From NCBI GenBank assembly GCA_019722365.1, contig JADFUC010000245.1, forward strand, positions 155,465-219,464: DNA of 64,000 bases, given 5' to 3'. Shown one piece after another: positions 1 through 64,000 of the stretch. The notes beneath the pieces are model-generated. The model saw nothing but the letters and a program-made list of their open reading frames with translations. It was not told the DNA's origin and ran no database searches. This DNA comes from Lithospermum erythrorhizon (lineage: Eukaryota > Streptophyta > Magnoliopsida > Boraginales > Boraginaceae). Each line of letters starts with the position of its first letter. Positions within the stretch are counted from its first letter, which is position 1. A program made the translations under genes and the position numbers.

Positions 1-129
1 GAACCTGTTTTACAGTTGGATGAGGTGATGTGTTCTACAGGATCAGAGCAGCAAAGTCATAGACTTGTTGCAGAGACAAGTCTTGCCAGAACTAAATCTT
101 GAAGCCATTGCACAGGAAAGTAAAAGAGC

Positions 130-651
130 TTGCTGCTGTTGGATAATAATAATGCAAGCGAGATGGAGCGATCTTTGGAGAAGCAATTGGTTGATGGGTT
201 CACAACACCAGAAAAGAAGGCAGATGCGCCAACAACTACAACTTATGCTACTACTACAAGAACACCAAGTTCATGGGCCGAGTCAGTCGAAAAAGAAGAA
301 CAAGCAAAGACCATCTCTCAGTTGGATGTTTTAAAAGTGTCTGAATATGCTAAAAAGAAGATTGAACAAATAATGCAGAACACTACCATCCTGGTAGAAC
401 CCGGGGGGACAAAACAAATCCCACGGAAGCATTGCGGATATTTCTCGGTTGGGAAAAGCAGAGCAACAAGCGAGGCAATTCTCGCTGTGACTTGCCTCGA
501 TGTTGACTTCATGTTTATAATAGTGCGAATATCGAATAGGATAAATCATTATCATGGGCCGAATTACAAGCTTTTAGCTCGTGGTCGTTATCCCCGGGAA
601 GGTCCTTCACAGAAGTTGGTCTCTAGCAGTAAAAAGGTAGAAATATATTGA
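130..651 (+). other. Unidentified open frame, 173 codons
   Basis: An open plus-strand frame with a polar, Lys/Glu-rich first half (Ala-Glu-Ser-Val-Glu-Lys-Glu-Glu near residue 52) that then runs into low-complexity coding. I recognise no domain. The frame before residue 100 has protein-like composition and could be an exon or a fragment of a transposon-borne ORF cut by the window edge; the latter half does not look coding. No splice signals could be fixed with confidence. It may be chance. Confidence 0.2.
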
Positions 652-1489
652 TATTGGGTGAAAATAAAACTATAATGGAGGAGTTGGGTCATTGAGAAGA
701 TTATCCAATATCCTTTGGTAAGTTTTAGTGTAAAGAGTTAGCCACGGTGGCGGCGCTTCCCCAAGTAGTCGGGGCCAGGTAGACGAAAAGCCAGGGGAGG
801 TGGAGTTATTCGGATGTCGAGAGAAGTCGAGCCTATCGAGGATCATTGATCTTCCCCAGTTGTTACGGCAATGTCTTGAATGCCGGGTTCAACTTATTTT
901 TTGTTTTGGCTCTCCAGTATAAGAATTTCAAGTTGTTATTTTTGAATTAGATACATTTGTATGGTATTTTATTTTAATTAACGTAGAAAGCCCGACGAGG
1001 GTTTAAAATAAAAATAAAAAATCCAATGCGATTACATTCAATATTTTTATATTGTAGCAAAAACAATTATATAATTTACCTTGTTATATACTCCGTATAT
1101 GGTACACCATTAGGCCATAGTCCAATTGTTTGAATTAGGAATGTTATTAATCTAGCTTGGTATGCTTTTAATGGTTAATTTATGAATAACTTAATCACCG
1201 TCACTCTGCTACCATCGATCGACACTGACACACATCACACATCCGATATACACTTTAAACCATTCGTCCACCATTGATATGCACTAACGACCATAATTCA
1301 TAACACCATTTTGATAGAAATAATTAAATCCCAAATATTTCTAATTACGTGCCCATTCTCACATCCGCATCATCAAATATGATGGCCATGTGAAAAGAGT
1401 TCCATGGGAACTTTATTAATATTAATTTTCTCTCCCAATTCAACATGCATGACTAGAAGTTGGACGCGGGGAAGGTGCTTGAGTATGCA
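652..1489. other. Stretch without a recognisable gene
   Basis: A GC-richer first part (about 740-890) resembles transposon sequence but shows no frame. From about 900 on it is AT-rich with only short frames. Nothing else could be supported. Confidence 0.4.
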
Positions 1490-2342
1490 TCTAAATTGAA
1501 GAAGTAAGCTGGATTACGTGGTAAGTCTGATTTGGATCTTTTTCCCGAGGTCCCTCAAGGAGGTTGTCTTAGAGTCTTGATGCTTGGATTCGCCAGCTTT
1601 TTCTTGATTAGTATCATGTGTCGCTTTTCCGAGGAGATGACTTCTCAGGTTTCATGATGTGATTCGCTGGTTTTGGGCACAGGGGAGGTTGAGTGTGCCC
1701 CGATGTGTATTGGGTGATAACTCCCTTTCTTGGCAGTTGTCACGCTGGTTGGGAGTTTACTTGTTCCATATTATCTTCGTGATGATATCACGGGGATTGA
1801 GTGTACAGACCCCAACCGAAGTCGATGTGACGACTCCGATGCTTAAATTAGTTCGGGTGTTTTGTAAAGATATTGAACAATAATAGTAATTCATATTAAC
1901 ATTACCTCGAATGATGGTTGTCATGGTATTTATAGAAATGTTATTAACTCGCCCAGATGTAGGCAATGTCATTAAATGCCCAGGAATACGATATGACTTC
2001 TATCGTGGGCTCAGTTTTCCACGAGAGAGGTTTAAGGAGGGCCAAAACTTCTCGATCTCACTTACAATGATATCTGTCTCCGTCGCAGAAGACATTATGT
2101 CTTTTAGGTACCACGAGTTCATTGGCATTCGTTCCGTGTTTCTGAGTTAAGTGGGAGGCGTTCGGGAGGAATATGCGGTGCCCACGATAAGGAAAGGTAT
2201 GAAGACGGTGATGATGATCCTCACGATGGTGATAGTGATGACCTTGGAGAGGACGGGGATGACGCCTGATCTCTTTTGTCTATCTTTTGTTAATATTTTG
2301 TTCCCCGGGCTTCCCATTAGTGCGGGTGCCATTACCATGTAC
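1490..2342 (-). mobile_element. LTR of a Tat-lineage Ty3/gypsy element (3' LTR, minus strand)
   Basis: Read on the minus strand, this block has a TATA box (1927-1934). About 75-130 bases downstream comes the sequence ACTAATTTAAGCATCGGAGT (about 1837-1856), followed shortly by GGTTGGGGTC. From knowledge of plant retrotransposons, this resembles the R/U5 region of Tat-type gypsy LTRs, where a 'ACTGACTTAAGCATCGGAGTG' signature is common. It lies where a 3' LTR should be, beyond the pol remains and the 3' UTR tandem array. A candidate outer start is the TGTACATGG (minus) beginning at 2342, preceded by a purine run (AAAAGAG) that may be the polypurine tract. The inner boundary near 1490 is a guess. 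No matching 5' LTR was found in the window. Confidence 0.5.
1927..1934 (-). promoter_or_regulatory. LTR TATA box
   Basis: Minus-strand TATAAATA upstream of the conserved R/U5-like sequence at about 1837-1856. It is the probable Pol II core promoter of the Tat LTR, inferred from position and sequence. Confidence 0.4.
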
Positions 2343-2574
2343 ACTCTTTTGGTTTAGTAATGGTTACGCCCTTTGCTACTTCTTTTCAAATTTTTTCTTT
2401 TCTTTTATATCTCTTCATCACTTTGTTCTTTTTCCTTATTTCTTTTCCCCTAACTCATATGTGCTATTTTATGATGTATTATGCCCCTCATTACGATATT
2501 AACTCTCGCTTCGGGAGTTGGTTCCGTGATTACTGTCTTAAATGAACTTTTCTTAATGTGGAGATTTAAATGAT

Positions 2575-3715
2575 CTTATTCATTTTTAATTTCGAGTGAT
2601 TTAATTCAGTCCGGTTTTTCTCTTCTTGGAGATCTACAATGATCTTATTCATTTTTAGCCTCGAGTGATTTTAATTCACTCGGGTTTTTCTCTTCGTGGA
2701 GTTTTTAAATGATCTTATTCATTTTTAACCTTGAGTGATTTAATTCACTTGGGTTTTTCTCCTCATGGAGATTTGAGATGATCTTATTCATTTTTAACCT
2801 CGAGTGATTTGATTCACTCGGGTTTTTCTCCCGTTGAGTTTTTAAATGGTCTTATTCATTTTTAACCTCGAGTGATTTAATTCACTCGGGCTTTTCTCCT
2901 CGTGAAGTTTTTTAAATAATCTTATTCATTTTTAACCTCGAGTGATTTAATTCACTCGGGTTTTTCTCCTCGTGGAGATTTTAAATGATCTTATTCATTT
3001 TTAACCTCGAGTGATTTAATTCTCTCGAGTTTTTCTCGTCGTGGAGATTTTAAATGATCTTATTCATTTTTAACACCGAGTGATTTAATTCACTTGGGTT
3101 TTTCTCCTAGTGGATATTTTAAATGGTCTTATTCATTTTTAACCCCGATTGATTTAATTCACTCGGGTTTTTCTCCTCGTGGAGATTTTAAATGATCTTA
3201 TTCATTTTTAATCTCGAGTGATTTAATTCACTCTGGTTTTTCTCCTCGAGGAGATTTAAATTATCTTATTCATTTTTAATTTCGAGTGATTTTAATTCAC
3301 TCGGGTTTTTCTCTTCGTGGATATTTTAAATGATCTTATTCATTTTTAACCTCGAGTGATTTAATTCACTCGGGTTTTTTTTCCTCGTGGAGATTTTAAA
3401 TGATCTTATTCATTTTTAACCTCGAGTGATTTAATTCACTTGGGATTTTCTCCTCGTGGAGATTTTAAATGATCTTATTCATTTTTAATCTCGAGTGATT
3501 TAATTTACTCGGGTTTTTCTCCCCGTGGAGATTTTAAATGATCTTATTTATTTTTAACCTCGAGTGATTTAATTCACTCGCGCTTTTCTCCTTGTGGAGA
3601 TTTTAAATGATCTTTTTCATTTTTAACCTCGAGTGATTTAATTCACTCGGATTTTTCTCCTCGTGGAGATTTCAAATGATCTTATTCATTTTTAACCTTA
3701 AGTGATTTATTAGGT
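2575..3715 (-). repeat. 69-bp tandem array, 17 copies, in the 3' UTR of a Tat element
   Basis: The string CTTATTCATTTTT, with small changes, recurs at 2575, 2644, 2714, 2783, 2851, 2921, 2990, 3059, 3128, 3197, 3265, 3335, 3405, 3474, 3543, 3612 and 3681, a mean period of 69.1 bp. Each unit holds a hairpin, CGAGTGA-tttaat-TCACTCG, and most hold a second short one, CTCC-tcgt-GGAG. The array begins about ten bases beyond the integrase frame and ends before the LTR, so it sits in the 3' untranslated region of the minus-strand element. Tat-lineage elements are known for tandem repeats in this position that can seed satellites. Copies differ by scattered substitutions, and units at the edges are the most diverged. 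Confidence 0.9.
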
Positions 3716-3725
3716 CAAAAGGTTT

Positions 3726-4145
3726 TTATCTCCAAAAGATGCATCCACGTTTCAACAAAGTTTGACATAAAGTTTGCTTTACAAAAGAAAGGATATACAT
3801 TCTTAAGTATAATACCTTTTTAGGTATATCCCGTGCCATGTATGTTTGACGGCTTTCCCCAAACACTAAGCTAAAGGGAGTTTCCCCTCTAGTATTCGAA
3901 GGTTTTGTCCTATACGACCATATTACTCGGGGAAGTTCCTCATACCATTTTACCCCTAACTCGAGAAGTTTCTTCTTTATTCCTTGAAATATGGTTCGGT
4001 TCATGACTTCTACCGGGCCATTGGCTTGAGGATAACACATGGGTGTGAAATAATATTCAATCCCGAGGCGTTTGCACATGTCCCGCAGTAAAGAAGCATA
4101 AAATGGAGGACCGTTATCGGATACCAATATTTTGGGTATCCCATA
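3726..4145 (-). pseudogene. Integrase core, C-terminal part (Tat pol)
   Basis: The minus-strand frame begins inside the core with GIPKILVSDNG, carrying the second catalytic Asp (SDNG). It continues with a PQANGPVEV motif, whose Glu is the third catalytic residue, then a WSYRTKPSNTRGETPFSLVFGE block, all typical of gypsy integrase. After that the frame drifts into unrelated residues and stops next to the tandem array. The N-terminal half continues at 5331, beyond the inserted TRIM. It belongs to the transposon and has no host function. Confidence 0.85.
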
Positions 4146-4432
4146 TGTAACGCCCCGCCCCGGCGCACCGGGTCGGTACGTTATTAGATTTGATAGACCA
4201 GCCTCACAAACCACAACGACTCTTTCCAGCCTGTTTTATCCTCACTCGCGTGCTCATCAAGAAACTTTCCATTGGGTCACCCATCCTAGAATTACCCCAG
4301 GTCAAGCACACTTAACATTGAAGTTCTTATAGGATGAGCTTCCGAAAAGAAGATGTATCTTGGTGGTATGAGTAGTACCGATCAAATCTTATCATATCAA
4401 ATCACATGGCCACTCTAGGCTGGGGTTTTACA
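4146..4432 (-). repeat. TRIM LTR 1
   Basis: 287 bp, TG...CA ends, and the most diverged of the three LTRs (for example GATAGACCAG against GATGGACTGG in the other two). It is the 3' LTR in the minus orientation. Confidence 0.9.
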
Positions 4433-4586
4433 ATCTCCCCCACTTAAACACTCATCGTCCTCATTGAGCCTCACATCCAGGACCGTACCATCCGTGTGAG
4501 ATTCTAGAGGTGGCTCCTACGGCCTCAAGAGGTGTCCCGCACTTTGCGCCGCATAGCACTTAGTTCCCACAGTTCCGGACGGCTTT

Positions 4587-4598
4587 GCTCTGATACCA
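4587..4598 (-). other. TRIM primer-binding site (tRNA-iMet)
   Basis: TGGTATCAGAGC on the minus strand, 2 bases from the LTR end. It is complementary to the initiator tRNA-Met 3' end, the usual primer of many plant LTR elements. A second identical site is at 5030-5041. Confidence 0.85.
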
Positions 4599-4600
4599 TT

Positions 4601-4887
4601 TGTAACGCCCCGCCCCGGCTCACCGGGTCGGTACGTTATTAGATTTGATGGACTGGCCTCACAAACCACCACGAGTCTTTCCAGCACGTTTTGTCCTCAC
4701 TCACGTGCTCACTGAGAAACTTCCCAGTGGGTCACCCATCCTAGAATTACCCCAGGTCAAGCACGCTTAACAATGGAGTTCTTATAGGATGAGCTTCCGA
4801 AAAGAAGATGCATCTTGGTGATATGAGTAGTACCAATCAAATCTTATCAAATCAAATCACATGGCCACTCTGGGCTGGGTTTTTACA
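4601..4887 (-). repeat. TRIM LTR 2 (shared, central)
   Basis: 287 bp. It serves both as the 3' LTR of the right-hand unit and as the 5' LTR of the left-hand unit, being followed by a primer-binding site at 4587-4598. Closest to LTR 3. Confidence 0.9.
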
Positions 4888-5043
4888 ATCTCCCCCACTT
4901 AAACACTCAACGTCCTCGTTGAGCCTCAAATCTAGGACCGTACCATCCATGTGAGATTCTAGAGATGGCTCCTACGGCCTCAAGAAGGGCCCCGCATAAC
5001 ACTTAGTTCTCACAGTTCCGGACGGTTTTGCTCTGATACCATT

Positions 5044-5330
5044 TATAACGCCTCGGCCCGGCGCACCGGGTCGGTACGTTATTAGATTTGATGGACTGGC
5101 CTCACAAACCACCACGAGTCTTTCCAGCACGTTTTGTCCTCACTCACGTGCTCACTGAGAAACTTCCCAGTGGGTCACCCATCCTAGAATTACCCCAGGT
5201 CAAGCACGCTTAACATTGAAGTTCTTATAGGATGAGCTTCTGAAAAGAAGATGCATCTTGATGGTATGAGTAGTACCAATCAAATCATATCAAATTAAAT
5301 CACATGGCCACTCTGGGCTGGGGTTTTACA
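5044..5330 (-). repeat. TRIM LTR 3
   Basis: 287 bp, the 5' LTR in minus orientation. Its inner end reads TATAAC instead of TGTAAC in the plus direction, a point mutation in the terminal dinucleotide that would block new integration of this copy. Confidence 0.9.
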
Positions 5331-5750
5331 CCATATCGGGTAATGATGTTTTTCTAGATAAATTCCTCAATGTCTTCGGTTGTGGTGTCTCTTAAAGGCA
5401 TGGCCTCTACCCACTTACGGAAATAATCCACTGCCTCCACAACATCTTTATACTTGGTGGAGGGTTTTAAGAATTGTCCTATAAAAAATGCCCCACATAG
5501 CAAATGGTATGGGACACATCACCGGGGTCATTTCTACTACTGGTTACATGGGGACAACCTTTACCTTCTGGCAGGAGTCACATTTTTTCACATACTCCAA
5601 GGAGTCATTCATCAAGGTAGTCATTCCCCCTATATGATGCCCGCAGTCTCCCTCATGGACTTCGAATAGAGTTTGTTGAATTTTATTCTCGGGGATACAA
5701 AGCAGTAAAGGTCCTAACTTGGATGCCTTATACAATTCCCCTTGAAACAT
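5331..5750 (-). pseudogene. Integrase N-terminal zinc finger and start of core (Tat pol)
   Basis: On the minus strand, a block with HEGDCGHH and later CDSCQ forms the HHCC zinc finger of gypsy integrase, preceded by a GPLLLC strand. Further on the frame reads YFRKWVEAMPLRDTTTEDI and runs to ITRYG, exactly where the TRIM cut the core; the sequence resumes at 4145. Frames shift between the parts, so the protein is dead. Confidence 0.85.
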
Positions 5751-5911
5751 ATGGAACTTGTGACTCCTATTTTGAAACTTTTAGGCTTCGACCTTATCTT
5801 CGGGAAACTCTCTAGTTTCCAGGAATTTGACTATGTGACTGCTTAAATCATCTCCTTCCCCTCCCATGAGAAATATTCTCGCCTCTTCATAGATGGGCCT
5901 TTCTCGGTGTT

Positions 5912-6585
5912 CTATGTGAACCCCCGGGGAATATCTTCATAATAAGTCGTGGCCAATCTTGAGAGATGATCAGCATGTTCATTTTCCCCTTCGGTTTTGT
6001 GCTCAAAGATTACATAGTCAATCCCCAGGACCAAGGGCGTGGCCTTCGTGTGATAGTTGTGGAGGCTCTTATTCTTCACTCCACAATCTCCTCTAATATG
6101 TTCGATAACCAATTTTGAGTCTCCCCTTACCACAATTCGGCCAGGCTTTTAGCCAGTAATAATCCTATCACCATAGCCTAGTATTCGGCCTCGTTGTTCG
6201 TGGCTTGAAATAGAAATCTTAGGGCATATTCAAAAAAAGACTCTTCGGGTCCTTGTATCAAGATCCCCACACCGGCTCCTTTCGGGTTACTGGCCCCATC
6301 CACGTATAGGGTCCAAAGGGGACGTTCAGGAAGGGTTGGTACATATTCCCTGTCTTCGGGGAGGTCTCTAGCAGTGCACTCAATTGCGAAATCTGCTAAG
6401 GCTTGGGCCTTGATTCCAGTTTTGGGGATGAAAGTGATTTCAAACACACTTAATTCAATAGCCCATTTGGTGAGCCTTCCAGTTTGTGCAGGGTTGGCCA
6501 GTATTCTTTTCAGGGGTTGCTCCTTGACTACTGCTATGGGATGATTCTCGAAGTAGTCCTTTAGCTTCCTTGTCGAAGTGACCAA
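5912..6585 (-). pseudogene. RNase H and archaeal-type RNase H (Tat pol)
   Basis: The first part carries the end of the classical gypsy RNase H (LKDYFENHPIAVV, GRLTKWAIELSVFEI, KAQALADFAIE). It is followed by WTLYVDGASNPKGAGVGI and ATNNEAEY, the start of the second, archaeal-type RNase H with its first Asp and Glu. A frame break near 6180 leads to DSKLVIEHIRGD and ENEHADHLSRLAT, the domain's remaining acidic residues. A dual RNase H is diagnostic of the Tat lineage. It is inactive because of stops and frameshifts. Confidence 0.85.
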
Positions 6586-6821
6586 GGCTAACAGGAACTT
6601 ATCAATGAGAGGATAGTTCCCTTCGGGCCATGGAGAACGTGGCTTACATAGTATATGGGCTTCTGGATTTTCTCCTCCTCTCTTATAAGCACGATGCTCA
6701 CCGCTCCTTTTGATATGGCTAAGTACAGCTGAAGTTCTTATTTTCCTTCGGGTCGAGTCAATATCTTGGGAGACCCTAACTAGGCTTTCAATTCGTCAAA
6801 GGCTTTGGCACACTCTTCATC

Positions 6822-7200
6822 TCATATGAATTTTTCTCGAGAAGCCTGGCTTAGTTTTCGAAAAAAGGGTATATTTCTATCTCCCGACCGGGATATAAAT
6901 CTAGTTAGAGCCACAAGACATCCCGCTAAACATTGCACCTCTTTATAGGACTTGGGGGCTTGGATTTGAAAAATGGACTCAATCTTGTCGGGATTAGGTT
7001 CAATGCCACGTTCGCTTATCAAGAATCCTATGAATTTCCCTGACGTTACTCCGAACGAACATTTTTCCGGATTGATGCGTAGCTGACCTCTTTCAACTTC
7101 ATGAGAGTCTCCTCCAAATTTTCCAAATGCTCTTTCTGCTTCTTGCACTTCACCAACATGTCATCGACATAGATTTCCATGTTTCTTCCTATTTGGTATG
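6822..7200 (-). pseudogene. Reverse transcriptase, palm and thumb remnant (Tat pol)
   Basis: The minus-strand reading MEIYVDDMLVKC contains the RT active-site YVDD (codons at 7160-7171). After a frame break comes INPEKCSFGV, then GKFIGFLISERGIEPNPDKI and ALTRFISRSGDRNIPFF, the conserved thumb and connection of gypsy RT. The region between 6585 and 6822 continues toward RNase H with more breaks. It is part of the dead Tat element. Confidence 0.85.
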
Positions 7201-7536
7201 AGAAGATGGAATTCACCTAACTTTCAGGTTCCCCCCCGCACTCTCAATCCGCGGCATCACGGGGTTCAGCAAGATAGCCATATTCGCGATGAAAAAGTGA
7301 TTTTCCTTTATCTTCCTTTCAAGCAATATCTAGTGGCTACCTCGAAGCATCCAAAAAATTGAAGACGCCATAACCGCACTTCCATCCGCACCAATCTCCC
7401 CAGCAAAGAAACGTGGAAATACCGTAGGGCAAGCCATTTAGGTTGGCGAAGTCCGCAGTATATTCTCAATTTGGCGCTTGGATTTCTTCACCATCACCAT
7501 GTTCACATCCATTCAAAATTGCAATTCTCGATTATT
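7201..7536 (-). pseudogene. Reverse transcriptase, N-terminal remnant
   Basis: This lies between the YVDD block and the pol linker, where the fingers of RT should be. I could read only scattered RT-like fragments in shifting frames, so the call rests mostly on position within pol. Confidence 0.45.
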
Positions 7537-7914
7537 CTAGTTTTTATCTACACATTCCATTCTTTTTCTGAATAACATAGTTCTTTCTTCGGAGAAATTC
7601 CTCTTTTCTCGCTTCACGTGCTTACGACTGATCCACGCAACTTCATGTGTGTACCAATAAAGCCGAATATACCATGTAGCTATCCTCGGGGCCCACGCAG
7701 TCACCTCCTTATACATTCGAAGGAGTTTTATCAATAGATTGTGGTGGTTTGGGCTTAATTGGGTTCCTATCTTGAAGGTTTTCTCATGGTGTTCTCTAAA
7801 GGAGACAACCTCGAGTTCTTCGTCAGGAGGCCTTTCTTCAGTCGCTTTTACTTTTCTCCTTCGAGTCAATTGTCTTGTTCTTTCAGGGGACGCGTGAAGG
7901 AAATTATTATGCAT
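7537..7914 (-). pseudogene. Pol segment before RT (Tat pol)
   Basis: The minus-strand frame reads LEVVSFREHHEKTFKIGTQL, then LSPNHHNLLIKLLRMYKEV, then AWAP and KREKRNFSEER. This matches the protease-RT linker and start of RT in Tat/gypsy polyproteins, where the usual sense is 'fkIGt.Ls..h...l...L....dvfAW'. The part around MPGID of normal elements is garbled by frameshifts. It ends at an apparent insertion at 7915. Confidence 0.65.
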
Positions 7915-8630
7915 AACTTGTTTAAATCTTAAACAAAAGGCATATCAGGATAATTTAAATTGCATAAAATCAGAACTACAAAATATATAATGCATATATA
8001 TTTAAATCAGAACTTCATATCAGTAAATGAAGAATAAATCACCAATAATCTTTCAACAAGCCTCCTTTGAACTCCAATCTACTAGCATCACAAATGACAA
8101 TGCCTCTAGTTGCTTTGCACACTAGAGAGAGGTTGAATCCAAAGATTGATATGTTAGAACACAATGGAGAATCGGGATCAAGAATCAAAAGCAAAACTAC
8201 ATGGTTCGGCCACCTCAAGAGTGAGTAGGAAGCGCCGATTATTTGAGGCTGTGGTTAGGTTTCTTGATGTTTATGAATAAAAACCTAATAAATCCCATGT
8301 TTATATAGGCTCCTTTCACTAACCCGATAGCTCAACCCGTTAAGTTAATGAGTAAGCACAGCTGTCTGAAATACGCTGCCTAATCGTGCCTTCTTTACTA
8401 GTGTTCTAACCAAGTCGAGTATGCCATAGGAGTTGGTTCGAATTCATAGTAGAACCCTAAAACCCCTCTCTATCTCTTCTCCGCATAGCTAGATACACCA
8501 TTGTAAATTGTGCCTTACCAATCAGCTCTTTCGAGAATGGTGTAGGACTTATTCACGGCCTCGATTCTCGGCGTCATGCTGCCTTCTCTCTGTGAAAGCA
8601 AAGCAATCACCACATTCCCAAGTGATTCTT
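7915..8630 (-). mobile_element. Candidate LTR-like insertion
   Basis: An AT-rich block with no frame, separating the Tat pol from the sequence to its right. On the minus strand it has CTATATAAAC near 8300, followed by an mRNA-leader-like sequence, as in a copia-type LTR. I found neither clear TG/CA ends nor a target duplication. It could instead be old internal sequence of a gypsy element. Confidence 0.25.
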
Positions 8631-8647
8631 TACCTTGAACAGCCAAC

Positions 8648-9725
8648 ATGCCGGGTATAGATCGTGGGCTCAACAAGTTCTTTCTTTATCCGACATTCCT
8701 CTTTGCTTCATGCAGAAGTACGGTAAAAGGAAGATTCTTTCTCCAGTACGTATCCTTTTTTTCGATTTTCAAACTATTAGTTCTCGCAAAGAGGAAGCAC
8801 TCCTTAGAAGATTCTAAGCCAGGAGGATAGAGATCCAAAGCATGCAGAGGTGCTCGGAAGGAGGCTTCTTCATCTTTGTGGTTCCAAAGCTATCACTTTC
8901 GCTACTCCCATTCGAGAAGATTTGATCTTTACGCCTCGGGGATTCTAACAACACCGTCGGCAACGTATTTTCTAGTTTTCTTCATCTTTTGCGTCGTCCT
9001 CTTTTCATTTTTTTGGTTGGTTAACTCCCTTTTCCTTGAATTCTGCAGGTGGTGGAAGTCTCTTCATCTGCTAGTGGGTTGGAGCGCACAGAGCTTGTCG
9101 ATACCGGGGAATCTCTTGAGTGTTTTGTCACGGAAGTTGTTGAGTCATCTCCTCCTGTTCTCCCTGTTCCTTCTTTGTCTCAGGAGGCGGCTGATATTCT
9201 TCGTGCTGGAGCTTCTTCTCTTTGGTCTCGGATATGTACCAGGTTGGAGGCCAAATCTCCTGATATGGTGTTGAAGGAAGAGGCAGAAGTCATGAGCACT
9301 TTCCAGGTTCTTGCACGGTTGGGGTTGGAGGTCGTTCCGGATCTTCATGGCAAGCTGCAAGATTTCTTTCGGATGGCGAGGGAAGCTGTCTCATCATTGG
9401 CAGTCGCCTGCCAGGATGATTTTTCCGCGAATTGGTCCTTCTGGCGATGTCCTCTGAAGATCTAGCCTTGAAGCGTCATGGTGAAGTCCAGGAGGCAGCA
9501 GAGTTGGATTCAGAGGCAGCTACACTGGAGGCACGTGCCAGAGATTTGCGGGTTCAGGCTCAGGAGCGGAGGTCCGTTGTTACTCAGCTTGATCTTGAAG
9601 CGGCAGACACCTCTCAGCAGATTCATACCTTGGAGGAGAGAATTCGAGCAGAGCGGGCCAAACGCTTGGGATCTTTGTCTTCGGAGTTAGAAGCTGCTAG
9701 ACTAGGCCTTGTAGGACTATTGTAG
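8648..9725 (+). pseudogene. Gypsy-type transposon protein with coiled coil, antisense to the retroelements
   Basis: On the plus strand, opposite to pol, a first piece (8648-8830) ends with a TVKGRFFLQ-like motif. After an intron-like T-rich stretch ending TTCTGCAG near 9048, a frame (9049-9465) and an overlapping frame (9432-9725) give a helical, Glu/Ala/Arg-rich product: SQEAADILRAGASSLWSRI, then EAATLEARARDLRVQAQERR and TLEERIRAERAKRLGSL. The last part is a clear coiled coil. The combination resembles the plant 'putative gypsy type transposon' family (PF04195), which can occur as an extra antisense ORF in Tat-like elements. The two frames are out of register, so one frameshift is needed. 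Family call is by memory of the motif only. Confidence 0.4.
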
Positions 9726-10035
9726 TAGCTTAATCTTTAGATCCTTTCTTGTCTTTTCCTATATTTGATGTACTGGATCTTTTGCTCCGTTATGGTTTAT
9801 TCCACTTAATGCATTTCCCTTTTGATTGTTATTTTGTTGCTGCTACTTTTCATTCTTTTGTTGCATGCTTTCGATTTAATCTGACCCCTGTAGGACAACA
9901 TGAATGTTGTTTTAGGTTATGGCTGCACTTGATACGTATCAAGCTGCCTACGTACCTCGCGGATCGCCCCTTGAGGATCAAGCCAAACGTAGTTCAGAGG
10001 GGGGTTGATAGTTTAAACTCGTATCAAGGAGCAGA
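9726..10035 (+). other. Stretch downstream of the antisense ORF
   Basis: No frame. It contains GCTGCCTACGTACCTCGCGG (about 9942) followed by an AAGCCAAACGTAGTTC segment; the block looks like the conserved 3' region of the antisense transposon transcript, but I could not confirm that. Confidence 0.25.
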
Positions 10036-10130
10036 GTGGGCAGTTTATCCTCATGCTCAGGAGGTTGTGGGCAGTTTATCCTCATGCTCAGGAGCTTTGT
10101 GGGCAGTTTATCCTCATGCTCAGGAGCTTT
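10036..10130 (+). repeat. Three tandem copies of a 31-32 bp unit
   Basis: Units start at 10036, 10067 and 10099 with GTGGGCAGTTTATCCTCATG followed by CTCAGGAG. They differ only in the last few bases. Located in the 3' part of the antisense transposon block. Confidence 0.85.
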
Positions 10131-12190
10131 CTTGAGTGCGCTTTAGAGGTATTTGAACCTCGGGTTTCGATTGCTCGTGCATCTTACCCTTGTTTTGATA
10201 GTTTCTTGTTTTGCTTGAAGTCTCAACCTATCGATGGCTTTCATGAATATAGGGTATTGTTGACTTACATGTTTAGGCATCGACGCTGCAAGGCGAGCAT
10301 TAAGTTACTACGATATACATTCATGGGCGTATTTATATATAGAGGAATTAGATTTCCGTTTTCCATGAGAACTGGAGTCAAATGCTATCTGGTTAAGCCC
10401 TAGATAGCGTATTCCGTAGGGTTTGTTTTACTTGTAGATATAGCATTGGATCCCTAGTTCCTCTATTTCTTCTAGAGAATGAAGCGCGTCTGAGACTTGT
10501 GTGTCCCGGGTTCGTGGAGTGGGGGCGCCTTCTAACCCCGTCGTTCTCTCGCATGGGAAGATGGACATGAACTTGGCCTTCATTAGTGTCCAAGGATGAG
10601 GACCCTTGTTTGCCTGTTGGGTTAAGAAGGTAGCCTTGTCTGGTATGCCTCCCTCTTGTTCTTGGAGCTTCGACTCCACCAGTGTTTGATGCCCGTACTC
10701 GAGTCGTCTCCATGGCGTTTGCTCGTGGATATAAGCTTCATGGATGGCCTGGTTTTTTGAGGAATTCATCGAGGATGCCTCTTGTGGCTGGGTAGTGCGT
10801 GGTATTCCGACCTGTGGTCAACTCATGCACATATCATTGGATCCACGAGTTCTTCTACTTCTACAGGAGTACTTATCCGTGCTTGAGGTAGATTGTCTTT
10901 TCAATTCACGCTTTACGTATCCCGTTTACCGTCTTTTCTTACTGATATGCATGAGAGATTGGTCATGAATCTCTTCTTCATTGCTTCCCAAGGATGTGTT
11001 TCTAAGGACCCGGTATACTCTGTTGGCGTGTATTCATGCTTTGTTTTCTATGTTGAAGCATGAGGCGGGCTATTACGGTGCTTGGCCTCCCCCAGGTTGG
11101 TTTTCCCAATACATTGAATCTGATTTTATCCTTGGGATCACTTTTGCCTGGCCTTAGGAAGACCTCGCACCACTGCTGATTTTCTTGGGGGTTGGTGCCC
11201 CAACACGGTCGTTTATGTTGTTGATTTGTAGGAGCCACTTTCACTTTGAGCCTCCCATTCTTAATTGGTTTGTTACCTCTTGATTAGGACTGAGAGTGGT
11301 GGCTTTGGTGGCCTTCATCCCAGCCCAGCGGTTGAGTTCTTGACCAAGACCGTCCTTTCTACTTTATCGTCTTACGGATGTCGTTCAACCCCGTATGCTC
11401 GTGTCGATAACCGGGTATGATTGTCCACATGGGCTTTTGTCTTTGATAGAATCATACCCAGCGGTAGGGAGGTGCATCTTTCGAACCCGTGCTTCCATTG
11501 CTCTATCTTGGGTCGGCTTCTTTGGGTGCCCACGAAACCCACAAGGAGGCGACGGCGCCACCTTTTCGGGCTAAGTGAGGGGTAGAGGTCGGGGCACTTT
11601 GAATGGCAGATTAGATATTTCCTAGTTTCTTGTAATGTTGGGAGCCTTTGCTTGAGGTGAGGGAAGATGCTTGGGCACCTCGGGCGCTTTCTCAATGCTG
11701 GGGTTTGCTCCTCCTCTTGTAGTATTTGGCATCGGCAAAGTGGGATTCTTTGCCCGATTGCGAATGGATTCTCATCCGCCTTCAACTGTTTTTCCATTCC
11801 ATGCTGCGATACTTGGCCGGTGGAGTGTAGAGGGAACAACATTGCATTTATGAATCAGGGTCTTCCTAGTAGGGCGTGGTTTCCAACTCCTATCGCCAAA
11901 GTGCGGGGACTTACTTTCCAGGAGGATTTGCTTCCATACCCAGATTTAAAGCAACAGATTATGATACGAAGGGACTATTGTAACTCTCTTACATTGAGAT
12001 GCTTGATCTCGATATGCGAAGTGGAAGGATGTTTATAGATCCTCAAATGCAACATTCTATTTGCTCGACTTTTTCTTTGTGTAGCGACACATAGAGAGTT
12101 TAATGTTACCTTCTTAGCATGGCAGTCTTCGCCGGTGTGAAGACAAAATTCACAGAGACTTGTTGGCGGGTAACGTGGCACGAGTAACTC
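10131..12190. other. Degenerate retroelement internal sequence
   Basis: GC-richer than the flanking intergenic DNA, with many short frames on both strands (for instance minus 10428-10769 and 11372-11842). None gave a recognisable domain. It lies between gag remains to the right and the antisense ORF to the left, so it is probably decayed internal retrotransposon sequence. Confidence 0.4.
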
Positions 12191-13128
12191 GCGGTAGTTG
12201 AGGTCTTAGATCGACTTGGCATTCGTGGCTTGCTTGAATAATTCGGCCCGTGCTTTCAGGATAGCTTGCTCTCCCAAAACCGAGGCTGCCTTAACCTCGG
12301 TAAATTTTTGGGCGATGGTGAGGGGTTAATGTGGTTAGAAGACTTTGTCTTCTTACAGGTAATTGCCACTTTCTGTGATCAGCCGCTTCTCTTTGAAGAT
12401 GAAGCATTTTTTTAGGTGGATAGCTTACAGTACATCACACTGATGCCCACAAAATTTGGAAGCTCACATGCTTGATTTGCCTCCTTGCAGGGATGTCGAG
12501 GAATCGAAGGATATTCCTTACTCTGTATTTCTTTGAGGCGTAGAGGTGCCTTGCCTTCCAGGTCGAGCCACGCCCTCGACCTTGGCAGTTACGAGGTGAA
12601 CTTCGTTGTTTTTAGAAGTTACAGGTATTGCTTCTTTTCTTTTCGAGTTTGGAGTTCTCTCTTGACCTCTAGGATCGTGCCCAGTGCTTGAATAGAAGTG
12701 GAGGGGCAGCGTACCCTTATAATGCCCTTGTTGCCATTTGCTCGAATGTCTTAGGAAGTATTCCTTGCATGATGTCACTATGAGTCCCAATCGTTCCTTG
12801 GATGCATCTTGATAGGCGATGACTCACGAGGAGTTTGTATCTTGCATTTTAGGTTGAGGTTCCTCCGCTTTGATTTGATTAAATACGTAACACAGGCTTC
12901 TTTCTCTTTAACTTTGTTTTGAGGTGGTAGTTAACAAATCGTACTAACTCTCTTTGTCACTTGAAGAAGCGATTGAGAGGTCGTCTTCGATTGAGTCAAC
13001 TGTCTATACGGGAGAGGAATCATACCCGATCGAGCATTCCGCTTTGAGGGTAAAGGCATTTGACCATTTATCCCGCTTGATCCCGGCGTTGTTGCACGTC
13101 TCCAGCAAGTGGGATTGCATGTTATTTG
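12191..13128 (-). pseudogene. Gypsy gag remnant
   Basis: On the minus strand near 12740-12790 one frame reads SDIMQGILPKTFEQMATRA. This resembles the gag motif 'YILQGI.PrTFEELATRAhD' found in plant gypsy elements. Around it are broken frames rich in Lys, Ser and Gln (12518-12790 and 12931-13176). There is no intact zinc knuckle. It probably continues at 15461-15893 on the far side of the inserted LTR. Confidence 0.5.
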
Positions 13129-15315
13129 TGTAATGACCGCCCAGTCGGCCGCCGGTGTCATTATAATCACGAGCATGAAAGTCGCATGCGATGGGCGGCT
13201 TCAGTTTAAGAACTCAGCGTTTTGGCATCCAAAAATTTGATTTACAATTAAAATTTCAGAAAAGCGATTTTTTAAAATTTACAATCCATCGAGGTGTTAT
13301 AACCAACCAACTCATATATATATACAAAACATATCTCAAAAGGCGATAATGCAGCAAGAACTACAAGCCAGGAGTAAATAATGTATCCGAATACAAGATA
13401 ATTACCCGACAAGGTTAAAGGCGAAAGCGAGAAATACAACGATAAAGCGGTTGGCAATGTGACAAAGCGAGGCGCGAGATCTCGGCCGCCCCGATCTTCC
13501 GCTTTAGCCAATGTCCAGACCTCGCAACTTCGCTCGACTTTCGCGTTCAAGCGCCCGCTTTCGACTGGCGCCTTAAAATGAAATGCCGCCCAAGCGAATA
13601 GGGGTGTAGCCAGAAGCTTAGTGAGGAAACTTAACACGGGGAAAACTTAAGCCATACGAGCGAGGGCCGATCGATAGATATAGTAGTCAAATATGAATAA
13701 ATATGTATATACCGAGGACTACCTAATAAAAGGCGATATCATAAAATTCCAAGAAGGTCCCAGGCACTAACGTATGAATATAATCTGAGTCTCTCGATAA
13801 GACGCAATCACGAGAATAAAATCACGAGAGACTCGGCAAACGACTATAACTCACAGGCCATTGAAACCATCATCTACCGTATATAAAGTATACGCGACCT
13901 GCAATGCGCGTATCGATCCGTACTGCGAGGAATGGACGATCGCAACTGGCTTATAAGGCCAAACCGCACTTATCACAAGGCGTAAGGCCCAACGTCTCTG
14001 AAGTAATCAAAATCGCCGGCAAGGCCACATAAATCTACATGAGAGGTAGAGTAAAGGCCCACGGAACCTGAAGAGAAATGCGGCTGAGGCCCTGAAACCT
14101 GAAAGCGTAAAGTTGAGAGTTCAAGCTGTGCTTACCTCGAAACCGTCTTCGCGCCCGCAATACTAATCCATAATCATATCATGAAACCGGCTCAAGCTGA
14201 CGATGACATGGCTACCTGATTTTAAATTAAGTACATAAAAGTAGCACTAGTGAGATAAGTACTACTTCTGCTTGCTTACCGAAAATCCTCGCGAAAACAC
14301 AATCACGATAGCGCCCGCTTTCCCACGATCGGCTACTTAATACCCGAAAGTACAATCGAAACTACTATGCTGCGTTGCAGAATCGTGCAACTACAGAGGT
14401 GGAGCGATTCTTGCTTGATGCAAGCGAATAAGATACTTGAAATCACGACCCACGTCCGGATAGCGGCCAAATCGCTACTTGCTAATTTCCACCTTATCAC
14501 TTTAACATTTCAAATCAACTTAAATCTCCTATTTAACCCTCAAGTCCATAATTAACAACTTTTATACTCAAAATCTCAATTCTGACTCGACTTGTCTTCT
14601 GACTAACCCTTATTCGATTATAAATCCTAATTTCTAACCTTACAACAACTACAATAAGGTCCCAAATTAACCCCCTACACATTTAAAGTCTCATAAAAAG
14701 TCAACATATAAAAAGTCCAACTAACCTAGGAAAAGTCAACCGTCGCCATAAACACCGAAGCAATAGCCTTTCGTGAATTAACTTCTTATATTCGTACATT
14801 ACTGCCACATAACAAACTTAAAAACACAATTAAAGTCAATTTAGCAAAGTCGGCAAAAGAATCACTATGTCCAAAACCCAAGAAATATCCCAAAAGATTT
14901 GAACTTTAGCACCTTAATTGAAAGAAGACTACGTGAGGGGAAGATATGACGATCTTTAGTTTGAGCGACAATTGAAGAGAGAAATGGAAGAAAAATTTCA
15001 AGGGGAGGTGGATGGGAGATTTTTTGGCCAAAACATGAAAGAAAGATAAAGTTGTTTGTGTGATGATGTGGAGGATAGGGATGAGTAGATATTTGAGCTG
15101 GCTTGAGTCAGTTCGGTTCGGTTAATTTCTCGAGCTTTCAGTACTTAAATCTCCTTGATAAAACCGATTCCAATTCTTAAATTTCCCATGACATAAGCTA
15201 CTACTCATATAATACTAGTCTTGGTACATCGATTTTATTCGAAAATTATTTATCTTATCTCGGGTCCCGACGAAGTATTATTATTCTTATTATTATTATT
15301 ATTTTTGGATTCAGT
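13129..15315 (-). mobile_element. Solo LTR, chromovirus (Tekay/Del)-like
   Basis: It begins TGTAATGACCGCCC in plus orientation, the same kind of end (TGTAACGACCCGCC) as the LTRs of the 47-64 kb array. It shows the same order of landmarks: a run with AAAAAGTCAACATATAAAAA, then CAAGAAATATCCCAAAAG with TTTGAACTTTAGCACC, then a purine-rich leader block about 14940-15070. The array LTRs have AAAAAGTCAACTC, then CAAGAAATACTCC and ATTTGAACTTTCTACC. It is therefore a diverged relative. No primer-binding site follows its end at 13129, which favours a solo LTR or a truncated copy. The right end is uncertain (15260-15320) and I found no target duplication. Confidence 0.5.
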
Positions 15316-15460
15316 TCCATCAAAGTGTTGGAACTTGGGTGGGCTGATAATACTTAGGCGTTCCGGTGAGGAATTACATCTGAGAGGTATAGAACTGATG
15401 TAGGTATCTGAAAGGTGGCTCCTAACCGTGACCACTGTTGCCCCGGTATACTCCCTTGAT
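15316..15460. other. Short spacer after the solo LTR
   Basis: No frame or motif that I can assign. Confidence 0.3.
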
Positions 15461-15893
15461 TTAACTGAAAATCATCCCATCTGTTGAGATGATAGGAAGC
15501 CTACTATGTTCTGGATTGGTGGGTGTGTGCGAGGGCATAATTGAGGGAGACAGGATCGTCCGTCTCCCGTTTAAGGGTCGTAAAATTTCTTTGCGCTTTA
15601 AAATTTGCTTGATTTGCTTTCTTTGCTCTATGTTCTTGATCAGCCATCTTCTTTGACATTTGAGCGATGATAGAGTCATCTTGATGAATCTTTTGCATAA
15701 TACTCTACCGTCAGTTAGTTTGGCGTACATTCTTAGGTAGGTATGCCGAATTAAATGCGTTGGTGTTTAGGAAGTCATAGAGGCGATGGATGAACCCGGT
15801 TTCGATTAGCAGATCACAAATGTCAGTTTCTTTGGGTGTAAACCCACAGTTTCTTGAGCTACTCGGTGTTCGTCTACCGAAGTCCTCGGACAT
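15461..15893 (-). pseudogene. Possible gag N-terminal remnant
   Basis: Minus strand. A frame beginning MSEDFGRRTPSSSRNCGF (15711-15893) is followed, after a frameshift, by a Lys/Gln-rich helical stretch with QMSKKMADQEHRAKKANQAN (15504-15698). This is composition typical of the start of plant gypsy gag proteins, and it lies downstream of a possible primer-binding site at about 16150-16172. No diagnostic domain was seen. Confidence 0.35.
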
Positions 15894-16175
15894 GGTTTAG
15901 AAAATTCCTGGGTTTGGCATCGATCGCTTTGAGGCTGCCTCTCTTTATCGTGACTTGTTAGCCACAGAGCTCGGCTGATATGTTAGCAAAAGAAACTTCA
16001 ACGAGGGGGTCTTTGAGGGACATCTCTAACGAGGTCGTGTATTTGATGAACTATATACGCATAGTAGCCTTTGAAATTACATGGAAGGCTGGGATAGTCC
16101 TCTTGGAAATATCTCAGGATTTACGTCAATGACGAAGAATTGAAGTTGATAGTCCCATCGGGCGTATCACCAGAT

Positions 16176-18090
16176 TGTAATGCAAAGAAAAAAAACATAT
16201 TTACAATGAAATTTAAAAATAAAACCCAACATGAGGAAAAATTCCTCGGTGTCTGGGGTTTTTTATCAAATCGAAGAAGTTCAGGCATCCCAGCTGTGGA
16301 GTCTGGTTTGGCAGCGATTTATTGAGATGTCGGCTTATTTGACTTGAGGCTTGAATTTGGGCTTGAGATTGACTTGATTTGATTTGATTGCTTAAGACAG
16401 CAGATTTGGATAGAAGCTCTGATTTGGATGAATATCCTGGTCTTGATGGGTTGAGATTGGTTTGGACTTGGATATGGTCAGTTTGGGAGCATAGCGGCGT
16501 ATTCAGTGTTGGTATGGACTTGATGCTTGGAGTGCTTAGACTTGATCTCGATTCTATTTCGGACTTGATGGGTCTTCTGGCGTTTGCGGTGATGGGGTTT
16601 AACATTTAGTGGGACTTAAATGTGGATAGGCCATGACCTTGATTAGGACTTTTGGATTTGATGACTTCCTTTTTACTGAATTAGGACTTATGTGTATTTG
16701 AGAATAAAACATCTTTGATGGGACTTAGTGCTTGATATGACTTATTTGGGATAAGACTCCGGTATGGAGCAATACAAGCCAGTGTTGAGCCAGCGATGCT
16801 GCTTTGAGATTTAATGCTACGGTGGCGCTAGCGAGCATTCTTGTAGGCGGGACTTGAGGATATGGCCGCGATGGGGCTTGGTGAGATTTGGCCTCGCTTA
16901 GGACTTAGTGAGATTTGGCCTCGCTTGATTAAGCTTTGAGAGTGCGTCGGCACACAAGCTTTACTACTTTTCTATTGACCGCGCGGCTTGTTGTTGTATG
17001 GGGATGTGATAGTATGAAGGTGGAGATGTTTCGACCTTGTTGATGATACTAATCAACTGAAGCGAGGGGGCCTTAACGTGTTTCACACTGAATCCGGCTA
17101 TAGGGCCCGAGCTTCGGTTATTCCTATATGCAGGATTTGATTAATCAAACTTGGGGGTTATGGGTGTTCGTCAAGTTTATGAATAATCGGGGGCTACGTA
17201 GTTTTAATTCTGAATATTCGGCGTTCTTGAGAATCTTCATTGATTCTGAAATGATTTTGCTTTAAACTTGAAGTTATTGCATTTGCATGCAATAATCCTT
17301 AATTTCGGCCGCTATTTGGCCGGCACCCGGAAGTGTTTTCGGCCAGCGCGTGGTGTTTACGCTAACGACGCTTCAAAGATTTAACGCAGAAATTTCGAGG
17401 AAGGCGTTAATACAGATTTTCTGGGAGTTTTTGGGATTTTATTGGAGGTTTATGCTCATGGAATTTCGGTCAAATGGGGGGGGGTATTTATAGGTTTAGG
17501 CCCTCGATGCTGGCTTCGATTGTGGCAGTTTGGTTTCGGGTGGATGGAATCTTGGCCAGATTTGAATTTTGAGCTTTGGACCGTGCAAATAATTTGGAAT
17601 TACTTGATGACCAAGTAATCCTTTTGGGCGCCTATTTTGAGGTGAATGGCTTCGGATTCTTTTTTCTAGTTGGCGTATTTTCATAATAGCCGGACTTTTT
17701 GGAGCATGATTTTGCGCATTTCGACCGAAGTCTTGATTTTTGAACCACATAACTTTTGAATTCTTGATTTTGCACCACAAAACTTTTGGAGCCATCATTT
17801 TAAACCCATGGTTTATATATTCTTTATTTTGAGCCGCGTGGCGTTACAGGCGTCTGTGGCCCGATTTACATGGGTTTTCGAGCCGATTTTATCACGACAT
17901 TTAGTGCGGCGTTTTTCTACAAGGGAACCCTATTTGAGTTGAACTTAGGGGTTAATTAATGTAGAAACCCTTATTGCTGACTTGATTAACTCCGAGGGGG
18001 ATTGATTTCTTTGGCGTCCTCGTTCGTCCAGGAGTGTTTGATTTGAATTTAGGGGTTTAATGAGAACCAATGGGTCACGTGATGATGGCA
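16176..18090 (-). mobile_element. Candidate LTR of a second gypsy-type element
   Basis: Plus-strand start TGTAATGC at 16176 and end GATGATGGCA at 18090 give TG...CA boundaries of about 1.9 kb. On the minus strand an A-run precedes the TGCCATC end, and CTATAAATACC lies near 17490 as a TATA box about 600 bases into the LTR. Just beyond the other end is TGATACGCCCGATGGGAC, which could be a primer-binding site. No second copy exists in the window to prove the boundaries, and it does not match the LTR at 1490-2342, so it belongs to a different element. Confidence 0.35.
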
Positions 18091-19839
18091 TTTTTTTAGT
18101 GGATTCGACCCTTAATTAATTTGATTAATTAAATGTGAAATAATTTATTTTTTTGATAAATTTTCGATCATTTACATAATATTCTCTAGTTTTTTAGTTG
18201 TCGTTTTGGGCGTTTTAATAAATTAAGGAAAGAAAAGGTAGTCCAAAAGTGTATTGAAAATATAGAATGTCAAATTAATTGAAGCAATATCATTGGTTGA
18301 TTGTTTATTTTAAGAGAAAAAGTAGTCAAAATTACATTGAAAATATAAAAAAGCTATTTATTATGCTAAGCAGCAAGCCCAAAAAACAATTTTTTTTTGG
18401 CTAAGCGACAATTATATAAAGGCGAAGGAGGGAATATAATTTATTTTTTTTAATTTTCAACATTAATTTTCAGTTTTTTTTGCTTAACTTATCATTAAAA
18501 TTAGATTGCTCAATTCAAGTAATAGCTTTTTCAAGGTCGCCCAAACATTTTGTGTATTTACAATGAAGAAAGCCCAAAAAAACCATTTATTGAAATCGTA
18601 ACTCTTTAATAAATGGTATCTATAATAGTGATTCCTTTAACGGATAACAAAAAAGGTAATTTATTGTAAGTTCTGATAATTAAATACTCGAAAAATGCTT
18701 GTTAAATAAATACATGAATTGTCAATTTTTATAATTACGTAACTTTCAAGCTTTATTTGTAAAATATAAATGTTTGTATTGTATAATATTTTATAAAAAC
18801 ATAATATCAATGGAAAGAGTTTGAAATATATTTTAAATTGATATAATTTTCGCAAAAGTCTTTATCTGTCTAACCAAAATATATTATCCAAAGTTCAAGT
18901 GGTATAACCAAAAATCAGTAAAAGCAATCTTTGTGGGATGGAGGGATTATTACTAGAAAAACGAAAGAAAATATAAATTAAAATAAAGATGTCTTTACAC
19001 CACAACACTTTTAACTTACATTTCTTATTTTTGTGAAATGCATTCATAATTCTTGTTAAAAAAATTAATTTTCCCAAAAAGAAGTACTCCGTATTATCCA
19101 TGATTTTATTGACAATCTTTTTCAGATATTAAAGTTCAACTTCACTCCACATCATAATAACGATATTTTACTTGTATTATAAAAGTGAATCCAATTTACA
19201 AAAAATGCAATCTTATTACTACGTATTAAATTTTAGATTATAAAATTTCATTAAAAAATTCAAAAATACTTATCTATTAACGTTTAATTGTCATTCACAG
19301 AGTAATACATCTGAGTGAAGAATGAAAATTAATTGAAAATATATTGAAAATATAAAATGATAATTAATTAAAATTATATGAATTGTTAATTAATAATTTA
19401 ATAACAAAATATATGTAATAAAAATAACATTAAAAATGTAAAATAATAATTTTATATTAGAACTACAGGTAAACGCATATTTTAATTTTATCAAGCTAAA
19501 TGTCAGCGGAGGGAGTGAACCATTTCTCTCTCTCTTGGTGGTCCTCTGAGAATATGGTTGAATATTGAACGCCTGAAAGCTGGTTTTGATGTCTTTAATT
19601 AACTCATTATTATTTTACTTTGCCTTTAAATGATTGAGAAGTAGATCATCATATTATTATTATCTTCTCAAAAGTCTTCATCATAGCATCCTATTTATTT
19701 TATGTAAATACTTATAAAGCTCTAAGAAATAGTAATAATCTTTTATGGAACTTATTATTTGTCCTTAGTGTTTACATATATTTATGTATGAGTAGTAATT
19801 TAAAAGGGTGAAAAAAAAGTCAACTTTTTTTTAGTGAAA
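18091..19839. other. Intergenic, AT-rich
   Basis: Very AT-rich, with only short chance frames. It includes the region 5' of the WNK gene; T-runs and ATTA-rich blocks are common. I did not identify a core promoter with confidence. Confidence 0.5.
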
Positions 19840-22800
19840 ATGAATGTGGTTATTCAATCAGAATCAGATGACTCAGGATTTGTTGAATTTGATCCAACTG
19901 GAAGATATGGCAGAGTAATTAATTACCCATTTTCATTTTTTTCATTTTTTAATTTTCTCCATGATTTAATTTTGTTTTTTTTGTTAATGGGGTTGATATT
20001 GATATTCTTGATGCAGTATAATGAGATTCTTGGCAAAGGAGCTTCAAAGACGGTGTATGGAGTTTTGGAACATTTCACACTTTTAATACTAGTTTATTTT
20101 TTGCATGCTGGGGGAATGTTTGGGTGCTTCATCAACATTCCAACCGGAAATTAATGTCTGATGGTTGGAAATATTTGGTGCAGATATAAAGCTTTTGATG
20201 AGTATGAAGGGATTGAAGTTGCTTGGAATCAAGTTAAGCTTCACAGTTTCTTGCATAGCCCCGAGGATCTTGAAAGGCTTTACTGTGAAATTCATTTGCT
20301 GAGGACACTTGAGGACAAGAATATTATGAAGTTCTATACATCTTGGGTTGATATGGAAAATAGGAATATCAATTTTGTAACTGAAATGTTCACTTCTGGC
20401 ACATTAAGGCAGTAAGTTCGTGAACTGAATTTCCGGATATTACTGATCTCCCATCTTTTAGGAGCTATTATATGTCGTTTGAGCTTTTCCTTCTTGTTTT
20501 TTGTTGAATTCTAGGTATAGGCAGAAGCATAAGAATGTGAACATTAGGGCAGTGAAGCACTGGTGTAGGCAGATCTTGGAAGGCCTTCACTATCTCCATA
20601 GCCATGACCCTCCTGTGATCCATAGAGATCTCAAATGTGATAACATTTTTATTAACGGCAACCAAGGGCAGGTCAAAATTGGAGATCTTGGTCTTGCTTC
20701 TATTATGCGAAAATCACATGCTGCTCATTGTGTTGGTACAGTTCATGCTGCTTCATCTTGCCCTTTTTTAACTTTCCCTTTTCAAAATCATTTCGAAGAT
20801 GATATTCAAGTAACTGGACTTTTAAAAGCCTACTTATTCTGTATGCCTATTTTAGTGCTTCACTTTTGGATGTCCTTTTCTCAGAAAAGTTGGGTTCTCA
20901 TGATCTTTGTAGCTGAGCTGTTTCAATCTCTGATAATTATTTTAGAGGAAATATCAAGTCGCTAGTGTCTTTTGTTGTCTTGGTATATGCTTTTTGGCTT
21001 TTTGGGTAGTCATCCAATGGTTTCTTTTCTTTAAAGATCATTTCTATGAAAAAGCATAATAGAGAGGTCATGATTATATATGGATTATTGGGGTTCTTTT
21101 CTATCAGGAACTCCTGAATTCATGGCACCGGAAGTTTATTTAGAAGAATACAATGAATTAGTCGATATCTATTCCTTTGGAATGTGCATTTTGGAGATTG
21201 TGATGTTGGAATATCCTTATAGTGAATGTACACATCCTGCTCAAATCTACAAGAAAGTAGTATCTGTGAGTATTTTTCCTTGTCACACTACCACTAGTTC
21301 TGAATGTGGGTGTTTCCCCCTCAAGCTTCCTGGTTTCTTAGAGTAAATGAGTTTTGTACAGGGTAAAAAACCAGAGGCTTTATACAAAGTGAAGGATCCT
21401 GAGGTACGTGAATTCATAGAGAAATGCTTGGCAACTGTATCGTTGAGGCTCTCCGCAAAGGAGCTTTTGAATGACCCTTTTCTTCGCATTAATGATGGTA
21501 AACTAGTTTCAAAAGAGGCAGGCATTCAGAACGAACTAGATTTTGTTGATCCTCTGCTAAAACAGCCTTTCTTCGAGATTGATTATGAAAGAAAAACATA
21601 TACAGATGGCTCTAATAAGGATTATACTCTTGAGGACCAAAATGGACAAGCGCATGATCCAAATGAATTTGAGCAGAGTGGGATTCAGCTTTTTGATATC
21701 AATGGTCATGAAGATAATGAGCATTTTGCTGATCTTGATATCACAATTAAAGGAAAACAAAGAGAAGATGGTAGCATATTTCTGAGGCTTCGAATTTTAG
21801 ACAAGGAAGGTAACTAGCATCTAATAGTTTTGGTCCTCGCTATGAGTCTACTTTCTAAGAACTGCTTTATGTCAAATCTTTGCAGGACATGTTAGGAATA
21901 TATATTTCCCTTTCGACATTGAAATGGATACAGCATTGAGTGTGGCGACAGAAATGGTTGCTGAGTTGGATATAAATGACCAAGATGTAACAGAAATAGC
22001 CGATATGATTGATGGAGAGATTGTTTCTCTGGTACCTGAATGGAATCCAGGGCCGGGAATAGAAGAAACTCCCCGTTTTTCGAATTTTAGCTTTTGTGAC
22101 GATTATGGTTCCAGTGACACTTTGACTGAATCTTACATGCACTTATTGATGAAAGACCTGGGAAGCAGTCCGAATTTATCTCAATGCTTAGGTAATGGAT
22201 GTGCAGCTTCCCATGGCCGATTTGAGGAGATCACATATCAGATTGATAGGTGTCCACACGGTGCTGCAAATCCTGCAGAGGATACTCCTGCTCCTTCAAC
22301 TCCAAGCAATGGTTTTCATCATCCCAAAACTCTGGACAAGTGTGAAAACTGCAGTCCCGGCGAAAGGCGTTATCTTGAAGCATGTGAAACGCTGGATCAA
22401 GAAGTTCCTGCAAAAGAGGAACAAGCATTGAAACAGGGGAAAGAAAGTTCATCCATTTCAAAAAATCACATAAGATCTTTATCCAGTTCGCGGTCTGTTG
22501 CTGTTGTATCTATCTTATCCAATGAATCTTTCAACCGTGAGCATATTCAAGATGATTTAATATGGCTTGAAGTAATGTATCAGCAAAAGTTGAATGAGGT
22601 TCGGGATCAAAAGTTGGGGTTGGTACCAAGATCTTCTAAACCACCGAGTAGTACTGCAATCGACACACAGAAAATTAAAAAAGGTATATCTTCTTTTCGA
22701 GCACTCGTCAAATCTTCTGTCCGTCGCCATAGAAAAGACAGTTCAGAGTTACAAGCATACGACCAAGAAAGCAACAACAAATCGGTCCCCAAGAGGGCCA

Positions 22801-22934
22801 GAAAAGTTCGTGCTAAGAAGGTATCCGCTAAAGTCAAGGATTTGCTTTCGCCTCGAAGTTTTAAGAATGACAAATTGCTGCCTAGCCCTCTTCACAGGGT
22901 AGCATCCTTACCAATTATTTCTTTTAAGTTATGA
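19840..22934 (+). CDS. WNK: WNK serine/threonine kinase, seven exons
   Basis: Exons: 19840-19914, 20017-20054, 20184-20411, 20515-20735, 21108-21265, 21362-21809 and 21886-22934. All introns are GT..AG and the joined frame is 738 codons plus TGA. The start is the ATG in frame with the conserved [12 protein letters not shown] leader. The kinase domain spans about residues 26-281. The glycine loop [12 protein letters not shown] holds Lys36, the relocated ATP lysine of WNKs, while the usual strand-3 Lys is Asn53 (EVAWNQV). Asp152 is in HRDLKCDN; the magnesium motif is DLG (Asp171), as in other plant WNKs; the activation segment ends TPEFMAPE. Around residues 374-425 is an OSR1-C-like domain ([20 protein letters not shown]), followed by a long Ser/Lys-rich tail. 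The kinase domain is closest by memory to the Arabidopsis WNK1/WNK9 group. Plant WNKs act in clock, flowering and osmotic or ABA signalling. Function here is inferred from family. Confidence 0.95.
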
Positions 22935-24988
22935 CATCTCAAGGCTCTAGTAAGCATGCTGTTTTACATATATATATACAGTACTATATTGAGTGTAAAG
23001 TTATCAATTCATACCGCAAAAGTATCCCCTTAAATTCAATGATTACCTTGTTCTCTGTCTTGCAGGGACTACTAATAGCTTATTTAACTAAATAGTGGAC
23101 ATATATGAATGATGCTGATAAGTAAATTACAAGATGTAAAACAAATTGAGGCTTTATACAAATTCTAAACATAACATGTAGGTATTTGAATATATTATTC
23201 ATGGTTATAGTTTTATTAAGAAAATTGAACACTTTAATTAAAATGAACTAAAGGTTGTATTGATATACCTTAAAAAGCCAACTTTCTTGTTAAATATGGA
23301 GTTGCCAAACACCCTCTGACACTTGTTTTATGTACCTTAATATGTTTTAAAAAGCCAACTTTCTATACTCATACTAAAAAGTTGCTTAAAATGGAATATT
23401 TATCCTATGTACATTGTACAGTTCCTTTTGGGTGACTTAAAATATTTGATAAAAGGAAGCAGGGATAAAACCTAATACTAGTATCTTATGAGACTGACTT
23501 GTAGATGTTAATTAGGCCTTCGACTGGACTCGGTCCAAAATCAAAAACCGGTCCGGTCTGCCGATTTTTTCGGATATAAAAACCGATCGGATCGGATTAC
23601 GTTATTTTAAAATGTAAAATCAAATATTCTGACCCAATCAGGTTTGAGCATGGGATAAGCAAGTCACGTCAGGTATATTGATATCACGTGATCTTTTTAG
23701 CCCATTCTTGCACAAGCAACTCTTGTTTCTTGTGCTTTTTCTTTCTTGTCTTGTCATTCTACACTTTAAAAATACTTAGAGATAAACAGAAGAAATATAA
23801 AATGCTTAAATGCTTGTAAAATACTCTCTTGGATTTGCTTCATACAATTCCGCGCCAACAACCCCACCTCCCTTTCTTTCCCTCCAATTTGCCACAACGG
23901 AAAGCGCTCGCGTCATCATCATCATCATCGTGCCTCATACTTTTTCATTTTAATTAGGTTTTATCTTTTTAATTCCATCTTCTTGCTTCATTCGTTTTTT
24001 AAATTCGATTTTTACTGTTTATCTGTTTTTTTTATCTTGGTCATTTTATTGTGTAAAGATGTTTGTGAATGGAAACCGGTTCATAACTTGGCGAGAGAAA
24101 CCGGTCGAAAACGAGGAAAACTAATGGATCGGTTTCCGGTTTTTCTCTTTCCCAAAAAGCGGAGAAAACCCGGTCCGAGTTTTTTCCCTAAAAAATGGGT
24201 AAAAGCCGTTAAATTAGTGTTAATGATGACGATTATTTGGCATGTATGTTAGGAAGCCGGTCATTAACTACGACATTTAACACGAGGATCGTTTTATTTT
24301 TGTATAAAGTTTAAGAAAAATTTGAGTTAAATGCTTATAAATATAATTTTTCCTCCACTTTTCTTACTATTTAACAAAATGGGACATTAAAGGGATTGCT
24401 ATTTTAGAAAAATGGGTGATAAATGAATGGAAGGAGTATTACATAGAATGAAATTATTGACCAATGGTAGGTGCAGTAGTGCTTCATTCAAAACAATGAA
24501 GATCTTCTGCCTTCTTTTGCCATCTGGTTTGTGTTAATTGTGCCATTTTTTTTCTCTCTTTAACTGGAGTATATTATATTTTATCAAATTCATTTTTAAT
24601 TGACATTTTTATTGTTTTATATCAAATAACTAACCATAATTTGTTTTTCCTTCCCTATTCTACGAAAGATAAATAATATTTTCATATTATGGAATCAATT
24701 TTTTTTATTTTTACTCTTTGATATTATGAAATAAATCCAACTGACACACTACAACACATACGCTTATTATCAATTCGTAATTGTAGCTAATCTTTACGAT
24801 TCATCATGTGTCAATTTAGAATTATAGATAAGTCTTTGCAATTTGTCTTTTCTTTCTAATACTCAATCAGTTAAAAATAAATAAAACAAAGATTGATAAG
24901 AAAAGAGCATGAAAAATACAATGGAGCTAAGAAGTTAAACAATTCCATATATACTTTGGCCAGTATAAATTTGTGATCAACTAACTGA
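22935..24988. other. Intergenic between two convergent genes
   Basis: Holds the 3' UTRs of the WNK gene (plus) and the rubredoxin gene (minus). It contains CCGGTCCGGT-rich segments at about 23519-23640 and 24070-24190, and a short CATCAT run near 23917. No gene was found; the frame at 23983-24252 is not protein-like. Confidence 0.5.
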
Positions 24989-25600
24989 TCATTGAATGAA
25001 GTAACCAGACAAGAACAACAAGAAACCTAAGAACAATCCACCATAAATAAGCAATGCCTTCTGTCCAGAAGTCAATGTATTACCACCAAGACCAAACTGC
25101 TGATTCTGAGCGAAACCAGCGATTTCCACACTCTTACTCTGAAAGAAACTCTTCGATGCTCCACAAGTTGGACATCTCCAATCATCTGGGAGCTTATCGT
25201 ATGGCAATCCAGGTGGAACAGGGTATGAAGGGTCCCCTTTTGCTTCGTCATAGTTATACCCGCATGATCTGCACTCATATATGCCTGTATTCAACACTGC
25301 AAACTTTTCTTCAAGCCTTCTTTTGTCGAAACTTTGTTGCTCTTCATCAAACAAATCTGTAGTTTCTTCAACTGTTGGTTCTTTTGGTAATTCTTCTTCT
25401 GAGACAGGTGTGTCTTCCTTGGACACATCGATGGACTTGAAAGCAGAAAAATGGAGTTTTCTGTCGGTATGAAATGGTGAAATTGAGTGATATTTTGGGA
25501 GGAGAGGTTGGAGTGAGATATGGGACTTGGGTTTTGGGACAGTTTGAGTAGTTGTCGTGGAAAGATTGAATGTGAAGGAAAATCTTGCTGCTGAAGCCAT
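24989..25600 (-). CDS. RBD1: Chloroplast rubredoxin protein, RBD1 type
   Basis: A single coding exon of 203 residues. Residues 1 to about 58 are rich in Ser, Thr, Pro, Lys and poor in acidic residues, as in a chloroplast transit peptide. A Glu-rich linker (about 60-95) follows. The rubredoxin fold covers about 108-152, with iron ligands Cys110 and Cys113 (CRSC) and Cys143 and Cys146 (CPTC) and the typical YDEAKGDP and PPGLPYDKLPDDW blocks. A hydrophobic helix at about 182-201 would anchor it in the thylakoid with only three residues beyond. This is the architecture of RBD1 (At1g54500 in Arabidopsis), needed for photosystem II assembly. The upstream in-frame ATG at 25651 adds 17 Lys/Arg-rich residues; I prefer the MASAARF start because it gives a standard transit peptide. 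The gene is intact. Confidence 0.95.
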   Translation of the reverse strand: MASAARFSFTFNLSTTTTQTVPKPKSHISLQPLLPKYHSISPFHTDRKLHFSAFKSIDVSKEDTPVSEEELPKEPTVEETTDLFDEEQQSFDKRRLEEKFAVLNTGIYECRSCGYNYDEAKGDPSYPVPPGLPYDKLPDDWRCPTCGASKSFFQSKSVEIAGFAQNQQFGLGGNTLTSGQKALLIYGGLFLGFLLFLSGYFIQ

Positions 25601-25673
25601 ATACCTTGTTGGTCTCTTTTGCTTCTTGGATTCGGATACTTTCCCCAACAATCAGTTCACCTTCCCCCTGAAT

Positions 25674-27509
25674 CTGAAAATTTTAACTGGTTTTTGTTAG
25701 TGTGTTTATGTGGTCTTCCTTTCATTTAAGCTTTGGAAGAGTAGATCCGCAAATTACCAAACTATTTAAACCACCTTTTGTAATAAATTCAATGATTTGA
25801 TAAAGAAAGTAACAAATCCAATGATTGTGCTGAAACTTTCCAACTTAGAATGTAATGTGAAACTAATGAGGCTTTTCATGCTTAAATTTACTTTCATGTA
25901 ACTCAAATGCCACCTACATGGTTATCACGATAACAAATCACGATAGTATCAATCTTGACAAGAACAGTGTGCAATTGTCATGGAAAACATGAAAAATAGA
26001 CACATTTCCTTAACATGGCTTTTTGCAAGTAGGTTATAACTTGCTTGTCAGAGCCAATTCAGTATACTCTTTTCACATGCCTTACTTCATGGACTGAATG
26101 CTAGTGGAGGAACTAAGGGGGACGTAGGGGAACAATTGCCTTCATAATTTTTTGAAAAATATAATTCTATTAAGGATTTTTTCAAAAACTTCATTCTTCC
26201 AAAAATTATATTGGTTCCCCTCCCCTCCTAATTTTTATATTTTTTCTTATAAGTATGGTATCAAGTAATCCAGCCCTTATATAAAAATTCTGATTCCGTT
26301 ACTGAATGCAAAATCATATCTTAGGCTAGATGGTCTAAATTTTACGAGTTATATGGAGCACACAAGTTGTGTTTTATGGGTACATTAACAAGTAGCAAGC
26401 AACTAAGTTGGAGCATCCAGCGGACAGGAAGCTATATATTAGCGGGCTGGATTCCTGTGGAAGGAGGATGGTAGAAGCTGAACGGACGTTGGAGAGTGGA
26501 GGTCTGGAGTGTCAAACATAATGGATGCACTATGAAAGTTCAAGTATTCCCATTCCCCCAAGTAGGGGAGCTCTTCAAACATTCAATCACAATGAATTCA
26601 AAGTTTGAATGAGGTTTTGAAATGAACGACTCGAGCTCAGCAGGCTTAGCTCAACTTGGGGTAGTAGTACCCCAAGCCGAGCCGAGCCACTTAGGCTCAA
26701 CACGGCTGACACCAACCTTAGGGGTGTTTGTTAAACTCATTAAACACTTAAAATTAATTAATTCACCACTTAATTTGTTAAATTTATTTGCTAATGAATA
26801 ATTTTAAATACATAATAAATTAAGTACTTATCAAAATCCTAAACAAAATTTTTTAAGTTAAAAATTCTCTAATTATTTTCTTCTCTTAAAAAATCAAAAT
26901 CAGAAGTGATAAAGTCAGAATTCACATGGATTACCCATAAATGAATTTTTTTTCTTGCATCATACTCCATTATTATTAATACTTGATAATAATAATAATA
27001 ATATAATAATAATAAGAATAAGAATAATAAAATAATAATAATAATAATAATAAATAAAAGATAAATAATAATAATAATAACAAAAATAATAAAAATAAAA
27101 ATATTAATAATAATTATTATAATAAAAATAATTATAATAATAAAAATAAAAATAAAAATTAATAATAAGAATTAATAATTATTATTATAATAATAACTAT
27201 AATAATTAATAGCTTTATATTTAAGTAATCATATTTTATTCTATTCCATATTAATAATATTTTATTATTTATTTATCTATTAATAGTATTATTTATTTTA
27301 TATATGATGCATATATATAAATTACGTAGTATTTTATACACACATTATTGTTATTTCTAGTTCTAATTTTGTTAGAAATTGTCTCCCTACTTCATAATTG
27401 TGAACTTTATCGAATTTATTCTGATCATATATATGTATCAAAACTCCTACCTCCAAAGTCTAAACACAATTCAATAAGATAAATTACTGAAAGAAGTAAT
27501 TGAACTTAC
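25674..27509 (-). other. Likely 5' UTR intron of the rubredoxin gene
   Basis: Minus strand. A strong donor AAAG|GTAAGTTC lies at 27510/27509 and an acceptor TTTTCAG at 25674; a second AG six bases downstream is also possible. Between acceptor and ATG lies a short leader. The sequence just upstream (27511 to about 27620) looks like a 5' UTR exon, rich in C and A and without ATG. The intron would be about 1.84 kb and contain the AAT microsatellite at 26980-27190. This is inferred from splice motifs only; a transcript would settle it. Confidence 0.5.
26980..27190 (+). repeat. AAT/ATT-type microsatellite
   Basis: About 200 bases made almost wholly of imperfect AAT, AATA and ATT repeats with a few G interruptions. 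Lies in the proposed 5' UTR intron of the rubredoxin gene. Likely to be length-polymorphic. Confidence 0.8.
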
Positions 27510-27659
27510 CTTTGCATTTGTCGTGGTTCTTCACTTCTGGAGTATGAAGATTGTTTAGCAAATTTCGATTGAGAGTTCGTGGTGAGTTGAGAAAAGGTAG
27601 AGTTTGTGTAAACTAAGTTAGTGGTGCTGGTTTAGCCGTTGAAGATAGATATATTTGCA

Positions 27660-28150
27660 TTGTATATAGTGATGTCATCGGTCCGGTCACCTCGTGTATT
27701 CAGTAAATTTTTTTTTTAGCAGAATGGATAGGAAAATATTATCAGTCCGGTCAAGTTTGGATATGGGATAAAAAGGATAGGAAAATATTATCGGTCGCTG
27801 AGTTTAGATATCGGATAAAATTTTTGGGTGGGAGCGGATCTAAAACTATTACCGTTTGGTTTCGGATATCAGGACAAAAGATTTGGGTAGGAGCCGGGAC
27901 GATAGGCTGCAGGGTGGATCTGGAGTCACGAGGTGGGTCGTATATTTAAAAATTTGATTGTTTTGGTTGAATTTTTGGATATTTATGTTCGGATTTTGGT
28001 TATTTAAATGAAATATTTATCAGTGCTCGACTACGATCCCAGTGGGTATCAATTTAAAAATAATATCCCGGATTAGGACCCATTGAACACCAAGTAGTAT
28101 CGGTCGCAAAAATAGGTCTGGTCCTCGGGTGGTTTCGTTTCTTGAACCAC
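27660..28150. repeat. GC-richer block with CGGTCCGGT and GGATA motifs
   Basis: Upstream of the rubredoxin gene. Motifs such as TCGGTCCGGTC, AGTCCGGTCAAG and GGATAAAATTTTTGGGTGGG recur. A GGATAAAATTTTTGG match also occurs at about 32246, in a second block. This is typical of decayed non-autonomous DNA transposons with subterminal repeats. Ends were not defined. Confidence 0.35.
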
Positions 28151-28709
28151 TAACAACTCTAATTGTATATAAAAGGCTAAATTTCATATGGTCCCCAAAC
28201 TATTACAAATAAGTCAATTAAGGAACTCAACTTCGGAATAGGCCAGTTTGTCCATTTAACTACAGAGTATTTTTGAATCAACTTGTCACCTCTACTTGTT
28301 TTTTTGGTTAACTTGTCTTTTATCTTCCACATTTAATGTTAAATTTGACTCAAACCAATTTTTAACAAGAGTAAATTGCGTTTTTTCACAAATTATCAAC
28401 CTTTAAGGCGTAATTTTAAATAAAAAAGAATTTTTGGCATCTTTTCATATAAAAGAAAAATATTAATAAAATTAAGGGATCTACTTCTCACCCTTCCGTT
28501 TTCACTGCACTTGCCACCGTCGACCATCGTGCAACTTAAAAGTAAAATACTTTGGATACAATTACTTTTAGATGTGTATCATTATCAACATCAATACCTT
28601 TATATAAAACAGTCTTATGCTTGTTCGCCACTCGTTACGTCGACTTTCAAGTCACACGTCATCTGCCAGCATAGTTTTATTCTTTTTCTTTTTTTTGCTT
28701 TTCTTTTTT

Positions 28710-28990
28710 TCCAAAATTAATACTACCATCTAGATCCTTTTCTCCACCTCCACCGATACAAGCTTCTCCATCTCCACCAATACAAACTTAGGTTTTGTGG
28801 TTCGATTTTTAATTTCTCCACTTTTTTTTCTTTTTTTTCTCCAAAATTAGTACTAGCATCTCAATCCTTTTCTCTACCTCCACCTATACAAACTTCTCCA
28901 TCTCCGTTGATACAAACTTAGGGTTTGTAGTTTGATTTTTAATCTCTCCCCGTTCATCTCCTCACCACCTCCACCGGTACAAACTTCTTC
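28710..28990 (+). repeat. Tandem duplication, unit about 132 bp, plus a partial third copy
   Basis: A unit beginning CCAAAATTAATACTACCATC (28710) recurs as CCAAAATTAGTACTAGCATC (28842). Both run through CTCCACCTCCACC..TACAA and AGGGTTTGTAGTTTGA-type sequence. A third copy starts inside the unit at about 28966 and is truncated. Confidence 0.75.
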
Positions 28991-29248
28991 TCTTTTTCTT
29001 TCCTCTATCGCACTTCGGATTCATTATCGCATCGCAATTTCGGGCTTGTAATTTGAGTTAAATGATAGGGAAGTGGCGATGAAATTGTGAGGCAGGTTGA
29101 GATTGGTTTGTTATTTACTTACTCCAGAAATCACTGCTCAATTGAGAAATTGGGTAGTTCGAGTAAGGGTGACAAAGGACATTCCTGCTATATCTTGTAC
29201 AACTAATTCAAGACTGAAGCGTTCTGTTCTTACTAACAATGAAGTACC

Positions 29249-29402
29249 TATATATACATTACTAATTACAATACTTTATTAAATAATGTCATACTCTCAT
29301 ATTTATCTAATAGTAGCTGCAACTTATCCATCTTATACTGTATCTAAGATATATACATTACTAATTACAATACTTTATTAAATAATGTCATACTCTCATA
29401 TC
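29249..29402 (+). repeat. Direct repeat of about 53 bp, copies 101 bases apart
   Basis: ATATATACATTACTAATTAC at about 29249 and again at about 29350, each followed by an identical CAATACTTTATTAAATAATG then TCATACTCTCATAT. A third sequence, TACTGTATCTAAGATAT, also occurs twice (29336 and 29447). This looks like a local segmental duplication. Confidence 0.75.
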
Positions 29403-32400
29403 TAATGGCCGAAATGTGCCAGTTCTAAGGCCCATGATTCATCTATACTGTATCTAAGATATTTCAAATGCCGAAGTAAGGACAACACCACCTAAAATCA
29501 AGCCCTAAAAAATCTGTTTTAATGGAATATTAGACGAGAGACACTCATACGCCCAGTGCCACAAGCAACCCAAATTTACGGTATTTTCTAGATAGTCTAA
29601 TACCTATCACCCTTGTATCAACAAACAGAGCTAACTCTAATTCCACAGGTAATGTAGTATAAAATACGATACTCTAATTTGTAACAAACATCAATAAAAA
29701 AATGAGTTGAAATATTTAATTAATATCATTTGAATTGCAGATATAATGAGGATCTATTTTCCTGCTCAAGCGTCAAACAAGATCAACAATGGGGACCAAT
29801 TTTCAAAATTCTTAATTATCGTTAACACTCCAGTATGTAAACACAACCTTTAATTCAACTTAGACAAACCAATATTTACTTCCAATAAAGTGAATACAAT
29901 CCTCTACATTCTATAAACGCACACTAAAATGATAATTTTATTGTTTATATCATCTTAAAAAATGCCGATCCAAGGACAAATTTACGGATGAAATGATAGA
30001 TTTAATGGGCCATGTGTTAGTCAAGCCGCTAGATCAAATTCACTATTGTTGCAAATAAGCTTTATTGTCATTAAACTATAAGTATTCAATTTACAATTCA
30101 ACCGTAATGGTACTTTACTCACATCTATATATATATATATTCTATGACAGTTTTCACTTGCTTATAAGAATAGCTCATCTTTTGCTATAAATCGCTTTAT
30201 CAAGCTACAAAACAAGCTTTTAAATCTTTAGTATACTAGTTACTTTTATATTATATCACAACAAAATATATTAATATCAACAATTAAATTTAGGTGTTCG
30301 TTACCTATCAGATTCGTAAATAAAAATTGTAACCAATAGCACAAAATGTATAAATCAAAGAGCTCAAGCTTTTAGGAAGAATGAAACTTAGTTGAAGTTG
30401 TACAAGTTTCAAATTAAGCACCAAAGAAGTTACATCAACTTTCCTAAGAATTTATCATTATGGGCAAAAACTACAACTAACCTTATTAGTTACTAATTTG
30501 CCAACCTTCCTCATGCAAATAGTCATACTATCAAGTTAGAGATATTTACTACTTACGTGACATCACTAATAACTCTACTACGCTAGAGCGGCAATTGTCA
30601 ACAAAAAAGTACGGAAAGATGCCTAAAAAGAATATGTCTGTTTATACAAAGAAAGTCAGTAACTCTCATGTAACATACCAATCAAATTTATTACTTTTAC
30701 TATATTCATAATCCACAAGTACAACAAGTTAACACCTAATTACCGTGACTATAAGAAGTATAGGTAGTTGACCAAATAAGCTACTCTACAAAGGTAGTAG
30801 CAATGTATTCAATTGTATTTTTAGACAAGAACAGGATATGCTCTGACCATTGATTATATGCATTGTCCCTGAATTTCATGTTTATATCGATTTCAGCTTC
30901 TTTGGATGTTCTTTTTCTTACAATGTAAAAACAACATTCTATCATTAATTTACTACTATTATAGATCATAGAGAGAAAACTAGAACTGATTCAATCAAAG
31001 TTTCTGACCTCGAGACAAAGTTTTATAAACGTTATCGTTGAAGAAATTGATAACGCCACAAGCCCCGGCTATTCCATACAATCAACATCCCACACACCAA
31101 GATTTCCAAACAAAGACAACTTCTAGCTCATCTAGCAAATGAAACTGTTACCAATTTCTCCACTCAAGCCATATGAAATTGTTGAATTTTTAAATAAATT
31201 CAAAGTACAGAATCTAAACTTATGACTTGCATTTTCCTCCGCAAGCTCAATGTTACTACAACTTGCATCTTAATCCATTTTTAATATTTGACATACATTA
31301 CATAGGTGGGATTCTACAAAAAGAAATTCATGTGGAATGTAAGAAGCAGGGCCTTGCATCAACTCCACGCCATCAAAACTAAAAAGACAATGTTTAAAGA
31401 TATCAACATCTATCTTTGCACTCAGGAAATGGTTAAATGTAATAACTACTCATCCGATTCTCCTCTACCTTTGTACCATCAACATGCATTTCTATTCAGG
31501 AAGTTGTTAAATGTAATAGGTACTTATATATAAATCTTTTAAGCCACCACAAAGATTATAAACCCATAAAAACGTTAGTCCCTAAGGAGATACACTTTGC
31601 GGGCCCCGCCTAACTAAAATACTCTATATAGATGAATTGTGCATCATACTACAAGTTTTTATTTATCTATATGTATGTACTAGATTCATATATGTCAGTA
31701 ATGATCTCGGTGATTACTATGAGTTCAGATATGGATGGAGGAAATTGAAAATTTATATCTTATAGCTCCATGAGTTACTCTTTGTTCAGGTCAATTGAGG
31801 ATTTAGCTTTCAACATTATCGTGAGAGAGTAGCCGATCGGGGAACTTGAAGACTTATCGAACAACATAATAAATAGAACTACCTCAGCCGCTTGTCACAC
31901 ATCTTTAACACCATTAGTATCAGACATCAGCTTCTAAATTTTTCAATAGACATCCATCCCAGCTCCAAACCAAGAGGTCATGGTTCGAGTCTCAAAGGAT
32001 ATTTATCTTACAAATTTTAATTGTAATAGTTTGTAATTATTCTCTAACCTGTAATAGCTAGCAAGAGTCTTATTTGTAATACCTAAATACTCAGATTTGA
32101 AATAATATCAATACCATTTAACAAAAAAAATAATTCAGTTTAGTATTGTGAATTATGTTGTCCCAATGTTCGTCCGGTATCACCATTCCCCGGATCGACT
32201 GATAAGTTACCCGTCCAACCCGGACTTTAATCGGTATCCTTGTCGGATAAAATTTTTGGACCGACCGGGTCCGATGTTTATCATGGATACTCGGTCCTCA
32301 TTTTTTCAGACTAGTTCCAGGTGGATTCAATCCCAAAATCCAAATAACAAACCCTAAATCAAAAATCTCAAATCAATTATCTCCAAATCAGTAATTCAAC

Positions 32401-33190
32401 ATCAATCAAAATAATTTGAAAATAAAAAATCTCAAATTATTAAATAATAAAAAACATAATGAAAATGTAAATGGAGATGGAAAGGAAATCCTAAATCATT
32501 AAACAATTAAAAATCCCATGCACCTTGAATTCTTGATCGATGAATGGAAACGAAGGCGAAAGGGAGGGGGATGGGGTTATTTCTAACCGGCCCTCGAGCA
32601 TGTTCCAACAATTGATTGCCTTCTTCCACTAAATCACCCCAAGAAGGTTTTCGCTATCGCTATTGGGACCATTCCAATAGCAAGTTTTTCAAAAACTACA
32701 AATATCCTTCCACATCATATTATCCATACCCCACATCATTAAATATCTTCAAAAACTATCATACATACTCTCCAATAACTAGTTTTTCAAAAAATAATCT
32801 ACTTTTCTCTTTCATCCACATCAATAACATATACCCCACTTTATATATTCATTCTCTCCCTTTCAATTTTACATATGATTATAATTAAATTTTTGATACA
32901 TAATTAAAATATTATTATAATAATTTATTATAATTAGTTTAATTATAATTAATTTAAATTAGTTTAAATAAAGAAAAAAATAGTTTAAATAATTAGTTTA
33001 TATATTGATGTAATAATAATAAAATAGAACACATGTTTTAATAAAAGGTAAAATAATTTCTATAAATTATTTAAACACATTATGTAATAATAAAATGTAA
33101 CAACACATGATTTTATTAAAAGGTAAAGGAAGCATACATGAATTATTAAACACACCTAAATAAACTAAACGAAATACATTAAACATTCAT
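29403..33190. other. Intergenic, no gene seen
   Basis: AT-rich with frames of at most 90 codons and no protein-like composition. A block at about 32155-32300 is rich in CCGG and GGATAAAATTTTTGG motifs. The block from about 32594 (GAGCATGTTCCAACAATTG) to 32880 has the look of a terminal region of the PIF/Harbinger element to its right, but the matching inverted end was not found. Confidence 0.4.
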
Positions 33191-33199
33191 AAAAGTAAC

Positions 33200-34280
33200 G
33201 ACAATTTGAAATCTAATTTGGGTCAAGGCCAAACTTCACAAACGCTAGCCCACGAGATCCTCCTTCAATTGAATACGTTTTGATTCTCACACGAGCCTCG
33301 ATCTACTTCATGGATGTCGAGTCGGACCTACCTTGATTTCCAAATCAGTAACACTGCGGTGGTATAATCGAACGATGAACTTGTGCCAGCGTAGCTCAAG
33401 GTTCAACTACTGCTCCCCCGCCGATAATATGTATCTCGCTCGTCTCTCCACTATCATATCAGGCAAACGGATGCAAAAGACGCATTATTTTTGATAAGTT
33501 CTTCAAACTCTACACATTCTAGCCGGTTGGCGAATGATGGCGAATCTAGCTCAAGAACCCCGACGCACGCTTTTACATCTTTTCTACGATTCTTGTTGTT
33601 GTTTTACAAACAATTTCGCTTTTTCAATTTGGGATATCACATCAACAAACACGGACCATTTTGGATAGATTCCACGTAAATGGTATGCCAAATTGTATCG
33701 ATGACCATTGATACCGTAGTTCGCTAATGTGGAGCTTCACCACCTAACATCATTTGAAGACTTAAATCGTCTAACACATTTATATCGTTTTCATGTACCG
33801 TAAACCGAAGAACGCATGTCATATCTATAAGTTGCTGGATACCGCCAGAATTAATACTGCTACGCCTTTATGCTTCTTCCACTTGTAAATTGACCTGCCA
33901 AGCTTTGACAATTCTTTCCATTTCCAATGCATGCAAATAATACTTCCAATCATTCCGTGAAAACCACGCTCTTCACCCACTCGAGTGGGGCTTCACTCAA
34001 GTCTTCCTCATTTGGCCTTCTTAAATAATCTTTCTCAAATATGGATATAATTCCATCACAAAATTTTTGAAGACACTCAATCGCAGTCGTCTCTCCAATC
34101 TTTACATATTCATCACATGCATCTCAGTAACCCATACGCAACATTCGAATAGCAAGAAGACAGCTTTGAAGAGGCGACCGTTTTCTTTGCATTACTCCAC
34201 CCTCCGAGTAAAATATGTGAATACATTTAGTGAGCTGACAAGTCAGAGAAACAACGGCCGCTTTCATGTGTATTCCTATT
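33200..34280 (-). pseudogene. Harbinger transposase pseudogene
   Basis: Reading the minus strand in shifting frames gives GETTAIECLQKFCDGI, DYLRRPNEEDL, GMIGS, CMHW, HAFFG and ENDINVLDDLS in that order, then a segment like HTIYVESIQNGP and a tail with RKDVKACVGVLE. This matches the plant PIF/Harbinger (HARBI1-like) DDE nuclease in order and spacing. Frames are broken by many stops and indels, so no protein is made. Its host relatives move DNA by cut and paste with 3-bp target duplications. Confidence 0.8.
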
Positions 34281-34804
34281 TAAATTGATGATCAAGTTGT
34301 ATATAGGAGATTAATAAAACTAGTCTTATACAAGCCTTTGATGCCAGATTCATGATCCCTCTCTATGTATGTCCTCTTGTTAGATTGATTTCTCAAGTCA
34401 GAATTCTTCTCAAGCAGAAGTCCTCGACGTTTCGAGTAAAGATTCCTCGCAAGTCCCATTGACATTGGAGCTCTTCTAAATTAAAAATTTGCGGTATCCA
34501 TCGACTTATGAAAAATATACTGAACGTTGAAGTGATTTTTATATAAGATACATGCATGAATTTATAATATTCATTACTATTCAACCCAATCTATTTAACC
34601 AGATTGGAATTAAAAGATCATGTATTGTTGGTGGATTTGATGTCCTACGCTTTTGCATTTATTTGACATTACTTTGCAGTGGGACATTATTTGACAAGTC
34701 TCAGATGTGAATTATTTGACAAGTCTTACGTTAATGTTTTTCCAATGCACTCGAACAAAGATAAATACTCGATACTCAATAATCGAACATAGTAATAATA
34801 TTTA

Positions 34805-34975
34805 TCATACTTCGATAAAATACATCACACTTAAACAAGATACAATCAAACACTTAAATAAAATACAAACTTAATTAAAATACATCACACTCCTTAAACA
34901 AGATACAAATTTAAATAAATACTAATAATTTAAATGAAATATCACACTTAAATAAAATACATCACACATTAATAC
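34805..34975 (+). repeat. Short repeats of a TAAATAAAATACATCACAC type
   Basis: Several copies of AAATAAAATACATCACAC-like sequence and ACAAGATACAA within 170 bases, imperfectly spaced, between the two Harbinger ORFs. It is a low-complexity expansion. Confidence 0.55.
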
Positions 34976-35039
34976 TTAATTAAACTAGATTCTTATATGA
35001 ACTTAACGACCAAACAATTCAATCCTTAAATTTAACCAC

Positions 35040-35740
35040 ATCTCTTGTTCAAATTCATCCAACTCTTCTTTTCTTGATTAAGAAAATTACATCTCCATTT
35101 TTTTGCCCTTACCGCTCATATTGAAATTACGCAACCAAGCCGCATGGCCTGTAGTTGTCAGCTCTTGCATTTCCTTAAGTTTTCCTGCTCAACTGTCATC
35201 TTCTTTGTATTCTTCCTCAATAATAACATTTGACCTTCTTTAGAAGATGGACTCTTGGTCTTTTTTCTTTTGTTTCATCTCTACCACATACGAGAAATGT
35301 AGCATTTGGTGATATTATCACCGTCACCACTCTTTTCTTTTAGATCCACCGTCATGTGTATGCACTAGACTAATCATATATTTTAGTTCATTCGAATCCA
35401 TCTTCCAACATTCATCGAGCAAAGTAAATTTTTATTTTTTATTTTTTCAAGTACAATTTCGCTCTTGTTATTTAGGTCATCATCCGAACAACCGCTTGGT
35501 TTTTTCTCGATAACGTTTATGAACCTACCCATACATTTTCACTTTAGAATTTATATCACTATAATGACTTTGACATTACCAAGTCTCAGGCCATTTGGTG
35601 AATTCTTTTATTCACATATTTAGCTATTTTACCCCTAAAATGTATCCCCTTTTGTCACTACCCAATTCACTATCATTACTTTCAAAGTGAAAATAACCAA
35701 ATTTATGTCTTATTTTGCCTGCCATCTAAAACCTAATACT
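35040..35740 (-). pseudogene. Harbinger ORF1 (Myb/SANT-like) pseudogene
   Basis: Minus-strand fragments in order: GKIAKYVNKRIHQMA, NVIEKKPSGCSDDDL, and near the end HAAWLRNFNMSGKGKK. These are the conserved parts of plant Harbinger ORF1 proteins, which carry a Myb-like DNA-binding domain and help the transposase reach the element ends. Frames are broken. Confidence 0.7.
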
Positions 35741-36460
35741 TTACTTTTTTTTTAATGTCTACTGAGGCAAAAAACTATGCGAGTGTCTCCATCAACATTT
35801 CGTAGAAATTTAAGTAGGAAATTCTGGGAGCCTGCTTGATCCATCGCTAAACGAAAGCGTAATGATCCTCAAAATTGGTTCCTCCAGATTGCTGTCTGCA
35901 AATTGCATATATGGATAATTATAGGTGGTAATGACATACTAAATTGTTGCTGCATCATATATGACATTTGAGCATTATTTTGGCATTCCAAGTATTTTGA
36001 TAATTTTGTGGACGCTGGATATTAGATTTATGTCGACAGAAACATAAATTAGCGGAAATTAAAATTTTGATTAGATCCATTAATTAGGCTAAAACTTAAG
36101 AAAAAGTGTTTAAAAAAAGAGATAGAAAAAAAAAATTATAATATGGAAGAAAAGATAAGAAATTTTTTATGGTGAAATGAGATCAATATTGGTGTCTATT
36201 TATAGATATTGAAAGATTAGGAACTTTGGTAAAAAAAAAATTAAAAAAAATATATTTTCAGCCCTTCAAATTATCATTTTAAAATTAATAACAAATTTTT
36301 TTAAATAAAAGAAAGTTGTTGATGTAAAGAGATTCATGCCTACGACCCCACTCAGCCAAGCGACTATCCTTTTTGGGTTAAAAATTAAGTTTTTCAAAAA
36401 ATTTGCTTTCACCAATTTTGTCAAAAACTACCTTAATTGTTATTAATTCATTTATAGTAT

Positions 36461-37077
36461 TTGCGGAGACTATTTGAACTCAAAAAGTACCTATCGGAGG
36501 TAGTTTCTAGATCTGTCCTTTCTGAAAGTAACTTCTCTCACTCCTCCGTCAACTACAACCTCCATCATCGAACAATGATGTTACTGGAACATTTAGGATT
36601 GGACAATATTTCTTGGCACGCATTTGCATTTGATACTCATGATTCTGCCCTTTAAAGCAAAGTATGCTTCTATATTTTGTTACTCTGTAATTGTCCTCTT
36701 AGTGTTTTTCTTAATTTTAGTTTGTACTCTCGGCATTCTGTTGTGAAATATGTCTGCAAGCTTTTTGCCTTGTCAACAACTTCTCATGGATTTCAGCACT
36801 GATCTTGTCGTGCAACCTCTCGCCCATTCCCCTGCTGAAGTTCAGCCCCACCTGCAGTCTCAGCTTCAAACTTAATAATCCCTACCTCAGAAATCATCCT
36901 CAAGAACTTAGTTTGCCTCTACAGCAGCCTCTCATGGGAACCAGTAACCCTGATTCAGAAAAAAAGCAACACCCACCCAACTTCAATAAAGACATGTTTG
37001 CCCAATTGCCAAAGATCAGTCGTGATTTGTCCCCTCACCAACATCTGCCTGGGTTGGAATGGAAGGAGGCAGTTTAG
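36461..37077 (+). other. Open frames of unknown nature
   Basis: Two plus-strand frames (36461-36655, 64 codons; 36805-37077, 90 codons) have somewhat protein-like composition, with Pro and Gln in the second. I see no domain, splice junction or conserved motif. They may be a decayed gene fragment or chance. Confidence 0.15.
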
Positions 37078-37299
37078 GTATCCCCACTATTTTCACATTT
37101 ATCTTCTATATGATTCCTCATACGACTACTAGAGGAAATAATTGGTTTGGTCAAATCGGGAATATTTGTTCATATAAATTTGGTGTGATCGGAAACATTT
37201 ATATAAAATTATTGCAACATGCAATAAATAATCATTTCATGCTTGTTCTAATATCATTCGATCATTTATTTTTGAAAGTGTCACTTAGGGATACACAAA

Positions 37300-39640
37300 T
37301 TGAACCCAATCTAAGCAACCTAAATTTTCTAAACCGACGAACCGAACCGATTTGTATTTTAAAAAATAATCGACATCAATCGGTTCGTTAGTTCCGCCGA
37401 AATATCGATGGATTCTTGGAACCTAACCGAATTCTTTATTTATTAAAAAACATCATTTATAGAGTATATAGTCAAGGAAATTAAAACATAAACCCTCATT
37501 CCATTTTACTGCCTCCATCTCTGCAACTAACCCCACCCCCACCCCCCCATTTATGTCTTCACTACCTCCCTTAGTACCAGTTGATATGTTTAAAAAATAC
37601 ATACTTTTGATCCGACGGCTAACTTTTCTGTTTGTTCACTAATCCCAAAAACACATGCTAGTTATTTGATTCTCTTGATGAAGTAGCATAAATTTTATTG
37701 GATATTGGACCGATTCAACTAGATTTTACTTATAATCAATCATGATTCTGAGTTTGAAGCCTTGATAAGTTCAAGTGACTTCACCAGACTAGCCGATAAA
37801 ATCGAACAAGCCAATGACTCGACTCAGTAATGGTTTGGCTCAAATAATCTAACAACCCGAGCAAATTTTTTCTTCAATCTTGGGTTATGTATAGGCACGT
37901 AGATGGCTGAACCTTATCGAACCTCAATAGAAATCGGTGTTCACCGAACAAAAGGATTCGAGGTTCGGTTAGGCTCGAGGTTGGAAACAACAAATCGTAA
38001 AAATCAACATTCACGCGGGGTTCAAAAAGTTGAAGGTTAGAGATTTGATCTTAATGGTTGAGGTTCGATTCGGAATTCCCCGACGAGAACATTCGAATTT
38101 TAATGATAAATATGAAAAATATGTACTTGTGGTTCGCTGCACTCTGAGCCGAAAGTGTTCAAGCCAAATTAACCTAAAAATTGCGGTTCAAGCTTAGCTA
38201 TTACCTAAAATTGAGGTTCGAGCTTTGCTTGAGCTACGCCGAACTCGAACTTCAACCTAACTTTCTAATCAACTTTCGCATTTTTTACTGCCTAATTATG
38301 TGCCAATCTCTAAACGCATAAAAACATTGGCTAATAAAGACAAAGAAAGTAAAGTTATATGGTTTGTTTGTTTTGGAAAATTAAGGAAATTCTAATACCC
38401 TCCTTGTTTGGAAACTTTAAATACGAGACAAAGATTTCTAGAAGATTATTTTAGCCCCTCATTCATCCTAATTCCCTATTACCCTCCAAATCGGGTGAGA
38501 ATCTTATGGCAATCTAATAAAATATAACACAATTTAATATATTCCTCCCTCCAAAATTATTGTATCCAAACAATAATTTAATTTATTCTCCCTAGTTCAC
38601 CCTCGATTTTCTTCCCCACGATATAAGGCCGCTTATATATATATAGTAGTAAAAAATTTCTAAACATAGTCAATGTTTGAATAAAAACTACATTACCCTT
38701 AATATAATTTAACACAATAACACATAGTCAAAATCAATAATTATTTAATACAGTTAAAAATAATTATCTTCTTCCTTTTTAATAAACATAGTTAAAATCA
38801 ATAATTATTTAGGATTTGTAATAAGGATATCCATCGTAAAAAGATTCTATCTTTTCCTGTAAATTCAATCATTAAAGGGTACATAACCATATCTTCAATC
38901 CCTTAATTCAATAATTATATTCTATGAAGAAGAATTATTAAAGAGGATATATTATGTTTTGTTATTCGGAATTAAGAAATAAATATATTAATTAGATGAT
39001 AATGTATGTTTGATTTTCCGTAACGAAGTAATGGATTTTGAGTGGTTTAAAATGCAAAAATGTATTAATATTGAAATATAATAAACTAGTTAGTCTAAAA
39101 GTACGGAGCAGATATTGTAACAAAATTTTCGCTGACGCGAAGTATAGAAATTTTTTGCAACTATTTATAACCGCTTATTGCCACATTTGGTCATTAATAA
39201 TCCAACGGTTTCTATTAGCTTTACAATTTAGCAAAACCTAAAATTGAGATATTCTCTTCAAACTCACCATACAACTTCACCGTAAAACATGCTTTCACAT
39301 CTAAAACATCCCAAAACAAAATTCCATTCAAATCAAAAACTAAAAATCGGAACTAAATTGTTCTTCATCAGATCTAGAATTGCAGAAGACCACAAAAGGA
39401 GAAATTTAAAGGAGATAAAGTATTGTAGAATATTTTGAAGAATTCCAATTGCATGTAAAAATTCAATTTTTAATGTTAATATTAACATCATGATTCAATG
39501 TGAATAAGATGGTAATTGGCTGAAGCTTGTGAAGAATGAAGATAATTATTGACACATATATATGAAGCTTAAATGTGGAACAGAGTGAGTAGGAAATGAC
39601 TATTTTACCCCTCATTGACATATATTAACTCAATTCTTTT
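37300..39640. other. Intergenic, with GGTTCGG-rich segments
   Basis: Around 37320-37430 and 37880-38270 the sequence is full of CCGAACCGA, GGTTCGGTT and GAGGTTCG, as in subterminal repeats of hAT-like miniature transposons. The rest is AT-rich with no gene. Confidence 0.4.
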
Positions 39641-39679
39641 CTGTATCATTATCTCTCCTCTCTCACATAATCCTTCCTA

Positions 39680-39990
39680 TATCTCACCAGGGAATATATT
39701 TTCTGTATCAATTCTCAATAACCAAAACCCATTAAACATTTCAAAAATATTCTATAATTTTCATATTGAATTCTCAAGAATCAAAACCCATAAATTTAGT
39801 TTGTATATTTGGCTTCATATTCATATATATCTGACGAGGTAATATATTTTCTGGTATGAAACATTAATAACCAAAACCCATTTACCCCATCAATTTCAGT
39901 TTTTCTGTGTGTAATTTTCTATATATATTTACATGACTTGGGATTATATTTCCTGGTAAGGAAGCTCAACAATTAAAACCCATAAATTTA
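39680..39990 (+). repeat. Imperfect repeats with AACCAAAACCCAT, near the PTI1-like gene leader
   Basis: AATAACCAAAACCCATT-type sequence appears at about 39717, 39777 (AATCAAAACCCAT), 39868 and 39970 (AATTAAAACCCAT). Three copies are preceded by ATATATTTTCTG or ATATTTCCTGG. Unit about 60-110 bp, diverged. Confidence 0.5.
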
Positions 39991-41044
39991 TTTTCTAAAT
40001 TGATGACTTAATGTTTTCCAATTTCATTTCTATTTGTGAAATGAAATAGGCATTCTCAGTTTTTTTAATCAATAAATTAATTCTTTTGTTTTCTCCTTTT
40101 TTTGAAGATTTTTTTATGCATCACCTTGTTGTTCATTTGGTGGAATTGCATACAATTTTACCTTCATTTTTTGTATAGTTTATTATTTTTAATAAGGTTT
40201 GATGATGATAATACAGGGTGATAAATGTATAATTCATTGGAATGTTGTAATTTGTAAATAGTTTTTTTTTTAATGTTAAATAATGGCTGGTGCTTGAATA
40301 TGGTTGGTCACATTGATTTCCGATGATTTTGAATAGATTGCGTTATTCAATTGAATGCAAGTCGAAATTTGGTGAAATCGATCTTTGGCGTCGTTGTTTG
40401 TTTGAGGAAACATTGATTACAAGTTTATAAAGGATAAGTATACATAATTTCATGGCTAGTTAGATATTAGGTATTTATATAACTAATGCAGCTCGGAAGT
40501 TTTATGTCGTGTGTTAAAGATTTTGAATGTATGAGATTATTGTCTTGCTTTAAGAGTTACAGAGATTGAATACGAAATTGAGTGCCCGTAATTTATGTTT
40601 CGTCTTATATTAATGAATTATATCTTAAAAATACTTATATATAAGGAAGAAATCGGTTAAACTATAAATGGTTCCGTAAAGCATTAATTTTATGCCTAAA
40701 AAAGTGGGGCATTGTTGGATTCCTGTCTTTCCATGCATGTTAAATTAGAGTGTTGGTTTATCTTTACAGTTGAGAGCTTAGCTGTTCTAAAATCTTCATA
40801 CTATAAATAATACATGCAGGGATCTAACAGCAGCTACTTGTTCGATATAATTTGCATTGTCCCCGTGCTGTTTAATGACAATATGCACATTAGAGGTTGA
40901 TAATTATAATGTCTGATCTGTAGTGTTGTACTGATTTCTAAACAATTGTTTGTATAGAATAGGCACATACGCTTAGTCCTGGTTACTTTGAGAGCCTCGA
41001 AAATACAAGTGCTGAAGAGAATCTTTATCTAAGAAAGAGCAAGG
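39991..41044 (+). other. Probable 5' UTR intron and leader of the PTI1-like gene
   Basis: A donor CCTG|GTAAGG near 39956 and an acceptor TTTGTATAG near 40956 could bound a 1.0-kb leader intron, with the sequence from about 40957 to the ATG at 41045 as leader. This is inferred from splice motifs only. Confidence 0.3.
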
Positions 41045-44000
41045 ATGCGGAGGTGGCTGTGCTGCACAAGTCAAGCTGAAGAGCGATATCGTTCTCATGG
41101 AAATGAGCCGTTGAAGAACCCAGACTATAATACTTATGGTATACCTTTTATTTCTGTTGAAGTATTGTTACAAATTTTAAATCTCAGTTGTTCCTGTTTT
41201 ATCCTTGAATCTGGTCCTTCTTTTCTGCTTATGTCTTGTACTGAACTGATAATTAAACTCTAGATGTTAGAAGGCAGTGGTGCATTTATGGTTTCATTTG
41301 ATCCTGTCGTGTGACCTTCAGGAAAAATAACTTTTGTAGTTTTAACATGGATTGACATTTTCACAAGTATCAGAACATGAGGTGGTATATAATGCAATTG
41401 ATTAACATAAAATATGTAGAACGCTTTTAAAGGTATTTCTTGCTTTGGGGTAGCGATGCACTTAAAAATTGCCACAAAAGAATCAAACAAACAAGACAAC
41501 AGTCTAGTTTTACTTCATTTTATAGTATCATCTAGCCTCTGAAGAATAGGATGTTAAGATGTAGTGCAACCAGTGGAAATAATTTTCCTCTACTGAGTTC
41601 GGAATAACATTTGTGATCTTTAGTTGGTTTCTTCATGAAGAAAGTCAGCAGGAGTTACTATTTTGTATCTTGTTTCCGTGGTCAAGTAAATGTTCTGTGA
41701 AACTAGTTGATGGTTATACATTTTCACTCTCCATCCCTACAGCAGATGGTATTTGCATCTTGAGGATCTCTGTGAGCTTGGAGGAGTTTGATACCCAGAA
41801 TAGTGGTGTTTATTTCATGGTGGCTTTCCTTTTTTTTTTGGCAACTTTTCTCCCTTTTTCTATTATGAATGCATTCAAGTATTCATGACATTTAAAGCTC
41901 ATTCCTTAAATAAGGTTTTCTGACTACTTTTGTGTGACATCAGCTCATGACAGAAAGCCCTCTCCAGTCAAACCTGACACACAAAAATCCGTACTACCTA
42001 TCGAGGTGCCTTCATTGTCTCTGGATGAACTGAAAGAGAAAACAGACAACTTTGGATCGAAGGCATTAATTGGTGAAGGGTCATATGGGCGGGTCTATTT
42101 TGCAGTTCTTGATGGAAAAACCGTTGCCCTGAAAAAGCTTGATGTATCATCTGAACCCGAGTCAACTGTGGAATTTTTGCCTCAGGTATATTGTGGTCTT
42201 GCAATATCTCCTGAAGAATAAATCTGTGAATCCTAATGATTCTGTTTTGGCATAATACTTTCTAATCAATGTTATTAAACATAAGGTGTCTATGGTTTCA
42301 AGATTAAAGCATGAAAATCTTGTGGAATTGCTTGGTTACTGTGTTGAAGGTAATATTCGTGTATTGGCATATGAGTTTGCAACCATGGGATCTCTGCATG
42401 ATATTTTACATGGTAAGCGATTAGTGATGGTATTTGTTTAATCCTTTTAGAAGCAATGGATGCTCAGATTTGATTATTGAATTATTTTGTTAATGGACTA
42501 CAGGAAGGAAGGGGGTACAAGGGGCACAGCCTGGTCCTACTCTTGACTGGATGACCCGGGTGCGGATTGCTGTGGATGCTGCTAGGGGACTAGAGTATTT
42601 GCATGAGAAAGTCCAACCATCAACAATACACAGAGACATCAGGTCCAGCAATGTACTTCTATTTGAAGAGTTTAAAGCTAAAATTGCAGACTTTAACCTT
42701 TCAAATCAAGCTCCAGATATGGCTGCTCGTCTTCATTCTACTCGTGTACTGGGAAATATTTGGTTATCATAAAACAGAGTAATGCCTTTAACTTCCTCTA
42801 AATTCCGTGATTGTATGGTGCCTGTTGTCTCTTCCTTTTACTATGGTGCCTGATGAAACTTCTGGTCCTTTTAATCTAGATGTTATTTTCTTCTTAAGGT
42901 CTTGGAACGCATAGTCCTTAAAAAATGATTTTAACTTTTTACATGCAAGTCAGAATGTATTTGGTGGTCATATAATTCTTGCGTTCATAACTTGCTCTTC
43001 AAAATTTGACGTTACATAATCTATCTGGGAGAATATAGGTTAGCGTATTACGTTTATAATAATATTCAAAAGGAATTTTACAGCATCGTAAAATATTTTT
43101 TATTTACAATACATCTGTGATATTTTTAATTCAATATCAGAAAATATTTTGTCAATAAATAATATATTTTTTAGACTCAATATCAGAAAATATTTACCTA
43201 ATAAATAATAATGGAGTATAACTTTAGACTCACACCAACAAGCATGGGTTTTTAATTTTCAGATTTCACCAGAAGTGTTGAAGACTATTTCTGAACACAG
43301 CTGCCATTATACTGTGACAATTAAAAATACATCATGAGCAACCAGAAAAGATGCTGATGTTGATATACTGGTTATGGATTATTTTCTCAAAGCCAATTTT
43401 GTGTGGTTTGAAATGAAAAAAATATGGTTTGGGATATTTGGACTAATAGCTAGTCCCCCATATGCTCGTAAATCTTCTATTATTAGCTTTTGGCCTAGCT
43501 ATGTTTTTGTGTGTTGTGGATTAACTCTTGACCGTTAAATTGTGCCTGCATAATTTGAGGCACTTAGTTTGCTTTTCAGTAGCTTTCTAAAATTTGTGTT
43601 TACTGTTTTATTTAATAGTCCTTGCTTTCTGGGTATGTACATGCAAATATAAAATCAGTTGACTCTCAGAAGAGCATGTCTAGTTTAAATGTTGTTTGAA
43701 CTTGACTGGGAGGAAACCTGTTGATCATAATATGCCCTTTATGAATACTTTTGTAACTTGGGTATGCCTGCGAATCTCCGGTGTTCGCTTGTTCAAATGC
43801 AATTTATTTTGCTATCTTCTTTCACCACATGCATTTGATTATTGTTGATTCAAGTTCAATTGTGTTTCCTGTAGGCCACACCAAGGCTTAGTGAGGACAA
43901 AGTTAAACAATGTGTGGATCCCAAGCTGAAGGGAGAATATCCTCCAAAAGCAGTCAGCAGGCCTGGCCCCGCACCTCTTCCTTAAAACCATATTCAGAGG

Positions 44001-44293
44001 AATGATGGCAACATGTACCTACATTTCATGCTTACATACAACTTTTAAACTGTTTAGAAAATGTTTGTGCATGTGGCTAAAGTTGTACATGACAATATCA
44101 TTCCCCAGTAAAGCAACTTTTCCGAAAACCATCTAATTTGCAATGTTGTTTGGCTGTCCAGCTTGCAGCAGTGGCGGCCTTATGCGTGCAGTATGAGGCA
44201 GAGTTCCGGCCTAATATGACTATTGTGGTGAAGGCGCTGCAACCACTGTTGAAGTCTGCTGCTCCTGCTCCGGCTCATGCTCCTGCTATTTAA
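41045..44293 (+). pseudogene. PTI1-like serine/threonine kinase pseudogene
   Basis: Recognisable exons: 41045-41138, 41944-42185, 42286-42412, 42504-42778, a ruined exon at about 43639-43761, 43875 to about 43955, and about 44161-44293. They encode [40 protein letters not shown] (ATP lysine), [20 protein letters not shown] (catalytic Asp), [14 protein letters not shown] and at the end [20 protein letters not shown]. This is the PTI1-like kinase family of plant defence signalling. The copy is dead. One extra base after RVLG in exon 4 shifts the frame into a TAA, and the APE motif has become KTE. The next exon, normally carrying DVYSFGVV, survives only as LTGRKPVDH and CTTGTAACTTGG with several small deletions. 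The sixth exon also ends abnormally. The N-terminal CC pair would be an acylation site. Confidence 0.85.
43639..43761 (+). pseudogene. Eroded kinase exon of the PTI1-like gene
   Basis: It aligns by eye with the exon that encodes the DVYSFGVVLLELLTGRK region of PTI1-like kinases. CAGTTGACTC, ATGTCTA and GGGAGGAAACCTGTTGATCA are kept, but short deletions remove the catalytic-loop-adjacent part. A GTATGC donor follows at 43762. Confidence 0.7.
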
Positions 44294-45100
44294 ATATGAT
44301 AGCATTTTATGCACAGTTCAAATGAAGATACTATTTTGTCACCACATCAAAATTTCTATACTTCTCTACAAGATTGAGGTCCTAGCCTTCCTTTTGGGGT
44401 TGATTGTGCTATTTTGCCTGGCTGTTTAAAATCGAGACGAATGCAAAAGTAAGTGGTGAATATAATTCGTCCAAAGTTTTTGTGCCCCTCTCCGAAAAGT
44501 TCTTTTATTATTATTATTATTACTTCTATCTTTTAATGATCAAGTTTCAACATGATGCACACAAAATCATAAGTCCTATTTCATTAACATATTCCAATAT
44601 CTTCGAGAAATTTCCAAATTTCACCTAAGCTAGTCCGGATATTACCCAACGTTAATATTCCAATACTCTCCAAGAAGTTCTAAGCCTCTGTCTTAACAAA
44701 ACACACTTGCCAATCGGCCCAAAGAGACCAAGATTATATAAGGAAGTCTGATATTGAGTGCTTTTAGCACATCAAAACATAGAAATTTCCCAAAGTACTC
44801 CATCTGCTATGAATATTCTTACTTAGGCAATCTCTTGACTTACCAAAAAGAGAAGAAATAGAATTGAACTTGCTTTGGTATTTATATCACCAAAATAACA
44901 GTACAACAACCAAGCGCTTTCTAAATGATCATATCATAAGGAGATGCCTTTGCTTCGATTCACGTGCGATCTCTTATAAAACATTCTCCTCTCAAAAAAA
45001 AAAAAAAAAACAGTACAATGAATTACACCAAACAGCTAATACAAACTACCCACAACATCTTGAAGTCAAGGTATTAGGTAGAATATGAAATGGTAACTAC

Positions 45101-45278
45101 CTAAAAGGAAAGAAGTTGAGGAACCTTTAGCTCTCCCTCGTAGTTTATAGCTGCAACATCTCGTTTTTCTTGGGTAAGTTCCTCAGGTTTCTGATTTTCT
45201 TCGTTAGATTGAGCTACAGGTAGCTCGGGAGGAGAATCTACGCTAGCTTCTGGCTCCTTCAATTCTGATTCAAATTCT
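45101..45278 (-). other. Possible terminal exon of an unknown gene
   Basis: Minus strand. An acceptor GTAATGCTAG at 45279 is followed by an open frame coding for a Glu/Pro-rich tail (EFESELKEPEASVDSPPELP ... KRDVAAINYEGELKVP) that ends LLSF and stop. The composition is protein-like and unlike the noise around it. I could not find upstream exons between 45300 and 47000, so it may be an orphan exon of a decayed gene. Confidence 0.3.
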
Positions 45279-45299
45279 AGCATTACCAAATAAGAAAAT

Positions 45300-47021
45300 T
45301 GACAACAAAACAATGACTACTGAAGTAGAGTAGCAGCTGCAGGCAAATACATTTTTAACACCTACCATTATTCGAACTCAAGTTGGAGGATCTGCTCCAA
45401 CTCGAGGAGAAAAAAAACATAAAAGAAAGCCAAATGCTCTAATAGCATTAGAAGGCACTTGATTTATACATCTCAATGAATTTAACTTATGAATAAAATG
45501 AGCTAGCCACACCAACTCATGAACATAATCAGTTTAAAGTGAATCTCTAGTTTTATAATCTTCACAAGATGAGAATACTTGAGAGCAATCATCAAAAGTA
45601 ATTCAAATATAATCTATTTCTGCCTGAAGATGATGGAAAGTTGGCATATCATTGGAACAAATTTTATTATCCTGAAGAAAAAAGTTTTTTTTCACTCTTG
45701 ATGTTACTTCAACTTGAAGGGTACAGTACCATCTACAATTTTATCTAGCTTTTCTGGTGCTCTTTCACTGTAGACGTTCAAGTGCCTATGGCTGGAACTT
45801 GATTAGCAACTATGGAACTACTGAGCGATAAGATTTCATTCAGTCTATGTGGACAATATGGAGCTGACAAACAAATAAACAAAAGAAGCCAACCACCTTT
45901 TCTTGTGATGCATGGCTGTGTTACAATATTGCTCCTCAGCATCAGATGAAAGCAATAATGGGAATGACTATCAATTTATGTTATTGGAGTCATCCATGGA
46001 TACCTTTCCGAATGAAAAGTTCAGTATGAGTTGCTTATTATAGCCAACTTCATCATTATAGGGGAAAGAGAGAATCTGAAATCATAAAAGATTACTCATG
46101 TAATCATGTTGGTGATCTACCTATAACCTACCCATGGTGAGATAGATATCTAGTATATAAAAGAATCTTTAAGTGTAACATATGGTGCTTAAGCTCTTAC
46201 GTTACCTCTAAGGTACTTAAGGTCTCTGTGCTTTAATTTCAAATTTTTAATTTGTTCATGTACAAATATACTTTAAAACATTTATGAAACATTTCTTAGC
46301 TTCTAACATTTTATGCTTTACAAATATACTCTAATAAGTGTAGATATGCACAAAGCCAGATGGGTGGTATCATAAGGTGTTTTCCATCTGCATTATATTA
46401 ATACTTCGTATAAAAATATACAAATTTCACAACGCATTTAACGAATAAAAAATAAAAAGTAAAGCAAAGAGACTTACACATGATCCAATCCACACTATTA
46501 CCAATAAAACTCCATGGTTAAGTTATTGTACAATGGTTGGAATTTGCACCTATTGAGTAACGAACTCAAAGTATATCACTCTCAAACTCAAGGACTCTAC
46601 AACTGAAAATAAATTGATACTTGTGATATAGAAAACAATTCAAGTTATAGATCAAGAAAGTTAGGAGGACGAAATAAGAGTATAAGTACAAAAGGATAAA
46701 AGTGTTCTCTATCAAAAGGCTTACTACTGGCCTCTAAAATTGTTAAAACAGAACAAGATTGTCTGAATTCTCCCATATACCAATCAATAAATGAGATTTT
46801 TTTTCTCCCCCACATCTAGAAACCATTCTTAATGGATTTTTGGTTTTGTACAAAGAGAAAAGGTGCACTGGAAAGACCATAATAGGACCTTTAAATCTTT
46901 GCGAATAAAAGATGAAGAATAAGAAGAATTGTACTTGGACCTATTGTTGAATGACCTACACCTCATGAATTCCATTGCATTGAATGGTTTTATGCATCAC
47001 TATCATTTTCTTTCAGATTCA
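45300..47021. other. Intergenic, no gene seen
   Basis: AT-rich with no protein-like frame and no repeat that I could identify. Confidence 0.5.
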
Positions 47022-50000
47022 TTAACAACGCAATCATTTGCAAATATGCGACTGCCATCAACTGTGATAATCGCAGCCTACCAACGCATTTATCACTAAA
47101 AGAAAATGAGGACTTCAAGTTTAACATAATAAATAAAATAATACAACTGCCCATCGCCAACTAACTAACACTCACAACAAATCGAAGGTAATAATACAAA
47201 TACAACACTAAAACAACGTTTTACAACAACGATTATTATATACAACAAAAATTTCTGGAAGGAAAATAAAATACTGCTGGAAAAGTTTTCAAATCACTAT
47301 CGCTAATTTATCGGGGTTCGGCAGCCTACCGGCCAACGATCTCGATCATCCCAAATAACCTGGTGATAAAGACTACCATTAGTAATGTGAGTCAACACAG
47401 TTCTGAAAGGAATACAAATATCACGTAAGAATCCACCACATATATATGCTAAGAATACTAAGTCCAATACTTAACTAACAACTATACACCATAAGCATTA
47501 TATTTCAGATGCCACTTCCTCAGTCAGATAAATACTTTCTTACCAACCTTCAACTATCACCCCATTTAAAACCACAATCACATCACCCTTTACTCACATT
47601 ACAACTTAGTCAAATCGAACATCCTCTATTTGTTATCTTTCTTATGTACAATGAAGTTCCGTATAATATTCAACTCTAACATACAACAACTCAAAGATAC
47701 GACTCAACACATTCATAAATCTCTGGGAGATACCACCAAACAACCAAGACTGCTAACCAAACAACTTAACCAGTTATCTTAGGTCCACCATAAAATGATA
47801 CTCCAAATCATAATCAAACACCTACATGTTATCCGAATGCTTATAACAGGAATCTCTACTTTGTTTCATTTTCTTAATACAACTAGGCAACATATTCCTT
47901 AAATCAAGATAATCTAAGTACCGAATTATCTCCCCAAATTCCTCATTTAATATATAGAACATATTCACCTCAATGATATCAACGTCGTACTTGGATAATA
48001 ACTTATATACAACCACACCCTCACTCTAATTTCACTCATATAAAATATCAACATCATCTCCAGATATCACTAACTTCAAGTTTATACTTTTCAGATCTAT
48101 TGTTCTCATTCAAATATTATCTCAACCATCCAATCAACTCAACTTCTTTAACTCCTCAAAGAACGCAAGTAACAGTATACCAACCCCCCAGATCCTCATG
48201 TAAATTTGATAATATGATCCCTACTCACCACAACCTTAATTCACATCACCTCAAAACAACTTCTAGCCAGAATGGAGCATTATCAATAAATAGTAAACGA
48301 GTCATATAATATATAAATGAGTCGTAAAACATATCGTAACACCAAAAAGTCCAACAAATATATAATACAACCAATGACTCAACACACAACGACTCGGCTG
48401 CATTTACGTACCAACAAGATGCACTCAACCCACTCAATCGACTCGACAACTCAACGACTCCATCAACAAAATCAACTGTATCAACTCAACAACTCAACAG
48501 TATTATCAACTCAACAACTCAATAATGGTATCAACACAACAACTCAACAAGAGTGTCAACTCAACAACTCAACAACTCAACAATCCTACAACTCAATATA
48601 AGTCCGGATTTCTACAACTAATGCGCATATATCAACCTCAACCTGCAGGGAGAAACTTATGCCCGTCGACATAAGCTATCACCGAATCGTAACGAGGTAC
48701 GAAGCAATCACCGAATCGTTACTAAAGCATTTAGGCAACCTACTCAATCGCATTTCAGTAACGGCAAGATACCGGACAATCAACTCAACAGACAACATCA
48801 ACTCAACCAACAACATCAACTCAACTGACGACATCAACTCAACTGACAACATCAACTCATATACAACTCTTCCTAACACGACTCAACACCACCACCAAAT
48901 ATCTATACAACTCATGAGACCACCGACACGAAACAACACAAGGAAATAACAACTTTCAACCAACACAACCAAAATCATATATATATATAATCAACACATC
49001 TACACATCATTTATTATAGTGGAATAATAGTGATTATATCCTCAAGATACCCAACAGCACAACAACATATACATTGTGCTGAGCAAATAAACTCTGTGGA
49101 GATTAGTACTCACCTCTTTGAGTTCAGAGCGCACGTTAACTTCTGTGCAGCTTCGCTGCTAAAGCCCAAGCTCACTTCCCTATACAATGTAAATCATACA
49201 TTATAACACGTTCAATAGGATAACCTCTCTCTTAACATTATATATACCCCGAGTGTTATACCACGTCTCACGATTCCAATTTACAACTCTTAGCAATCGT
49301 TCTATCCCCAAAATTGATATACCCTTATGACATTCCAACATACTACATTCTCAATATTCGATCCATACCTTAATACCCCAACAATAACCCCTTAAGTACA
49401 TTTAACCAATCCAACAATCATTTAACAACTAATTAATCCATTAAATATAACCTCCACCCAATCACGAAAGGCTAGTACGAATCCTCCCAACTTTCAACTA
49501 GAATTCGACTATCCATTATCCAAACCAACAATTTTCATACCTAAAAACAACTATATTAAAGTCCTTTGATCTCATATTACCATTTAATGTCAATTTAAGA
49601 AAAGTCAACATAACACTTACACCACTTTCTAACCCCAATAACTACTCAAAATCATCGCTAATCCCCTCACCGATACTCAGATAACATTTCTATACCATTA
49701 TACTTAAGATCTAAAGTCAACCAACATTCATAAAAAGTCAACTCTTCTTCAAAAACTTCAAGAAATACTCCAAAATATTTGAACTTTCTACCTCAAAACG
49801 CAGAGAATGTCTCGGGAATCTTCCAGAAATTCTGAAATAGCTCGCCAAATTCGAAGAAAAATTCGAAGAACAAAATCAAGGGAAATGGTGGAGAAAATTC
49901 AGCCAAGAGGGGAGTGAGAAAAGAGATGAGTTTGTGTTTGGATAATCTCAAGCGATAAGGATGATTAAAAAGTCTCGTGGGTCCGCACTCCAAAATATCT

Positions 50001-50250
50001 CAAGACTAGCTCGCTCGTTCGGTTTACCAATTTCGCTCCCATTTAACAACACAACTCTAATATAACTTTAACTTCTAATCCCCCAAATAATATTATACCA
50101 CTGACACAACTTTAAAATCTTAAATACCAAATCGCACTATCAACCGATCGATTTATTCCAACATCTAACTTCGAAAATCTCCGATTCCTCGAATACCCAC
50201 CGAAAGCAACCAGTATACTATTTCATAATATTAATATGGAACGGCTATCA
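47022..50250 (-). repeat. Array LTR 1, about 3.2 kb
   Basis: Homology with LTR 2 is clear from about 47054 (GCCATCAACT). The first 30 bases are diverged and lack TGTAACGACC, so the left end is approximate. The inner end is ACGGCTATCA at 50250, followed by the purine tract (minus). Confidence 0.7.
48420..48880 (+). repeat. CAACTCAACAACTC low-complexity block
   Basis: Runs of CAACTCAACAACTCAACA and ACATCAACTCAACTGACA form two imperfect clusters inside LTR 1. Similar blocks lie at about 54340-54730 (LTR 2) and 60170-60590 (LTR 3), so the block is part of the ancestral LTR. On the minus strand it would be a GTTGAGTTG repeat. Confidence 0.85.
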
Positions 50251-52899
50251 TGCCTACCCACCTTATGAAATTTCGTCTCTAAATTTACTGACTCCTCAAT
50301 CAGATAATCTCATCGCATCTTCTCATGCCCTTATCAACTAATATCATGACACCTTGCCGCCCACTCAAATTCCCCCAAAGATAGTATCCGCTCTCAGAAT
50401 TCCATAATATCTTATGTCAATAAACTTAAGGCAGTGACCCTCTTACACCATAACACAACATTCAACCGATAAATGTTTCTCTCTGCCTCGCTTATCATCT
50501 TTATCTTCTTCCGTAATATATATAGCTGCCATATGAACACCCTCAGTTGCTTCCATAATAACACAAAAATTAAAAACCTATCACCGATACCGACATCAAG
50601 TTTCATACTCATAGTCGCGCTATCATAACACTCATTATCAACATTAAGTCTATTCATGAAAAACGAATTCTTATCAACCTGGGCCATACTAATCGCCTTT
50701 ATTATTAGCGAATGTAGCGATTACCCAATGTCTCCCAGATACAACTAATGTGTAACTCACCACCGAGTCCTCTATCAATCGTTGTTAACAATCTCACCTT
50801 AAACTCAATAAATCGACATTAACTTGTTGATTTATGTCCTTATGATCTTTATACCTCACAAAGTCTTATGGTCCATTCAACACACAAATTTCGGTAACAC
50901 TTCACACCCTAACTTAATCTTATCAGCCTATTCGCCAGTCCTCTCATGATACCCCAATCGTAACCTTTAATAACTTCCATTCAACTCCTTGAACCACAAC
51001 CAACCTTATCAATTCATCACCTAAATATTCTACCATGCACATTAATACCCCTTTCTATCTTATCAAGTCTTAATTCACTTATTAGTACTTCACTAACTCA
51101 AATTCCCACAATTAACCATTGGCTCATACCACCGAAATCAGCCATTACTGTAATTCGGAAAATCTTTAACACTACATTCACCTAGAACTTGACGCTCACA
51201 ATCATACTTTCCAAAGAACGAGATTCGCCTAGTTGCCACTACCGGTATAAGTCGCAATCTCCATGAACAATTATCTAACTTTAAACAAGCATTTATTTAA
51301 CTTTTTAAATCACAAGATCCTCAAAGCATCACAGATAATTATCATCTCCGATATTTAACAATGTTTCCTAACCCAACAATCCTATTAATTATCTGTAACT
51401 ACGGCTCTTCATCACCGCCGATATCCTCTATCTTATATATGACAAACCACTCACCTCCGAACTCTTATTCCATTGATCTTACAACTTGTCGAACACACAC
51501 GCATCTCCAAAGTTCCAAATCCCCACTCACACCGTTTTACCAGATTCAACACCTATAGATTCACCCAACTCCTGTATTTTAAATAAGGTCCTACTGCGAC
51601 AATTCTCACTAACACTTTTCCTCCAAGATATTTTAGATACACAACATATTTCAATCCCTGTCATGACTTACGATTTCATTCCGGAATCGCCCGATCAACT
51701 TTACACCTTTTTCAAAGAAACTCTACTTAACCGGCCCAACCTTCTTTATCACTCACCGAAATTAAACTTCCACTTTCATCTTATTACAACGCTAACTTAC
51801 TCCTTTCCTGTCCTCTCACATCCATATTCCAAAACAGACAATGCAATATCATTTATTCACAATTACTCCAAGTATACAAGACTAAATCTTGATTGTTTTA
51901 AAGATCAACATCTTACACCACATTCAAATGCTAATCCACAAATGCTATTATCACCCAAAAATCCTCCTCAACTCAACCTTGTAATACCCCAGTCTCACCA
52001 ATTGCACCAACTTGCAAATAACAACTTCAAATTCAAATACTGTGAAATCCCTTTCAATAACTTCGATATAAATCGCTCTTCCTAAATCTCAACATATTCC
52101 TCCATATCTCATCTCCCAAAGGTTTCTGCAACTCGTAGTTTACATCCTCAAGTAATAATCATTTACCTATCACAAGATAAACTCCACTTAACCACCAACT
52201 CTATTTAACCATTAATAACAAATAACCTCACAACTCTTTTTCTCTTATTCATTCTCGATTTGAATTCACCCTGACTTACTTATCGTTTCCGATCAAACCC
52301 ACGTTTCACATTTCCTTTAAAATCTAGATCTCTGGCAATCCAGTAACCTTACTTATAACCCATTGATATTCTTTACGACTCCACCTTGAATATATCGTAC
52401 ATTAATTATCACAACTTATCCTTAATTACCTCATGTCATAAAGTCTCATTATCCATCTACCACCACATCAACTATTAAGACACTCTCTCAAAATATATAC
52501 TTCACCCCAATATCTCATAATATTCTGAACCATAACATGTCTTGTTCCAACTATACCCCATCATATATATATCACAACCCATCTAGCGGATCTCCAAGTT
52601 ATGCCCAGGTACCCATCTCAACATATACATACAACTCAACGTACGTCATATCAACATAGTCATCTCACACATCTCATAGAATAGGACATCTCAAACAAGT
52701 AACATCACAAGCACACAAAACGCAAGTAGTCTCGTAAGAACCTCGTGACGCGAAGTCACAAATCTTTCCAAAGAGCGCCTCAACAACAACGACCGAAAAC
52801 AAAAAGGACTCAAGACTGTAATCACACACAACACACTCACACCATAAACCCAAACACAACCAATACACCAAGAAAACACAAACCTGCTCGATACCAAAT
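50251..52899 (-). repeat. Array internal region 1, 2649 bp
   Basis: From the polypurine tract (50251-50264 in plus orientation) to the spacer after the primer-binding site. No coding frame for gag or pol. It contains the plus-strand frame 51663-52085, shared with the other copies. Confidence 0.7.
52886..52896 (-). other. Degenerate primer-binding site
   Basis: Minus-strand TGGTATCGAGC, three bases from the LTR end. It matches the initiator tRNA-Met primer site TGGTATCAGAGC except for one missing base. At 58774-58787 the second copy reads TGGTATGGAGC, changed differently. Confidence 0.6.
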
Positions 52900-55800
52900 T
52901 GTAACGACCCGCCCTGTGGCCCCCCGAGGGATCGCCATCAACTCTCGTATAATCAGAGTCACCAACGACGGATCACTAAAGCAAATGACTTCAAGAACAT
53001 AATAAATAAAATAATACAAATCCTCGTCCAACAAGCATCCTTAACTAACACCACAACAACCGGAAGGTAATAATACAAATACAAACACCAAACAACGGTT
53101 TACAACAACGAATTATTATATACAACAAAAACCCAAGGAAAATAAAAGTATGATCATTGGAAAGTCTTCAAATCACCATCGCTAATTCCACGGGTTCGCA
53201 GCTACTCGGCCAACGCGTCTCGATCATATCCCAGTCCCATAAGACACCATATGAATGTGAGCGCCTATGAAGCTGAGTGAATACAAATATCACAGAAGTA
53301 ATCCACCACATATATATATAAGAATACTAAGTCCATTACTTAACTAACAACTATACACCATAAGCATTATATTTCGTATGCTACTCTCAACAGGATAAAT
53401 ACTTTCTTACCAACCTTTCAACTATCACCGATGAAACCACAATCACATCACCCTTTTACTCACATTACAACTTAGTCACCGAAACATCCCTCTATTTGTT
53501 ATCTTTCTTATGTACAGCGAGTTTCCGGTATAATATTCAACTCTAACATACAACAACTCAGCATACGACTCAATATTCATAACTTAGAGATACCCACCAA
53601 ACAACCAAGATCACACCAAAACAACTCAACCAGTTATCTTAGGTCCACCATAAAATGATACTCCAAATCATAATCACACACCTACATGTTATCCGAATGC
53701 TTATAACAGGAATCTCTACTTTGTTTCATTTTCTTAATACAACTAGGCAACATATTTCTTAAATCAAGATAATCTAAGTACCGAATTATCTCCCCAATTT
53801 CCTCATTTAGTATATAGAACATATTCACCTTAATGGTATCAACATCGTGATTTGATCATAACTTACATACAAACACACCTGACTCTAATTTTCCACCATA
53901 TATAATATATCATCAACATCATCTCTAGATTATCACGAACCTCGGTTTATACTTTTCTTATATCTATTGTTCTCATTCAAATATTATCTCAACCATCAAT
54001 CAACTCAACTTTTAACCTCAAAGAATGTGCAACAGTGTATACCAACCTAGGATCCTCATGAAATTTGGATAGCAGGATCCTACTCAACCACAACCTTAAT
54101 TCGACATCAATTCCTCAAAACAAATCTCTAACAGAATGACATTTATCAATAAATAGTAACTGTCATATATTGCTATAAATGAGTCAGAAACATATCAGAA
54201 CAACTAAAAAAAGTCCCAGAACAAACATATAATACAACCACACGTGACCAACACAACGACTCGACAACACGACAAACAACAAAGACGACTAACTTAACGA
54301 CTTTAATAACTCCAACGCATCTTATATCAACAAAAATCAAATTGTGATCAACTCAACAACTCAAATGTGATTATCAACTCAACAACTCAATAACGGCATC
54401 AACACAACAACTCAACAAGAGTATCAACTCAACAACTCAACAACTCAACAATCCTACAACTCAATATATAAGTCCGGATTTCTACAACTAACGCAAGATA
54501 TATCAACTCCTCAACCTCATAGGAGAAACTTATGCCCACGACATGTTTTATCACCTTAATCAGAATGAAAATGTACAATGATCAATCAAGCATTAAGTAC
54601 GAGGTACTACCTTAATCGTACTAGTAACGAAGCAAGATACCGGACAATCAACTCAATGCATTAACATCAACTCAACCAACAAATATCAACCTAACCGACG
54701 ACATCAACTCAACCGACAACATCAACTCATATACAACTCTTCCTAACACGACTCAACACCACCACCAAACATCTATACAACTCATGAGACCACCCCATTA
54801 CCTAAACAACACAAGTGAAATAAAACAACTTTCAACCAACACAACTAAATCATATATATATATAATCAACACATCTACACATCATTTATTATAGAGCGGA
54901 ATAACAGTAATTATATCCTCAAGATACCCAACAAGTACAACAACATATACATACATGAGCAAATAAACTCCTGAGATTAGTACTCACCTCGAGTCTCGTG
55001 AGCAAGAATGTTAACTCTAGGCACGCCTCACAAGTGTTTCCAAGCTCACTTCCTATACACAGAAATCATACATTATAACACATTCCATAGGATAACCTCT
55101 CTTAACATTAATATATACCCCGAGTGTTATACCACGTCTCACGATTCCAATTTACAACTTAGCATCGTCCTATCCCCAAGATTGATATACCCTTTTAACA
55201 TTCCAACATATTACATTCTTCAATATTTGATCCAGACTCTTTAATACCCTAACAATCACACTCATACATTTAACCAATCAAACAATCATTTAACAACTAA
55301 TTAATCCATTATTAAATATAACCTCCAATTCAATCAATGAAAGGCTATACGAACTTCCCAACTTCAACTAGAATTTACTATCCACATCCAAACCAAATAA
55401 TTTCTGCTACCCAAAAACAACTATATTCAGTCCTTTCTGATCTCATATTACCATTTAATGTCAATTTAAGCAGTAAGTCAACAAAAAGTCAAATATAACA
55501 CTTACACCACTTTCTAACCCCACAACTACTCAAAATCATCGCTAAATCTCCACCGATACTGGGATAACATTTCTATACCATTATAATTTCAAGATCTAAA
55601 AGTCAACCAACACCATAAAAAGCCAACTCTTCAAAAACTCAAGAAATACTCCAAAATATTTGAACTTTCTTACCTCAAACGTAGAGAATGTCTCTGTGGA
55701 ATCTCCTTAAAAATTTTGTACAAAAGCCTAAATTTGGAAGAAAATTGAAGAACAAAATCAAGGGAAAATGGTGGAGAAAATTCACAAGCAGGAGGGAGAG

Positions 55801-56140
55801 CAGGATGAGTTTGTGTTTGGATAATCTTAAAGGTGATAAGGATGATTAAAAAGTCTCTTGTAAGGTCCGTGACTCCAAAAAATATCTTTTTCAAGACTAG
55901 CTGCCTGGTTTTCGCAGCCCAATTTCGCCTCATTTAACAATAACTCTAATATAACTTTAACTTCTAATCCCCAAATAATATTATACGACTCGATTACAAC
56001 TTAAAATCTTAAATACCAAATCGCACTATCAACCGGACGATTCATTACATTCCAACGATTCAACTTCGAAATTTCCGGATCAAATACCCACCTAGCAACT
56101 AGTATACTATTTCATAAATATTAATAATGAACGGCTATCA
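52900..56140 (-). repeat. Array LTR 2, 3241 bp
   Basis: Complete from TGTAACGACCCGCC (52900) to ACGGCTATCA (56140). It serves as both 3' LTR of one unit and 5' LTR of the next. In its middle is a block of CAACTCAACAACTC repeats (about 54340-54730). A minus-strand leader-like segment lies at about 55680-55930. Confidence 0.8.
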
Positions 56141-58790
56141 AGGCTTTACCCACCTATGAAATTTCGGCCCCTCGAAATTTACTCGACCTCAACTGGCAGA
56201 TAACTTCATCTGCACCTTCACATGCCCCCATCAACCACATGACACCTTGTCGCCCACTCAAATTTCCCCAGTATATAATCTGTATTCATAACTCCCATAA
56301 TATCTTATGTCAATAAACTTAAGGCAGTGACCCTCTTACACCATAACACAACATTCAACCGATAAATGTTTCTCTGTTCAAGCTTATCATCTTATCTTCT
56401 CCGTAATATATATAGCTTTGCTTGATATGAACACCCTCAGTTGCTTCCATAATAACACAAAAATTAAAACTCATATCACCGATACCGATACTGTCTACTC
56501 ATAGTCGTGTCATCATAATACTCCATTATCAACGATTAAGTTCATTCATGAAAACGAATTCCCTTTATCAACTCAAATAAGCAATAACTGCTCCTATTAT
56601 ATATGAATGTAGTGATTACCCAATGTCTCCCAGCATACAACTAATGTGTAACTCACCACCGAGTCCTCTATCAATCGTTATTAACAATCTCACCTTAAAC
56701 CCACAACTGACATTAACTTGTTGATTTATGTCCTTATGATCTTTATACCTCACAAAGTCTTATGGTCCATTCAACACACAAATTTCGGTAACACTTCACA
56801 CCCTAACTTAATCTTATCAGCCTCTATTCTGCCCTCCTATGTTCTAATCAGAACTCCTTTAATAACTTCCATTCAACCTCCCACAACCAACCTTACTCAA
56901 TTCACCAAATATTCTACCATGCACATTACCCCCTTTCTATCTTATCAAGTCTTAATTCACTATTAGTACCTCACTAACTCAAATTCCCATGACCAACTAT
57001 CAAGCCTGTATACCAATCGAAATCACCATTACTACCTCCCGAAAGCACCTTTTAACACCATTCACTCCCAGAACTTGGATGCTTCGTCAATCATACTTTC
57101 CAAAGAATTCAGATTCCTCTAATTAGTGCTACCTTACCGCATAAGCCGCAACTTCCATGAAACAATTATCTAACTCTTTAAAAACAATTTATTTCAACTT
57201 TTAAATCACAAGATCCTCAAAGCATCACAAGATAATTATCATCTCCCATACTTAAATAATGTTTCCTAACCCAACAATCCCATACTACCTGTGAACTATG
57301 GCTTTCTATCACCTCATTGAGTCCCCATCTATAGTGACAAACCACTCACCTCCGAACTCTTATTCCATTGGATCTTACAACTCGTCGTAACACACACGAT
57401 CTCCAAAGTCTCCAAAATCCCCCACTCACACCGCTTTACCGTATTCAACACCTATAGATTCACCCCTCAGATTTTGGGGCCAAGGTCCCATCGCACACCA
57501 CTAATACTTTTCCAAGATTTTTAGATAATAAATATATTTCAATCCCTCTCATGACTTATGATTTCATTCCGGAATCGCCCGATCAACTTTACACCTTTTT
57601 TAAAGAAACCTCCACTTTAACCGAATCTCAACCTCTTTATCACTCACCGAAATTAAACTTCCACTTCAATCTTATTACAGCGCTAACTTACCCCTTCCCT
57701 ATCCTCTCGCATCCATATTCCACGGAATGCATAATGCAAGATTACTTATTCAATTACCCAAGTATACAGACTAAATCTTTTGATTGTTTTAAAGATCAAC
57801 ATCTTACACCACATTCAACGTTAATCCCACAAATACATATCACCCAAAATCCTCCTCCCTTTTCAACTCAACCTTAGTAATACCCTCGGGTTCACACACC
57901 AAAACTAACTTGTCAACAACTTCAAATTCAACACTGTGAAATCCTTTCTAATAACTTCGATATAAATTGCCTCTTCCAAATTCTCTAAATATTCCTCCAT
58001 ATCTCATCTCCCAAAGGTTTCAACTCGTAGCTTTCTTACATCCTCAAGAATAATCATTTACCTATCACAAGATAAACTCCACTCAACCACCAACTCTATT
58101 TAACCATTAACAAATAACCTCACAACTTTTCTTCTTATTCAAATTGATTTAATTCATTTTACTTATCGCTTTCTCGATCAAACCTAATGCTTCACATTTC
58201 CTTAAAATCGTAGACTGCTAACCAAGAACCTTACTTATAACCCATTGATATTTCTTATTTACTCCACCTCGAGTATATCGAGGCTAATTATCACACCGAT
58301 CCTTAATCACCTCATAAAGTCTCATCATCACTACCACCACATCAATAACTATTAAATATATTTCACCCATTATCTCATAATATTAATGTATATCATATGT
58401 CATATTCTAACCCATAACATAAGTCTTGTTTCAAAATATACCCCATCATATATATATAGCAACCCATCGTTGATCTCCATATAATACCTAGTTAACGTAT
58501 CTCAACATATAATATATAACTCAACGACGCCATATTAACATAATCAGCTCACATCACATTAGCATAATACATCCTAACCAAAGTAACATCACAAGCACAC
58601 AAAAACCTCAAGCAGTCTCAGTTAACCCCTCGCACGAGTCGACAAAATCTTCCAAAGAGGCCCCCAAATGTACCAACGAATCTCGAAACAAAAGACAATT
58701 GACCTACATGACAACACACTCACACCATAAACCCAGCAATACAACCACACAAGACACCAAGAAAACACAAACCCAAGCTCCATACCAAAT
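56141..58790 (-). repeat. Array internal region 2, 2650 bp
   Basis: Same extent as internal region 1 to within a base, despite many small internal differences. No gag/pol frame. Confidence 0.7.
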
Positions 58791-61700
58791 TGTAACGACC
58801 CGCCCCAAAGGGCCCCCCGAGGCTGGGGACCAGATAATCGAGTCACCACCACGGATCACTAAAGCTAAATGACTTCGCTTAAATATAATAAATGAAAATA
58901 ATACAACTCGCCCATCTAGTGAACTAACTAACACCGTAACAACCGAAGGTAATAATACAAATACAACACCAAACAACGGTTTTACAACAACGATTTCATT
59001 ATATACAACAAAACCCATGAAAATAAAAGCATGACCGTCGAGGCCTTCAAATCACCATCGCCACCCGCATCGGTTCGGGCAGCCTACCTCTTGCCGCAAC
59101 GATCTACCTATCCCGCAACCTAGGCATAAGACGCCTACCATAGAATGTGAGTCGCCCATGTTCGAGCTGAATACAAATATCACGTATAATCCAATCACAT
59201 ACATATATAATATTCATTTAACTAACAACTATACAATTATAAGCATTATATTTCATGCTACCTCAGATAAATACTTTCTTACCAACCTTTCAACTATCAC
59301 CGATGAAACCACAATCACATCAACCATTTACTCACATTACAACTTAGTCACCGGAAACATCCCTCTATTTGTTATCTTTCTTATGTACAGCGAGTTTCCG
59401 GTATAATATTCAACTCTAACATACAACAACTCAAAGATAACACCTAACATTCATAACTTAGAGATACCCACCAAACAACCAAGATCACACCAAAACAACT
59501 CAACCAGTTATCTTAGTCCAATTATAAATGATACTTAAATCATAATCACATACTACATGTTATCCGACTAACAGAATCTCTACTTGTTTCCATTTTCTTA
59601 ATACAACTAGGCAACATATTTCTTAAATCAAGATAATCTAAGTACCAATTATTCTCCCCCAATTTCATTTAGTATATAGAACAAACTCAATCTTAATGGT
59701 ATCAACGCCGTGAATCGACTGGCAACTTTATATACAACCACACCTCGACTCTAATTTTCCAAATTCATATAGCAAATATCATCAACATCATCTCCAGACA
59801 TCATTTAACTTCAGTTTGTTTTTCTTGTATCTATTTGTTTCATTCAAATATTATTTCAACCATCAATCAATCCCAACTTTTAACCTCAAAGAACGGCAAA
59901 GGTATATACCAACCTAGGATCCTCATGTAAATTTGATAATATGATCCCTACTCAACCACAACCTTAATTCGACATCAATTCCTCAACACAACCTCTAGCG
60001 TAATGAAAGCATTATCAATAAATAGTAAACTAGTCATAAAATATATAAATGAGTCGTAAAACATATCGCAACACCAAAAAGTCTAAACAACATATAATAC
60101 AACCACATAGACTCAACACAACGACTCGACAAATACGATGCCCCTTCAACAAGATTTAAACCCACCAATCGACTCGACAACTCAACGACTCCATCAACAA
60201 AATCAACAGTATCAACTCAACAACTCAACAATGTTATCAACTCAACAACTCAATAATGGTATCAACAATAACAACTCAACAAGAGTAAGCCAACTCAACA
60301 ACTCAACAACTCAACAATCCTATTAACTCAATATAAGTCCGGATTTCTTAACTAATGCGCATATCAACCTCAACCCGCAGTGGAGAAACTTCTATGCCCG
60401 GCTTATTGTTATCACCGAATCAACGAGGTACGGAACACTTAATCGTTACTACACGAGGCAACTCACTCAATCTGCATTCAGTAACGGCAAGATACCGGAC
60501 AATCCTCCAAATGTATTAAACATCAACTCAACCAACAACATCAACTCAACTGACGACATCAACTCAACTGACAACATCAACTCATATACAACTCTTCCTA
60601 ACACGACTCAACACCACCACCAAATATCTATACAACTCATGAGACCAATTCCACAATTAGAAATAAATAACTTTCAACCAGACAACCAAAATCATATATA
60701 TATAATCAACATCTACACACACACCATTTATTATATGGAATAATTAGTAATTATATCCTCAAGATAACCAACAAGTACAACATATACATATACATGCGAT
60801 AAATAAAACCCCGTGAGATTAGATCACTCCTGCCCAGAGCAAGAATGCTAATCCCCCAGCGCCTTCGCTAAGTAGCCCAAGTCACTTCCTATACATGTAA
60901 ACTTGCTACATTATAACACATTCTATAGATAACTCCTCTTAACATTTATATATACCCCGAGTGTTATACCACGTGAGATCCCAATTTACAACTCTTAACA
61001 ATCGTCCTATCCCAAGATTAATATACCCTTTTTATCATTTCAACATACTACATTCCCAATATTCGACATCCAGAATTTTAGTCACTCCTAACAATCACAC
61101 CTTAAGTACATTTAACCAATCAAACAATCATTTAACAACCACCAATCCATTAAATATAACCTCCAATTAAATCACGCAAAGGCTATACGAACTTCCCCCA
61201 ACTCTCTCAACTAGAATTTTGACTATCCACATCCAAACCAACAATTTCATACCCAAAACAACTATATTCAAGTCCTTTGATCTCTATGTTTCATTTAATG
61301 TCAATTATGAAAACAATAAAGCCAATATAACACTACACCACTTTCTTTCAAACTCTTACACTCAAAATGCTTAAATCTCCCACCATACTGATAACATTTC
61401 TATACCATTATAATTTCAAGATCTAAAAGTCAACCAATACCATAAAAGTCAATCCTTCAAAAACTCAAGAAATACCTTAAAATATTTGAACTTCTTACCT
61501 CAAAACGCAGTAGAACGCCTCGGGAATCTCTCCGTAAAATTTTAGGCCAAAGCTCGGCCAATTCCAAGAAAATCAAGAACAAAAATCAAGGGAAATGGTG
61601 GAGAAAAATTCGCCAAGAGAGGGAGAAAGAGGGACGAGTTTGTGTTTGATAATCTCAAGGTGATAAGGATTTATTAAAAGTCTCGTGGTCTCGCACTCCA

Positions 61701-61957
61701 AAAATATTCACATTTCAATGCTCGCTCTGTTTCGCTCAATTGCCCTGATTTAACAACACAACTCTAATATAACTTTAACTTAACTTCAAATAATATTATA
61801 CTCACTGACATAACTTTAAAATCTTAAATACCAATCGCAGAATAATAACCGATCATTCATTATATCTCCAACGATTCAACTTCGAAAATTACCGAATACC
61901 CACCGAAAGTAACTAGTATACTATTTCATAATATTAATATGGAACGGGAAGTATTCA
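58791..61957 (-). repeat. Array LTR 3, about 3.17 kb
   Basis: Begins TGTAACGACCCGCC. The end near 61957 (ACGGGAAGTATTCA) is altered relative to ACGGCTATCA of the other two LTRs. Slightly shorter than LTR 2. Confidence 0.75.
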
Positions 61958-64000
61958 CAAATTACCCACCTTTATGAAATTTCGCCTCGAAATTGCTGAC
62001 CTCAATCCGCATAATCTTATCGCACCTTCGACATGCCCTTATCATCAACTAATATGACACCTTGTCGCCCACTAAATTCCCCAAAGATAGTGCATCTGCC
62101 TCGCAACTCCCATAACATACTTTATGTCAATAAATCCTAAGGTATTAATTCTCTTACACCATAACACAAACATTCAACCGATAAATGCTTCTCTCGCTTT
62201 CGCTTATCATCTTATCTTCTCCGTATTATATATAGCTTTCGCTTGATACAACACCTCTGCCAGCTTCCATAATAACACAAAAATTAAAACTCATACCGAT
62301 ACTGAGCATCGTTTACTCATAGTCGTGTCATCATAACACTCCATTATCAACCCATTGTCTATTCATGAAAACTATTCCTTATCAACCTACATACCAACTG
62401 CTCGATATTTAATGTAAAGGATACTCAATGTCTCCTGAAGATACAACTAATGTAACTCACCACCAAGTCCTCTATCACAGCTTATTAACAATCTCACCTT
62501 AAACTCCACAACCCATATTAACTGTCGATTTATGTCCTATATGATCTTTATACCACAAAAGCCCATGTCCATTCAACACACAAATTTCGTAACACTTCAC
62601 ACCCTAACTTAATCTTATCACTTATTCAAATTCTCCTTCATGATACCCCAATCGCACCTTTTAATAACTTCCATTCAACCTCCTTGAACCACAAACCAAC
62701 CTTAATAATTCATCACCTAAATATTCTACTCACGCACATTACGCCCCCTTTCTATCTTATCAAGTCTTAATTCACTTATTAGTACTTCACTAACTCAAAT
62801 TCTACACTAACTACTGGGCTCATACTCAATCGAAATTTATTACTACCCGAGTACCTTTAACACTCACATTCACCTAGAACTTGACGCTTCCACAATCATA
62901 CTTCCAAGAATTAGATTCACTAGTTGCTACTCACCGGTATAAGTCGCTAACTTCCAGAACAATTATCTAACTTCTTTAAAACAAGCACGATTTCAACTTA
63001 AATCACAAGATCCCTGTGTGTGCACCGCATAATTATCATCTCCATACTTCTAACAATGTTTCCAACCCAACAATCCCACACTACCTCAGAACTACATGGC
63101 TCTTCTCATCACCCCTCGCCGATATCCTCATCTATATGACAAACTTCACTCACCTCCGAATCCTTATTCCATTGATCTTTACAACTTGTCGGTAATTACA
63201 CACGATCTCCAAAGTTCCAAATCCCCACTCACACCGTCTTACCAGATTCAACACCTATAGATTCACCCAACTCAGTTTTAAATATGTCCTATCACATAAT
63301 TCTCACTAACACTTTTCCTCCAAGATATTAGATATACAACATATTTCAATCCCTGTCATGACTTACGATTTCATTCCGGAATCGCCCGATCAACTTTACA
63401 CCTTTTTTAAAGAAACCTCCACTTTAACCGAATCTCAACCTCTTTATCACTCACCGAAATTAAACTTCCACTTGCATCTTATTACGACGCTAACTTACTC
63501 CTTTCCTATCCTCTCGCATCCATATTCCACAACAGACAATGCAGTATCATTTATTCACAATTACTCCAAGTATACAGGACTAAATCTTGATTGTTTTAAA
63601 GATCAACATCTTACACCACATTCAAATGCTAATCCCACAAATACATATCACCCAAAATCCTCCTCAACTCAACCTTGTAATACCCTGAAGTTCACACAAT
63701 TGCACCAACTTGTCAACAACTTCAAATTCAAATAATGAAATCCTTTCAATAATCTCTCATAAATTGCCTCTTCCGTGAATTCCTCTAACATATTCATCTC
63801 ATCTCCCAAAGAGAAGCAACTCAGAGTTTACATCCTCAAGAATAATCATTTACCTATCACAAGATAAACTCCACTCAACCACCAACTCTTATTTTAACCA
63901 TTATTAACAACAACTTCAACTCTTTTTCTTATTCAAATGATTCGACCACCTCGACTTACTTATCGCTTAGCAATACGTAACTGGAACGAAGTAATAATGA
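61958..64000 (-). repeat. Array internal region 3, truncated by the window
   Basis: Collinear with the other two internal regions through the ATGACTTACGATTTCATTCC landmark at 63358 and beyond. The array therefore continues past 64000. Confidence 0.75.

Follow-up and report, generated by a model that had tools for sequence, protein, structure and literature searches.

Apparently uncorrected nanopore sequence in Lithospermum erythrorhizon very probably carries a head-to-tail array of a probable LTR retrotransposon

The right-hand end of the 64-kb stretch of Lithospermum erythrorhizon DNA analyzed here (contig JADFUC010000245.1; the window) raises the question of whether a large retroelement has been repeated head to tail and, if so, what the marked differences between its copies mean. 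An earlier note had described an array with shared LTRs from 47022 to 64000. Self-comparison of the window returns one continuous repeat, in which 47054-58149 aligns directly with 52934-63942 (81.6% identity, E = 0.0) and 47120-52285 with 58879-63965 (82.4%, E = 0.0). Under relaxed scoring, the first alignment extends to 47054-58171 against 52934-63968, and 47066-52288 of unit 1 matches 58833-63968 of unit 3. The homology spans 47054-63968 and comprises 2.88 visible units of ~5.88 kb each (Table 1), the first two measuring 5878 bp (if 47022 is taken as the start) and 5891 bp, and with TGTAACG marking the unit starts at 52900 and 58791. As in shared-LTR tandem complexes, the alignment is unbroken through both visible junctions, and no unique sequence lies between the units. 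The head-to-tail repetition is real by this comparison; the exact start at 47022 is unconfirmed, and the array ends near 63968. Subrepeats resembling the CAACTCAACA-type repeats of unit 1 recur in unit 2 (54347-54729) and unit 3 (60210-60584).

Table 1. Coordinates of the array, its signals, and related features in the window.
Feature	Position	Strand	Remark
Cassandra-like three-LTR element	4146-5330		three 287-bp LTRs; interiors of 168 and 156 bp
Unit 1	47054-52899	-	extent of detectable homology; LTR end probably near 47022
CAACTCAACA-type subrepeats, 25- and 18-bp periods	48423-48859		inside unit 1
Boundary from the earlier note's lengths, weak purine tract	50251-50275	-	LTR ~3.2 kb, internal region ~2.65 kb
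Alternative polypurine tract, plus strand CTCTTTTTCTCTT after ...ACA	52234-52246	-	top-ranked; kept in 3 of 3 units
Primer-binding-site-like sequence TGGTATCGAGC..., junction 1	52883-52896	-	adjoins LTR end
Unit 2, 5891 bp	52900-58790	-	opens, viewed on the plus strand, with the LTR terminus TGTAACG
Primer-binding-site-like sequence TGGTATGGAGC..., junction 2	58774-58787	-	motif
Unit 3, incomplete	58791-63968	-	cut by end of nanopore read
Untrimmed Oxford Nanopore end adapter	63970-63992	+	one edit (inserted base); eight more bases to window end

The nature of the repeated unit is indicated by its junctions, both of which read ...GGTCGTTACA-AT-TTGGTAT(C/G)GAGC... on the minus strand. An LTR terminus (TGTAACG) is thus adjoined at each junction by a primer-binding-site-like sequence, TTTGGTAT(C/G)GAGC on the minus strand, which we take to be of the tRNA-iMet type, with an imperfect match in both cases. 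Since the LTR end is followed by this motif on the minus strand, the element probably lies on that strand. The array's left edge adds to this picture. Clear similarity to the other units begins at ~47054; the segment 47015-47056 resembles the LTR start to no greater degree than shuffled sequence does (score reached in 192 and 447 of 500 shuffles), while for 47015-47090 the match to unit 2 is reached by none of 500 shuffles and that to unit 3 by 21 of 500. No resemblance to the end of the internal region is seen in the 152 bases preceding 47022, which score 33 and 33, below the highest values from 200 shuffles (43 and 41); the positive control scored 160. The edge of the array falls at most ~33 bp from the LTR terminus, and a randomly placed edge would come this near in an estimated 1% of cases, roughly (2 x 33 of 5880). 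The terminus, the motif at both junctions, and the position of the array start support the LTR-retrotransposon origin proposed earlier, and the sequence is probably a retrotransposon-derived unit repeated head to tail on the minus strand.

At its other end, the array does not reach 64000, as had been claimed, but stops at ~63968 and is followed by a nanopore adapter, the sequence of which appears in the consulted part of PMC7490894. The next-best match to this adapter on the same strand requires 5 edits (at 47483) and the best on the other strand, outside the last 60 bases, requires 6, as compared with 5-6 edits in five random controls matched in length and dinucleotide composition. The longer top-strand adapter is also found at the window end with 3 edits, against 7 elsewhere on the strand. 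A single nanopore read would thus end at 63968 inside the array and pass into its adapter, and the contig probably ends here as well.

The adapter is accompanied by two further properties of uncorrected nanopore reads, homopolymer shortening and clustered errors. Runs of at least six equal bases number 7 in 47054-64000, where 200 simulations average 28 (range 14-47), whereas two overlapping control stretches are not depleted (47 observed versus 50 in 30000-46946, and 55 versus 55 in 18001-35000). A simpler composition estimate gives 7 versus 34.7 for the array, and 23 versus 19.5, 31 versus 15.5, and 64 versus 40.6 for three stretches covering 1-47000. Homopolymer error in nanopore reads is documented in the part of PMC7736779 that was consulted.

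Clustering is evident from the way in which the units differ. Pairwise, they show substitution differences of 19-21% (identity 79-81%) and 173-184 indels. The three-way columns include 3518 identical, 570 gapped, and 106 in which all units differ, together with private odd columns numbering 346 in unit 1, 389 in unit 2, and 476 in unit 3. A two-state fit separates clean columns, of which 3.8% differ, from patch columns, of which 77% differ, with a likelihood gain of 656 log units; three simulations of independent changes at similar identity, run without mutation hot spots, gave gains of 20.0, 13.3, and 31.3. The two states alternate over short distances, with mean lengths of ~10 columns (clean) and ~7.5 columns (patch). 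Among the 5405 columns fitted, from which ~60 at the beginning of the three-way overlap and ~40 at its end are excluded, 3192 (59%) are clean and have a pairwise identity of 98.7-98.9%, a figure inflated by the selection of these columns for agreement, and 2213 lie in patches with a pairwise identity of 45-54%. An exact 28-base clean block of the unit has no match in viral or genome contig collections, neither of which is a plant collection.

Noise dominated by insertions is of the PacBio type; it was considered and rejected, as units 1 and 2 are separated by 181 indels versus 1069 substitutions. The direction of change is also unlike methylation-driven decay, with 94 T>C and 80 C>T. For contrast, a repeat pair within 4138-5330 that is 93% identical differs by 32 transitions, 18 transversions, and 1 indel. 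Methylated cytosine as the cause of the patches is suggestive only. Where two copies agree, the third deviates at 8 of 16 CAG/CTG positions and 0 of 35 CCG positions (CWG versus CCG contexts, Fisher p = 2e-5), and the patches are enriched in CAG, CTG, and GC-containing triplets. These contexts fit partly, but CGG (4 of 13) and CGA (15 of 50) are uneven, and G-centred positions deviate more in general (72 of 379). Modification-mediated nanopore errors have been described in Listeria in the available portion of PMC10687267. Taken together, most of what separates the copies is sequencing noise, beneath which some real divergence may hide. Since the 19-21% difference is mostly basecalling error, the true copies would be much more alike than the raw value suggests, and the array is probably young.

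The change in quality is sharply placed. Sequence looks accurate to at least 46804, judging from one run of 8 T at 46797 that is intact, and it turns noisy within ~250 bp of the array start. Such abruptness would also suit a raw read joined to the contig at ~47.0 kb, a join artefact that is the less preferred reading; because the quality edge coincides with the LTR end, a failure of polishing where the repeat begins is preferred.

The state of the sequence also bears on the internal structure of the unit. The earlier division into a 3.2-kb LTR and a 2.65-kb internal region is not one that a tandem array can reveal, and the boundary it implies falls outside the ten best-scoring candidates in a scan for CA followed by pyrimidines, scored over all three units. 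The tract at 52234 ranks first, with pyrimidines at 13, 12, and 12 of its 13 positions across the three units (counterparts at 58126-58136 in unit 2 and 63920-63930 in unit 3, where the scan places it at 63914), and is nearly tied by a tract at 50492 with 12, 12, and 12 of 13. Read from this motif, the first-ranked tract would imply an LTR of ~5.2 kb and an interior of ~0.67 kb; the evidence is ambiguous, and neither split is proven. Coding content was scanned in 62 of the 87 open frames of at least 50 aa in the array (all 22 on the minus strand and the longest 40 of 65 on the plus strand), and no retroelement domains were found in these, although uncorrected errors would break frames. The scan gave four single weak matches, the best with E 0.0057, and Pfam returned nothing up to E = 1 for a plus-strand frame at 51486-52085 that has counterparts in both other units. 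LARDs have LTRs of ~4 kb and an internal region of ~3.5 kb. The unit resembles them in its large size, LTR end, primer-site-like motif, and lack of a recognizable coding domain, but its proportions would be either 3.2 + 2.65 kb or 5.2 + 0.67 kb, by motif, and the loss of coding capacity is unjudgeable in uncorrected sequence. With the ORF test void and the split ambiguous, the LARD label given earlier is not established.

Elsewhere, the genes in the window give it a plant-like appearance: a protein-kinase frame lies at 20483-20962 (E 2.6e-19), a frame at 21846-22931 has a weak, sub-cutoff OSR1_C match (WNK-like), and a rubredoxin gene occupies 24992-25651 (E 1.1e-18). No Rfam family reaches its gathering score in the whole 64-kb window.

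We are confident that the stretch from ~47.0 to 64.0 kb is uncorrected nanopore sequence, probably a single read, carrying a true minus-strand array of at least 2.9 units, likely grown by LTR recombination and probably young. Unequal recombination between LTRs is the usual explanation of shared-LTR complexes. In this case, unequal homologous exchange would have converted LTR-int-LTR into LTR-int-LTR-int-LTR and onward.

The best-surviving alternative is an extension of this account rather than a departure from it, namely that the visible units are the outermost part of a long satellite or macrosatellite with a retrotransposon-derived monomer of ~5.88 kb, and that the contig breaks off here because assembly through the array failed. 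That the read stops inside the array agrees with this possibility, as does the existence of long retrotransposon-derived monomers, such as the potato centromeric repeats of up to 5.4 kb and the 4.7-kb Sobo, in work cited in the part of PMC3648361 consulted. However, 2.88 units are seen, and ordinary dispersed repeats also end contigs, so that the proposal is tentative. Its more specific form is somewhat more doubtful still: a young, nearly homogeneous macrosatellite at birth, composed of whole ~5.88-kb units in LTR register, in which unequal LTR-LTR exchange may be ongoing.

A multimer could instead have formed during reverse transcription by template switching and been integrated in one piece. 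Template switching has been proposed for the complex elements of Triticeae (PMC1950507) and is given as an alternative for Cassandra (PMC7215508), each in the portion of the source available. One particle would need to carry RNA or cDNA of 17 kb or more, and nothing in the array separates integration of a multimer from recombination; this origin is considered improbable.

Far less credible is an old array in which normal mutation has driven the units ~20% apart. It accords with the pairwise substitution identity of 79-81%, but is rejected on account of patchiness far in excess of independent change, the loss of homopolymers, T>C changes at least as common as C>T, and the sequencing adapter at the array end. 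Assembly duplication, the copying of one true unit by the assembler, had been named in the earlier note as a case that would undo the array, and the low-quality stretch beside an adapter might invite it, yet it is very unlikely: a copied consensus would repeat its errors, whereas each unit has its own odd columns, and odd bases that differ from copy to copy mean that the units were read separately and that the array is physical.

The preferred reading of a true array within an uncorrected read carries a warning, as 17 kb of apparently uncorrected nanopore sequence, adapter included, imitates an old, diverged array in an assembly. From such sequence, the divergence, age, ORF content, and LARD status of the array are not judgeable, and dating, ORF calls, or a family consensus drawn from 47.0-64.0 kb would mislead. 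Biologically, the locus adds a further candidate to the shared-LTR arrays, a kind that is already known, and it may be the border of a longer array.

Arrays of this type had been thought unusual for an element this large, a view contradicted in print. In the consulted parts of the sources, barley BARE1, with 1.8-kb LTRs and a 6-kb interior, is credited with at least 4600 three-LTR structures (cited in PMC7215508), and shared-LTR elements are called "not uncommon" (PMC1950507). The array resembles these BARE1 and Triticeae complexes in its single shared LTRs, its LTR-int-LTR-int-LTR order, and the large size of the element; in contrast, BARE1 is autonomous and its sequence is known. Cassandra arrays, which contain up to 12 repeats each, likewise consist of LTR and internal units placed head to tail (PMC7215508, in the part available), but their unit is ~0.45 kb with a 5S-like LTR, whereas no 5S similarity is seen in the 5.88-kb unit (scores of 26 and 29, as compared with 76-92 for Cassandra-like LTRs). 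The latter scores come from the Cassandra-like element in the same window (Table 1), which is flanked by an intact target-site duplication, CCATA on either side, and whose LTRs score 76, 92, and 88 for 5S-like sequence against shuffle maxima of 39, 37, and 41, with no Rfam match up to E 0.1. This element is a small, complete case of the three-LTR architecture. Finally, retrotransposon-derived satellites have monomers of about 1 to 5.4 kb, and Sobo, the potato centromeric repeats, and CRM1TR/CRM4TR share with the present array kilobase monomers that are related to LTR or UTR parts of retrotransposons and are tandemly amplified (PMC3648361, in the portion consulted). Those satellites form proven long arrays, and CRM1TR/CRM4TR derive from partial elements, whereas the 5.88-kb array shows fewer than three units, which are apparently whole and in LTR register.

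The array of head-to-tail retrotransposon-like units shows very strong strand asymmetry over its full length (47054-63968); measured in 2-kb windows, its GC skew lies between about -0.42 and -0.58. This skew is stronger in the clean columns of the inter-unit alignment, where the units are near-identical, than in the scrambled patches (-0.60 vs -0.36). An open frame, antisense to the element, is recognisable in all three units and is without a match in Pfam.

Positions of annotated features in the window
Feature	Position	Strand	Remarks
Integrase-like frame	3726-4235	minus	rve match, E 0.0012, under curated cut-off
Cassandra-like element	4146-5330		three LTRs, two interiors
LTRs of Cassandra-like element	4146-4432, 4601-4887, 5044-5330
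Open frame of array	51486-52085, 57551-57877, 63358-63735	plus	one per unit
Oxford Nanopore adapter	63970-63992		untrimmed, still in assembly

Positions 2558-3709 hold a minisatellite in which a 69-bp unit is repeated about 16.7 times, with 89% matches. The Cassandra-like element, which has a 5-bp target-site duplication (CCATA), overlaps the edge of the integrase-like frame, and this frame is apparently the target into which the element inserted. Similarity of the element to 5S was not detected with Rfam; it is seen on alignment to a 5S sequence.
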